The notes below the pieces were generated by a model. That model was given only the letters and a program-made list of their open reading frames with translations. It had not been told where the DNA came from and searched no databases. A stretch of DNA of 51,074 bases from Streptomyces apricus (GTDB taxonomy: Bacteria; Actinomycetota; Actinomycetes; Streptomycetales; Streptomycetaceae). Shown one piece after another: positions 1 to 51,074 of the stretch. The stretch lies in the NCBI RefSeq assembly GCF_008369065.1, contig NZ_VDFC01000015.1:159650-210723 (forward strand). The letters are read 5' to 3'. The stretch's first letter is position 1. Each line of letters begins with the position of its first letter. A program made the translations under genes and the position numbers.

Positions 1-78
1 CCCCTAGGTACCTAGGGGCGCGGGGAACTGCGCAGGAGCGCGCAGCGCGACAGGGGGGTCTGGGGGCGCAGCCCCCAG
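1..78. repeat. Streptomyces-type intergenic repeat with two hairpins
   Basis: Positions 1-18 are a perfect palindrome (CCCCTAGGTACCTAGGGG). It runs into the core GGGGCGCGGGGAACTGCGC at 15-33. A second hairpin lies at 60-78, with arms CTGGGGGC and GCCCCCAG around GCA. The core recurs at 27531-27637 (inverted pair) and 47288-47335, with a variant in the tandem array at 29653-29937. The palindromes could act as a bidirectional terminator for a gene left of the window. Confidence 0.7.
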
Positions 79-377
79 GGACGGCCGCGCGGTCGGATCA
101 GAGGCCACGAGCACCGCCGGGTCGACCGCGACGCGGCCTGGGGCGTGTGTTGGTCGGGAGAGCGTGTTCTAACAGTCGTCTCAGCTTCGCTTGGTACCAA
201 TTCGGCATTGGACGAGCGAGGCGAATCGTGTGCAGGAGGCGTTGATGGTCGTCGATGTGACGCCGTCAGGGAAAGCGCCGCCCGCGGGTCGCACGCCGGT
301 AAAGGGTCGCACTGAAGCATCTCGCAGACGGATGCCGTGCGGATACCGCACCCACAAACAGCTGAAGAGAGACTGAC
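79..377. other. Upstream region of the amidohydrolase, no convincing gene
   Basis: This is about 300 bases without a supported gene. An open frame at 191-376 ends just before the amidohydrolase start, but it lacks a clear ribosome site and resembles nothing I recognise. A GAAGAGAG stretch about 7 bases before the ATG at 378 is the likely ribosome binding site of the next gene. Confidence 0.4.
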
Positions 378-1526
378 ATGAAGCGTATGGGACGTCGCGG
401 CTTTCTGGCCGCTTCCACGGCACTCGGCGCCGGTGCCGGCCTGTCCGCCTATGCCGCTGTTTCGGCAGCGGACGAGGACAGGACTCCGGGCAAGGATCCG
501 GACAAGACCGCGGACATTGCCTTGCGGGACCGGGACCTTCCTTTCATCGGCACGGAGGAGACCTTCTCGACCCCCACGTTGCTGAAGCTGAACTCCATCA
601 ATCAGGACCACATAGCGTTCCTGGAGGAAATCGGTCTTTCGGATCTGGGCAAACGCCGCATCGGTGACATGGACGCGGGGGGACTCGACGTCCAGATCCT
701 TTCCGCCCATACGCCCTCCGTGCAAAACGTCCCTGGGCAGCGGGGCATCGACCTCGCCCATCGCCTCAACCGGCAACTCGTGGACGGGCCGATCGCCAAG
801 TATCCGGGCCGCTTCAAGGCCTTCGCCACCCTGCCCCTGCAGAGCCCGGAGGCGGCGGCGGACGAACTGGAACGCTCGGTCCGGGAGGATGGCTTCCTGG
901 GTGCGCTGACCAACGGGCACATCACGAAGAAGTATCTCGATCATCCCGACTTCGAGCCCGTGCTGGAACGTGCCGTTGCTCTCGATGTGCCGATCTACCT
1001 GCATCCCGGCTATCCGGCCGACGAGGTCTTCAAGATCTACTACAGCACCACACGGTCCGAGTACACGAAAGAGTTCCAGGACTACATTTTCAGCGGGTCC
1101 GGATACGGCTGGCACCAGGAGGTGTTGACCCAGTGCGTTCGGATGATCACCTACGGGGTCTTCGACAGGTTCCCCAAGCTGAAAATCATCATCGGTCACA
1201 TGGGTGAAGGTCTTCCCTTCTACTACGAGCGGATCGTCAATGACATGGGCGAGCCGACCGAGGACTCGCTCGAAAAGCCTGTCGGACAGTACTTCAAGGA
1301 CAACTTCTGGATCACGACCAGCGCATTCCCCCAGACCGAACTGCTCCATCTCCTGCTGAAGTACATAAGCGTGGATCGAGTGATGTTCGCAACCGACTAC
1401 CCGTTCGCGAACATAAAGGAGCAGACCGACTGGTTCCGCGGAGTCGATCTGCCGCGCGAGGACAAGGAGAAGATTGCGTTCCGGAATGCGGAGAAACTGT
1501 TCGGAATGAAAGTGCCCGTGAAGTGA
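378..1526 (+). CDS. Tat-exported amidohydrolase-2 family protein (ACMSD/resorcylate decarboxylase type)
   Basis: 382 aa. The N-terminus MKRMGRRGFLAAS has the twin-arginine pattern followed by an Ala/Gly-rich hydrophobic stretch, so export by Tat is expected; this is unusual because most relatives are cytoplasmic. The TIM-barrel motifs of the amidohydrolase-2 family are visible: IGTEETFSTP near residue 55 (the E-x-H position of the decarboxylases, with Thr for His), YLHPGYP near 212, IIIGHMGEG near 275 and FATDYPFAN near 338, supplying the metal His and Asp ligands. Family members decarboxylate or hydrolyse aromatic or unsaturated carboxylic acids; the substrate here cannot be told. Several ATA and TTT codons make its codon use less GC-biased than its neighbours, hinting at separate acquisition. 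Confidence 0.85.
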   Translation: MKRMGRRGFLAASTALGAGAGLSAYAAVSAADEDRTPGKDPDKTADIALRDRDLPFIGTEETFSTPTLLKLNSINQDHIAFLEEIGLSDLGKRRIGDMDAGGLDVQILSAHTPSVQNVPGQRGIDLAHRLNRQLVDGPIAKYPGRFKAFATLPLQSPEAAADELERSVREDGFLGALTNGHITKKYLDHPDFEPVLERAVALDVPIYLHPGYPADEVFKIYYSTTRSEYTKEFQDYIFSGSGYGWHQEVLTQCVRMITYGVFDRFPKLKIIIGHMGEGLPFYYERIVNDMGEPTEDSLEKPVGQYFKDNFWITTSAFPQTELLHLLLKYISVDRVMFATDYPFANIKEQTDWFRGVDLPREDKEKIAFRNAEKLFGMKVPVK

Positions 1527-1593
1527 CAGCCGGCGTCCGGGCAGGTGGCGGTGGATGCCGAGGTGTGCCGGCACCGTGGCGGGGGCGAGGAGC

Positions 1594-2331
1594 TCAGGCC
1601 CCCGTCGCGGAGAGCGCGGGCGAGGCCGCCCTGTCGTAGCGCGTGAGCACCACCTGGACCACCTCCGGCGCCGGGCCCAGGACGTCCGCCAGGACGTCCG
1701 CCCCGGCGGCGCCCCGCGCGATCCGGTCCGGCAGGAAGCCGGGCGCCAGGACGTACGGCGCGACAGCCACCCGCGCACACCCCGCCGCGCGCAGCGCCTC
1801 CACCGCCTCCTCCGTCCGGGGCAGCGCCGCCGAGGCGAACGCGGGCCGCACGGCGCGCCAGCCGGCCCGCCGCCACTCCCGCACGATCCCCTCGATCACC
1901 GCGAGCGCCTCCGGGTCCGTGGACCCCGCCGACGCCAGCACGACCCCGGTCGAGGACCTGTCGGCGGGGGACACCCCCGCCTCGTACAGGCGGCGTTCGA
2001 GCGCGGCCGTCAACAGCGGCGAGGGGCCGAGCACCTCGGCCTGCCGGATCCGCAGCCGCGCGGGCGCCGCGTCCAGCACCGCCGGGATGTCGGACTTCGC
2101 GTGGAAGGCCCGGGTCAGGAGCAGGGGGAGCGCCACCACGTCCCGTACGCCCTCCGCCGCCAGCGACTCCAGCACCCCCGCCACCGACGGGACGTCGAAG
2201 TCCAGGAAGCCGGTCTCCACGCGCACCCCGGGCCGCCGCGCCCGCACCCGGCGCACCAGGGCGTGCACGGTCGCGGCATGGCGCGGATCGCGGCTGCCGT
2301 GGGCGACGACGAGGAGGACCGGGCGCGGCAC
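1594..2331 (-). CDS. Sirohydrochlorin chelatase (CbiX/SirB type)
   Basis: 245 aa from a GTG start six bases after the upstream permease stop. The start LLVVAHGSRDP is the signature of the CbiX/SirB class II chelatases, in which the His of HGSRD binds the inserted metal. A second half-domain with a similar fold follows (VLASAGSTDPEA near residue 135), giving the usual two-lobed chelatase. Its place as last gene of the sulfate assimilation operon suggests iron insertion into sirohydrochlorin to make the sirohaem needed by the sulfite reductase encoded upstream. Cobalt insertion for B12 is the alternative, but no cobalamin genes are nearby. Confidence 0.88.
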   Translation of the reverse strand: MPRPVLLVVAHGSRDPRHAATVHALVRRVRARRPGVRVETGFLDFDVPSVAGVLESLAAEGVRDVVALPLLLTRAFHAKSDIPAVLDAAPARLRIRQAEVLGPSPLLTAALERRLYEAGVSPADRSSTGVVLASAGSTDPEALAVIEGIVREWRRAGWRAVRPAFASAALPRTEEAVEALRAAGCARVAVAPYVLAPGFLPDRIARGAAGADVLADVLGPAPEVVQVVLTRYDRAASPALSATGA

Positions 2332-2336
2332 GGGCG

Positions 2337-3260
2337 TCAGCTCTTCACGAGGAGACCGCGGCTGCGCAGGACCCACCGCTCCAGCGGGCTGAAGATCAGC
2401 AGGTCGATGGCGATGCCGACGATCAGGATGAGGAGGATGGCGAGGAACACCATGGGCATGCTGTTGGCCGTACGGCCGTTCTCCAGCAGCTGGCCGAGGC
2501 CGATGCCCAGGTCGGGCGAGGACGCGATGATCTCGGCGGCCATCAGGGAACGCCACGAGAACGCCCAGCCCTGCTTGAGCCCCGCGAGGTAGCCGGGCAG
2601 CGCGGCCGGGACCACGATGTGCCAGGTGCCCCGCAGCCCCGTCGCGCCCAGGGTCCGGCCCGCCCGCAGGAACAGCGGCGGCACCTGGTCGACACCGGAG
2701 ACCAGCCCGTTGGCGATCGAGGGGACCGCGCCGAGCAGGATGACGGCGTACATCATCGAGTCGTTGAGCCCCAGCCACAGGACGGCCGGCGGCACCCACG
2801 CCACCGACGGCAGCGACTGGAGGCCGGACAGGATCGGGCCGATCGCCGCGCGGACGAACTTCACCCGCGCGACCAGCAGGCCGAGCGGCGTGCCGATCAC
2901 GAGGGCCATCAGGAAGCCCAGCAGGCCGCGCGAGACGCTGGTCCAGATGTATTCGAGGAGGGTGCCCTGGAGCCAGGCCTCCTGGACCTCGTCCCAGACC
3001 GCGGACGGCGCCGGCAGCTTGTAGCTGTCGGTGACCTCCGCCCACACCAGGACCTGCCAGACCACCAGGACCAGCGCCACGGCGACGACCGGCGGGAAGA
3101 CCTTCTCCATGAAGGTCCTGCGGAACGGGGTGCGCCGGGTCTGCGCCGTCGTCTCCAGCGCGTCGAGGCCCGCTTCGAGTCCGGCGAGGTCGCCCCCGCC
3201 GTCCTTGCCCGCGGGAGCGCCGCCGTCCTCCTTGACGAGGCTCGTCTCAGTGCTGGCCAT
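2337..3260 (-). CDS. ABC transporter permease, SsuC/TauC type
   Basis: 307 aa. About six membrane helices follow a charged N-terminal tail of roughly 55 residues. The cytoplasmic EAA-like loop is visible as LGATGLRGTWHIVVPAALPG near residue 205, where the ATPase docks. I chose the ATG at 3260 because it lies inside the end of the upstream ATPase gene (14-base overlap), typical of coupled ABC genes. With its ATPase and lipoprotein partners it forms an importer of the nitrate/sulfonate/taurine family. The sulfur operon context favours sulfonates or sulfate. Confidence 0.92.
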   Translation of the reverse strand: MASTETSLVKEDGGAPAGKDGGGDLAGLEAGLDALETTAQTRRTPFRRTFMEKVFPPVVAVALVLVVWQVLVWAEVTDSYKLPAPSAVWDEVQEAWLQGTLLEYIWTSVSRGLLGFLMALVIGTPLGLLVARVKFVRAAIGPILSGLQSLPSVAWVPPAVLWLGLNDSMMYAVILLGAVPSIANGLVSGVDQVPPLFLRAGRTLGATGLRGTWHIVVPAALPGYLAGLKQGWAFSWRSLMAAEIIASSPDLGIGLGQLLENGRTANSMPMVFLAILLILIVGIAIDLLIFSPLERWVLRSRGLLVKS

Positions 3261-4041
3261 GGCGGCGGATCTCCCCACGCAGTTGTTCGGTGATCTCGAC
3301 GGACAGCTCCGCGACCTCGGTGTCCTCGATCCGGCGCGGCTGCGGGATGCCGACCGTCCACTCCCGCGCGATGCGCCCCGGGCGCGAGGACAGCAGCACC
3401 ACGCGCTCGGCGAGCCGCACCGCCTCGCGCACGTTGTGCGTCACGAACAGCACCGACAGGTTCGTCTCGCGCCAGATCCGGGTCAGCTCGTCGTGCAGCA
3501 CGTCCCGGGTGATGGCGTCCAGGGCCGCGAACGGCTCGTCCATCAGCAGCAGCCGGCTGTCCTGGGCGAGCGCGCGCGCCAGCGCGACGCGCTGGCGCAT
3601 GCCGCCGGACAGCTCGTGCACCCGCTTGCCGTACGCGCCCTTCAGGCGGACGAGCTCCAGGAGCTCCTCCGCCCTGCCGCGGCGCTCGGCCTTGGGCAGG
3701 CCCCGCAGGCGCAGGGCCAGTTCGATGTTCTTGCCCGCGGTCAGCCACGGGAAGAGGGCGTGCTCCTGGAACATCAGGGCCGGGCGGCCGTCGGTGCTGA
3801 TGCCGCCCGCGGACGGCTCGTCCAGCCCGGCGACCAGGTTCAGCAGCGTCGACTTGCCGCACCCGGAGGCTCCCAGGAGGGTGACGAACTCTCCCGGCCG
3901 GACATCGAGCGTGATGTCGTCCAGGACGAGCTGCTGCCCGGCGGGGCCGGCGAAGGACTTCGAGACGTGCTCGATCCGGGCGGCGTACTCCACCGACGTA
4001 CCGGAGCCGGCGTCGGCGCTTTTGGCGAGGGCGGTTGCCAT
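3247..4041 (-). CDS. ABC transporter ATP-binding protein, SsuB/TauB type
   Basis: 264 aa. All ATPase motifs are intact: Walker A GASGCGKST, signature LSGGMRQRVALARAL, Walker B LLLMDEPFAALD and the H-loop LFVTHNVREA. The ATG at 4041 is preceded by AGGAGGTG at good spacing, which decides against the in-frame ATG at 4065. It energises uptake through the adjacent permease. The order lipoprotein-ATPase-permease in one operon with cys genes points to import of an oxidised sulfur compound. Confidence 0.94.
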   Translation of the reverse strand: MATALAKSADAGSGTSVEYAARIEHVSKSFAGPAGQQLVLDDITLDVRPGEFVTLLGASGCGKSTLLNLVAGLDEPSAGGISTDGRPALMFQEHALFPWLTAGKNIELALRLRGLPKAERRGRAEELLELVRLKGAYGKRVHELSGGMRQRVALARALAQDSRLLLMDEPFAALDAITRDVLHDELTRIWRETNLSVLFVTHNVREAVRLAERVVLLSSRPGRIAREWTVGIPQPRRIEDTEVAELSVEITEQLRGEIRRHGQH

Positions 4042-4077
4042 GGTCGTCACCTCCTGGGAACTCATGGACGTACGGGG

Positions 4078-5184
4078 CTACTTGACGCCGAGGCCGGCGT
4101 CGTCGACCGCTTGCGCGCCCTCGGCCTTCAGGACCTTGTTCAGCGTCGTGAGGTCGTAGATGCCGTCGAGCCTCGGCTTCTCCAGCAGACCGGCCTTCAC
4201 CGCGTGCTCGGCCTCGGCGTCGAGGGTCGAGGCCAGCGGGTCGTCGGTGAACTGGATCGACTTCCACGCCGGGTCGATGACCTCGGCGGGCAGCTCCTTG
4301 CCGGACAGCTCCTTGAGCTTGGTGTTGGCGGCGGCCTTCGCCTCGTCCGGGTTGGCGTTGATCCACTTGTTGGTCTTCACCGAGCCGCGCAGCACGGCCT
4401 CGACGACGTCCGGGTGCGCCTTCAGGAACTTCTGCGACACGATGATGTTCGTGATCACGAACTTCTTGTCCGGCCACAGGTCGGCCTCGTCGAGCAGCAC
4501 CTTCGCGCCCTCGGCGACCAGCTTGGACGCGGTCGGCTCCGGCACCCACGCGCCGTCCACGGAGCCCGACTTGTAGGCGTCCGGGGTGATCTTGTTGTCC
4601 GTGCGGACCACGGAGACGTCGCCCTTGCCGCTCTGGGCGTCCACCTTCCAGCCCTGCTCGGCTATCCAGTTGAGGAACGCCACGTCCTGCGTGTTGCCCA
4701 GCTGCGGGGTGGCGATCTTCTTGCCCTTGACGTCCTTCAGGGACGTGATCTTCTTCGGGTTCACGACGAGCTTCACGCCGCCGGAGGCCGAACCGCCGAT
4801 GATCCGCAGGCCCTTGCCGTCGGTCGTGGTGTAGCCGTTGATGGCGGGGGAGGGGCCGATCCAGCCGATGTCGATCGACCCGGAGTTCAGCGCCTCGATC
4901 TCGGAGGGACCCGCGTTGAACTGGGAGTACGAGGCCTTCGTGCCCCCGAGCTCCTTCTGCAGCAGCCCCTCCTGGTCACCCACGAGCGCGGTGGCGTGGG
5001 TGAGGTTCGGGAAGTAGCCGATCCGTACGGTGTCGGCGGAGAGCTTCTCGCCCTTCGCGGCGACCTTCGAGGTGTCCTCGTCCTCGGAGTCGGAACCGTA
5101 GCCGCACGCGGCGAGGGTCAGGAGGGGGAGAGCGGCGGCCACGGCGAGGCCGCGGCGGAGCAGTGCGGAGCTTTTGGCAGGCAC
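4078..5184 (-). CDS. Substrate-binding lipoprotein of the SsuA/TauA ABC family
   Basis: 368 aa. The signal peptide ends in a lipobox (LTLAAC at residues 22-27), so the mature protein is a lipid-anchored extracellular receptor. After an acidic linker (DSEDEDTS) comes VRIGYFPNLTHA near residue 53, the start of the type II periplasmic-binding fold of the NMT1/SsuA family. Length is usual for actinobacterial members. It captures the ligand and delivers it to the permease. Sulfonate or sulfate ester is the best guess from context; the sequence does not fix the ligand. Confidence 0.9.
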   Translation of the reverse strand: MPAKSSALLRRGLAVAAALPLLTLAACGYGSDSEDEDTSKVAAKGEKLSADTVRIGYFPNLTHATALVGDQEGLLQKELGGTKASYSQFNAGPSEIEALNSGSIDIGWIGPSPAINGYTTTDGKGLRIIGGSASGGVKLVVNPKKITSLKDVKGKKIATPQLGNTQDVAFLNWIAEQGWKVDAQSGKGDVSVVRTDNKITPDAYKSGSVDGAWVPEPTASKLVAEGAKVLLDEADLWPDKKFVITNIIVSQKFLKAHPDVVEAVLRGSVKTNKWINANPDEAKAAANTKLKELSGKELPAEVIDPAWKSIQFTDDPLASTLDAEAEHAVKAGLLEKPRLDGIYDLTTLNKVLKAEGAQAVDDAGLGVK

Positions 5185-5310
5185 GGGAGGGGTGTCCTCT
5201 CGTCGGCCCGGCGGTCACGGTTCTTCAGGTCGTGGCCGGGAGGTCGGCAGGTCTTCGTCGTATCCGCGACGGCGGGCGGGGGGACGGGGCGCGCAGGCAG
5301 TGCGCGTACG

Positions 5311-5415
5311 TCAGCACGCACATCGCGCCACTCCGCCCTGCCCGCTGCCGAGGGCGCCGCTGCCGACGCGGCCGCCCTCCTTCGCGAACGTGGAGTAGAA
5401 GTCGGTGGGAGTCAT
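5311..5415 (-). CDS. 34-codon ORF ending Arg-Cys-Ala-Cys, possible regulatory leader
   Basis: The ATG lies one base after the cysN stop, and the frame ends with Arg-Cys-Ala-Cys then TGA. The rest is Gly/Ser-rich (VGSGALGSGQGG). Just after the stop, GTGCG and CGCAC can pair into a small stem. The gap from cysN to the transporter gene is otherwise long (232 bases) for this operon. Terminal cysteine codons before a structured gap fit a cysteine-sensing leader for the ABC genes, but there is no strong ribosome site. It could be a chance frame. Confidence 0.35.
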   Translation of the reverse strand: MTPTDFYSTFAKEGGRVGSGALGSGQGGVARCAC

Positions 5416-5416
5416 G

Positions 5417-6781
5417 TCAGAAGTCCCACCCGTCGTCGTCCGCCTCGGCCTTCACCGGCTCCGGCGAGGCGAAGGACTCGCCGACCATGCCCGCGGTGAG
5501 CGTGGTGCCGTCGGCGGGGTCGATGAGGATGAACGAGCCGGTGCGCCGGGAGTCGGCGTAGGAGTCCACCGGCAGCGGCTCGGCGGTGCGGATCTTCACG
5601 CGGCCGATGTCGTTGGCGACCAGGTGGCCCGGGTGCGGGTGCAGGGACAGGTCGTCCAGGGTCAGCCGCGAGGGGATGTCCTTGACGAGCGCCTTGACCG
5701 TGCGGGTGCCGTGCTTGAGCAGCACGCGGTGGCCGACGGTCAGCGGCGCGTCGGCCACGTGGCAGACGGTCGCCTCGATGTCCTGCGTGGTCGCGGGCGC
5801 GTCCTGGGTAGGCACGATCAGGTCGCCGCGCGAGACGTCGATGTCGTCCTCCAGGAGAACTGTCACCGACTGCGTCGTCCAGGCCACGTCGACCGGCTCG
5901 CCCAGCAGGTCGATGGAGGCGATCCGCGAGGTGCGGCCCGAGGGCAGCACGGTGACCTGCTCGCCGACCCGGAACGCGCCGGCCGCGATCTGGCCCGCGT
6001 ACCCGCGGTAGTCCGGGTGCTCGGCGGTCTGCGGGCGGATCACGTACTGCACGGGCAGGCGCGCGTGGCAGGTCGCCAGGTCGTGGCTGACCGGCAGGGT
6101 CTCCAGGTGCTCCAGGAAGGTGGGCCCGCCGTACCAGTCCATGTTCGCGGAAGGGTCCACCACGTTGTCCCCGGCGAGCGCGGAGATCGGGATCGCGGTG
6201 ATCTCCGGGACGCCCAGCTCGGAGGCGTACGCCGTGAACTCCTCGGCGATGGCGGCGAAGACGGGCTCCCGGTAGTCGACCAGGTCCATCTTGTTGACGG
6301 CGAGCACGACGTGCGGGACGCGCAGCAGCGCGGCGATCGCGGCGTGCCGGCGGGTCTGCTCGACGACGCCGTTGCGCGCGTCGACCAGGACCACCGTCAG
6401 CTCGGCGGTGGAGGCGCCGGTGACCATGTTGCGCGTGTACTGCACGTGCCCCGGGGTGTCGGCGAGGATGAACCGCCGCCGGGCCGTGGCGAAGTAGCGG
6501 TAGGCCACGTCGATGGTGATGCCCTGTTCGCGTTCGGCGCGCAGGCCGTCGGTGAGCAGGGCGAGGTCGGGGGTCTCCTGGCCGCGGTTGCGGGAGGCGT
6601 GCTCGACGGCCTCCAGCTGGTCGGTGAGGACCGACTTGGAGTCGTGCAGCAGGCGTCCCACGAGGGTGGACTTGCCGTCGTCGACGGAACCGGCGGTCGC
6701 GAACCGCAGCAGCGTCGTCGCGGACAGCTCCTCGACCGACAGCGGCTCGGTGCGCCCGGAGGGCTCGGTGGTGCTCGTCAT
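5417..6781 (-). CDS. cysN: Sulfate adenylyltransferase subunit 1 (GTPase)
   Basis: 454 aa. This is the GTPase subunit of ATP sulfurylase, which couples GTP hydrolysis to the making of adenosine 5'-phosphosulfate (APS). It has an EF-Tu-like G domain with G1 AGSVDDGKST (near residue 30), G3 DTPGHVQY (near 107) and G4 NKMDLVD (near 162), followed by two beta-barrel domains. There is no fused APS kinase domain; a separate cysC is present. The start lies two bases after the cysD stop. Confidence 0.97.
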   Translation of the reverse strand: MTSTTEPSGRTEPLSVEELSATTLLRFATAGSVDDGKSTLVGRLLHDSKSVLTDQLEAVEHASRNRGQETPDLALLTDGLRAEREQGITIDVAYRYFATARRRFILADTPGHVQYTRNMVTGASTAELTVVLVDARNGVVEQTRRHAAIAALLRVPHVVLAVNKMDLVDYREPVFAAIAEEFTAYASELGVPEITAIPISALAGDNVVDPSANMDWYGGPTFLEHLETLPVSHDLATCHARLPVQYVIRPQTAEHPDYRGYAGQIAAGAFRVGEQVTVLPSGRTSRIASIDLLGEPVDVAWTTQSVTVLLEDDIDVSRGDLIVPTQDAPATTQDIEATVCHVADAPLTVGHRVLLKHGTRTVKALVKDIPSRLTLDDLSLHPHPGHLVANDIGRVKIRTAEPLPVDSYADSRRTGSFILIDPADGTTLTAGMVGESFASPEPVKAEADDDGWDF

Positions 6782-6783
6782 GG

Positions 6784-7719
6784 CTAGAAGTACCCCTCGC
6801 GCTTGCGGTCTTCCATCGCGGCCTCGGACATCTTGTCGTCGGCGCGGGTGGCGCCCCGCTCGGTGAGCCGGGAGGCGGCGATCTCGGCGATCACCGCGTC
6901 CAGGGTGGTGGCGTCGGAGTCCACGGCACCCGTGCAGGACATGTCGCCGACCGTGCGGTAGCGCACCAGCCGGGTCTCGGTGTCCTCGCCGTCCTTGGGG
7001 CCGCCCCACTCGCCCGCGGTCAGCCACATGCCGGCCCGCCGGAAGACCTCGCGCTCGTGGGCGAAGTAGATCTCCGGCAGCTCGATGCCCTCGCGGGCGA
7101 TGTACTGCCACACGTCCAGCTCGGTCCAGTTGGAGAGCGGGAAGACGCGCACGTGCTCGCCGGGGGCGTGCCGTCCGTTGTAGAGGTTCCACAGCTCGGG
7201 GCGCTGGCGGCGCGGGTCCCACTGGGAGAACTCGTCGCGCAGCGAGAACACCCGCTCCTTGGCGCGGGCCTTCTCCTCGTCGCGGCGCCCGCCGCCGAAG
7301 ACCGCGTCGAACCGCTCCGCCTGGATCTTCTCCGTCAGCGGCAGGGTCTGCAGCGGGTTGCGCGTCCCGTCGGGGCGCTCGCGCAGGACGCCGCGGTCGA
7401 TGTAGTCCTGCACCGAGGCCACGTGCAGGCGCAGGCCGTGCCGCTCGACCGTGCGGTCGCGGTACTCCAGGACCTCGGGGAAGTTGTGGCCGGTGTCCAC
7501 GTGCAGCAGCGAGAACGGCACCGCGGCGGGTGCGAACGCCTTCAGCGCCAGGTGCAGCATGACGATGGAGTCCTTGCCGCCGGAGAAGAGGATCACCGGC
7601 CGCTCGAACTCGCCCGCCACCTCGCGGAAGATGTGCACCGCCTCGGACTCCAGGGCGTCCAGGTGCGAGAGCGCGTACGGACTGCCGGTCTCCTCGGAGA
7701 CGTCGGCGACGGTCGTCAT
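6784..7719 (-). CDS. cysD: Sulfate adenylyltransferase subunit 2
   Basis: 311 aa. This is the catalytic subunit of ATP sulfurylase, of the adenosine-nucleotide alpha-hydrolase (PP-loop) superfamily. The loop VILFSGGKDSIVMLHLA sits near residue 45, and the family's C-terminal DATTLDAVIAEIA and REGYF end are present. It pairs with CysN to turn sulfate and ATP into APS. The start ATG overlaps the cysC stop by four bases (ATGA), so translation is coupled. Confidence 0.97.
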   Translation of the reverse strand: MTTVADVSEETGSPYALSHLDALESEAVHIFREVAGEFERPVILFSGGKDSIVMLHLALKAFAPAAVPFSLLHVDTGHNFPEVLEYRDRTVERHGLRLHVASVQDYIDRGVLRERPDGTRNPLQTLPLTEKIQAERFDAVFGGGRRDEEKARAKERVFSLRDEFSQWDPRRQRPELWNLYNGRHAPGEHVRVFPLSNWTELDVWQYIAREGIELPEIYFAHEREVFRRAGMWLTAGEWGGPKDGEDTETRLVRYRTVGDMSCTGAVDSDATTLDAVIAEIAASRLTERGATRADDKMSEAAMEDRKREGYF

Positions 7720-8282
7720 GCGAGACCCCTCTCGGCGAGCAGCGCGTACAGCGCCGCCGCGGACTCCTGTACGGACTGGGTGTGCGACTCGATGCGCAGG
7801 TCCGGCGACTCGGGCTCCTCGTACGGGTCGTCGACCCCGGTGAGCCCGGAGATCTCGCCCGCCGCCTGCTTGGCGTACAGGCCCTTCACGTCCCGCTCGC
7901 TGCACACCTCGACCGGGGTGGCGACGTGCACCTCCAGGTACGCGGTGCCGCCGGCCTGGTGGCGCTTGCGCACCGCCTCGCGGCTGTCGGCGTACGGGGC
8001 GATGACCGGCACCAGCGTCTTGACGCCGTTGCGGGAGAGCAGGTCGGCGAGGAAGCCGATGCGCTGGACGTTGGTGTGCCGGTCCTCGCGGCTGAAGCCG
8101 AGGCCCGCCGTCAGGAACGTACGGATCTCGTCGCCGTCGAGCACCTCGACGCGGTGGCCCTCCTCGCGCAGCCGTCCGGCCAGCTCGTACGCGATGGTGG
8201 TCTTGCCGGCGCTCGGCAGACCCGTGAGCCAGATGGTGGCTCCGGTCACGTGGTTCTCCTGGTTCATCGGGGTCGCTGCCAT
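7716..8282 (-). CDS. cysC: Adenylyl-sulfate (APS) kinase
   Basis: 188 aa. It phosphorylates APS to PAPS. The P-loop GLPSAGKTTIA is near residue 20, followed by DGDEIRTFLTAGLGFSREDR and RDVKGLYAKQ, all standard for CysC. I used the ATG at 8282, two bases after the cysH stop; the ATG at 8267 is an alternative five codons in. The next reductase (CysH) looks like an APS rather than PAPS reductase, so the PAPS made here may serve sulfotransferases more than assimilation. Confidence 0.95.
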   Translation of the reverse strand: MAATPMNQENHVTGATIWLTGLPSAGKTTIAYELAGRLREEGHRVEVLDGDEIRTFLTAGLGFSREDRHTNVQRIGFLADLLSRNGVKTLVPVIAPYADSREAVRKRHQAGGTAYLEVHVATPVEVCSERDVKGLYAKQAAGEISGLTGVDDPYEEPESPDLRIESHTQSVQESAAALYALLAERGLA

Positions 8283-8284
8283 GG

Positions 8285-9010
8285 TCAGCCGTGCAGTCCG
8301 CACTCGGTCTTCGCGCTGCCCGCCCAGCGGCCGGCGCGGGCGTCCTCGCCCTCCAGCACGCGGCGGGTGCAGGGGGCGCAGCCGACGGACGGGTAGCCGT
8401 CCATGAGCAGCGGGTTGGTGAGGACGCCGTGTTCGCTCACGTACGCGTCCACGTCGTCCTGCGTCCAGCGGGCGATCGGCGAGACCTTGACCTTGCGGCG
8501 CTTCGCGTCCCAGCCGACGACCGGGGTGTTCGCGCGGGTGGGGGACTCGTCGCGGCGCAGGCCCGTGGCCCAGGCGCGGTACGCGGTCAGGCCCTGCTCC
8601 AGCGGGGCGACCTTCCGCAGCGCGCAGCACAGGTCGGGGTTGCGGTCGTGCAGTTTCGGCCCGTACTCGGCGTCCTGCTCGGCCACGGTCTGCCGCGGGG
8701 TGAGCGTGATGACGTTGACGTCCATCACGGCCTCGACGGCGTCCCGGGTGCCGATGGTCTCGGGGAAGTGGTAGCCGGTGTCGAGGAACACGACGTCCAC
8801 GCCGGGCAGGGCGCGGGACGCGAGGTGGGCGACCACCGCGTCCTCCATCGAGGAGGTCACGCAGAACCGCCGGCCGAACGTGTCCGCGGCCCACTGCAGG
8901 ATCTCCTGGGCGGACGCGTCCTCCAGGTCGCGGCCCGCCTGCTCGGCGAGCTCCTTGAGCTGTGCGTCGGTGTCGGTGTCCGTGTCGGTACCGGTCCGAA
9001 CGGTCGTCAT
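8285..9010 (-). CDS. cysH: Phosphoadenylyl/adenylyl-sulfate reductase, Fe-S APS-reductase type
   Basis: 241 aa. It reduces activated sulfate to sulfite with thioredoxin electrons. The 4Fe-4S ligands typical of APS reductases are present as the pair DLCCAL (near residue 132) and GCAPCTR (near 215), and the catalytic C-terminal ECGLH motif is intact. The ATG at 9010 has GGAGGGGA upstream and overlaps the previous stop (ATGA). The N-terminus carries a short Thr-Asp run (TDTDTDTD) from a hexanucleotide repeat, probably a variable tail. Confidence 0.95.
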   Translation of the reverse strand: MTTVRTGTDTDTDTDAQLKELAEQAGRDLEDASAQEILQWAADTFGRRFCVTSSMEDAVVAHLASRALPGVDVVFLDTGYHFPETIGTRDAVEAVMDVNVITLTPRQTVAEQDAEYGPKLHDRNPDLCCALRKVAPLEQGLTAYRAWATGLRRDESPTRANTPVVGWDAKRRKVKVSPIARWTQDDVDAYVSEHGVLTNPLLMDGYPSVGCAPCTRRVLEGEDARAGRWAGSAKTECGLHG

Positions 9011-9186
9011 ATCTCGTCCCCTCCACCGTCGTTGCGCCGAACCCCGCGGGCCAGCAGCCCGAGGAACTTCAGCTGGAAGGCTCGATTGCACGCCGCGCAT
9101 TCCCACGCGCCGTGCCCCTGCTCGCCCGGACGCAGATCCTCGTCACCGCAGTAGGGACAGTAGAAGGGCGCCGCCCGCTCACTCAT
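9007..9186 (-). CDS. Small zinc-ribbon-like protein of the cys operon (59 aa)
   Basis: 59 aa. Two CxxC pairs, YCPYCGDE at residues 9-16 and ECAACNRA at 29-36, make a compact zinc ribbon (or rubredoxin-like metal site), followed by a short amphipathic tail (FQLKFLGLLARG). AGGAGG lies about 7 bases before the ATG, and both ends overlap neighbours by ATGA, so it is translated with cysH. An equivalent small ORF sits between sulfite reductase and cysH in S. coelicolor, as I recall it. Function is not known to me; an electron-transfer or cluster-handling helper for CysH or the sulfite reductase is a guess. Confidence 0.85.
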   Translation of the reverse strand: MSERAAPFYCPYCGDEDLRPGEQGHGAWECAACNRAFQLKFLGLLARGVRRNDGGGDEI

Positions 9187-9341
9187 GCCAGCGACCTCCT
9201 CTTTTTACGGGCTCGGTTCGCCTCCGGGGCGCTGAAGCCTCCGTCGACGGTCGCCCGTGCTCGACCACTCGTTCCTCGCGGCCTCCGCGCGCGCACCCTT
9301 TCGACGGAGGCGCGCCCCTTCGGCTCACTCGCCCGGCTCAT
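9183..9341 (-). CDS. Very basic 52-aa ORF linking sulfite reductase and the zinc ribbon
   Basis: The frame opens at an ATG overlapping the sulfite reductase stop (ATGA) and closes on a TGA overlapping the next ATG. It encodes an Arg-rich peptide (VRARRPRG, ARKKRRSLA). Its 3' end holds AGGAGG, the ribosome site for the zinc-ribbon gene. No known domain is visible. It may be a real basic peptide, or a translated spacer that keeps ribosomes moving between the genes. Confidence 0.45.
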   Translation of the reverse strand: MSRASEPKGRASVERVRARRPRGTSGRARATVDGGFSAPEANRARKKRRSLA

Positions 9342-11035
9342 GTCAGCGACTCCTCGGAGGCGCGGGTCGCCCAGGCCGCGAAGCGCTCGCCGTCCTCGCG
9401 CTCCTCCTCGAAGCGCTTCAGGACCCGCTCGATGTAGTCGGGCAGTTCCTCCGACGTGACCTTCAGGCCGCGGACCTTGCGGCCGAAGCCGGCCGCGAGT
9501 CCGAGCGCGCCGCCCAGGTGCACCTGGTAGCCCTCGACCTGCTCGCCCTTCGCGTCGAGCACCAGCTGACCCTTGAGACCGATGTCCGCGACCTGGATAC
9601 GGGCGCAGGCGTTCGGGCAGCCGTTGAGGTTGATGGTGATCGGCTCGTCGAACTCGGGGATGCGGCGCTCCAGTTCGTCGATGAGCGCGGCGCCGCGCGC
9701 CTTGGTCTCGACGATGGCGAGCTTGCAGTACTCGATGCCGGTGCAGGCCATCGTGCCGCGCCGGAACGGGGAGGGCCGGGCGGTCAGGTCCAGCGCCTCC
9801 AGCGCCGCCACCAGCGACTCGACCTGCGGCTCCGCGACGTCGAGCACGATCATCTTCTGCTCGACGGTGGTGCGGACCCGGCCCGAGCCGTGCGCCTCGG
9901 CGAGTTCGGCGATCTTCGTGAGCGTGGTGCCGTCGACGCGGCCCACGCGCGGCGCGAACCCCACGTAGAAGCGGCCGTCCTTCTGCCGGTGCACCCCGAC
10001 GTGGTCGCGCCACCGCTGCACGGGCTGGGCCGGCGCGGGCCCGTCGACGAGCTCGCGCTTGAGGTACTCGTCCTGGAGGATCTGCCGGAACTTCTCCGGC
10101 CCCCAGTCGGCGACCAGGAACTTCAGGCGGGCCCGGGTGCGCAGCCGCCGGTAGCCGTAGTCGCGGAAGATGCCGATGACGCCCGCCCAGACGTCGGGCA
10201 CCTCGTCGAGCGGGACCCAGGCGCCCAGCCGTACGCCGATCTTCGGGTTGGTGGACAGCCCGCCGCCGACCCACAGGTCGAAACCGGGGCCGTGCTCGGG
10301 GTGCTCGACCCCGACGAAGGCGACGTCGTTGATCTCGTGGGCCACGTCCAGGAGCGGCGAGCCGGAGATCGCCGTCTTGAACTTGCGGGGCAGGTTGGAG
10401 AACTCCTTGCTGCCGATGTACCTGCGGTGGATCTCGTCGATGGCCGTGGTGCCGTCGATGATCTCGTCCTCGGCGATGCCCGCGACGGGCGAGCCGATGA
10501 TGACGCGGGGCGTGTCGCCGCAGGCCTCGGTCGTGGACAGCCCGACGGCCTCCAGCCGGTTCCAGATCTCCGGCACGTCCTCGATGCGGATCCAGTGCAG
10601 CTGGATGTTCTGCCGGTCCGTGACGTCGGCGGTGCCGCGCGCGAACTCCTGCGAGACCTCGCCGATGACGCGCAGCTGCTCGGTGGTGAGGCGCCCGCCG
10701 TCGATCCGCACCCGCAGCATGAAGTACTTGTCGTCCAGCTCCTCCGGCTCCAGGACCGCGGTCTTGCCGCCGTCGATCCCGGGCTTGCGCTGGGTGTAGA
10801 GGCCCCACCAGCGCATCCGGCCGCGCAGGTCGTTGGGATCGATCGAGTCGAAGCCCCGCTTGGAGTAGATCGTCTCAATGCGTGTCCGCACGTTGAGACC
10901 GTCGTCGTCCTTCTTGAACTGCTCGTTGCCGTTGAGGGGGGTGAAGTGACCCACGGCCCACTGACCCTCGCCGCGGTGACGGCTCACCTTGCGGCGGGGC
11001 GCGGCGGCAGCGGGTTGCTGTGGGGTGTCGGTCAT
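9338..11035 (-). CDS. cysI: Ferredoxin-type sulfite reductase (sirohaem, 4Fe-4S)
   Basis: 565 aa. It reduces sulfite to sulfide with six electrons. The cluster/sirohaem ligands are CTGIEYC (near residue 435) and NGCPNAC (near 477), the C-x5-C and C-x3-C pattern. WWGLYTQRKPG and ACGDTPRVI carry the Tyr and Cys that are cross-linked in the Mycobacterium NirA/SirA branch, so this is probably the ferredoxin-dependent enzyme rather than the NADPH hemoprotein or a nitrite reductase. The ATG at 11035 starts a Gln/Ala-rich tail. It is the first large gene of the operon, 166 bases after a Cys leader peptide. Confidence 0.95.
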   Translation of the reverse strand: MTDTPQQPAAAAPRRKVSRHRGEGQWAVGHFTPLNGNEQFKKDDDGLNVRTRIETIYSKRGFDSIDPNDLRGRMRWWGLYTQRKPGIDGGKTAVLEPEELDDKYFMLRVRIDGGRLTTEQLRVIGEVSQEFARGTADVTDRQNIQLHWIRIEDVPEIWNRLEAVGLSTTEACGDTPRVIIGSPVAGIAEDEIIDGTTAIDEIHRRYIGSKEFSNLPRKFKTAISGSPLLDVAHEINDVAFVGVEHPEHGPGFDLWVGGGLSTNPKIGVRLGAWVPLDEVPDVWAGVIGIFRDYGYRRLRTRARLKFLVADWGPEKFRQILQDEYLKRELVDGPAPAQPVQRWRDHVGVHRQKDGRFYVGFAPRVGRVDGTTLTKIAELAEAHGSGRVRTTVEQKMIVLDVAEPQVESLVAALEALDLTARPSPFRRGTMACTGIEYCKLAIVETKARGAALIDELERRIPEFDEPITINLNGCPNACARIQVADIGLKGQLVLDAKGEQVEGYQVHLGGALGLAAGFGRKVRGLKVTSEELPDYIERVLKRFEEEREDGERFAAWATRASEESLT

Positions 11036-11201
11036 GGTTCTACGTCCTTCGGGACCGGCGGATAACGGCTTCGACCTGCGCATACGAAAACATACGAGCA
11101 CGTACGGGCGCAGGCGCGCCCACGTGCGCGTCGTCGCGCAGGGCGTGGCGGGGAATGTCGGCGGTGCTGGGCGCGGGGTCACGTGCCCCTGACGCGGTGG
11201 A

Positions 11202-11261
11202 TCAGCGGGCCGGACAGATGGCGCTGGACATGCGGCCGAGGTCGACGTGGCGCCGACTCAC
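11202..11261 (-). CDS. Cysteine-type putative leader peptide of the sulfur operon (19 aa)
   Basis: A GTG-started 19-codon frame containing RHVDLGRMSSAIC, followed three codons later by TGA. Short peptides with HVDL-x-R-x2-SA-x-C are common before sulfur-metabolism genes in actinomycetes, and in related bacteria upstream peptides with Cys codons sense cysteine by attenuation. The match to that pattern and the position 166 bases before sulfite reductase are what I see; the regulatory role is inferred. Confidence 0.8.
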   Translation of the reverse strand: MSRRHVDLGRMSSAICPAR

Positions 11262-11307
11262 CAAGGCAATTCCAGTTCCGGACATGACGGAAGCGTGTCA
11301 CGGCGAT

Positions 11308-11322
11308 CTGGACACAGTCCAG
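11308..11322. promoter_or_regulatory. Palindrome upstream of the cys operon leader
   Basis: CTGGAC-N3-GTCCAG, a perfect inverted repeat with 6-base arms, 46 bases upstream of the leader peptide start. Its place in the promoter region of the sulfur operon makes it an operator candidate. No regulator gene adjoins it. Confidence 0.35.
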
Positions 11323-11386
11323 CTTCATCCATGATGTGGACACGCTTGTCCCGTTCCGTGAGACAGGGGTGCTGTCCGTCACAGCG

Positions 11387-11424
11387 CGCGGCCCGGACCG
11401 CGTCCGCTCCGTGTCCGGGCCGCG
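11387..11424 (-). terminator. Strong hairpin after the acetyltransferase gene
   Basis: Perfect 12-base arms (CGCGGCCCGGAC and GTCCGGGCCGCG) surround a 14-base loop, just beyond the stop of the minus-strand GNAT gene. There is no T-tract, as is usual in Streptomyces. It would separate that gene from the cys operon promoter. Bases 11262-11386 otherwise hold only the palindrome at 11308 and presumably the promoter. Confidence 0.7.
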
Positions 11425-11434
11425 TCCCGGCAGG

Positions 11435-12004
11435 TCAGCCCGCCTGTGCCCCCGGCCAGGGCCCCGGCGTGGCCACCTCGGGCTCCTCCTTCACCTCGGT
11501 GTCGAAGAGCCGGAAGCCGCGGCGCAGGTAGTTGTCCATCGCGTGCTCCCCGTCCTTGCTGCACGTATGCAACCAGACGCGCCGTGTCGGGGCCCGTCCG
11601 GGCCAGCGCAGGGCCAGGTCCCAGGCCCGCGCGGCCCCGTACGAGAGGAGGTGCCCGCCGATGCGCCGGCCGCGGAAGGCGGGGATCAGCCCGAAGTAGA
11701 CGATCTCCACGACCCCGTCGTCCTCCGCCGCCAGCTGCACGTACCCGGCAGGGGTCCCGCGGTCGTACGCCACCCAGGTCTCGGTGCCGGGGCGCTCCAG
11801 CTCCTCGCGCCACTGCGCGTACGTCCAGCCGAGCCGGTCCGTCCAGCGGATGTCGCCCCCGACGGAGGCGTAGAGGAAGCGGCTGAACTCGGGGGAGGGC
11901 ACCTCGGCGCGGACGATCCGGACGTCGCCGTCGGGGGCGGCGGCGGGCAGCAGGTCGGCCGGGGAGGTCTGCTCCAGGGACCAGGTGGTCACGGTGATGC
12001 TCAT
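11435..12004 (-). CDS. GNAT family N-acetyltransferase
   Basis: 189 aa. The acetyl-CoA binding motif A appears as VVEIVYFGLIPAFRGRRIGG (near residue 98), with the Q/RxxGxG/A loop as RGRRIGG; motif B follows with TCSKDGEHAMDNYLRRGFR. It transfers acetyl groups to a small molecule or protein that cannot be named from sequence. It has its own terminator and lies upstream of, but separate from, the sulfur operon. Confidence 0.88.
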   Translation of the reverse strand: MSITVTTWSLEQTSPADLLPAAAPDGDVRIVRAEVPSPEFSRFLYASVGGDIRWTDRLGWTYAQWREELERPGTETWVAYDRGTPAGYVQLAAEDDGVVEIVYFGLIPAFRGRRIGGHLLSYGAARAWDLALRWPGRAPTRRVWLHTCSKDGEHAMDNYLRRGFRLFDTEVKEEPEVATPGPWPGAQAG

Positions 12005-12024
12005 GCGCCTCAGCGAACCACGCG

Positions 12025-12053
12025 GGCGGCCCCCGCTCCACGCCGGGGCCGCC
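12025..12053 (-). terminator. GC hairpin after the secreted protein gene
   Basis: Arms GGCGGCCCC and GGGGCCGCC are separated by 11 bases, downstream of the minus-strand gene ending at 12106 and just before the GNAT start. A Rho-independent-like hairpin without a T-tract. Confidence 0.55.
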
Positions 12054-12105
12054 TCCGCGCGGAGGTCACCTAGTCATCGCCACCTGCACCGCACCGCCGG
12101 GACGG

Positions 12106-13512
12106 TCACTGCACCGCGTCGTCGACCGCCGACAGCGGGACCGCGTACAGCACCCGCTCCGGGATCGCGGGCGGCTTCCACTCGTTGTCCTCGTTCGCCG
12201 CCCACTCGGTGAGCGTCCACAGCTCGCCGGTCTCCTGCCAGTACGACAGCGACTCGGTGTGCTGCCCCCAGCAGGCGTACGAGGTGCCGCCGGACCCGCA
12301 CTGCGCGGCCTTCGCGGCGCTCTCGTCCTGCCGCCACAGGGTGCCGTGCCGGTCGCGGCTGCCCGGCGCGTAGCCGGTGTACCAGTGGGCCTTCTCCGCC
12401 CCGTCCGGCCGGTGCGACAGGACGCCCTGCAGCCCGACGGCCTCCGTCTCGTACGCCTCGTCCGCGTCGGCGAGGCCCCCCGGCCCGGTGTCGAGCAGGC
12501 CGGTGCGGTCGCTCGCGGTGCTGTAGTGGTAGCGCCAGACGCGGGCCGGTTCGGTGCCGCCCGAGCTGAACCACTCGTTCGCGACGAGGCTGTCCGGGGT
12601 CGAGGTGCGGTCCAGGGAGACCGAGGCGAAACAGGGGCGCCCGTCGTTCGTCCGCGCGTCGCAGGCCCCGCCGGTGAGGCTGTACGAGCCCATGGCCGGC
12701 AGGACGTACTGGTAGCCGCGCGCCGACCAGCCGCCGTCGACCCTGCCGACGGCGTCGCTGTTCACGTCGGCCCGCAGGATGCGGTTCATGTCGAAGACGA
12801 ACAGGGCGTTGTGGTGGTCGGCGCCGTTCTTCGCGGTGACGATCAGCTTGTCCTGGTACCAGACCATGCCGCCGATGTGCGAGCGCACGGCGCCGAAGTC
12901 CTTGCCGCCGGACAGCGGGGCGACCAGCAGGACCCAGCGGTACTTGAGGTTCTTCGGGTCGTTCGCGTCGATGAAGGCGACCCGGGCCAGCCCCTTGTCG
13001 GCCGCGGGCTCGTCCGCCTTGTGGTCGTTGTGGGTCCAGCCGGCCAGGATGACCCGGTCGGGGCCCCACCTGCCGTCGTTGTCGGCGTCGCCCGAGGTGG
13101 TCACGGACTGCGGCAGCCACTTCTGCGTGGTGGCGTCCCCGCTGTCCCAGCAGTAGGCGCGGGAGGCGGCCGGCTCCACCGGCAGGGCGGCCGACTCGGT
13201 GGCGGCGCACTGCGCCTTGCCGCGCATCGGGTGGTTGGCGCTCTTGAGGACGTCGTGCACACCGACGGCGCCGCCCATGCCGCTCTGCAGGGTGTCCAGC
13301 GTCGACCCGGCGACCAGGTTCTCGCGCAGCTGGAGCTTGTTCGTCTCGGCGGCCGAGGTGAGGGGCTTCAGGGGGCCGGGGTTGTCGCTGCCGGCGGCCT
13401 GCGAGGTGGTGATGATGGTCGCGGCGGCGGTGAGGCCGAGGGCGGCTGCGGACAGGGCGCCCCGCAGGACACGCCCCTTCTTCCGGCGGCGGTGTCTGCC
13501 TCGGTACGTCAT
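12106..13512 (-). CDS. Secreted protein of unknown function
   Basis: 468 aa. A very basic N-terminus (RGRHRRRKKGRVLRG) then a hydrophobic stretch and a probable cleavage after SQA near residue 39 mark a Sec signal peptide. The mature part has several Cys residues that could form disulfides and repeated segments of the type ADNDGRWGPDRVILAGW and DLGxxRTSTP, suggesting a beta-propeller or similar beta-rich fold. I do not recognise the family. It stands alone between two terminator-like hairpins. Confidence 0.75.
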   Translation of the reverse strand: MTYRGRHRRRKKGRVLRGALSAAALGLTAAATIITTSQAAGSDNPGPLKPLTSAAETNKLQLRENLVAGSTLDTLQSGMGGAVGVHDVLKSANHPMRGKAQCAATESAALPVEPAASRAYCWDSGDATTQKWLPQSVTTSGDADNDGRWGPDRVILAGWTHNDHKADEPAADKGLARVAFIDANDPKNLKYRWVLLVAPLSGGKDFGAVRSHIGGMVWYQDKLIVTAKNGADHHNALFVFDMNRILRADVNSDAVGRVDGGWSARGYQYVLPAMGSYSLTGGACDARTNDGRPCFASVSLDRTSTPDSLVANEWFSSGGTEPARVWRYHYSTASDRTGLLDTGPGGLADADEAYETEAVGLQGVLSHRPDGAEKAHWYTGYAPGSRDRHGTLWRQDESAAKAAQCGSGGTSYACWGQHTESLSYWQETGELWTLTEWAANEDNEWKPPAIPERVLYAVPLSAVDDAVQ

Positions 13513-13684
13513 GCGTCCTCCCGTCGGCGGCCAACTGCCTCCTTCGATCCGACGGTTGGGCCGGAGGAGACGGATGTGGGGGGCCGTGAGAGGGATGGTA
13601 CGGCAGAGGGCGGCGAGCCAGGCCGAATACCCCGTAATAGGTGGGGATGACCTTCGCGCGTCGGCCCCGGCCGGGGGCGCGGGC

Positions 13685-15031
13685 CTACGCCGTCCGGTGC
13701 TCGGCGCGGGCCCTGAGCACCCCCGGAGCCGTCGAGTCCGGCAGCGGGACGAGCGGCGGCCCGGGCAGCACCACCTGCACCTCGGCGTCCTCGCGGAACC
13801 GGTAGGGCCGGTGGTCCAGGACGGCCCCCAGGTACTTGCGTACGCGCGACATCTCGGCCCGTACGGTCACCGTGCGGGCCGGGTCGCCGAACAGGTCCCC
13901 GGCCAGGGCCGCGGCGCTGCGGCCGGAGCGGTGCACGGCCAGCAGGTACAGCAGTTCGGCGTGCCGGGGGCTCAGTTCGTGGGTCCAGGCGCCGGCCGCG
14001 TCCGCCACGCCCACCGACCAGTGGTGCGGCTGCGAGAGGTCCAGCTCGACCCGGGCGGGGCCGCGCGGCGCGCGGTGCCCCTGCGCGGGGCGCACCAGCC
14101 AGCCGCCGGGCAGCGGTTCCACCGAGCACGGGCCGAGGGGCGCCGTCCGGACCGGGCCGGCGCCGATCACCGCGGGCAGCGCGAGCCGGTCCAGGTGGGG
14201 CATGCCGGTGACCGCGGCGGTCCAGCCGTCCCGGTCGACGACGAGCGCGCGGCCGGTGATCCGGGCGAGGACGGGCGCGGCCACCGAACGCAGCCGCTCC
14301 AGCGAGGCCAGATGCCGCTCGCGCAGCCGCGCCTCGGCGAGCTTGGCCACCGAGTCGACCCACGCCAGCATCGCGGGGTGCGTGGTCTCCCAGGGGCCGC
14401 TGATGTCCACCACGCCGATCAGCCGGCCGTCCCGCGGATCGGTGATCGGCGCGCCCGTGCAGGTCCAGGTGGCGTGGGTGCGCACGAAGTGCTCGGCGGC
14501 GAAGACCTGGACGGGCCGGCGCGCGACGGCGGGGGTGCCGATGCCGTTCGTGCCGACGACCTCCTCGCTCCAGTCCGCGCCGATCCCGAAACCGAACCCG
14601 TCGGCCTTGCGCAGCACGGGCCGGCTGCCCTCGCGCCACAGCACCCGGCCCTCGGGGTCCGCCACGACCATGATGTGGTGGACGACGTCCGCGACCGACA
14701 GCAGCCCCTCGCGCAGCACCGGCAGGACGTGCCGCAGCGGCGACTCGCGCCGCCGCCGCTCGACCTCCTCGCGGTCCAGCAGCCCGGCCCGGAAGTCGTG
14801 GTCGGGGTCGACGCCGCTGCGCAGCATCCGCCCCCAGGACTCGCCGATGACCGGCCGCGGGCCGAGCGGTCCGGGGTGCCCGGACAGCGTGGCGTCGCGC
14901 ACCTCGCCCAGCACGCGCGCCGCCCGCGCCGCGTCCACGGCGGTCAGCCGTGCCACGTCCGACGGGGAGAGCGCCACGGTGTCCTCCCGGGGGAGCCTGG
15001 ACGGACAACTGCCGTCCTGGTCACGATGCAT
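13685..15031 (-). CDS. GAF-domain transcriptional regulator (AcoR N-terminal type)
   Basis: 448 aa. Residues about 40-260 resemble the sensor half of AcoR-like activators: IGESWGRMLRSGVDPD, then GIGADWSEEVVGTNGIGT and a GAF segment with TGAPITDPRDGRLIGVVDISG. There is no AAA+ or Fis domain. Instead the last 100 residues (ELSPRHAELLYLLAVHRSG, VTVRAEMSRVRKYLG) look like a winged-helix DNA-binding region of the SARP/OmpR kind. The ATG at 15031 is my choice; upstream in-frame starts exist to 15214. The ligand and targets are unknown. It is divergent from nothing and precedes no obvious operon. Confidence 0.82.
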   Translation of the reverse strand: MHRDQDGSCPSRLPREDTVALSPSDVARLTAVDAARAARVLGEVRDATLSGHPGPLGPRPVIGESWGRMLRSGVDPDHDFRAGLLDREEVERRRRESPLRHVLPVLREGLLSVADVVHHIMVVADPEGRVLWREGSRPVLRKADGFGFGIGADWSEEVVGTNGIGTPAVARRPVQVFAAEHFVRTHATWTCTGAPITDPRDGRLIGVVDISGPWETTHPAMLAWVDSVAKLAEARLRERHLASLERLRSVAAPVLARITGRALVVDRDGWTAAVTGMPHLDRLALPAVIGAGPVRTAPLGPCSVEPLPGGWLVRPAQGHRAPRGPARVELDLSQPHHWSVGVADAAGAWTHELSPRHAELLYLLAVHRSGRSAAALAGDLFGDPARTVTVRAEMSRVRKYLGAVLDHRPYRFREDAEVQVVLPGPPLVPLPDSTAPGVLRARAEHRTA

Positions 15032-15280
15032 GGTCGGATGCGTGCTCACGGTGCCTGTTCGCAGTGCCTGTTCACGGTGCCGGGTGTCCGTCGCGCAGAG
15101 CGACAGTCCGGACACGCTGTGCGGATCCTGTGCAGGATAAGGGCATGGCGGGGAGGCGATGCAACCCTCCGCAACCCTGGTGCGCCCCCCGGTGCGGTAC
15201 CGACACTGAGCCACGCACGGAGGCGGTGCCGTGTCGGCGCGGCACCGTCCCCGTGTCAGCCCCGTCGCGGCCGTCCCCGG

Positions 15281-16927
15281 TCAGGAGACCGGGCGGGCCC
15301 GCTCCACCACCGCGGCCAGGTCCAGGGTGTGCGGCAGCGTCCCGAACGACGCCCCCCGGTCCCCGCCCAGGCGGGACGCGCAGAACGCGTCGGCGACCTC
15401 CGGCGGCGCGAAGCGCACCAGCAGCGAACCCTGCAGCACCACGGCGATCCGTTCGACCAGCCGCCGGGCCCGCCCCTCCATGCCGTCCAGGTCGGCGAGT
15501 TCGGTCAGCAGGTCCTTGATCGCCCCGTCCAGCCGGTGGTCGGCGCCGCGCGCCAGACCGACCTCCTGGAGGTACGCGTTCAGCGCGGCCGGCTCGCGCT
15601 GCAGGGCCCGCAGCACGTCGAGGGCCTGGACGTTGCCTGCGCCCTCCCAGACGGAGTTGAGCGGCGACTCGCGCAGCAGCCGCGGCATGCCGGACTCCTC
15701 CACGTACCCGTTGCCGCCCAGGCACTCCAGGGCCTCCGCCACGACCGGGGTGCACCGCTTGGTCACCCAGTACTTGGCCGCCGGCACCGCCAGCCGCAGG
15801 AAGGCCCGCTCCTGCTCGCCGCCGTCGTCGTAGGCGGCGGCCAGGCGCAGCGCCAGCGTCGTCGCCGCCTCGGACTCAAGCGCCAGGTCCGCCAGCACGT
15901 TGCGCATCAGCGGCTTGTCGATCAGCCGGCCGCCGAACGCCTCGCGGTACTCGCAGTGGTGCACGGCCTGCGCGACGGCCTGCCGCATCAGCCCCGCCGA
16001 GCCGAGCACGCAGTCCAGGCGGGTCGCCGCGACCATCCCGATGATGGTGCGCACCCCGCGCCCCTCCTCGCCGACCCGGCGCGCCCAGGTCCCGTCGAAC
16101 TCGACCTCGGCGGAGGCGTTCGACCGGTTGCCCAGCTTGTCCTTGAGGCGCTGGATGCGGAACACGTTGCGGGTGCCGTCCGCCAGCACGCGCGGCACCA
16201 GGAAGCAGGTCAGGCCGCCCTCGCCGGCGGCGCCCGCCTGCGCCAGCACCAGGAAGCCGTCCGACATGGGCGCCGAGCAGAACCACTTGTGGCCCGTCAG
16301 TTCGTACGTGCCGTCCTCGGCGAGCGGCCGCGCGAGCGTCGTGTTGGCCCGGACGTCGCTGCCGCCCTGCTTCTCCGTCATGCCCATCCCGAACAGCGCG
16401 CCCGCCTTCCGGGCGGCGGGGCGCAGGTCCTGGTCGTAGACCGTGGAGGTGAGCCGGGGCTCCCACTCGGCCGCCAGCGCCGGGTCGGCGCGCAGCGCGG
16501 GCACCGCCGCGTGCGTCATCGACAGCGGGCAGCCGTTGCCCGCCTCGACCTGGCTCCAGACCAGGAAGCCGGCCGCGCGCCGCACATGGCCGCCGGGGCG
16601 CGCCCAGGCGGCCGTCAGCCCGGCCGAGACGCCCTTGCCGAGCAGCCGGTGCCAGGACGGGTGGAACTCGACCTCGTCGACGCGCTCGCCGTAGCGGTCG
16701 TGGGTGAGCAGCTTGGGCGGGTTCTCGTTGGCCAGCGCGCCCCACTTCTGCACCTGGGCGGAGCCGGAGGTGCGCCCGAGGGCCGACAGTTCGGCGCGCG
16801 CGTCGTCGAGCAGCGCGGGATCGAGGTGCCGCTCGACGGCCTCCGCGAGGGCCCGGTCGGCGGCGAAGAGGTCGTACGCGACCAGCGGCGGAGCCTGGTT
16901 GGTCACGGTGTGGGTACTGGCTGCCAT
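15281..16927 (-). CDS. Acyl-CoA dehydrogenase, AidB-like
   Basis: 548 aa, the length of the AidB branch (longer than the usual 380 to 400). GMGMTEKQGGSDVRANTT near residue 180 is the AidB-type FAD/substrate loop, and RLKDKLGNRSNASAEVEFDG and LECLGGNGYVEESGMPRLLRE follow, the latter carrying the flavin-site region. In E. coli AidB belongs to the alkylation response; in actinomycetes such proteins are of uncertain substrate. It follows the Dap genes on the same strand with an 88-base gap, so it could share their transcript, but nothing in it requires this. Confidence 0.88.
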   Translation of the reverse strand: MAASTHTVTNQAPPLVAYDLFAADRALAEAVERHLDPALLDDARAELSALGRTSGSAQVQKWGALANENPPKLLTHDRYGERVDEVEFHPSWHRLLGKGVSAGLTAAWARPGGHVRRAAGFLVWSQVEAGNGCPLSMTHAAVPALRADPALAAEWEPRLTSTVYDQDLRPAARKAGALFGMGMTEKQGGSDVRANTTLARPLAEDGTYELTGHKWFCSAPMSDGFLVLAQAGAAGEGGLTCFLVPRVLADGTRNVFRIQRLKDKLGNRSNASAEVEFDGTWARRVGEEGRGVRTIIGMVAATRLDCVLGSAGLMRQAVAQAVHHCEYREAFGGRLIDKPLMRNVLADLALESEAATTLALRLAAAYDDGGEQERAFLRLAVPAAKYWVTKRCTPVVAEALECLGGNGYVEESGMPRLLRESPLNSVWEGAGNVQALDVLRALQREPAALNAYLQEVGLARGADHRLDGAIKDLLTELADLDGMEGRARRLVERIAVVLQGSLLVRFAPPEVADAFCASRLGGDRGASFGTLPHTLDLAAVVERARPVS

Positions 16928-17015
16928 GACGCGAACCTACCCGTGGTGCGGCGATCGTCACCAACCTCCCGCCGCACCCCCGTGCCGCCGCGCCGGTACC
17001 GGCCCGGCCCGCCCG

Positions 17016-18002
17016 TCAGGCCGGGCGCGAGAGCGCGGCCAGGTCGCCGGAGCCGAGCGTCTCCTCGCCGGACTGGTCCACCGACCAGCCCGGGCTGTGG
17101 ACGGTGTCCAGGTAGCGCTCGCCGAGGTCGGGGGCGATGGCCACCGAGGTCAGGTCGCGCCGCCCGTGCCGGTCCAGCCAGGTGGCCGCCCCGCTCACCA
17201 CCGTGCCGGTGGACCCGCCGAAGAGGAACCCCCGGGCGGCCAGCCGGCGGCAGACGCGGACGGTGTCCGCCTCCTCCACGTGCACCACGTCGTCGACGTA
17301 CGACTCGTCGAGCATGGGCGGACGCACGCCCATGCCGAGCCCGGGGATCAGCCGGGGGCGCGCGGGCCCGCCGAAGGTCACCGAGCCGACGCTGTCCACC
17401 GCGACGATCCGCACCCGGCGCCGCCACTGCCAGAACCAGCGCGCGCAGCCCATCAGGGTGCCGGTCGTGCCGGCGCCCACGAACAGCACGTCCAGGTCCG
17501 GGAAGCGGCGGGCGATGGCCGGCGCCGTGGTGCGGTAGTGCGCCCGCCAGTTGCTGTCGTTGGCGTACTGGTTGAGCCACACGTACCGGTCGTCCGAGGC
17601 GCACAGCGCCCGTACGTACGCGATCCGGGCGCCCAGGAAGCCGCCGTGCAGGGCCGGTTCGTCCACGACGTGGACCACGCTGCCCAGCGCCTCCATCATC
17701 CGCCGGGTGGCCGGATTGCAGCGCGCGTCGGTCACGCACCGGAACCCGTAGCCGCGGCTCGCGGCGATCACGCTCAGCGCCACGCCCAGGTTCCCTGACG
17801 ACGACTCGACCAGGACGGAGCCCGGCCGCAGGGCGCCGCTGCGCTCGGCGGCGTCCACCATCTCGGTGGCCGCCTTCATCTTGATCGACCCGGCGAAGTT
17901 GAACCCCTCGCACTTCAGGAAGAGCGGCAGCTCCATCGCCGCTCGCAGGTCGACGTAGAGCTCGTTCTCGTTGAATTCCGAAGGATCGGAAATGACAGGC
18001 AT
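17016..18002 (-). CDS. sbnA: SbnA-like N-(2-amino-2-carboxyethyl)-L-glutamate synthase
   Basis: 328 aa, PLP enzyme of the cysteine synthase fold. In the SbnA family O-phospho-L-serine and L-glutamate are joined to give ACEGA, the precursor of L-2,3-diaminopropionate. FAGSIKMKAA near residue 38 holds the PLP lysine, SSSGNLGVALS near 71 the substrate/Asn loop, and GAGTTGTLMG near 182 the phosphate loop. An SbnB homologue lies 70 bases upstream on the same strand, which separates it from a plain cysteine synthase, even though a sulfur operon is 6 kb away. Confidence 0.9.
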   Translation of the reverse strand: MPVISDPSEFNENELYVDLRAAMELPLFLKCEGFNFAGSIKMKAATEMVDAAERSGALRPGSVLVESSSGNLGVALSVIAASRGYGFRCVTDARCNPATRRMMEALGSVVHVVDEPALHGGFLGARIAYVRALCASDDRYVWLNQYANDSNWRAHYRTTAPAIARRFPDLDVLFVGAGTTGTLMGCARWFWQWRRRVRIVAVDSVGSVTFGGPARPRLIPGLGMGVRPPMLDESYVDDVVHVEEADTVRVCRRLAARGFLFGGSTGTVVSGAATWLDRHGRRDLTSVAIAPDLGERYLDTVHSPGWSVDQSGEETLGSGDLAALSRPA

Positions 18003-18072
18003 GAGTCCCCCTCGTTCATGCGGCCCGTGTGCGGCGCCGTGCCCGCGTCCCGTGCGGCACGGCGCCCGCCGG

Positions 18073-19155
18073 TCAGCCGTGCCGGCGCAGTTCGTGGAAG
18101 AACCCGTCCACGACGTGCGGCGCGCCCCTGCGGACCACCTCGTCGTGGACGAACTTGCCGACCGCGAGGTCCAGGACCCCGAGGCCGAAGGGCGAGAAGA
18201 CCACCGTCCGGTCGGCCGGTGCGCCCACCCGCCCGGACAGCACGTCGTCCAGCGTGCCGTCGATGAAGTCCCGGCCGCCGGTGAGGCGTTCGGCCAGGTG
18301 CGGCGAGGTCTCCGCCTTCAGGCAGTGCTCGACGTCGTCCACGAAGTTGGCCGAGGCGAGCAGGATCTCGGGCGCCAGGTCGCGCAGCGACACGTGCAGC
18401 ACCAGCGGCGCGTGGTCGAACCAGCCGACGTCGTGGACGTGCGGCTCGCCCGCGACGGTCGCGAACACCAGCAGGTCGCTGGAGCGCACCAGCGACTCGG
18501 CGCTGTCGTGGACGGAGATCCGCCCCTTGGCCCCCGACCGCTCCAGGTACCCGCGGAAGCCGGCCGCGCTGTCCGCGGACAGGTCGTACACGCCGGTCTC
18601 CTCGAACGACCAGCCGGTGGCGGCGAGATGGGTGTGGATGTAGCGGGCGATCAGCCCCGTGCCGACGAACCCGACCCGCACCGGCCGGGCGCGGCCGCGG
18701 CTGAGCCGGTCGGCCGCCAGCGCCGCGGAGGACGCCGTCCGGGTGGCGCTGATGATCGAGCTCTCCAGGCAGGCGAACGGGTAGCCCGTGTCGTGGTCGT
18801 TGAGGATCAGCACCGCCGAGGCGCGCGGCAGCCCGGACGCCGTGTTCGCGGGGAAGCTGGAGACCCACTTGATGCCGTCCACCCGCACGTCCCCGCCGAT
18901 CGACGCCGGCAGCGCGATGATCCGCGACGACGGGCGGTCCGGGAAGCGCAGGAAGTACGACGGCGGGTTCACCGAGTCGCCCGCCCCGTGCAGCCGGTAC
19001 ACCTGCTCGACGAGGTCCGCGATCTCGCGCTCCCGTCCCTCCAGGACCTGCTGGACCTCGGCGCCGGAGACGACGGTGAAGGGCGGAGCGGTGAGCGCCC
19101 CGGTCCCGGGGGCGGACGGTGCGGTCGTGTGCGCGGTGGTGTCCGTGCCGGTCAT
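18073..19155 (-). CDS. sbnB: SbnB-like ACEGA dehydrogenase
   Basis: 360 aa, ornithine cyclodeaminase/mu-crystallin superfamily. In the SbnB family ACEGA is oxidatively hydrolysed with NAD to L-2,3-diaminopropionate and 2-oxoglutarate. KWVSSFPANTASGLPRAS near residue 90 carries the substrate Lys/Arg region, and VRVGFVGTGLIARYIH near 168 is the dinucleotide-binding loop. The start overlaps the oxygenase stop (ATGA). With sbnA it gives a complete two-step Dap pathway, and the 2-oxoglutarate released is the co-substrate of the oxygenase next door. Confidence 0.92.
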   Translation of the reverse strand: MTGTDTTAHTTAPSAPGTGALTAPPFTVVSGAEVQQVLEGREREIADLVEQVYRLHGAGDSVNPPSYFLRFPDRPSSRIIALPASIGGDVRVDGIKWVSSFPANTASGLPRASAVLILNDHDTGYPFACLESSIISATRTASSAALAADRLSRGRARPVRVGFVGTGLIARYIHTHLAATGWSFEETGVYDLSADSAAGFRGYLERSGAKGRISVHDSAESLVRSSDLLVFATVAGEPHVHDVGWFDHAPLVLHVSLRDLAPEILLASANFVDDVEHCLKAETSPHLAERLTGGRDFIDGTLDDVLSGRVGAPADRTVVFSPFGLGVLDLAVGKFVHDEVVRRGAPHVVDGFFHELRRHG

Positions 19156-20165
19156 GCGGTCCTCGTCCCGGTCGTGTCGGTCAGGGGTGCGGGGGCGGCC
19201 GGCCGTACCGGGTCGGCCAGGGCGGCGAGCACCTCGCGCGGGCCCTCGAAGGGCTCCCTGCTGTGCGCGGTGCGGATGTTGTCGACCAGCAGCAGGTCGC
19301 CGGAGCGCCAGGGCTCGCGCACGGTGTGCGCCTCGTACACGGCGTTGATCTCCCGCACGACGTCCTCGCCGATCGGGTCGCCGTTGCCGTGGCGGGTGTT
19401 GAAGGGCAGGCCGTCGGGCCCGTAGACGTCCACCAGGTACTCCCGCACCTCGGGGTCCATCGTCCACTCGTTGAGGAAGGCGATCTGGTTGAACCAGCAG
19501 GGCTGTCCGGTGACCGGGTGGCGCACCACCGCGGACCGGCGCTGGCGGGTGTGCAGCGAGCCGTCGTCCTGCCAGGACGTCTCGATCGCGTGGGCCCGGC
19601 AGTAGCGCTCGACGGCGTCCCGGTCCTCGGTGCCGAAGGACTCGGCGAGGGTCGCCCCGATCTCGTCGTTGTAGGTGCGGGTGAGCAGCCAGCCCTCCCG
19701 CGCGAACCGCTCGGTGAGCGCGCCGGGCAGCGCGCCCAGCACGTCGACGGCGTCGGCGACCGCGGTGGCGCCGCCCCCGGCCGGTGCGTCGAGGCACGCG
19801 AACAGCATCAGGGCGGGGAACTCCAGCGCGTAGCTCAACTCGTGGTGCATGCACATCTGCTGGTTGGGCGGCCACTTCGACGAGGAGTACACGCCGTCCG
19901 CGTACGTGCGCCGGGGCGCGAAGGACTCCCGGTCGGGCATCAGGTCGTCGGCCAGCAGCCGGAAGACGTCCGCGGTGGTGTCCGGGTCGGCCAGGCCCAG
20001 CCCGCGCACCAGCACGCTGCCGTGTCCGGCGACCACGGCGCGCAGCGCGTCGCGGTGCTCGCCCGTCCAGGCCCGCGCGTCCCGCACCGCGTCGGTGCGC
20101 AGGACGGGCGGGCTGCCGGGGCGCAGGTCGAGGTCGGGCAGCTGCGTCCGGGACGTGGACGTCAT
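19152..20165 (-). CDS. TauD/SyrP-like Fe(II)/2-oxoglutarate oxygenase
   Basis: 337 aa. MCMHHELSYALEFP near residue 105 gives the iron His and acidic ligand in the H-x-E form typical of SyrP-like members, and RTAHSREPFEGPREVL near 308 gives the distal His and the 2-oxoglutarate Arg. SyrP-type enzymes hydroxylate the beta-carbon of amino acids, often while bound to an NRPS carrier protein. I used the ATG at 20165 (GAAGGGA upstream) rather than the longer frame to 20285. Between A-T and SbnB genes it could hydroxylate free, carrier-bound or polymerised Dap, or an alternative substrate amino acid. Confidence 0.88.
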   Translation of the reverse strand: MTSTSRTQLPDLDLRPGSPPVLRTDAVRDARAWTGEHRDALRAVVAGHGSVLVRGLGLADPDTTADVFRLLADDLMPDRESFAPRRTYADGVYSSSKWPPNQQMCMHHELSYALEFPALMLFACLDAPAGGGATAVADAVDVLGALPGALTERFAREGWLLTRTYNDEIGATLAESFGTEDRDAVERYCRAHAIETSWQDDGSLHTRQRRSAVVRHPVTGQPCWFNQIAFLNEWTMDPEVREYLVDVYGPDGLPFNTRHGNGDPIGEDVVREINAVYEAHTVREPWRSGDLLLVDNIRTAHSREPFEGPREVLAALADPVRPAAPAPLTDTTGTRTA

Positions 20166-20281
20166 CGGGTGGTTCCCTTCGGTCGTGCGCCGGTCCTCCG
20201 GCGCGCGGGTGTGCGGGTGCTCCCGCGGGTGGTCTTCGGTGCGTTCCGCGGCCGGGGTCCGGCCCCGGCGCCCTGTCCACT

Positions 20282-22621
20282 TCACGAGGCCTCCTGACGT
20301 GCGCCGTCGAGCAGTCGCGCCAGGTCCGCGAGGACCGGGTGGCGCGTGACGTCCTTGAGGGTGACCGCCCGGTCCAGGGCGACCGCGAGCTTCACCGCCG
20401 CGAGCGAGGTGCCGCCGCGGTCAAAGAAGTGGTCGAGGCGGCCGACCCGCTCCACCGGGACGCCCAGCACCCCGGCCCAGGCCGCCGCCAGGCGCCGCTC
20501 GCCCGGCGTGCCCGGCGCGTCCGCGACCGCGCCGTCCGCCGCCCCGCCCGCGTCGAGCTCCTGCGCGAGCGCGGTCAGCTTCTTGCGGTCGGTCTTGCCG
20601 TTGGCGGTCAGCGGCAGCCCCTCGCGCCGATGCACGGCGGACGGCACCATGTACGCGGGCAGCGAGGCGGCCAGCTGCTCCAGCACGGCCGCGGGCGCGA
20701 CGCCGGGGCCGGTGCAGAACGCCACCAGCCGGGTGCCGCCCGCGACCACCACGGCACCGTCCCGGACCCCGGCCACCCGCAGCAGGGCGTTCTCGATCTC
20801 GCCGATCTCGATGCGGAAGCCGCGGATCTTCACCTGGCTGTCCCGCCGGCCCAGGAACTCCAGCTTCCCGTCGGGCAGCCACCGGCCGTGGTCCCCGCTG
20901 CGGTACAGCCGCTCGCCCGGCCGGTACGGGTCCGTGGTGAACGCCGCCTTCGTGCGCTCGGGGTCGTTGACGTACCCGCGGCCGACGCAGACGCCGGAGA
21001 AGACGATCTCGCCGGGCGCGCCGAGCGGTACGGGCGACAGGTGCTCGTCGACCACGTACACCCGCACGTTGGCGACCGGCCGGCCGAGCGGGACCCGGTC
21101 CTGGTCCGGGACCCGGGACATGACCTCGTGGTTGGTGTCGTCGCAGGTCTCGGTCAGCCCGTAGGCGTTGGCCAGCCGGATGCCGGGCTCCGCCGCGAAC
21201 CAGCGCTGGACGAGCTCCTTCTTGACGGCCTCCCCGGTCACCGACACGCAGTGCAGGTCGGGCAGCGCGCGCGGGCGCTGCTCCAGCTCGGCCAGCACCG
21301 CCTCCAGGTACGACGGGACGACCTGGAGCACATTTACCCCGCCCGCCTCGACCGTGTCCACGAACCGGGGCACGTCCAGGATCACCTCCTGCGGGACCAG
21401 CAGGGTGCGGCCGCCGACCAGGAGCGCGGAGACCAGCTGCCACAGCGAGATGTCGAAGCACTGGGGCGCCGTCTGCGCGACGGTCCGCCCCTCGCCGACG
21501 CCCAGGTCCTCGATCTTGGCGAGGACGTGGTTGAGGAATCCGGCGTGCTCGCACATCGCGCCCTTGGGCTCACCCGTGGAGCCCGAGGTGAAGTAGATGT
21601 ACGCGAGCCGGTCCGCGCCGACGGGCACGCCGAGGTCGCCGTCGGCGTGGCCCTCCGCGTAGGCGGTGTCCACGTGCAGGACGCGGGCGCCGGTGTCGGC
21701 CCGGTCGAGCGTGCGGGTGCTGCCGCGCTCGGTCAGCACGAGCCCGCACCGCGCGCGCCGCAGCGTGGCCTCGATGCGCCCGGCCGGGAAGTGCGGCTCG
21801 ACGGGCAGGTAGACGCCGCCCGCCTTGAGGACGGCCAGCACGGCGGCCAGCCAGTCCGGGCCGCGCTCCATGACGACCGCGACGACCTCCTCGGGCCGCA
21901 GCCCGTGGGCGAGCAGCGCCCGCCCGATCCGGTTGGCCCGCGCGTTGAGCTCGCGGTACGTCCACTCCTCGTCGCCGCACACGGCGGCCACCCTGTCGGG
22001 GTGCGCCGCCACCCGCTCCTCGAAGAGCTCGTGGACGCGGCGGTCCGGCAGCTCGCGGTGCGGTCCGGCGAGACTGTTGAGCTGCAAGCGCAGTTCGTCG
22101 TCGCCGAGCAGACCCTGCCGGTCGTGCGCGGCCTCCGGGTCGGCGCCGAGCCGGGCGAGCGCGGTCAGGTGGTAGCCGGCGATCCGGGCGGCGGCACCGG
22201 CGTCCAGGACGTCGGTGCGGTAACGCAGCCGCAGCGTGCGGCCCTCGACGCGCACCAGCAGCGAGGTGTCCTCGGGGACGTCGCCGCCGAACGGGTCGAG
22301 CACGGTCTCGAAGGCGCCCGGTGCGCGGTCCGCCTCCCGCACGGCGGGCGTCCCGGCGGCCTCCCGCACCGCCGGGACCGCCTGGGCGAGCAGGTCGAGC
22401 CACGAACCGGGGCCGACGGTCAGCCGGCGGCGCACCGGAGCCGCGCCCTGCGCGGCGACGTAGCCGGTGACGACCTCGCGCTCACCGGACAGGGCCGCGA
22501 GGACCTTGGCGTGCGCGGCCAGGAGCGCGGACGGCTCCGTCACCAGGTGGTCGGGCAGCGGGACCTCGTACCGCGCCGTGCCCGGCACCGGGTGGGGCGC
22601 CCACCTCGGGATGGTGTCCAT
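20282..22621 (-). CDS. Stand-alone NRPS adenylation-carrier (A-T) protein with condensation-like N-terminus
   Basis: 779 aa. Residues 1-175 resemble the C-terminal half of a condensation domain (LRLRYRTDVLDAGAAARI) without any HHxxxDG motif. The A domain (about 190-690) has A3 YFTSGSTGEPKG, A4 FDISLWQ, A5 NAYGLTETC, A7 YRSGDHGRW and A10 LTANGKTDRKK. The carrier Ser is in FDRGGTSL near 736. Lining up the pocket by eye against GrsA gives D-I-W-Q-S-T-A-D-D-K, acidic enough for a basic side chain. With the neighbouring genes I infer activation of Dap. There is no thioesterase and no other elongation module. Confidence 0.92.
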   Translation of the reverse strand: MDTIPRWAPHPVPGTARYEVPLPDHLVTEPSALLAAHAKVLAALSGEREVVTGYVAAQGAAPVRRRLTVGPGSWLDLLAQAVPAVREAAGTPAVREADRAPGAFETVLDPFGGDVPEDTSLLVRVEGRTLRLRYRTDVLDAGAAARIAGYHLTALARLGADPEAAHDRQGLLGDDELRLQLNSLAGPHRELPDRRVHELFEERVAAHPDRVAAVCGDEEWTYRELNARANRIGRALLAHGLRPEEVVAVVMERGPDWLAAVLAVLKAGGVYLPVEPHFPAGRIEATLRRARCGLVLTERGSTRTLDRADTGARVLHVDTAYAEGHADGDLGVPVGADRLAYIYFTSGSTGEPKGAMCEHAGFLNHVLAKIEDLGVGEGRTVAQTAPQCFDISLWQLVSALLVGGRTLLVPQEVILDVPRFVDTVEAGGVNVLQVVPSYLEAVLAELEQRPRALPDLHCVSVTGEAVKKELVQRWFAAEPGIRLANAYGLTETCDDTNHEVMSRVPDQDRVPLGRPVANVRVYVVDEHLSPVPLGAPGEIVFSGVCVGRGYVNDPERTKAAFTTDPYRPGERLYRSGDHGRWLPDGKLEFLGRRDSQVKIRGFRIEIGEIENALLRVAGVRDGAVVVAGGTRLVAFCTGPGVAPAAVLEQLAASLPAYMVPSAVHRREGLPLTANGKTDRKKLTALAQELDAGGAADGAVADAPGTPGERRLAAAWAGVLGVPVERVGRLDHFFDRGGTSLAAVKLAVALDRAVTLKDVTRHPVLADLARLLDGARQEAS

Positions 22622-22648
22622 TTCTTCTTTCCCCCCTGTGTTCCGTAA

Positions 22649-22672
22649 GAGCTGTGGAGCTGTGGAGCTGTG
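22649..22672. repeat. Three tandem copies of GAGCTGTG
   Basis: A perfect 8-base unit repeated three times, then degenerate copies (GTGTTGTG) to about 22680, in the 66-base gap between the two NRPS genes. The ribosome site of the A-T gene lies downstream of it, so it probably only sets spacing. Confidence 0.8.
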
Positions 22673-22687
22673 GTGTTGTGGTGCCTG

Positions 22688-25183
22688 TCAGGCGCGCCGC
22701 GGTGCGACCGCCGGGTTCCCGCCCCAGTGCGCCCCCGGCGGCACCTCCTCGCCCTTCATCAGGAAGGAGTCGGCGGCGAGCACGGCGGCGTCCCCCATCG
22801 ACGCGCCGTAGTGGACGAGCGCGCCGGTGCCGAGCGTGACGCCGGCCCCGATCACGATGTGGTCGGACTTGAAGGTGCCGTCCTCCTGCGAGTGCGACTG
22901 CACCTTGCTGTGCGCGCCGAGCGTGCAGTCGTCCCCGACGGCGGTGAGCGTGCGCTCGGTGATGTAGGCGCCGTCGTCGAAGACCCGTCGGCCGAGGCGG
23001 ACCCCGAGGAGCCGCCAGACCAGGTTCTTGAACGGGGTGCCGTTGAACACGGCGATGTGCCGGTCGGGAAGCTTCCAGAGCCGTTCCTGGCGCCAGAAGA
23101 GCGGGTCGTAGATCGAGTGCAGCCGCGGCTCCAGCGGACGGAACCGCAGGATCAGCCGCTCCACCAGCACGTAGTAGCCGGTGGTGAAGACGAGACCGGC
23201 GACCAGGGACGCCCCGATCAGCAGGCCGCCGACGGCGTCGTGTTCCCCGTACAGGTCCAGGGCGGCGAATCCGAGGACCGTCAGCGCGAACCAGTCGAAC
23301 CACCGGATGAACAGGAACAGGCCCATCGTGCGCAGGTTGTGGCGGTTCTTCGCGGCGAGCCGGCGGCGCAGCTCGTCGCCCTCCCGCAGGTGGTCGAAGC
23401 GCGTGTCGCGCTCCACGGTCCGCGGGATCTCGAAGGGCGGCGAGCCCAGCAGGCCGACCCCCTCGCGGACCTCCCCGTCCAGCGGCACCATGACCTTCGT
23501 GGCGAGCAGGACGTTCTCGCCCGTGCGTCCGCCCGCCGGGTAGGCGATGTGGTTGCCCAGGAAGCTGTTCGCGCCGATCGTCGCGCGCGAAACCTTGAAC
23601 GACGTGCTGGAGAACTCGGCGTTCATGATCGACAGGCCGTCGGCGACCATCGTGCCGCGGCCGACGGAGGCCAGGAACGGCGTCTCGTGCGCCACCGCCG
23701 TACCGAAGTTGGAGCCGGTCTGCTCGACGTGCGAGAGGTCGTACCCCAGGGCGCGCAGGTAGTGGACGATGTAGGAGCTGTCCCCGCAGAGCCATTTGAA
23801 GAAGTTGGCGTTCGACAGCCGGGCGATCGACCGCTGCACCGAGTAGTGGAAGCCGTGCAGCGGATAGACCCGGTCCGGCTCCAGGAACCGGTCGAGCAGC
23901 CGCGGGACGACGGTCACGACGGCGAAGCCGACCACGACGAACCCCGCGAAGAGCGCGAGCGACAGGGCGAGCGCCTCGGCGTAGAACCGTCCCGACGTGA
24001 GGTGCAGCGTCTCCCGGTCCAGCAGCACGTCCAGCGACGGTGCCACCGTGAGCAGCATGTACGCGCCCCCGACGAGCAGCGGCATGGTGACCAGGAGCGT
24101 CTGGAGCACGGTGGCCAGGCCGTAGCCGAACCGGCGTGCGGTGCTGCCGTGCGCCGGGTCGACCCGGACGTACTCCGTGTCCGTGCGCCGGGCGGGCGAG
24201 CCGTGCCAGTGCTGCCCGGCCGGCACCGTGGCGCCGCCGTACAGGGAGGAGGCGTGCCCCAGCTGGGTCCCGTCCTCCATGGTGGTGCCGATGTCCAGGA
24301 CGGTGTTCTCGCCCACGAACACGTCCCGGCCCAGCGTGACGGGGCCGGTGCGGATGCGCCCGGCGTGCGCCTGGTAGCAGAGGAAGTGCGCGTCCTTGCG
24401 GATCACCGTGTTCGCGCCGACGGTGAACAGGTCGGTGCAGACCGGGACCGTGTGGGAGAGGATCGTGACGCCGCGGCCGATCCTCGCGCCGAGGGCCCGC
24501 AGGTAGAGCACGTAGAGCGGGTTGCCGACGAACAGCACCATCGGGTTCGCGTGCAGCAGCACCTTGACGGTCCAGAAGCGGAAGTAGGCCATGCCCCAGA
24601 CCGGGAACTCGGTCTCCTTCCACCGGCCGACCAGCACCCACTTGGCGACCACCGGCACCGTGCACAGGCCGACGAGGACACCGCCCCCGAAGAGGGCCGA
24701 CCGCAGGTAGACGTCCACGAGGCCGTCGCCGGCCGAGACCCAGTCGTACCCCTGTGCGGTGACGAGCCCGGAGACCAGGCAGTACAGCGCGAACGTCAGG
24801 AACTGCAGCGCCCCGCACAGCACGTACCGTGCGCCGCTGCCCCGCGGGGGCGGCGCGGCCGGTGCCGGGGGCGGTGCGGGCGCCTCCACGGGGACGTCGG
24901 CGAGCGCCGCCGCCAGGCCGCGGATCGTAGGGTGCCCGTACACGTCGCGCATCGACACGGCCGGCAGGTCGGGGTGCTTCCTGACCCGGGCGCAGAAGTG
25001 CGCCATGACCAGGGAATTGGCGCCGAGGTCGTCGAAGAAGTGACTGTCGACGGGGACCTGCTCGACGCGTACGACACCGGCGAGCACCTCCGCGAGGACA
25101 CGTTCGGTCCCGTTCACCGGGTCGCGGGTGGCCGACGGCGGCGCCGGGGCGACGGCCGTGACCTCACCGGGATTTCCCACCAC
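22688..25183 (-). CDS. Pls-type membrane NRPS terminal protein: carrier domain, six helices, three hexapeptide-rich domains
   Basis: 831 aa from a GTG with AAGGAG upstream (second GTG one codon on). Residues 10-85 are a carrier domain with the phosphopantetheine Ser in FDDLGANSL. Then come three pairs of membrane helices (about 118-182, 358-425, 625-675), each followed by a soluble domain with left-handed beta-helix hexapeptide repeats (for example VTLGRDVFVGENTVLDIGTT and VTLGTGALVHYGASMG). This six-helix, three-domain plan is that of the C-terminal part of epsilon-poly-L-lysine synthetase (Pls), which joins side-chain amines to carboxyls without a normal condensation domain. Here that part is a separate polypeptide with its own carrier, first gene of the cluster. 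Confidence 0.9.
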   Translation of the reverse strand: MVGNPGEVTAVAPAPPSATRDPVNGTERVLAEVLAGVVRVEQVPVDSHFFDDLGANSLVMAHFCARVRKHPDLPAVSMRDVYGHPTIRGLAAALADVPVEAPAPPPAPAAPPPRGSGARYVLCGALQFLTFALYCLVSGLVTAQGYDWVSAGDGLVDVYLRSALFGGGVLVGLCTVPVVAKWVLVGRWKETEFPVWGMAYFRFWTVKVLLHANPMVLFVGNPLYVLYLRALGARIGRGVTILSHTVPVCTDLFTVGANTVIRKDAHFLCYQAHAGRIRTGPVTLGRDVFVGENTVLDIGTTMEDGTQLGHASSLYGGATVPAGQHWHGSPARRTDTEYVRVDPAHGSTARRFGYGLATVLQTLLVTMPLLVGGAYMLLTVAPSLDVLLDRETLHLTSGRFYAEALALSLALFAGFVVVGFAVVTVVPRLLDRFLEPDRVYPLHGFHYSVQRSIARLSNANFFKWLCGDSSYIVHYLRALGYDLSHVEQTGSNFGTAVAHETPFLASVGRGTMVADGLSIMNAEFSSTSFKVSRATIGANSFLGNHIAYPAGGRTGENVLLATKVMVPLDGEVREGVGLLGSPPFEIPRTVERDTRFDHLREGDELRRRLAAKNRHNLRTMGLFLFIRWFDWFALTVLGFAALDLYGEHDAVGGLLIGASLVAGLVFTTGYYVLVERLILRFRPLEPRLHSIYDPLFWRQERLWKLPDRHIAVFNGTPFKNLVWRLLGVRLGRRVFDDGAYITERTLTAVGDDCTLGAHSKVQSHSQEDGTFKSDHIVIGAGVTLGTGALVHYGASMGDAAVLAADSFLMKGEEVPPGAHWGGNPAVAPRRA

Positions 25184-26026
25184 TTGATCTCCTTGCTGGC
25201 GATTGCTGCTACTTGTGGACCATTCGGAGTGTTTGTTCCTCGGAGGGGTATACGAAGGATTCCCGCCCGCAGTTTCAATGCGCGCCGGAATTGGTGCCGA
25301 AAGGTTTTCGGGTGAACCGAGTGATTCCAGTGGGACTCCGGTGTGCCGGACGGTGGATGTGGTCCCCGCGGAATTCCTGTTCCGTGGGGAAGTCGTGTGC
25401 GCACGGGAGCGAATGCGCCCAGGGGAGAAGGAGGGCGGCACAGGACGGCCGGGCGGTATGGTGCGTGAGATGGTGAGGTGACGGGAGCGGCCGCGTGGAG
25501 GCGTGCGGAGCAGCACGGCGCGACCCGCACGGTTTCCCTGCGGGTCACGGGTGGCGCGGCTGTGCGGGGCCCGGTCCTGGCCCTGCGGAGTCCCCCCGTG
25601 TCGTGGTGCGACCGGGCCGTCCCCACGTGCCCGGTTGGAATGCAATCCGAATTGTTTCGGCGGGCCCATGAACGGGTCAAGGGCGTTTCGGCCTATGGCT
25701 CCTTATCGCCGTTGCGGACATTGATCGGCGGACCCCTGAATGATTCCGTCCGCACCCGCTGCCGGGGAACTCACCCGTGTGCAGTGCATATGTGATTGAC
25801 TCTTCCACTTATGAAGCGTCAACTATCCGGCCACGGGGGCATGACAAAAAGCAGGTTCGATTTCCCTTGACGATTGCCGCGGAATTGCTGCCGCTTTTCC
25901 GCCGCGTGACGGAACCGGAGGGAGGCACGGCTCCGCAGGCCGGACGCCCGCCGCGCCGGAGCCCCGCCGCCGGGAAGGTGGCACCGGGGGATGAGTGGGA
26001 CCTCGCACGGCGGATACCTTTAGGAC
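25184..26026. other. 843-base divergent intergenic region between the Pls-like and YihY genes
   Basis: No convincing gene. The base composition is less GC-rich than the surroundings, notably about 25630-25870. It must hold the promoters of the minus-strand NRPS cluster and of the plus-strand YihY gene. A 27-base imperfect palindrome sits at 25796-25822. The open frames crossing it show no family resemblance or good ribosome sites. Confidence 0.6.
25796..25822. promoter_or_regulatory. Imperfect 27-bp palindrome, operator candidate
   Basis: The arms read TTGAC-t-CTTC and GAAG-c-GTCAA, with one mismatched pair, around a 7-base centre (CACTTAT). It is AT-rich for this genome and lies in the shared upstream region of the NRPS cluster and the YihY gene. 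No regulator gene is next to it. Confidence 0.45.
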
Positions 26027-27181
26027 GTGCAGCCAGCAAGTGAACCCCTCCAGAGGACGTCCGGTCGCCTCCACCGGGCGCGCGCCCTCTACCGGAACGT
26101 CTCCAAACGCAGGACCGCCTGGCTGCTGCTCAAGGACACCGTGAACTCGTGCATCGAGTACCGCATCCTCGGACTCGCGGCGGAGGCGGCGTTCTTCACC
26201 CTGCTGTCCGTGCCGCCGCTGCTGCTCAGCATGATCGGCCTGCTCGGCTACGTCGACGACTGGACCGGCGCCGACACCATCGCCAGCCTGGAGCGGAGCC
26301 TCCTGGAGGCCTCCCGCACGGTCCTGACCGACAAGGGCGTCACCCAGATCGCCCAGCCGCTCCTGCACGACGTGATGGAGGGCGGCCGCCCCGACGTCAT
26401 CTCCCTGGGCTTCCTGTTCGCCCTGTGGTCCGGCTCGCGCGCGGTGAACGTCTTCATCGACACCATCACCGTCATGTACGGCCTCGACGGGGTGCGCGGC
26501 ATCGTCCGGACCCGGCTGATGGCCTTCCTGCTCTTCCTCGTGGCCCTGCTGATCGGCTCGATCGCCCTGCCGCTGATGGTCGCGGGCCCGGACGCCGTGG
26601 TGAACGTCGTGCCGTGGTCGACGACCGTGGTCCAGGTGCTCTACTGGCCCGTCGTCATCGTCCTGTCCGTCGTCTTCCTGACCACGCTGTACCACGTGTC
26701 AGTACCGGTGCGCTCACCGTGGATCGAGGACGTCCCCGGCGCCCTCGTCGCCCTCACCATGTGGGTGCTGGGCAGCTTCCTGCTGCGCATCTACCTGACC
26801 AACACCGTCGAGGGCCCCACCATCTACGGCTCCCTCGCCGCGCCCGTCGCCGTCCTCCTGTGGATCGGCGTCTCCGCCTTCGCCGTGCTGGTGGGCGCCG
26901 CGGTCAACGCCGCCATCGACCGCGTCTGGCCGGCCGCCGCCACCGCCGCGGCCCGCGCCGTCAACGAGCGGCTGCGCGCCGAACAGGCCGCCGACCTGGT
27001 GGCCCGCGCGGCCGCGGCCCGGGCCGCGCAGCTCGACGACCCCGACGACCCGGACATGCCCTCGGAGTTCCCGGAACGCTGGTCCCGCTTCCTCCCCCCG
27101 GAGGACGTGACGTCCCGCCTACGAACCCACGCGAAGGCGACCCCCAAACAGGGAGACGAGGGGCCGCCTCCGCAGCGGTGA
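26027..27181 (+). CDS. YihY/virulence factor BrkB family membrane protein
   Basis: 384 aa from a GTG. About six to seven membrane helices fill residues 45-300, with the family segment EAAFFTLLSVPPLLLSMIGL near 47 and PWIEDVPGALVALTMWV near 236. The last 80 residues are charged and Ala/Arg-rich, probably cytoplasmic. The YihY family was once called ribonuclease BN, but that assignment is obsolete and its role is not settled. It is divergent from the Dap/Pls cluster, which may or may not be meaningful; such genes are common in Streptomyces. Confidence 0.9.
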   Translation: MQPASEPLQRTSGRLHRARALYRNVSKRRTAWLLLKDTVNSCIEYRILGLAAEAAFFTLLSVPPLLLSMIGLLGYVDDWTGADTIASLERSLLEASRTVLTDKGVTQIAQPLLHDVMEGGRPDVISLGFLFALWSGSRAVNVFIDTITVMYGLDGVRGIVRTRLMAFLLFLVALLIGSIALPLMVAGPDAVVNVVPWSTTVVQVLYWPVVIVLSVVFLTTLYHVSVPVRSPWIEDVPGALVALTMWVLGSFLLRIYLTNTVEGPTIYGSLAAPVAVLLWIGVSAFAVLVGAAVNAAIDRVWPAAATAAARAVNERLRAEQAADLVARAAAARAAQLDDPDDPDMPSEFPERWSRFLPPEDVTSRLRTHAKATPKQGDEGPPPQR

Positions 27182-27194
27182 CGTGACGGGGGGC

Positions 27195-27212
27195 GCCGTG
27201 AGGCCTCACGGC
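27195..27212. terminator. Perfect palindrome between convergent genes
   Basis: GCCGTGAGGCCTCACGGC, 9-base arms with no loop, 13 bases after the YihY stop and 39 bases before the end of the convergent broken gene. It is placed to act as a terminator in both directions. Confidence 0.6.
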
Positions 27213-27251
27213 CCGGGGCGCGCCCTGTGTGGGCAGCGGCCCCGGCCGCCC

Positions 27252-27530
27252 TCAGACCTTCCAGACCCCGGCCGCCGCGTGCTCCCGCGCGAAGTCCGTG
27301 AAATCGCGGGGCGCGCGGCCCAGCACCTCCCGCACGACGTCCGTCGTCCGCGCGCCGCGCCCGTCGAGCAGCCCGTCGAAGACCTCCTCCATGAACGCGA
27401 CCTCCTCGGCCGGCAGCCCGAACCCCGCCAGGATCGCGCCGTACTCCTTCGTCGGCACCGGCACGTACCGGATCTCCCGGCCCGCCGCCGCGCCCTCCCC
27501 GAAGGGGCGCTCCCGTCTGTCCGTGTGCAC
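27252..27530 (-). pseudogene. C-terminal fragment of an NmrA-like NAD(P)-binding oxidoreductase
   Basis: A frame of about 92 codons with REIRYVPVPTKEYGAIL, then VAFMEEVFDGLLDG and a tail typical of the C-terminal third of NmrA-like atypical short-chain dehydrogenases (TTDVVREVLGRAPRDFTDFAREH). No start domain is present in this frame. The N-terminal part is found at 27624-27842 on the same strand; the middle is missing and replaced by an inverted repeat. Intact relatives are about 280 residues and are often encoded divergently from an AraC gene, as here. Confidence 0.8.
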
Positions 27531-27637
27531 GTGCGGGCCGGTGGGGGCTTGTCGCGCAGTTCCCCGCGCCCCTTACGGGGCCCGGCCTGCTTTTAGGGGC
27601 GCGGGGAACTGCGCGCTCAGCCCTCACCGGCCCGCAC
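27531..27637. repeat. 43-bp inverted repeat pair replacing the middle of the NmrA-like gene
   Basis: The left arm 27531-27573 and right arm 27595-27637 are inverted copies with 4 mismatches in 43 positions, around a 21-base spacer. Each contains the core GGGGCGCGGGGAACTGCGC. The same unit in one orientation is at 47288-47335. The transcript could fold into a very stable hairpin. It lies exactly between the two fragments of a broken gene. Confidence 0.88.
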
Positions 27638-27842
27638 CCGACGAACCGCTCACCGCCGGAGGCAACTCGCGCAGCGCCCCGTCCCACGTCGAGGGGTCGT
27701 ACCAGTCGAAGCGCACCTCGCCACCGCGCGAGGCGGCCCGCACCCGCAGGCCCGCGGCGCCCGCCGCCTCCGCCACCTGACGCCCCGTCTTCCCCGTGGC
27801 GCCCGTCACCAACACCGTCCCGTACCGCGTGTTCTCCGTCAT
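27624..27842 (-). pseudogene. N-terminal fragment of the NmrA-like oxidoreductase
   Basis: 72 codons. [17 protein letters not shown] at residues 10-26 is the Rossmann dinucleotide motif of NmrA-like proteins, followed by FDWYDPSTWDGAL. The frame then runs into the inverted repeat and stops, so its last residues (SGSSGAGR) come largely from the repeat. It is divergent from an AraC gene (80-base gap), the usual arrangement of regulator and target. The protein would lack the substrate domain and is probably not functional. Confidence 0.82.
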
Positions 27843-27922
27843 GCGCCCAGTCAACGGCCCCCGCCGGGAAGGGGACATCGCTGAACCCCTCGTTCCCATA
27901 AGAGCGCGTCTACGCTGGGCCC

Positions 27923-28882
27923 ATGGACGCACTCGCAGGGCTCCTGGAGGGTCCACGCGCACGGGGCGCCTTCATGATCCGCGCCTGCTTCGAACCGCCC
28001 TGGTCGCTGCGGATCGAGGACCGCGCCCCCCTCACCGTGATGCTGATGATCCGCGGCGAGTCCTGGATCACGCCCGACACGGGGGACCCCGTGCGGCTGC
28101 GCGCCGGCGACCTCGCCATCGCCCGCGGCCCCGACCCGTACACCTGCGCCGACGACCCCGCGACCCCGCCCCTCGCGGTGATCCTGCCGGGCCAGGAGTG
28201 CGTGTACCCGGACGGGCGCCCGATGCGCGGCCACATGGACCTGGGCGTGCGCACCTGGGGACAGCGGCTCGACGGTTCCATGACGATGCTGATCGGTACG
28301 TACCCGGTGCGCGGCGAGGTGAGCGGACGGCTGCTCGACGCCCTGCCACCCCTCCTCACCCTGCCCTCGGACGTGTGGGAGTGCCCGCTGACGCCCATGT
28401 TCACCGAGGAGATCGTGCGCGACGGGCCCGGCCAGGAGGTCGTCCTGGACCGGCTGCTCGACCTGCTGGTCATCACCGCGCTGCGGACCTGGTTCGCCCG
28501 CCCGGAGGCCGCGCCGCCCGCCTGGTACGGGGCGCTCGCCGACCCCGTCGTCGGCCGGGTGCTGCGGCTCCTGCAGGACGACCCGGCGCACCCCTGGACG
28601 GTCGCCTCCCTCGCCGCGAAGGCCGATGTGTCGCGGGCCGCGCTCGCCCGCCGCTTCAGCGAACTGGTCGGCGAACCCCCGATGACGTACCTGACCGGCT
28701 GGCGCCTCGCCCTCGCCGCGGACCGGCTGTGCGACACCGGCGACACCCTGGAGGCGATCGCCCGCCGGGTCGGCTACGGCAGCGCCTTCGCCCTGTCCAG
28801 CGCCTTCAAACGGGTGTACGGGATCAGTCCGCAGGAGCACCGGACGCGGGCGGCGCGGTCCCCGGGAGGCGTAGCCTCCTGA
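27923..28882 (+). CDS. AraC family regulator with cupin N-terminus
   Basis: 319 aa. Residues 1-190 form an AraC-binding cupin (cupin_6 kind; [28 protein letters not shown]). The last 100 residues hold both helix-turn-helix motifs: [21 protein letters not shown] and [20 protein letters not shown], ending with [11 protein letters not shown]. It probably controlled the divergent NmrA-like oxidoreductase, which is now broken, so this regulator may have lost its local target. Confidence 0.93.
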
Positions 28883-28884
28883 CC

Positions 28885-29655
28885 GTGGCCGAGCCGTACG
28901 CCGAGACGTCGCCGGCGGCGTACCGGGAACGGGCGTCGCGGCTCACCGGCGCGGTCGTGTGGACCCGCACCGCCCTGCCCGGCGACGCCTCCCCGGTACT
29001 GCCCGACGGGTGCATGGACCTGCTGTGGACCGAGGGCCGGCTGTTCGTCGCGGGCCCCGACACCCGCGCGTACGTGAGCGACGACCACTCCGGCCCCGGT
29101 CCCGGCTCCAGCCCCGGCTCCGGTCCCGCTCCCGGCCCGGTGCGGTACGCGGGGGTCCGGTTCCACCCCGGCACCGCGCCCTCCTACCTGGGCGTACCCG
29201 CCCACGAGCTGCGCGACCGGCGCGTGGACCTCGCCGACCTGTGGGGCGGGGCCGCGGCGCGGCGGCTGACGGAGCGGGTGGACGCGGCGGGGGACCCCGT
29301 CGCGGCGCTCGAAGCGGTGGCCGTGCGGCGGGCCGCCGACGCCGGGCCGCCCGACCCGCGCCTCATGGCCGTCGTCGCGGCCCTCGCGGCGGGACGCGCG
29401 GTCGCCCCGACGGCCGACGAGGTGGGCTGGAGCGCCCGGCAGCTGCACCGGCGGGCCCTGGACGCGTTCGGATACGGCCCCAAGACCCTGGCCCGGATCC
29501 TGCGCCTGCAACGGGCCCTGACACTGGCACGCTCGGGCCTCCCCGCGGCCGAGGTGGCCACGACGACGGGCTACGCGGACCAGGCCCACTTCGCAAGAGA
29601 GGTGAAGAACCTGACGGGAACCCCACTGGGCCCACTGCTCGACCGAGCCCCATAA
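28885..29655 (+). CDS. AraC family regulator (DUF6597-type sensor)
   Basis: 256 aa from a GTG two bases after the previous stop, so probably co-translated. The N-terminal [11 protein letters not shown] near residue 45 and [19 protein letters not shown] are typical of the AraC branch with a DUF6597-like sensor. The C-terminal HTH pair is [21 protein letters not shown] and [20 protein letters not shown] Gly/Pro/Ser-rich insert ([17 protein letters not shown], near residue 75) made of DNA microrepeats interrupts the sensor. Its TAA stop is the first three bases of a 73-bp repeat array. Confidence 0.88.
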
Positions 29656-29937
29656 GGGGCACGGGGAACGGCGCGAGCAACCGAAACGCTCCGCAGGTTC
29701 ATACGGTGCCGATGACGCGCCCTGTAAGGGGCGCGGGGAACGGCGCGGGCAACCGAAACGCTCCCGCAGGTTCATACGGTGCCGATGACGCGCCCTGTAA
29801 GGGGCGCGGGGAACGGCGCGGGCAACCGAAACGCTCCCGCAGGTTCATACGGTGCCGATGACGCGCCCTGTAAGGGGCGCGGGGAACGGCGCGGGCAACC
29901 GAAACGCTCCCGCAGGTTCATACGGTGCCGATGACGC
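29653..29937. repeat. Four tandem copies of a 73-bp unit
   Basis: Units at 29653-29724 (72 bp, one base missing and one change), 29725-29797, 29798-29870 (identical) and 29871-29937 (truncated at 67 bp). Each begins TAAGGGGCGCGGGGAACGGC, a variant of the window's intergenic repeat core, and ends near GTGCCGATGACGCGCCCTG. The first unit supplies the stop codon of the upstream AraC gene; the last runs into the coding sequence of the next gene and supplies candidate start codons. Confidence 0.95.
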
Positions 29938-30721
29938 CCACCACACCCCCGGATCCCCGCTCCTCCTCCCCAACGCCTGGGACCACGCCTCGGCGGCGGC
30001 CCTGGCGGCGCGGGGCTTCGCCGCGGTCGGCACGACCAGCCTGGGCGTGGCCGCGGCCGCCGGCCTCCCCGACGGCCGCGCGGCGACGCGGGACGCCTCA
30101 CTGGCGCTCGCCCGCTCGCTCGGCGGCGGCCCCTTCCACCTCTCGGTCGACGCCGAGAACGGCTTCAGTGACGACCCCGAGGAGGTCGCCGGGACGGCCC
30201 GCGCGCTCGCCGCGGCCGGCGTGGCCGGCATCAACCTGGAGGACGGCCGCGCGGACGGCACCCTGGCCCCCGTCGAGCTCCACGCGGCGAAGATCGCCGC
30301 GGTGAAGGCGGCCGTACCGGACCTGTTCGTCAACGCCCGCACGGACACCCACTGGCTCCGGGACGGCGGCGGTGGCGGCCACGGCGGCACCGGACCGCGC
30401 GAGACGATCCGCCGCCTCGACGCGTACCGGCAGGCGGGCGCGGACGGCGTGTTCGTCCCCGGCCTGAGCGACCCCTCCCGCATCACCGCCCTGCTGGCGG
30501 CCCTCGACGTCCCCCTCAACATCCTCTACGCCCCCACGGGCCCGCCGGTCCCGGCCCTCGCCGACCTCGGGGTCGGCCGCGTCAGCCTCGGCTCGCTCCT
30601 CTACCGGCGCGCCCTGGGCGCGGCCCTGGAGACGGCGGACCTGATCCGCGCGGGCCGGCCCCTGGAGGGGGCGACGCCCACGTACGACGACGTACAGGCG
30701 CTGACGACGTACAGGCGCTGA
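29858..30721 (+). CDS. Isocitrate lyase/PEP mutase family protein with a repeat-derived N-terminus
   Basis: 287 aa as drawn. The ICL/PEPM barrel begins near PLLLPNAWDHASAAAL and continues with AVGTTSLGVAAAAGLPDG, FHLSVDAENGFSDDPEEV and INLEDGRADG, with metal-binding Asp/Glu present. Members cleave or rearrange C-C or P-C bonds, for example 2-methylisocitrate or carboxyphosphonoenolpyruvate; the substrate is unknown. The first 27 or so residues are read from the 73-bp repeat (start ATG 29858, or GTG 29852), replacing the normal N-terminus. The C-terminus was also altered by a 17-bp duplication (30688-30721). Confidence 0.8.
   Translation: MTRPVRGAGNGAGNRNAPAGSYGADDAHHTPGSPLLLPNAWDHASAAALAARGFAAVGTTSLGVAAAAGLPDGRAATRDASLALARSLGGGPFHLSVDAENGFSDDPEEVAGTARALAAAGVAGINLEDGRADGTLAPVELHAAKIAAVKAAVPDLFVNARTDTHWLRDGGGGGHGGTGPRETIRRLDAYRQAGADGVFVPGLSDPSRITALLAALDVPLNILYAPTGPPVPALADLGVGRVSLGSLLYRRALGAALETADLIRAGRPLEGATPTYDDVQALTTYRR
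30688..30721. repeat. 17-bp tandem duplication at a stop codon
   Basis: CGACGTACAGGCGCTGA occurs twice in tandem. Deleting one copy would end the protein at YDDVQALT followed by TGA at 30724-30726; with both copies the frame reads four extra residues (TYRR) and stops at the end of the second copy. Confidence 0.93.
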
Positions 30722-30841
30722 CGTGAACGGAGGGGGACGGTCCGCCGGGAAGCATCCCGCATGTCGGGGCATCCTGGTAGCGTTGATGTTTTCGTGGGTA
30801 GAAGACTCTGTGGACTCCGACCGGTGAGGGACCCAGGAATC

Positions 30842-31270
30842 ATGGACATCCCCGGTACGAAGCGACTGGCCGCGGCCGTCGTGATGCGCAAGGGCCTCGT
30901 CCTGCTGGTGCGCCGCAGTGAGACCGAGCGGTTCCTGCCCCGGGTGTGGGGCGTGCCCTGCGGGAAGCTGGAGCCCGGCGAGAGCGCCGAGGACGGCGTG
31001 CTGCGGGAGCTCAAGGAGGAGACCGGGCTGCTCGGCGAGGTCGTCCGCAAGGTCGGCGAGTCGTCCTTCGTGAGCGAGTACCGCGGTCAGGAGACCAAGA
31101 ACTGGCAGGAGAACTTCCTGGTCAACCCGCTCTCCCGGCAGGTGACCCTCCCCCTGCCGGACCAGGCCCACTGTTGGCTGAGGCCGGACGAGCTGCACAC
31201 CGTCGACATCGACGAGTACAACCTGGACATCGTGCGCCAGGCCCTGACGGACTCCCTCACGCACTTCTGA
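30842..31270 (+). CDS. NUDIX hydrolase
   Basis: 142 aa. A complete Nudix box is visible, from GKLEPGESAEDG to LRELKEETGL near residues 40-62, giving the Mg-binding RE-x2-EE. It hydrolyses a nucleoside diphosphate linked to some group X; MutT-like sanitising or nucleotide-sugar clearing cannot be told apart. The ATG at 30842 is preceded by CAGGAAT. It converges with a cupin-like gene, and their ends share a run of short tandem repeats. Confidence 0.93.
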   Translation: MDIPGTKRLAAAVVMRKGLVLLVRRSETERFLPRVWGVPCGKLEPGESAEDGVLRELKEETGLLGEVVRKVGESSFVSEYRGQETKNWQENFLVNPLSRQVTLPLPDQAHCWLRPDELHTVDIDEYNLDIVRQALTDSLTHF

Positions 31271-31337
31271 CCCTCACGCGCTTCTGACCTTCAGCGCTTC
31301 TGCCCCTCGCGGCCTTCTGACCTTCACGCGCTTCTGA
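31254..31337. repeat. Five degenerate 15-18 bp tandem repeats joining two convergent gene ends
   Basis: Units of the form CCCTCACGCGCTTCTGA begin at 31254, 31271, 31288, 31303 and 31321. The first contains the last codons and stop of the NUDIX gene; the last contains the stop of the convergent gene on the other strand. It may have arisen by slippage. Confidence 0.85.
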
Positions 31338-32049
31338 GCAGCTCCGCGAGCGCGTCGAGCTCGCTCAGGTAGTCCTCCGTCTCCAGCGCCACCTTCGGTA
31401 CGGCCCCCGGGTGGGGCCCCGCCGCCGTGAACACGTCGGTGTGCCGACGCCGCCCGTTCCCCGTCTCCAGGAAGAGCGTCACGGTCGGCTCGGCCGTGTC
31501 GCACCACGCCCGGTGCAGGGTGTGCGCGGGCAGGGCGTAGGTGCTGCCGGCCGCGTACTCGGCGACCTGCGTCAGCCGCAGCCGGGCCGGCCCCGTCGGC
31601 TCCAGCAGCCAGTCCGCCGAGCCGTCCGCCAGGGACTCCCGGTACCGGTCCGCCGCGATCCCCCCGTCGTCCAGGGGCGCGTACAGCTCCATCGCCAGCC
31701 GTCCCCGTACGACGGAGGAGGCCAGCGGGGAGCGGTGGTTGTGGATGTCCTCCTTGCCGATCGCGCCCCGGCCCGGATGCCACAGGTGGGCGCGCAGCAT
31801 GTGGCGGGGGCCGTCGTCGATGAGCAGCAGCTTGTCGAAGCCGAGGACGTGGCGGTACGAGAGCCGGGCGCAGCCGTGCGGATCGCCCTCGCCGGAGGCC
31901 AGTTCGGCGGTCAGCTCCAACAGCCGCTCGGGGGTGCCCAATTCGGCCACGACCGCGCGGGCCGCCGCCAGCTGTTCGTGCTCGGGCAGTTCGCCGTCCA
32001 GCGTATCGGCCAGCAACTGCCGTGCCGCCACGACCTGTCGGCCACCCAT
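31324..32049 (-). CDS. Cupin-like protein of unknown function
   Basis: 241 aa. The central segment IHNHRSPLASSVVRGRLAMELY near residue 105 and LPAHTLHRAW near 178 look like the two conserved cupin motifs with metal-binding His (H-x-H and a later His), as in small-molecule oxygenases and isomerases. The N-terminal 70 residues are helical and acidic. I do not recognise the exact family. The upstream gene on the same strand (toroid protein) ends 24 bases before the start, so the two are probably one transcript. Confidence 0.75.
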   Translation of the reverse strand: MGGRQVVAARQLLADTLDGELPEHEQLAAARAVVAELGTPERLLELTAELASGEGDPHGCARLSYRHVLGFDKLLLIDDGPRHMLRAHLWHPGRGAIGKEDIHNHRSPLASSVVRGRLAMELYAPLDDGGIAADRYRESLADGSADWLLEPTGPARLRLTQVAEYAAGSTYALPAHTLHRAWCDTAEPTVTLFLETGNGRRRHTDVFTAAGPHPGAVPKVALETEDYLSELDALAELLRSA

Positions 32050-32073
32050 GCACGTACCTCCCGGTCCACCGGT

Positions 32074-33480
32074 TCAGCCATTCGGTTGCCGCGTCGACGG
32101 CTGGTACATCCATACGGCATGCGACCGCAGTGCGGAAAGACCTTGATAGGTCATCCACATGGGCCGGCGCAGCTCGCTGCTGTCGTCGCGCATCCACGTC
32201 CACACGCCGTCCGTCTGACCGGCCAGGACGGCGCTCGCCGCGCCGTTCAGCAGCTCGCGCCACTCCTCCTCGACGCCGTCCTCGCGGGCGAGGGCGCGGG
32301 CGCCGGGGGTGAGCAGGGCGCGGACGATCCAGGAGGCGGTGAAGTGCCGTACGTTCAGCACCTCGTGGCGGGTCGGGTCGTCGGTGCGCGGCCGGCGTAC
32401 CTCCTCGCGGAGGTTGGACAGGTCCAGGCAGGTGTCGTGCGGGGCGTCCGGGCAGGCCAGCAGCCAGCGCACGCCGTCCTCGCGGGCCGCGCGGGCGTTG
32501 CCGCTCTCACCGCCCAGGACGCGGGCCACGCGGTCGAGCGCGACCACGGCCTGGGCCGTGTGCAGGGGCGACGGCGGGCCGTGCGGGGGCGCGAGCCGGT
32601 AGCCCCAGCAGCGGAGGTGCCGGCGCCGCGGGTCGGTGACCGCGCCCTCGACGAGGTGGTCGCGCAGGAGCGGCAGCGCCGCCGAGTCGGGCGCCGCGCG
32701 CAGCAGGCCGCGCAGCACGGTCGTCACGACGTGCGTCAACTCCCGCCCGGTGCGGTCGAGTTCCGTCGTGAACCGGGCCTCGCAGATCGCCACCTCCTCG
32801 GCGAGCCGCTCCCGGGACGCCCCGGCCCGGGCCAGGGCGCCCAGTACGTGCGCGGTGACCTCGGGGCGGGCCTCGGAGCCCTGCGACCGCGCCGACCAGC
32901 CGCCGTCCGGCAGGCGCAGCCGCCACAGCGTGTCCACCAGGTCCCCCGCGCCGACGCGCCCCTCGGGCATGCCGAGGTCGAGCATGATGTGCAGCCCGTA
33001 CGCGGTGCCGACCGAGGTGGGCCGGCCGGGGCCGCTCTCCCCGAGGGAGTGCGGCCAGCCGGTGAGGCGTCCGCGTACGGGGTCGTCGACGACGCAGATG
33101 TTCTCGGCGAGGGCGCGGTAGGCGGCGGAGAAGAGGTCGGGCAGCGGCCCGGGGCCGTCCGGTCCGGTACCGCCCGGGACCGGCAACTGCCCGCTCCCCG
33201 TGGCCGAGTTGTGCTCGCTGCGCGCCCGCAGCAGCGCGGCGGAGAGCCACACGGCGACGGCCGTGCCGAGCCCGCCCACCAGGGCGACGGCGTAACGGGC
33301 GGACTGGCCGCCGAGGTTGTCCGGCAGGAGGCCGAACACCGACTGGAACACCGCGTAGCCCGCGGCCGCGGCACCGAACCCGCCCAGCCAGCGCACGAGG
33401 CGTGCCGGACGCGGTCCGTGCGGTACGTGCGGTTCGGGGTCGGGCCTGGACGGGCCGCGCCGTAATTGCGGTTGGGACAT
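32074..33480 (-). CDS. Membrane-anchored alpha/alpha-toroid (terpene cyclase/prenyltransferase-like) protein
   Basis: 468 aa. Two hydrophobic segments at about 30-80 should anchor it in the membrane. The remaining 350 residues look like an alpha/alpha toroid, with the repeat motif LRLPDGGWSAR near 190 that resembles the P-D-G-G-W strand of squalene-hopene cyclase and prenyltransferase-beta folds. I see no cyclase catalytic DxDD. It may be a scaffold or lipid-binding domain rather than an enzyme. Its partner downstream is the cupin-like gene. Confidence 0.72.
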   Translation of the reverse strand: MSQPQLRRGPSRPDPEPHVPHGPRPARLVRWLGGFGAAAAGYAVFQSVFGLLPDNLGGQSARYAVALVGGLGTAVAVWLSAALLRARSEHNSATGSGQLPVPGGTGPDGPGPLPDLFSAAYRALAENICVVDDPVRGRLTGWPHSLGESGPGRPTSVGTAYGLHIMLDLGMPEGRVGAGDLVDTLWRLRLPDGGWSARSQGSEARPEVTAHVLGALARAGASRERLAEEVAICEARFTTELDRTGRELTHVVTTVLRGLLRAAPDSAALPLLRDHLVEGAVTDPRRRHLRCWGYRLAPPHGPPSPLHTAQAVVALDRVARVLGGESGNARAAREDGVRWLLACPDAPHDTCLDLSNLREEVRRPRTDDPTRHEVLNVRHFTASWIVRALLTPGARALAREDGVEEEWRELLNGAASAVLAGQTDGVWTWMRDDSSELRRPMWMTYQGLSALRSHAVWMYQPSTRQPNG

Positions 33481-33591
33481 GGCCCGCTCCCTCCCCCCAG
33501 GGCGGCACGTGGCACCTGCGAAGCTTCCAGTCTAAGTGGTCCGCGGGACGTGTGGGGCGGTGGGCGGAGGGGCTGTTTCCGCCGGGCCGGA

Positions 33592-34947
33592 TCAGGTGAT
33601 CGGTGCGTACAGCACCCCCAGTTTGTCGATCTCCGTGCCCGCGCGGCCCGTGAAGCCCGTGATCTGCCGTCCGGCCGGGGCCGTGTACGTCACGGCGTCC
33701 CCCGTGGGCGAACCGGCCGACAGCGTGCGGGACCTGTCGGTGGTGAAGGCCGCCGAGAAGATCCGGGTGCGCCCGTCCTTCTGGCCCCGGGTGAGCTTCA
33801 CCGAGGTCAGGTGTTCCCCGGCCGCGAGGGTCAGCGAGGCGGCCGTGCCGCCCGTGCCGCCCGTGCCGCCGTGCGTCAGGGACGTACCGCCGTCGAGTGC
33901 GAGCGACACCCCGTCCAGGCGGGAGCCGCCGCGCAGGGTGAGCGTGCGGGGCGACGGCGCCGCCGGGAGGTCGTCCGCGTCGTTGAACGCCGTGCCGTGC
34001 GGACCGCCGAAGAAGTCGCTGGCCCGGAGGTCCGGGGGCAGGGTCCAGGAGAAGTCGGCGGTGTGCGGGAAGTGGTCGGACAGGTTGCCGCCCGCCGCGT
34101 CCAGGAACGCCGCCCACTCGTCCGCGTACCGGGTCGCCGAGAGGTCCACCAGCCTGCTGCCCTGGTACAGGATCTTGTCCACCACCTCGCAGGTGTCCGG
34201 CGGCGCGCTGGTGGGGCAGACCAGCGCGTCGCCGCCCTGCGCGGGCGCGCTGCCGCCCCGCACCAGCCGGACCCAGACGTCGGTCAGCCCGTTCTCGCTC
34301 ACGAGGGTGCGGATGTTGTCGCCCGCGCGGGTGTACCGCGTGTTGGTGTCGCCCATGACGATCACCGCGTTGCCGGCCGAGTTCGCCCGCACGAAGTCCG
34401 AGAGCTGCTGGATGTTGGCACGGCGCGCGGCGAGGGCGTCGGCCGTGTCGTCGGCGTTCGTGTGCACGTTGTAGAGGTCGACGAAGACGCCCTCCGCGAG
34501 CCGCACCCGGGCGAGCGAGAACCCCTTCGGCGTCAGGCAGTTGGTGCCCGTGCAGTCGTTCCACCGCACCCGCTCGAAGTCCTCGAAGGGATGGTCGGAC
34601 AGGGTGTTCAGACCGTCGCCGAAGGGGACGCCGCCGCTGGTCGCCGTGCGGTACGGGTGATCGTCGCCCGCGTACAGGGCCGCGTGGTAGTTGAAGTCCT
34701 CCTGGACGTTCACGATGTCGTACGCGCCGAGCCGCGGGGAGATCAGCGGGGTGTTCACCGACGGGTTGCCGGAGCTGAGCCCGTCGGGCAGCCCCGCGAC
34801 GTTGTACGTGAGGACGTCGAAGGTGCCGGAGGAGGGCGCGGCGGTCACCGTATCCGCAGCGATGCCGACGTCGGCGGCGGCCGTGGTCGCGGTGAGTCCG
34901 GTGACCGCCAGCGTGCCGGCCAGCAGGGTGCCGATGAGTCTTCTCAT
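33592..34947 (-). CDS. Secreted endonuclease/exonuclease/phosphatase-fold protein with jacalin-like lectin tail
   Basis: 451 aa. Signal peptide 1-25 (MRRLIGTLLAGTLAV...AAA). Residues 40-310 carry the EEP fold: VLTYNVAGLP, NVQEDFNYH (catalytic Glu), DLYNVHTNAD, VIVMGDTNTRY (GDxN) and LSDHFPH (terminal Asp-His). Residues 315-451 resemble a jacalin-type beta-prism (FFGGPHGTAFNDADDL, ITGFTGRAGTEIDKLGVLY), which binds sugars. A DNase, sphingomyelinase or inositol phosphatase acting outside the cell and tethered to glycan is likely. A small (GGT)n run lies in the lectin part. Confidence 0.9.
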   Translation of the reverse strand: MRRLIGTLLAGTLAVTGLTATTAAADVGIAADTVTAAPSSGTFDVLTYNVAGLPDGLSSGNPSVNTPLISPRLGAYDIVNVQEDFNYHAALYAGDDHPYRTATSGGVPFGDGLNTLSDHPFEDFERVRWNDCTGTNCLTPKGFSLARVRLAEGVFVDLYNVHTNADDTADALAARRANIQQLSDFVRANSAGNAVIVMGDTNTRYTRAGDNIRTLVSENGLTDVWVRLVRGGSAPAQGGDALVCPTSAPPDTCEVVDKILYQGSRLVDLSATRYADEWAAFLDAAGGNLSDHFPHTADFSWTLPPDLRASDFFGGPHGTAFNDADDLPAAPSPRTLTLRGGSRLDGVSLALDGGTSLTHGGTGGTGGTAASLTLAAGEHLTSVKLTRGQKDGRTRIFSAAFTTDRSRTLSAGSPTGDAVTYTAPAGRQITGFTGRAGTEIDKLGVLYAPIT

Positions 34948-35001
34948 GGTGGGGGTGCCTCCGGGTGACGGGGAGAACAGCGGAGGTGCGAGTCAACTAG
35001 T

Positions 35002-35039
35002 CTGCTCTATCAGGCCAGTTGAGAAAACTGTGAGAGCAG
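35002..35039. promoter_or_regulatory. Nested inverted repeats between divergent genes
   Basis: Outer arms CTGCTCT (35002-35008) and AGAGCAG (35033-35039) enclose inner arms CAGTT (35016-35020) and AACTG (35026-35030). It lies between the secreted EEP gene and the PHP gene, in an AT-richer stretch, so it could be a shared operator or a stem-loop in one leader. Confidence 0.5.
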
Positions 35040-35159
35040 GGACGATCCGCCGTGCCGGAGTCGTCCGGAGATCACCCCTATGTCGTCCGGTGTTCATGTC
35101 CCGCATCGAGTCTCCATAGCGCGCGACCGCACCGGCGGCGCCGGACACAGGAGACCGAC

Positions 35160-36914
35160 ATGGGGCACGGACACAGTCATGGGCACGGGCACAGCCACGG
35201 ACACGGGCACGGTCACGGGGACCACCACCACGGTCACGACCACGACCACGGGAGCGCCCCTCTCCCCGCCGCCTTCGACACCTCCGTGCCCGACGAGGCC
35301 CTGAGCCCCGATCAGCGCTCGCGCCGGTCCATGCTGCGCCGCGCGGGCCTGCTCGGCGCGGGTCTGGCCTCGGCGAGCGTGCTCGGCGGCATGGCGGGCG
35401 GGACGGCCGCCGCGCAGACCCCGTCCGGCGCGCGGAGCTCCTCCGCCGGCCGCAAGGGCAAGGGCTTCCTCTGGCTGGCCGGCGACCACCACATCCACAC
35501 CCAGTACAGCAGCGACGGCAAGTACCGCGTCGTCGACCAGGTCCGCCAGGGCGCCCGCAACGGCATGGACTGGCTGGTCATCACCGACCACGGCAGCGCC
35601 GCGCACGCCAAGATCGGCGTCGAGAAGGTCAACCCGGACATCAAGAAAGCCCGCGCCGCCCACGCGGACACCCTCGTCTTCCAGGGCCTGGAGTGGAACA
35701 TCCCGGCCGCCGAGCACGGCACCGTCTTCGTGCACCCCGGCAGCAACGAGGTCGCCGTCCTCAAGCAGTTCGAGAACGGCTACGACGGCAGCGTCAAGAA
35801 CGCCTCGGGCTCCTCCCCGGCCAACGAGGCGCTCGCCGTCGCCGGTCTCGCCTTCCTCTCCGACCAGGTGAAGCGCCGCAAGGTCAAGGACGCGCTGATG
35901 CTCGCCAACCACCCGGCGCGCAAGGGCATCGACTCCCCGCACGAGATCCGCGCCTGGCGCGACGCGACCCCCGCGAGCCACCGGATCGCCGTCGGCTTCG
36001 AGGGCGCCCCCGGCCACCAGGCCGCCGGTCTGCCCGCACCGCTCGGCGCGGGCGGCGCCCGCGGCATCTACGACAACAGCCCCGGCGCCGACTCCTTCGC
36101 GGCCTACCCGCTGGAGAGCTACCGCACCTGGGGCGGCTTCGACTGGATGACCGCCACCGTCGGCGGCCTCTGGGACAGCCTCCTCGCCGAGGGCCGGCCC
36201 TGGTGGATCACCGCCAACTCCGACTCCCACCAGGTCTACGCCGACACCGCGGTCCGCGGCGGCGGTGACTTCAACGCCAACGGCCGGTACGACGACCCGG
36301 TCTACGGCGGCAAGATCGACATCACCCAGGGAGACTTCTTCCCGGGCCAGTACAGCCGCACCCACGTCGGCTCCGACGGCTTCTCCTACGCCGCCGTCAT
36401 GGACGGCATCCGCGCGGGCCGCATCTGGGTGGACCACGGCCAGCTCGTCGACGCCCTGGACGTACGGGTCTCCGGCGGCGGCCGCTGGGCGACCCTCGGC
36501 GGCGCCCTGCACGTCAAGAAGGGCACCCGGGTCACGCTGACCGTGGACGTCACCCCGGCCGGCGGCCCCAACTGGGCCGGCTTCCAGCCGAAGCTCGCCC
36601 GCGTCGACGTCATCCAGGGCGACGTCACCGGCCTGGTGCAGGACAAGGACACCTTCACCGCCCCGACGGCCCGGGTGACCAGGTCGTACGACGTCAGCAA
36701 GTCCACCGGCACGGTGCGGCTCACCTACGACCTCGGCCGCGTCGACCACCCGGTCTACGTCCGTCTGCGCGGCACCGACGGCAACCGTTCCGCCGTCGGC
36801 GCGCGGGGTGCGGCCGTCGACCCGGCGGGCCCCGCCATCGACGTCGTCGGCGACGCCGACCCGTGGAAGGACCTGTGGTTCTACGCGAACCCGGTGTGGG
36901 TCCTGCCCTCGTGA
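35160..36914 (+). CDS. Tat-exported PHP-domain metal-dependent phosphoesterase with His-rich N-terminus
   Basis: 584 aa. Residues 2-31 are alternating His-Gly/His-Asp (18 His), followed by a Tat motif RSRRSMLRRAGLLGAG near 53 and an Ala-rich cleavage region. The PHP fold follows: GDHHIHTQYSSDGKY near 108 (H-x-H), ITDHGSAAH near 136, FQGLEWN near 171, LANHPARKG near 246 and ANSDSH near 352. PHP enzymes use a multi-metal site to cleave phosphoesters; a His-rich segment ahead of a Tat signal would stay on the signal and could hold zinc, cobalt or nickel before export. The C-terminal 190 residues look beta-rich. Confidence 0.88.
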   Translation: MGHGHSHGHGHSHGHGHGHGDHHHGHDHDHGSAPLPAAFDTSVPDEALSPDQRSRRSMLRRAGLLGAGLASASVLGGMAGGTAAAQTPSGARSSSAGRKGKGFLWLAGDHHIHTQYSSDGKYRVVDQVRQGARNGMDWLVITDHGSAAHAKIGVEKVNPDIKKARAAHADTLVFQGLEWNIPAAEHGTVFVHPGSNEVAVLKQFENGYDGSVKNASGSSPANEALAVAGLAFLSDQVKRRKVKDALMLANHPARKGIDSPHEIRAWRDATPASHRIAVGFEGAPGHQAAGLPAPLGAGGARGIYDNSPGADSFAAYPLESYRTWGGFDWMTATVGGLWDSLLAEGRPWWITANSDSHQVYADTAVRGGGDFNANGRYDDPVYGGKIDITQGDFFPGQYSRTHVGSDGFSYAAVMDGIRAGRIWVDHGQLVDALDVRVSGGGRWATLGGALHVKKGTRVTLTVDVTPAGGPNWAGFQPKLARVDVIQGDVTGLVQDKDTFTAPTARVTRSYDVSKSTGTVRLTYDLGRVDHPVYVRLRGTDGNRSAVGARGAAVDPAGPAIDVVGDADPWKDLWFYANPVWVLPS

Positions 36915-37423
36915 CGCACGCCCTCACCGTGGACGCCGGCGCGCAGGTCAGAGACCTGCGCGCGGCCGATCACCTGCTGCACGCACTGGCGGCCGAACTC
37001 GACCTCCCCGAGGACGCGTTCGGCTGCACGCACCTGGTGCGCGACGACCGGCCGCGGGTCGTCCTGTCGTTCGCCTTCCCGTCGGAGCCGCTCCTGGGCC
37101 TCGCCCGGGAGCGGCTCACGGCCGGCGGCCACGCCGTGTCGCCCGGCCTCCCGGACGCCGTGGGCCGGGCGGTGCTCTATCCGGGCGTCGCCGCCCTGAC
37201 CGGCACCGTGACGGTCGCCGAGGTGCTCGCGCGCTCCGCGATCGACCGGGTGACGGTCCTGGGCGGCGGCGACCCCGCGCCGGAGGCGCGGTTGGTGACG
37301 CGCGAGCACGTCCGTCCGCTGTGGCAGGACGGCGGGCTGGTCCTGTCCGCGATGCCGGCGGTCGGGGGCACCCTGGTCCCCTTCGAGGTCCCGGACCCTA
37401 CGCCGTGCTGCGCGGACCACTGA
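36911..37423 (+). CDS. Small conserved-looking protein ending in CCADH, coupled to the PHP gene
   Basis: 170 aa from a GTG that overlaps the PHP stop (GTGA), so translation is coupled. The C-terminus VPDPTPCCADH offers two Cys, Asp and His as a possible metal site. The rest is mixed alpha/beta with no recognised motif. A role in metal delivery or maturation of the PHP enzyme is inferred only from position and this tail. Its last 26 bases overlap the convergent DUF397 gene. Confidence 0.75.
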   Translation: MTHALTVDAGAQVRDLRAADHLLHALAAELDLPEDAFGCTHLVRDDRPRVVLSFAFPSEPLLGLARERLTAGGHAVSPGLPDAVGRAVLYPGVAALTGTVTVAEVLARSAIDRVTVLGGGDPAPEARLVTREHVRPLWQDGGLVLSAMPAVGGTLVPFEVPDPTPCCADH

Positions 37424-37610
37424 CGCCGAGCACGAAGTGCGCCCAGGCGCCGGGGGAGAGGGTGAGTTGCGCTCCGCGCGCGTTCTTGGAGTCACGGACG
37501 TGGATGGTCGAGGGGCCGCCTCCGGCGGGGTGGGCGGCGACCTCGACGCAGTCGCCCGAGCTGCCGCTGCTGTAGCTGCTCTTGAACCAGTTCAGCTCGC
37601 TGGTGGTCAT
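37398..37610 (-). CDS. DUF397 domain protein
   Basis: 70 aa. W-F-KSSYSSGSSGDCVEVA at residues 8-25 and IHVRDSKNARGAQLTL are the DUF397 hallmarks. These small proteins are always paired with XRE-DUF5753 regulators in Streptomyces and probably act with them in a Bld/Whi-like regulatory unit. The start overlaps the regulator stop (ATGA). Confidence 0.95.
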   Translation of the reverse strand: MTTSELNWFKSSYSSGSSGDCVEVAAHPAGGGPSTIHVRDSKNARGAQLTLSPGAWAHFVLGVSGPRSTA

Positions 37611-38434
37611 AGCGCTCCTCGCGTCTGCTCCAGCAGGCTCCGGGAATCGTCCGGGGTGAGAGCCTGTGATCGCAGTTTCGCATAGCGGAGCTGCAGCACA
37701 CTGATCGTTTGTGGGCTGGCGATGAACTGGCCGCTCTCCTGTCCTTCGCAGTAGCCGAACCACTCGTTCTCAGGGGTCTCCAGTAGCTGGATGGGTCCGT
37801 CGAGCCCGGCGTGCACGTTCCGGGCCGATGGCATCAACTGCACTTCCACGTTCCGTAGTTGTGTGACCTCCAGCAGGCGGTCGATCAACTCGCGAGTGAC
37901 GTCCGGACCGCCGGTCCCGCGCCGGATGACGTGCTCTTCGACGATGAAGCTGAACGCCGTGTTGGGCAGTTCGGTCAGCAGGTGCTGGCGGTCGGCGCGA
38001 GCCGCGAGCTGGGCGTCGATCTGCGCATCGGTGAGCACGGGCAGCCGTTCGTTGAACAAGGTGTAGGCGTACGCCTCGGTCTGGAGGAGTCCTGGCACCA
38101 ACCGGTTCTCGAACGTGCAGAGGGTGATCGCCTGCCCTTCCAGATCCGCCCATCTCCTGAACCAGGAAGCCAATCCCGGCTGCCGCGTCGCGTACTTCGC
38201 GGCCGCCCGGAGTACCCCGAACGCGTCCAGCACCTCCTCCGCCCGCTCCACGTACACCCGGGGCGGCAGCCGTCTCCCCTGTTCGATCGACGCCACCGTC
38301 GCCGGCTGGTACCGCACCAGCGGTGCGAACTCCTCCTGCGTCAGACCCGCCCGCTTGCGGAACGCCTTGTGGACCAGACCGAACGTCTTCAGACTGTCCG
38401 ACGGTTCGGGCTCGTTCGCCGTGCTGTTGGTCAT
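37607..38434 (-). CDS. XRE family regulator with DUF5753 domain
   Basis: 275 aa. The HTH_31/XRE motif is LTQEEFAPLVRYQPATVASIE near residue 30. The DUF5753 region follows (LVPGLLQTEAYAYTLF near 113, FIVEEHVIRRGTGGP near 162, VQLMPSA near 199). It forms a regulator/DUF397 pair with the next gene. The ATG at 38434 is chosen; eight more codons upstream are open. An ATP-binding anti-sigma-like gene lies divergently 114 bases away, the normal company of these pairs. Confidence 0.94.
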   Translation of the reverse strand: MTNSTANEPEPSDSLKTFGLVHKAFRKRAGLTQEEFAPLVRYQPATVASIEQGRRLPPRVYVERAEEVLDAFGVLRAAAKYATRQPGLASWFRRWADLEGQAITLCTFENRLVPGLLQTEAYAYTLFNERLPVLTDAQIDAQLAARADRQHLLTELPNTAFSFIVEEHVIRRGTGGPDVTRELIDRLLEVTQLRNVEVQLMPSARNVHAGLDGPIQLLETPENEWFGYCEGQESGQFIASPQTISVLQLRYAKLRSQALTPDDSRSLLEQTRGAL

Positions 38435-38547
38435 GGAGCCATCGTCACGGAAAGTCACTCCGACTGTCCACGGAGTGAACTCGTACGGGATGGGGCGTAC
38501 GGGTGTCGGGCCTGGTCGACGGCCGTGCCACCCGGGACCTTTGACCC

Positions 38548-39243
38548 ATGCGAGGAGAAACCGGGGTCCAAGTCCCCGTCACCGTACGTACGTTCACCCA
38601 GCTCTTCAGCTGCACCCCGCGCGGGGCCCGCCTGGCGAGGCGCCTGGTCGCGAACCGGATGGACGCGTGGGGGTACGCGTACGACAGCGCGGCGAGCGAG
38701 ACGGTGACCCTGGTCGTCGCCGAGCTCGCGGCCAACGCGGTGCGGCACGGCCGGGTCAGGGGCCGCGACTTCCGCGTACGGCTGCTGATGCGGACCGGCG
38801 AGGACACCGTGCGGGTGGAGGTCGCCGACGGGGCGACCGACCGCCTGCCCGTACCGAAGGAGTCGCCCGGCGAGGACGACGAGGGCGGCCGGGGCCTGCT
38901 GCTGGTCACCGCGCTGGCGGCCCGCTGGGGGACGGTCTCCTGCCCGGGGGACGCGTACAAGACGGTGTGGGCGGAGATCGACGTACCCGTCGGAAGGCGC
39001 TCAGTCGAGACAGAACTCGTTGTCCTCGATGTCCAGCATCGGGATGCACGCGTCCTCGCCGTCGTACAGGGTGCGCACGTGCACCGCGCCGAGCGGGACC
39101 AGCCGGGCGCACTCGGCCTCCAGGGCGGCGAGGCGCTCCTCGCCCACGAGTCCGGTGGCGACCCGCACGTCGAGGTGCAGCCGGTTCTTCGCGGCCTTCC
39201 CTTCGGGGACGCGCTGGAAGAACAGACGCGGACCGACCCCTGA
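38548..39243 (+). CDS. RsbW/SpoIIAB-like ATP-binding protein with extended C-terminus
   Basis: 231 aa. The GHKL fold is clear in residues 15-145: N-box VVAELAANAVRHG near 57, G1 VADGATDR near 92 and G2 GGRGLLLVTALAARWG near 113. Such proteins act as anti-sigma kinases or members of DUF397-linked units. Relatives usually end at about 140-150 residues; here no stop occurs there, and the last 80 or so codons run antisense over the VOC gene. The tail composition is that of a frame not selected as protein. Confidence 0.85.
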   Translation: MRGETGVQVPVTVRTFTQLFSCTPRGARLARRLVANRMDAWGYAYDSAASETVTLVVAELAANAVRHGRVRGRDFRVRLLMRTGEDTVRVEVADGATDRLPVPKESPGEDDEGGRGLLLVTALAARWGTVSCPGDAYKTVWAEIDVPVGRRSVETELVVLDVQHRDARVLAVVQGAHVHRAERDQPGALGLQGGEALLAHESGGDPHVEVQPVLRGLPFGDALEEQTRTDP

Positions 39244-39429
39244 GGGATCGACACACGCGAACCACGCGTCCTGCCGCTCGGCGGGCAGGGAGCGCTTGTG
39301 CTCGTCCCAGGTGGCGAATCCCTCCGGGGGCGGTGGCACGACGTACCCCAGCACCTCGCACCAGAAGCGGGCGAGGCGCTCGGGTTCCGCGCAGTCGAAG
39401 GTGACCTGGAACTGCCTGATCGACGACAT
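39001..39429 (-). CDS. VOC (glyoxalase/bleomycin resistance) family protein
   Basis: 142 aa. QVTFDCAEPERLARFWCEVLGY at residues 7-28 opens the first beta-alpha-beta unit, and RLHLDVRVATG with the end PMLDIEDNEFCLD gives the metal-edge residues of the second. Single-domain VOC proteins dimerise to form the active cleft; the substrate is unknown. Its 3' half overlaps the plus-strand ATPase frame by 243 bases. Confidence 0.9.
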   Translation of the reverse strand: MSSIRQFQVTFDCAEPERLARFWCEVLGYVVPPPPEGFATWDEHKRSLPAERQDAWFACVDPSGVGPRLFFQRVPEGKAAKNRLHLDVRVATGLVGEERLAALEAECARLVPLGAVHVRTLYDGEDACIPMLDIEDNEFCLD

Positions 39430-39556
39430 CGACGCACCCTACCGAGAACGACGCGGTCCCCGGCACTCGATGCCGCACCGCCCCAGCGCCATCCGGTGTC
39501 CCGGCGGTGCGCCGGGTGGGCCGGGGTGAGGAGAGGGGGTCGGTACAATCCGCGCA

Positions 39557-40156
39557 GTGTTTTCGCGGGGTAATTCCGCATTGACGCGCATAGACGCCAC
39601 GAGCAGACTGACGCTCCGGCAAGTAGCCGCGATCCTGACGGCGTCCGAGGTCACCGCCTTCTGCCTGGACGACTCGACCGACAACGCCTTCGGACGCATT
39701 CTCTGCAATGCCCTGGAGAACGCGGAGGTGAAGGTCGCCGACCTCAAGGCCGCGCGCCTGCGTCCGGTCCTCGTCCTGAAGTCGAAGCGGACGAAGTGCT
39801 CCTTCGAGCTGGAGAACGGCACGACCGTCGAACTGAGCCTCGACCGGGCGGAACTGGACGGCACCCCGCACACGCTCCACACCATCGAGGTCGGTGTGGG
39901 CCACCCCGGCCTGATCGTGGCGCAGAGCACGGGCGCCGCACAGGCCGGTATGAGCAGCTGGAAGTCCAACTACACCCGCCCGTACCACGTTCCGAAGGAC
40001 CTGGAGCCCCAGGTGCTGACGATGAAGGGCGACTTCCAGCAGTTCCAGGAGCTGCGTGACAGCCTCCTGCCGGCACTCCTCGACAACTCGCTCACCAACC
40101 TGGAACCCGGCGGCAACAAGGCGCACACCCTGGCCGTGCAGGCCAAGCTGCTGTGA
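39557..40156 (+). CDS. Hypothetical protein, weakly VTC/CYTH-like
   Basis: 199 aa from GTG 39557 (a TTG 24 bases on is an alternative). The middle segment LKSKRTKCSFELENGTTVELSLDRAEL then HTIEVGVGHPG looks like the strand pattern of CYTH/VTC triphosphate-tunnel proteins, but the catalytic Lys/Arg/Glu set cannot be counted with confidence. It is preceded by a 100-base gap and is convergent with an MFS gene. I leave the function open. Confidence 0.6.
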   Translation: MFSRGNSALTRIDATSRLTLRQVAAILTASEVTAFCLDDSTDNAFGRILCNALENAEVKVADLKAARLRPVLVLKSKRTKCSFELENGTTVELSLDRAELDGTPHTLHTIEVGVGHPGLIVAQSTGAAQAGMSSWKSNYTRPYHVPKDLEPQVLTMKGDFQQFQELRDSLLPALLDNSLTNLEPGGNKAHTLAVQAKLL

Positions 40157-40211
40157 CCTCGGCACCGGCCGCACGTCCTGCCGGGTCGCACGTCCTGCCG
40201 GACCGGCCCGG

Positions 40212-41477
40212 TCAGGCCGTCTTCCGCTCCGCCGCCGAGGGTTCGGTGGCGGGCGGTCCGGCCGTCGGGGCGCCCTCGCGCACCTGCGGTGACAGCAGTG
40301 CCCCGGCCGCGGCCAGCGCCACCAGGGCCGCGCAGCACGCCAGTGCCCCGCGGACGCCCAGCGCCCCGGCCACCGGCCCCGCCGCGAGCAGCCCCAGCGG
40401 GGCGAAGCCCAGGGCGCCGAACCAGCCGTACGAGCTGACGCGGGACAGGGCCTCCTCGGGGACGGCCCGTTGCAGTGCCGTGGACCAGAGCACCGCGCCG
40501 ACCGCCGTCGTGACGCCCGAGCAGCACATCGCGGCGGCGGTCGCCCAGGGTGGGGCGGACGCGGCGAGCAGGGCGATCGGCAGCGCCGCCGGGAACGTGG
40601 CCAGCACCGCCGTCCGTACGGGCCGCTCCACCCGGACCCGTACCGCGAGAGCCGCACCGGCGACGGTACCCAGCGCCTGCGCCGCCACGATCAGCGACCA
40701 GGCCCGCGCGCCGCCCAGGTGCTCCTGCGCGGCCAGCGGGCCCAGGACGCCGACGGTCGCGTTGAGGCCGGCGACCACCACCGCGGAGTGCGCGACGACG
40801 ACCCACAGCCACTGCCGGGAGGCGAACTCGCGCCAGCCCTCCTTCAGGTCCTCCCATCCCGACGACGCCTTGGTCCGGGGCCGTGCGGTGACGCGCAGAC
40901 GGGCGGTGAGGGCCGCGCTGACGACGAAGGATGCGGCGTTGACGGCCAGTGCCCAGCCGGCCCCGAGCCAGGCCACGACGACCCCGGAGAGGGACAGGCC
41001 GAGCAGGAGCGAGGTGTTGGTCACGACCCGCAGCAGCCCGTTGGCCTGCTGGAGCCTGTCCGCCGGGACGACGAGCGGCACCAGGCCGTCCATCGCCGGT
41101 GAGAACAGCGCGGTCGCGGTGCCCGCCACCACTGCCAGCGCGCACAGCGCGGCCAGGGGCGCGTGCCCGGACAGCACCAGGGCGGCCAGCCCGGCGTAGG
41201 CGGCGGCGCCGGCCGAATCGGCGGCCACCATCAGCCGGGCCCGGGGCAGCCGGTCCGCGATCACCCCGCCCAGCAGGACGAACACCAGCTGGGGCAGCGC
41301 CTGGCAGGCCAGCACCAGCGACAGCCGGCCCGGGGTCGCGCCGGGCAGCGCCAGCACGGCGAACCCGAGGGCCACGCGGGCGAATCCGTTGCCCAGGACG
41401 GAGACGGTCCGCGCCGAGGCGAGCAGCAGGAACTGCGGGTCGTTCCAGAGGCCGCGGCGGGCCGATACGTCAGACAC
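40212..41477 (-). CDS. MFS transporter (MefA/drug efflux type)
   Basis: 421 aa from GTG 41477. Twelve hydrophobic segments, with the MFS loop LGGVIADRLPRARLMVAAD near residue 50 between helices 2 and 3 and the central cytoplasmic loop (TARPRTKASSGWEDLKEG) near 195. This resembles the macrolide/antibiotic exporter branch. No regulator is adjacent, so the substrate is unknown. Confidence 0.9.
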   Translation of the reverse strand: MSDVSARRGLWNDPQFLLLASARTVSVLGNGFARVALGFAVLALPGATPGRLSLVLACQALPQLVFVLLGGVIADRLPRARLMVAADSAGAAAYAGLAALVLSGHAPLAALCALAVVAGTATALFSPAMDGLVPLVVPADRLQQANGLLRVVTNTSLLLGLSLSGVVVAWLGAGWALAVNAASFVVSAALTARLRVTARPRTKASSGWEDLKEGWREFASRQWLWVVVAHSAVVVAGLNATVGVLGPLAAQEHLGGARAWSLIVAAQALGTVAGAALAVRVRVERPVRTAVLATFPAALPIALLAASAPPWATAAAMCCSGVTTAVGAVLWSTALQRAVPEEALSRVSSYGWFGALGFAPLGLLAAGPVAGALGVRGALACCAALVALAAAGALLSPQVREGAPTAGPPATEPSAAERKTA

Positions 41478-41933
41478 GGCGCCGCACTCTACGCGGTGCG
41501 GTGCGCTGCGCTGAGCTGAGCAGATGGTGCGGGCGGCTCCGCCCGCCAACCGGCGCGACCGACATCCGGACGCCCGGCGCGGGCAGCGCCCCGCCGACCG
41601 GTCGGCGCCGGCCATGCCCGGCCGGGCGAGGCGAGGTCCGGCCGGACGCCGCAGCCCGGCTGGGCCCGGCCCGTCCAGGTCCGGCCCAGTCAGGCTCAGT
41701 GCGGTGCGGGCCGGTGTGAACCGGACTGGTCCGCGGCGGACCAGTCCCGGCGGCGGGCAGCCGGACCGGTGGCCGTCGGCTTACCGGGCGCCGCAGCCCG
41801 TCCAGGTCCGGCCCGGCGGAGCCCGGCTCGGTGTGGGTCGGTGCGGCGCGGACCGGTGCAAACCGGATCGGTCCGCGCCGCACCAAACCCGGTGGCGGTC
41901 AGCCGGCCGGTGGTGTCGGCCGACCGGGCGCCG
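41478..41933. repeat. 456-base gap filled with degenerate direct repeats
   Basis: Between two same-strand MFS genes lie two imperfect copies of a roughly 140-base segment. The marks are CGCCGCAGCCCG at about 41648 and 41790, CCCGTCCAGGTCCGGCCC near 41668 and 41798, and CGG[A/T]-type runs such as ACCGGACTGGTCCGC near 41720 and ACCGGATCGGTCCGC near 41864. I see no gene in it. The long open frames across it are products of the biased composition. Confidence 0.65.
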
Positions 41934-43166
41934 TCAGACCTGCGGCACGGCCCCCGCCGAAGCGCGGCGGCGTACCGCTGTCGCCGTCCAGCACAGGAGC
42001 AGCCATGCCCCCGCCACGGCGCACACCGCGCCCCAGCCGCCGTGGCCGTAGGCGGGCCCGGCCGCCGCGGAGGCGAGGGCGCCGCCCGCGAAGGCCGAGA
42101 CGACGTACGCGGTGTTCGCGGTCGCCGGGGCCGTGGTGGTGGTCAGGACCTGCGTCTGGTTGGCCACCTGGGAGGCCACCAGCGCAGCGTGGACCAGGAC
42201 GGCCGCCGCGCACAGCGCCGCCATCGCGTGTCCGCCCAGCCAGAACAGCAGCACGGACACCGCCGCGAGCAGGTACGAGACGGCGACGACCTTCGCCGCG
42301 CCGAAGCGGTCCACCAGCCCGCCCGCGAGCGGGGCCACCGCGCTGGCCGTCAGACCGAACAGGCCGAAGAGGCCGGCCGTCGCGGTGGACAGGCCGTAGG
42401 AGGAGTTCGTCAGCAGCAGGGCCAGCGAGGTCCATATCGCGCTCCACGCGCCGTACATGCCGGCCTGCCGGACGCAGGCGCGCCACAGGCCGGGGGAGCG
42501 GCGCACCAGACCGGGCATCGCGGCGAGCCCCGCGAACAGCGGGCCCTCGCGGCGGCGCCGCTCGACGGGCAGCACGAACGAGGTGACGACACCCGTCAGG
42601 GCCGTCAGCACCGCCGCGCCCGCGAACACCGCCCGCCAGCCGAAGGCCTGGCCGAGCACGCCGCCCAGGACCCGGGCCGCGACGATGCCCAGGAACAGGC
42701 CCGCGACCACGGCGGCGACGTGCCGGGCCCGGTGGTGGGCGGGGGCGCGCTCGGCCACGAGCGGCACGAGCAGCTGCGGGACGACGGTGACGGCCGAGGC
42801 GACGAGCACCGCCGCGGCGAGGACGTGCGTCCCGCCGGACACGGCGCCCACGAACAGCGCGGCGCCGGTGACCAGCGACAGCACGCCCACCATCCGGCGC
42901 CGGCTGAAGCTGTCGCCGAGCGGTGCGAAGAAGAGGAGGCCGAGCGCGTAGCCGAGCTGGGCGACGGAGGCGATCCACGCGACGCCCGAGGCCGTGGAGC
43001 CGAAGTCCTCGGCGATGAGGGGGAGCAGTGACGCCGCGAGGTAGACGTTGGCGACGGTGACGGCGGTGCACAGGGCGATCAGGGGCAGGAAGAGGCGCGA
43101 GACAGGGCCGGCCGTCTCCCGGCTCACGGCCCGAGCCTCCCGTACGGGGGTGGCTGGCGGCATCAC
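41934..43166 (-). CDS. MFS transporter, AraJ-like
   Basis: 410 aa, twelve helices. Loop LLFFAPLGDSFSRRRMVGVL near residue 76 is the signature between helices 2 and 3. The AraJ-like branch exports sugars or drugs. It is divergent from a TetR gene with two 18-bp palindromes in the shared 116-base region, so it is very likely repressed by that TetR and induced by its ligand. Two ATGs in tandem make the exact start uncertain by one codon. Confidence 0.92.
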   Translation of the reverse strand: MMPPATPVREARAVSRETAGPVSRLFLPLIALCTAVTVANVYLAASLLPLIAEDFGSTASGVAWIASVAQLGYALGLLFFAPLGDSFSRRRMVGVLSLVTGAALFVGAVSGGTHVLAAAVLVASAVTVVPQLLVPLVAERAPAHHRARHVAAVVAGLFLGIVAARVLGGVLGQAFGWRAVFAGAAVLTALTGVVTSFVLPVERRRREGPLFAGLAAMPGLVRRSPGLWRACVRQAGMYGAWSAIWTSLALLLTNSSYGLSTATAGLFGLFGLTASAVAPLAGGLVDRFGAAKVVAVSYLLAAVSVLLFWLGGHAMAALCAAAVLVHAALVASQVANQTQVLTTTTAPATANTAYVVSAFAGGALASAAAGPAYGHGGWGAVCAVAGAWLLLCWTATAVRRRASAGAVPQV

Positions 43167-43186
43167 TGAGGTGACTCCTTGTGTAT

Positions 43187-43204
43187 CAACTAACCAGTTG
43201 GTTG
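43187..43204. promoter_or_regulatory. TetR operator 1 (imperfect palindrome)
   Basis: CAACTAACCAGTTGGTTG matches the perfect palindrome at 43240 in 15 of 18 positions and lies 21 bases before the MFS start. It is probably the second half of a dual operator. Confidence 0.72.
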
Positions 43205-43239
43205 GCGTAGCGAGTATGCGACCACCTGCGGAAATCTGT

Positions 43240-43257
43240 CAACCAACTAGTTGGTTG
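43240..43257. promoter_or_regulatory. TetR operator 2 (perfect 18-bp palindrome)
   Basis: CAACCAACTAGTTGGTTG is a perfect palindrome in the -35 region of the TetR gene; TACGCT at about 43270 would be its -10, giving a transcript that starts close to the ATG. Binding would block both promoters. Confidence 0.8.
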
Positions 43258-43282
43258 TGGGCGGTGGGGCTACGCTGTACCC

Positions 43283-43861
43283 ATGGCAGCAAAGGACCCC
43301 GAGGCCACCAAGGCCCGGATCTTCGAGGCGGCGACCGCCGAGTTCGCCGACCACGGCATCGCGGGCGCCCGTGTGGACCGGATCGCGGCGTCGGCCAAGG
43401 CCAACAAGCAGCTGATCTACGCCTACTTCGGCAACAAGGCGGAGCTCTTCGCGCACGTCCTGGAGCGGTCGATGGTCGACCTCGCCGCGGCCGTCCCCGT
43501 CGACCCCGACGACATAGAGGGCTGGCTGGACCGGCTGATGGACTACCACGCCGCGCACCCCGAGCTGCTGCGCCTGCTCTTCTGGGAGGGGCTTGAGTAC
43601 GGCACCTCCGAGCTGCCCCACGAGCAGCAGCGCCAGGAGCACTACTCCCGCAAGGTCGCCGCCCTGCGCGACGGCCAGGAGCGAGGCGTCGTCGGCAGCG
43701 CGATCCCGGCCCCCGACCTGCTGTTCCTGCTGGTCGCGATGGCCAACTGGGCGTCCTTCGTGCCGCAGATGGCCCGCATCCTCGTCGGCGGCGAGGACGC
43801 GGACGCCAAGCGGCTGCGCGACTCGATGAAGGAAGCGGCACGCAGACTCATCGCCCGCTGA
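43283..43861 (+). CDS. TetR family repressor
   Basis: 192 aa. The HTH is in residues 10-50 (TKARIFEAATAEFADHGIAGARVDRIAASAKANKQLIYAYFGNK), one of the clearest TetR patterns. The C-terminal ligand domain has no recognisable close family. It faces the MFS gene across the two palindromes and should repress that gene and itself. Confidence 0.95.
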   Translation: MAAKDPEATKARIFEAATAEFADHGIAGARVDRIAASAKANKQLIYAYFGNKAELFAHVLERSMVDLAAAVPVDPDDIEGWLDRLMDYHAAHPELLRLLFWEGLEYGTSELPHEQQRQEHYSRKVAALRDGQERGVVGSAIPAPDLLFLLVAMANWASFVPQMARILVGGEDADAKRLRDSMKEAARRLIAR

Positions 43862-44135
43862 CGCACTCGCCCGTGGCCGGGCTCGCGCGCGGTGCCGGTG
43901 GCGCCGGGGCCGCCGGGGTCCCAGCGGTCGGGCGCGGGGCGGGCATGATGTCTGCGCTCGCGACCCCGCGCTCCCACAGCTGTCCCCGGCGGGGCAGCCG
44001 TCTGGCGGAGCAGCCCCGGCGGGATGGCCTCCTGGCGGGGCAGACCCACGGCGGGCAGCCCCGCGTCGGCCGCCCGGGCAGGGACGGCCGCCGTCCTCTC
44101 AGGTCGGACGGGGACCGTGTCCGGCCGGGCGGCTT
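43862..44135. other. Convergent gap with degenerate GGCGGGGCAG repeats
   Basis: 274 bases between the ends of the TetR and beta-galactosidase genes. It has several loose copies of GGCGGGGCAG-like words around 43990-44070 and no gene that I can support. Confidence 0.5.
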
Positions 44136-47117
<2,982 letters not shown>

Positions 47118-47162
47118 TCAGCCCTTGACGCCGGCCCGCGCGACTCCCTGTACCGGAGACAG
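47118..47162 (-). pseudogene. Possible C-terminal scar of a carbohydrate ABC permease
   Basis: Read on the minus strand, the last codons before a TGA at 47118-47120 spell PVQGVARAGVKG, close in style to the end of sugar ABC permeases (commonly ...LTAGAVKG). The stop lies 12 bases before the lacZ start, with AGGAGAA between, the natural spacing of an operon. Upstream the resemblance stops within a few codons. This is a weak remnant call. Confidence 0.35.
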
Positions 47163-47287
47163 GACGGACACGGCGGAGTCCTTCGAGGAACCCCAGAAAG
47201 TACTGCCGGAACAGACGCCAGGTGAAACCACCGAAGGACCCCGGAACGCCGCAGTCTTCAGGGCTGCGGGCAACGGCGCAGTCTTTT

Positions 47288-47335
47288 AGGGGCGCGGGGA
47301 ACTGCGCGACCAGCCCCCACGGACCCGCACCCGAC
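47288..47335. repeat. Copy of the 43-48 bp intergenic repeat
   Basis: AGGGGCGCGGGGAACTGCGCG followed by a flank (ACCCGCACCCGAC) nearly identical to the right arm at 27595-27643. It lies between lacZ and the alditol oxidase, 22 bases beyond the oxidase stop. Bases 47163-47287 between it and lacZ hold no gene. Confidence 0.85.
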
Positions 47336-47356
47336 ATCACCTCCGCAGGGACACCG

Positions 47357-48604
<1,248 letters not shown>

Positions 48605-48648
48605 TCATCCCTCCCGACGGTGCCGTGCCCAGGACGGACGGCCCCTCC

Positions 48649-48701
48649 GGAACCTACCTCGCCCCTGATCAGGGGGAACCTACCTCGCCCCTGATCAGGG
48701 G
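48649..48701. promoter_or_regulatory. Two tandem 26-bp repeats each with a 14-bp palindrome
   Basis: Copies 48649-48674 and 48675-48700 are identical. Each contains CCCCTGATCAGGGG (48662-48675 and 48688-48701). They sit between the divergent aldO and radical SAM genes, an ideal place for a dual operator. Confidence 0.75.
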
Positions 48702-48750
48702 CCCCGCCCCCACCCCTGTCGGAGGCGGGGCATACCGTGAGGAGTCGAAC

Positions 48751-48790
48751 ACGAGCACCGCACGAGCACCGCACAAGCACCGCACGAGCA
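48751..48790. repeat. 3.6 copies of an 11-bp unit before the radical SAM gene
   Basis: ACGAGCACCGC is repeated three times (third copy ACAAGCACCGC) plus a partial copy. It precedes the ribosome site GAGGAGGA at 48803-48810 and lies in the transcribed leader of the radical SAM gene. Confidence 0.9.
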
Positions 48791-48814
48791 GTCGCCGGGA
48801 GCGAGGAGGACGGG

Positions 48815-50167
48815 ATGGGCAGCCGAACCGCGCTGGTCGAGGACCTGATGGAAAGGTTCCCGCAGGTACCGCGGGAGGCGGTCTTCAAGGAGGACCTCCT
48901 GCGCGGAGGCGTGGCCTTCGACGACTCCGCGCTCAGCGACAACGAGGGCGGCGACGTCAAGCCGAAGTCGTACTTCATCTTCTCCTTCGACCACGGCACC
49001 CTGCCCGAGCTGGGCGAGGCCGCCCTGCGCCGGCCGCCCGAGGAGATCATCCTCACCGGCGGCCCGTACGACCTGCGGCGCACCGTGGTCTCCGTACGCG
49101 TCAATCCGTCCTCGCCCTACCGGGTCGCCGCGGGCCCGGACGGCCTGCTCGGGCTGTACCTCGACGGGAAGCGGATCTCGGACGTCGGGGTGCCGCCGAT
49201 GCCGGAGTACTACCGGCACAAGCTCTCCAACGGGAAGTCCGTCATGGAGGTGGCCCCGACGATCCAGTGGGGCTACCTCATCTACCTCACGGTCTTCCGG
49301 GTCTGCCAGTACTTCGGCGCCAAGGAGGAGTGCCAGTACTGCGACATCAACCACAACTGGCGCCAGCACAAGGCGGCCGGCCGCCCCTACACCGGGGTGA
49401 AGGACGTCGACGAGGTCCTGGAGGCGCTGGAGATCATCGACCGCTACGACACGGCGAAGGCGTCCACCGCCTACACGCTGACCGGCGGCGCGATCACCTC
49501 CAAGCTGCAGGGCCGCGACGAGGCCGACTTCTACGGGATGTACGCCAAGGCCATCGAGGAGCACTTCCCCGGCCGGTGGATCGGCAAGGTCGTCGCCCAG
49601 GCGCTGCCCCGCGACGACGTGCAGCGCTTCAAGGACTACGGCGTGCAGATCTACCACCCCAACTACGAGGTGTGGGACGAGTACCTGTTCAAGATGTACT
49701 GCCCCGGCAAGGAGCGCTACGTCGGCCGCGACGAGTGGCACAGGCGCATCCTCGACTCCGCCGAGGTCTTCGGCGCGCGCAACGTGATCCCCAACTTCGT
49801 CGCAGGCGTCGAGATGGCCGAGCCCTTCGGCTTCAAGACGGTCGACGAGGCCATCGCGTCCACCACGGAGGGGCTGCGGTTCTTCATGTCGCACGGCATC
49901 ACGCCCCGCTTCACCACCTGGTGCCCGGAGCCGACGACCCCGCTGGGCAAGACCAATCCGGACGGCGCGCCGCTGGAGTACCACATCCGGCTGCTCCAGG
50001 CGTACCGGCAGACGATGGAGGACTTCGGGCTCTCCTCGCCCCCCGGCTACGGCCCGCCCGGACCGGGCAACGCCGTCTTCTCGGTGAGCTCGTTCATGGA
50101 CAGCCTCCCGGCGCAGGAGGGGTCGGGCACGGAGGAAGAGGGTAAGGGGAAGGTCTCCGTGGGCTGA
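48815..50167 (+). CDS. Radical SAM protein with C-x8-C-x2-C cluster motif
   Basis: 450 aa from ATG 48815 (GAGGAGGA upstream). The cluster segment is VCQYFGAKEECQYCDIN near residue 170, spacing C-x8-C-x2-C, wider than the usual C-x3-C-x2-C. TLTGGAITSKLQ near 224 resembles the GGE SAM-binding strand, and VAQALPRDDVQRFKDYGV and NFVAGVEM follow the barrel pattern. The ending is Gly/Ser/Glu-rich. The substrate is unknown; the family is not one I can name. No peptide or partner enzyme is next to it. Confidence 0.85.
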   Translation: MGSRTALVEDLMERFPQVPREAVFKEDLLRGGVAFDDSALSDNEGGDVKPKSYFIFSFDHGTLPELGEAALRRPPEEIILTGGPYDLRRTVVSVRVNPSSPYRVAAGPDGLLGLYLDGKRISDVGVPPMPEYYRHKLSNGKSVMEVAPTIQWGYLIYLTVFRVCQYFGAKEECQYCDINHNWRQHKAAGRPYTGVKDVDEVLEALEIIDRYDTAKASTAYTLTGGAITSKLQGRDEADFYGMYAKAIEEHFPGRWIGKVVAQALPRDDVQRFKDYGVQIYHPNYEVWDEYLFKMYCPGKERYVGRDEWHRRILDSAEVFGARNVIPNFVAGVEMAEPFGFKTVDEAIASTTEGLRFFMSHGITPRFTTWCPEPTTPLGKTNPDGAPLEYHIRLLQAYRQTMEDFGLSSPPGYGPPGPGNAVFSVSSFMDSLPAQEGSGTEEEGKGKVSVG

Positions 50168-50386
50168 GAGGCCCGAGCTCGGTGAGGCCGGGCCCGGTGA
50201 GTCCGGGACGGGTGGGGCTGGTGGGCCCGGTGGGGCGAGCGGCAGGCGGCAACCGGATTTGACGGTGCCGCTTGTCAGTTGTGCAGGGCTCGTGAAAAGC
50301 TCGCCCCGTCGTGAGACATCCCCCGCAACTCCCGTATTCAAAAGGTGAGTTGACCCCCCTTGTGGATGCAGGTGAACCCCCCACCC

Positions 50387-51074
50387 ATGCCAGACCTGCC
50401 GACCCCTCAGGACGCGGCCGAGGCCACACTGTTCTCGGAGTGCTGGGACGCGGTCCTCTCCTACGCCGACCTCTGCACCGCCGGCTCCGCCGACGCCCGC
50501 CCGCTGGCCTCCGAGGCCTTCTCCCGCGGCATCCGCGAAGCACGTGCCGCGGAGGCCGGAACCGGGGGCAGGCACTTCGGCCGCCGGTCGCGCACGCCCC
50601 GGCTGCCCCGCATACCGCTCCTGCTGACCGCCGTGCGCCGCACGGCCGCCGACTGGGAGGCGAAGGGACAGGGCGGCCGCCTCGACCCCGACCTGCGCCT
50701 GTGGCTCCACTCCGACGCCGCCGAGCGCTTCTCCGGTCCGCCCCTGCACCGGCCGCTGGCCCTGCGCGGGCTGCGGGACATGCAGGAACCGGACGCCGCG
50801 CTGCTCTGGCTGGCCGAGGTGGAGGCCATGCCGGCGGCCGCCGTGGCCCGGCGGCTCGGCCTCGACCCGGCGGGCGTCACCGACGAACTGCAGCAGGTGC
50901 GCGGGGTGTTCCGCGACCGCTGCCACCGCAACCACCTCGACACCCCGCTCGCCGAGGAGTGCCGCAGCTACGCGCGGCTGCTCGACGCGGTCACCCGCTC
51001 GCCCGCCGCCGACGTGCCCGAGGACCTGTCGCGGCACCTGGCGCGCTGCGTCCAGTGCGCGGAGGCCGCCGCCT
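50387..51074 (+). CDS. Zinc-finger/sigma-like protein, N-terminal part (cut by window end)
   Basis: 229 codons read before the window end, no stop. The stretch PDAALLWLAEVEAMPAAAVARRLGLDPAGV looks like a sigma region 4-type helix-turn-helix, then ECRSYARLLDAV and HLARCVQC give a ZAS-like zinc finger (H-x3-C-x2-C). In Streptomyces such N-termini occur in large hybrid proteins with extra C-terminal domains; what follows here is unseen. The start could be 50387, or in-frame GTG 50372 or ATG 50366. Confidence 0.75.
   Translation, partial: MPDLPTPQDAAEATLFSECWDAVLSYADLCTAGSADARPLASEAFSRGIREARAAEAGTGGRHFGRRSRTPRLPRIPLLLTAVRRTAADWEAKGQGGRLDPDLRLWLHSDAAERFSGPPLHRPLALRGLRDMQEPDAALLWLAEVEAMPAAAVARRLGLDPAGVTDELQQVRGVFRDRCHRNHLDTPLAEECRSYARLLDAVTRSPAADVPEDLSRHLARCVQCAEAAA

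Follow-up and report, generated by a model that had tools for sequence, protein, structure and literature searches.

Streptomyces albulus makes linear poly(L-diaminopropionic acid) (poly-Dap), and in the available part of the report on strain PD-1 the synthetase has a Pls-type membrane body, a carrier and a 2,3-diaminopropionate (Dap) unit, with NjxA and NjxB, of the SbnA/SbnB type, as the Dap enzymes (PMC4668381). The adenylation (A) domain, carrier and terminal body of this synthetase form a single chain; the same part of the report places the Dap genes away from the synthetase and mentions no oxygenase. The available text of the PosA paper (PMC10522769) also cites a Dap polymer with a comb-like structure. 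The terminal bodies of PosA and of PddA, which makes poly-D-Dab (PMC8225329), are described in the available sections as having six helices and three beta-helix domains, and in the pdd case the precursor genes are adjacent. PosA-type synthetases carry their A domain in cis within one protein. The pocket Asp (position 1) and Glu (position 3) are conserved in homopolymer synthetases, Glu221 of PosA being well conserved, according to the same available text (PMC10522769). The locus described here shares with these systems the architecture of the terminal body, the type of Dap enzymes and the adjacent precursor genes. It differs in that the A domain and the terminal body are encoded by separate genes, the Dap genes adjoin them and an oxygenase is present. 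An earlier note on this DNA knew of no described cluster of this make-up; in the open-access PMC literature we likewise found none that combines SbnA and SbnB, a separate Pls-terminal protein, an A-T protein and an oxygenase. Searches of that literature with the pocket string, for hydroxy-Dap and for split synthetases returned nothing relevant.

The window, a stretch of 51,074 nucleotides from Streptomyces apricus, contains a five-gene set on the minus strand at 17016-25183, encoding T-PlsC, A-T, TauD, SbnB and SbnA (Table 1). Open reading frames, NCBIfam and Pfam agree with the earlier note on all five genes. The tauD and SbnB genes overlap by ATGA. The gap upstream of the operon is likely its promoter or leader region; stretches of it are 78-90% identical in three related loci (L001-L003), and no Rfam element reached its gathering score in the window. 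SbnA and SbnB exceed their equivalog cut-offs (350 bits for TIGR03945 and 327 bits for TIGR03944) and their genes are adjacent, in an order kept with the array, so that the complete route to Dap named in the earlier note is present. The SbnB of the operon is the only copy over the cut-off in this genome.

Table 1. Features of the five-gene operon and its upstream region (positions in the window)
Feature	Position	Strand	Description
T-PlsC	25183-22688	minus	831 aa, GTG start; carrier + six-helix Pls-terminal membrane protein
Carrier (T) domain of T-PlsC	24902..25099	minus	residues 29-94, phosphopantetheine serine S57; PF00550
A-T protein	22621-20282	minus	779 aa; putative condensation-domain remnant (~residues 1-190) + adenylation + carrier (Pfam)
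TauD/SyrP-like Fe(II)/2-oxoglutarate oxygenase	20165-19152	minus	337 aa; PF02668, 144 bits
SbnB-type dehydrogenase, 2,3-diaminopropionate synthesis	19155-18073	minus	360 aa; TIGR03944, 406 bits
SbnA-type PLP synthase, 2,3-diaminopropionate synthesis	18002-17016	minus	328 aa; TIGR03945, 376 bits
Gap upstream of operon	25184..26026	.	843 bp; candidate promoter/leader

T-PlsC matches TIGR02353 with 774 bits (cut-off 423). Pfam finds a T domain (PP-binding) and hexapeptide repeats (Hexapep), and its hydropathy profile shows three pairs of membrane-like segments, six in all, bearing out the earlier description of a Pls-terminal protein separate from A-T, with six helices and its own carrier. The protein lacks an A domain, adenylation being encoded by another gene with another carrier. 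Its carrier serine is conserved in 80 of the 80 alignment rows with a letter there (one further row is gapped), and many positions of the body are invariant among relatives. Solved structures gave nine matches to the Pls body by sequence, all limited to the carrier or to short hexapeptide stretches. In the tree, T-PlsC shares a clade with Pls bodies of Paenarthrobacter, Skermanella and Pseudonocardia, far from the epsilon-PL type. The clade uniting it with the Paenarthrobacter and Skermanella bodies has support of 100/100; inside it, the tight grouping of T-PlsC with this pair is weak (93/57). The Paenarthrobacter and Skermanella Pls proteins have the A code DFECLSVVTK, and the Skermanella one adjoins ectB. 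The genome of the window encodes one other full Pls (L081), with an epsilon-PL-like code. The available text on the PosA similarity network states that only sequences of 1100-1800 residues were taken (PMC10522769); the shorter T-PlsC would therefore fall outside it.

The array is widespread, not rare. The earlier note had suggested a search for this neighbourhood in other genomes, and the five-gene order recurs on a single strand in 75 of the 80 best relatives' loci, which argues that the grouping is not due to chance. Four of the other loci (L001, L016, L045 and L060) are cut by a contig end, and L076 consists of T-PlsC only. S. tauricus JCM 4837 (L003) is among the strains that carry the array. 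Since T-PlsC precedes A-T in the 75 loci and both carrier serines are kept, we rejected the idea that one gene had been broken up by a frameshift or an assembly error. The flanks vary between clades while the array itself is kept. We also considered whether an exporter or a regulator is kept together with the array; the commonest non-array neighbours, taken from eleven loci with functions checked in part, occur in only 16 of the 80 loci, and this candidate was discarded. Among 200 sampled Streptomycetaceae genomes, T-PlsC adjoins A-T 26 times, in 25 genomes. T-PlsC was found in 30/30 A-T-positive genomes, which are the top of the A-T score list and not a random draw, versus 0/30 A-T-negative ones; one T-PlsC genome survey scored three candidates per genome only. 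A survey of 296 genomes of the phylum found TIGR02353 matches in 15, with short versions clear in three genomes of the window's genus (G000, G033 and G040) and partial matches in G482 and G487. Within the stretches examined, lone T-PlsC genes occur twice in G454, once in G080 and twice in G088, in addition to L076; the first five lie in genomes that also carry an array. In G330, one T-PlsC is cut off by the contig end, and in G416, G401 and G335 T-PlsC is accompanied by TauD, a ligase and a carrier.

The A-T protein has a different kinship from that of its partner. Its A pocket, DIWQSTADDK, is invariant in 78/78 complete rows, where the Asp is kept and Trp replaces the Glu of position 3. Of 20 further relatives, 18 share this pocket, and many of them adjoin SbnA/SbnB in NRPS clusters, or kinase/PALP/lyase/ATP-grasp genes. 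At position 2 the pocket has Ile, whereas the available text gives Phe for the poly-Dap synthetase of S. albulus PD-1 (PMC10522769). The carrier serine S739 is conserved in 77/77 rows with a letter there, two rows being gapped. Compared with three Pls-type A domains, A-T shows 30-34% identity; with two NRPS modules the values are 60% and 51%. Since further NRPS A domains from the same Kitasatospora cluster reach only 31-35%, identity alone cannot separate the kinds. It falls into the same clade, with the same pocket, as A-T proteins encoded beside Dap or diaminobutyrate-type genes. Judged by these comparisons, the A domain is of the canonical NRPS kind and not of the Pls kind. A plain split of the known poly-Dap synthetase was rejected on the identity pattern, nearer to NRPS modules, and the different pocket. 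The earlier picture of a Pls machine split up thus holds for the separation of the terminal protein from A-T; it does not hold for A-T itself, whose kin are ordinary NRPS modules that handle vicinal diamino acids.

Modules with the same pocket and a thioesterase after the carrier (A-T-TE) are found in L088, L131-L133, L135, L136 and L139, mostly with a TauD relative nearby. Unlike the array, most of them lie among NRPS genes without an adjoining Pls body, and kinase, PALP, lyase and ATP-grasp genes replace SbnA/SbnB. The set, including a GHMP kinase, was checked with Pfam in L085, L088 and L132 and assigned by sequence family in the others. Its composition suggests 2,3-diaminobutyrate, for which we take these to be the biosynthetic genes. 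In the available part of the gausemycin paper (PMC12471526), the other gausemycin cluster is reported to lack the cysteine-synthase and lyase genes, and its product has the same residue, so that the backing for this link is loose. Since its kin adjoin either SbnA/SbnB or genes suggesting 2,3-diaminobutyrate, the A domain probably takes vicinal diamino acids. The occurrence of the same pocket beside the GHMP kinase set would also fit an A domain that takes 2,3-diaminobutyrate, or a non-diamino acid, with the Dap from SbnA and SbnB used elsewhere. We consider this very unlikely, as the genes for SbnA and SbnB lie next to those for A-T and TauD in the 75 uncut arrays and also in L124, L125, L128, L129 and L130, where no T-PlsC was found.

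A thioesterase is present on the A-T protein in 60 of 76 complete relatives and absent in that of the window. The N-terminal resemblance to a condensation-domain remnant is a weak Pfam match. The frequent thioesterase, together with the occurrence of A-T(-TE) and TauD without T-PlsC in other NRPS clusters, where they probably supply a residue, would suit a small-molecule route. In it, these proteins would yield a free, modified amino acid or a short peptide, which T-PlsC would condense once or carry across the membrane without polymerising it. Such a route appears unlikely, given that members without thioesterase are scattered across the array clade and that T-PlsC has retained the carrier serine along with many invariant body positions.

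In TauD, H107-x-E109, H301 and R310 are conserved, forming an HxE...H metal site. This site and the Pfam score agree with the TauD/SyrP-like type assigned in the earlier note. The structural model has a pLDDT of 85, and the nearest fold in a structure search is At3g21360 (Z 28.8); among the matches listed, the others have Z values of 18.6-20.7, and the fold does not reveal the reaction. SyrP/DdaC-type oxygenases have the same metal motif and depend on carriers. Their carrier-bound substrates, Asp and fumaramoyl-Dap, are other than Dap, and we know of no Pls body beside these enzymes. TauD is present in each of the 75 uncut arrays. In L134, and in L124 together with SbnB and SbnA, it forms an in-frame fusion with A-T; the two fusions suggest that its substrate may be carrier-bound. 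In L131, L132, L133, L135 and L136, the TauD relatives are encoded on the other strand, away from A-T. The beta-hydroxylation raised as a possibility in the earlier note is chemically doubtful for Dap whose beta-amine is free, because the product would be an unstable hemiaminal.

A second split array, found in three genomes (L166, L167 and L168), consists of T-PlsC, TauD, a TIGR03098 ligase and a separate carrier protein. Its T-PlsC and TauD are 54-56% and 67-68% identical to those of the window, and the loading enzyme is likewise encoded by another gene; unlike the window, however, the stretch contains neither an A-T protein nor SbnA/SbnB. The L166 ligase was checked and belongs to this exosortase-associated family (750 bits, cut-off 592); the L166 Pls body has four carriers. 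Since the partners of T-PlsC and TauD in these three genomes are a different ligase and carrier, loading looks exchangeable, and the arrangement shows loading from outside the chain. Pls proteins of Pseudonocardia plasmids (L086, L161) are 51% identical in the body, with an adjoining TauD of 53-56% identity and an SbnA-like gene within ~10 kb. In contrast to the window, they have two or three carriers and no canonical A-T protein; the A domain is in cis in L086 and annotated as an adjacent short gene in L161, perhaps through a frameshift.

These relatives bear on whether the product is plain poly-Dap, that is, an unoxidised beta-linked or comb-like beta-(Dap-Dap) polymer whose main and side chains are supplied by the two carriers, with TauD acting in later tailoring or elsewhere. 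The linear and comb-like polymers cited in the available texts (PMC4668381, PMC10522769), the two kept carriers and the placement of T-PlsC in a clade holding Dab/Dap-type bodies agree with this. We nevertheless regard it as improbable: TauD is constant in the uncut arrays, fused to A-T in two other loci and associated with T-PlsC in the second kind of array, and the known poly-Dap synthetase, as far as its report is available, differs in chain organization and Dap gene location.

The sequence itself shows which parts are present and how they are linked, as well as the pocket, the fusions and the branch of the family to which T-PlsC belongs. We propose with a probability of about 0.5 that the operon encodes a relative of the cationic homo-poly(amino acid) synthetases that is split and charged in trans, making a short cationic Dap-derived oligomer. 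SbnA and SbnB would make L-Dap (and 2-oxoglutarate) in place. A-T, a putative canonical NRPS module whose condensation domain appears to have lost its catalytic half, would adenylate Dap and hold it on S739, where TauD would oxidise it. In most relatives the thioesterase would then hand the unit to S57 of T-PlsC; lineages without it, such as that of the window, would use another route. The membrane body would join the units iteratively and free the oligomer. In this scheme we infer the substrate, the order of steps, the passage between carriers, the formation of a polymer and what the oxidised unit is. Points against a trans-charged polymerase include the pocket Trp where homopolymer synthetases, in the available text, keep Glu (PMC10522769), and the lineages without thioesterase, which have no dedicated transfer enzyme. 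The thioesterase of most relatives could instead free an amino acid. Since relatives of TauD occur at a distance from A-T, and also with the TIGR03098 ligase without SbnA/SbnB, the enzyme may have other units or the T-PlsC carrier as its target. More tentatively, a constant T-PlsC and TauD core might be charged in trans by several loading enzymes, either A-T(-TE) with SbnA/SbnB or the TIGR03098 ligase with its own carrier. Such a modular system would yield oligomers of oxidised units, here possibly oxidised Dap (e.g. an N-acyl-hemiaminal, aldehyde or dehydro-Dap), and the same loaders would serve the lone T-PlsC copies.

Homopolymer synthetases in the literature searched are single chains, whereas in this widespread natural arrangement separate genes are assigned to loading (A-T), to oxidation (TauD) and to polymerisation (T-PlsC). 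This makes the joining of units and their acceptance by the membrane body directly testable with mixed parts. The arrangement also points to polymers beyond the known list of diamino acids, in a size class that the published survey, length-filtered according to its available text (PMC10522769), would have missed. The operon may make a positively charged oligomer not yet known, and an oxidised polycation would be a possible antimicrobial or metal-binding product.

All five minus-strand genes that the earlier note had placed at 17016-25183 were found as described. The product of the first, T-PlsC, matches TIGR02353 with 774 bits (cut-off 423) and contains six membrane-like segments arranged as three pairs. 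Since the genes are closely spaced (gaps of 66, 116, -4 and 70 bases), they likely form one operon; the gap upstream of gene 1 spans 843 bases.

Coordinates of the array genes in the window and of related features in other loci
Feature	Location	Strand	Length	Remark
Gene 1, carrier domain then Pls/PosA terminal body (TIGR02353)	window 25183-22688	minus		profile match, Pfam
Gene 2, adenylation-carrier (A-T) protein	window 22621-20282	minus		Pfam
Gene 3, TauD-family oxygenase	window 20165-19152	minus		Pfam
Genes 4 and 5, SbnB then SbnA	window	minus		each above its equivalog cut-off
A-T-TauD in-frame fusion, TauD behind A-T	L124 8435-11920		1161 aa	beside SbnB and SbnA
A-T-TauD in-frame fusion, TauD behind A-T	L134 8811-12041		1076 aa	
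Second-kind split array	L166 5736-12538			
Second-kind split array	L167 5571-12077			
Second-kind split array	L168 38-6144			
Pls, TauD and SbnA-like gene, Pseudonocardia plasmid	L086 4622-10143			
Pls, TauD and SbnA-like gene, Pseudonocardia plasmid	L161 8706-13683			

Genome contigs scanned with gene 1 yielded 292 relatives; the analysis used the best 80, every one titled Streptomyces. The earlier note had proposed searching for the five-gene neighbourhood elsewhere, and among these best 80 of 292 it recurs in 75 loci, with unchanged gene order and all genes on one strand; four others run into a contig end (L001, L016, L045, L060) and one is gene 1 alone (L076). The flanks vary by clade, the commonest non-array neighbours occurring in 16 of the 80 loci (eleven loci examined). 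Within Streptomycetaceae, TIGR02353 is present in 145 of 200 genomes and an A-T relative in 44 of 200 (five candidates scored per genome), and gene 1 adjoins A-T 26 times in 25 of the 200 (coordinates compared by eye). Three of these adjacencies are L121-L123; in L121, SbnA stands apart from the pair on the opposite strand. Within the window's genus, where three candidates were scored per genome, 120 of 295 genomes have A-T relatives. In the phylum sample, 15 of 296 genomes match the terminal body; three genomes, each belonging to the window's genus, have clearly short, A-less bodies, and the matches in G482 and G487 are partial.

Sulfur assimilation genes lie near the array on the minus strand (1594-10954), including a sulfite/nitrite reductase, an elongation-factor-like GTPase and an NMT1-type ABC binding protein. 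The reductase (9338-10954) is six called genes beyond SbnB. Also on this strand (12106-13512) is a 468-residue protein, secreted-looking by eye, with no Pfam match at E 1e-5. In S. scabies, proteomics lists C9YUJ1, an SbnB homologue encoded close to sbnA and an NRPS gene, with the unidentified-metabolite proteins overproduced with potato microtubers, and also names a nitrite/sulfite reductase, C9YUJ7 (PMC11479980). Judging from accession numbering, the S. scabies locus may be the same as the array, because the C9YUJ1-C9YUJ7 spacing matches the six genes from SbnB to the reductase.

By its sequence, the adenylation domain of A-T is not a Pls A domain. The closest solved structures are canonical NRPS modules, and identity reaches 60% and 51% to modules of Kitasatospora NBC_00039 and Streptomyces NBC_01351, respectively; identity to three Pls-type A domains is 30-34%, similar to the values for other NRPS A domains. 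The N-terminus resembles the C-terminal portion of a condensation domain, with a weak Pfam match (E 0.002, L019) and no HHxxxDG motif. The pocket reads DIWQSTADDK in all 78 rows that are complete, two more being truncated, and in 18 of 20 further relatives, the other two having DIWQATCDDK. Homopolymer synthetases are reported to have a conserved Glu in the pocket (PMC10522769), whereas A-T has Trp at that position. Among the 76 relatives whose reading frame reaches a stop, 60 exceed 1000 residues and have a thioesterase-like tail, checked by Pfam in L019; the other 16 do not show this, and the window's A-T has no thioesterase. In a quick tree, array A-T proteins form one clade (SH-aLRT 98), which also contains L138, a locus with no gene 1 nearby, and members without thioesterase are scattered within it.

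Within the arrays, the genes accompanying A-T point to 2,3-diaminopropionate (Dap) as its substrate. Outside them, A-T occurs in NRPS clusters with SbnB, SbnA and TauD, the last either separate or fused (L124, L125, L128-L130); a small gene family in these clusters is MbtH (Pfam, L125). Elsewhere (L088, L131-L133, L135, L136, L139) it lies beside GHMP kinase, PALP, argininosuccinate-lyase-like and ATP-grasp genes, their domains checked in L085, L088 and L132 and otherwise assigned by sequence family. We take this set to be that of 2,3-diaminobutyrate synthesis in friulimicin-type lipopeptides. Since A-T kin adjoin either SbnA/SbnB or this set, a single pocket probably serves two vicinal diamino acids. 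L132 additionally carries a glutamate-mutase gene. L126 and L127 have A-T and TauD without SbnA/SbnB, perhaps with another precursor route; in L126, ABC1-kinase and 3-phosphoglycerate-dehydrogenase-like genes adjoin the pair.

We infer, mainly from the A-T-TauD fusions of L124 and L134, that TauD acts on a carrier-bound unit, although in L131, L132, L133, L135 and L136 the TauD gene is separate and on the opposite strand, which counts against this placement. Its metal residues are conserved, and the predicted model (pLDDT 85) has At3g21360 as its best fold match.

In a tree of 35 terminal bodies, the array T-PlsC falls in a 22-row clade (100/100) with synthetases of Paenarthrobacter, Skermanella and Pseudonocardia, separated from the epsilon-PL type by very long branches; its finer grouping with Paenarthrobacter and Skermanella is weak (93/57). 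These two share the pocket DFECLSVVTK, with ectB adjoining the Skermanella gene, and the Pseudonocardia pocket is DLETVSTTT. We read the clade as a short-chain branch, because poly-Dap/poly-Dab synthetases are reported to have Phe at position 2 of the pocket (PMC10522769). The Pseudonocardia plasmids offer a parallel, with Pls next to a TauD 53-56% identical to the window's; their Pls carries two or three carriers, and the nearby SbnA-like gene is below the SbnA cut-off (238 versus 350). Cytochrome c biogenesis genes lie near both loci, and the L161 annotation assigns the A domain to a gene of its own, perhaps because of a frameshift. The window's own genome also encodes one more Pls, of full length, whose pocket DAESIGT is epsilon-poly-lysine-like (L081, G000:C251). 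T-PlsC and A-T both keep their carrier serine; therefore, the second carrier is no relic.

S. albulus PD-1 has a poly-Dap synthetase described as one chain, with Dap genes elsewhere in the genome (PMC4668381), and PMC10522769 cites a comb-like polymer of Dap. The PosA survey network in PMC10522769 took sequences of 1100-1800 residues, so the 831-residue T-PlsC would fall outside it. Searches of open-access PMC papers listed no split synthetase with an oxygenase.

SbnA and SbnB yield Dap and 2-oxoglutarate. In the proposed mechanism, Dap supplied by this pair would be loaded by A-T and oxidised on a carrier by TauD, a 2-oxoglutarate-requiring enzyme; the unit would pass to the T-PlsC carrier, perhaps via the thioesterase where present, and the membrane body would join the units. 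The beta-hydroxylated Dap product suggested earlier is problematic: a hydroxyl and a free amine on one carbon make a hemiaminal, which is prone to losing ammonia. Stability would require an acylated beta-nitrogen, e.g. within a beta-linked chain; alternatively, the oxidised unit could be an aldehyde or dehydro-Dap.

T-PlsC was found in all 30 genomes drawn from the top of the A-T list and in none of 30 that lack an A-T match. By script count, 40 of the 46 T-PlsC matches in these genomes are no more than 5 kb from a listed A-T match; of the other six, two are lone in the stretches covered (G454), one is cut by a contig end (G330) and three belong to a second kind of array (G416, G401, G335; L166-L168). 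Here, T-PlsC is followed by TauD (67-68% identical), a stand-alone AMP-forming ligase and a 90-residue protein, a carrier by Pfam in L166 and L168. The L166 ligase belongs to the exosortase-associated family TIGR03098 (750 bits, cut-off 592), one pocket string is common to all three ligases, and the L166 Pls body has four carriers. No SbnA, SbnB or A-T relative other than the ligase was seen in these stretches. Near T-PlsC genes without A-T, DUF418 membrane genes occur (L141, L142, L162), and on two plasmids, where the plasmid sequence was what was considered, heavy-metal transporters of the CDF or P-type kind also lie nearby: CdTB01 (L087) and S. mirabilis pI (L162). Lone copies also coexist with arrays in G080, G088 and S. 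himalayensis (array L028, lone T-PlsC L076). The second-kind array supports loading in trans; with fewer T-PlsC genes truly lone, one argument for it is weaker. Because of these arrays and the lone copies alongside arrays, in a small, non-random sample, T-PlsC and TauD appear to form an invariant core with a changeable loading enzyme.
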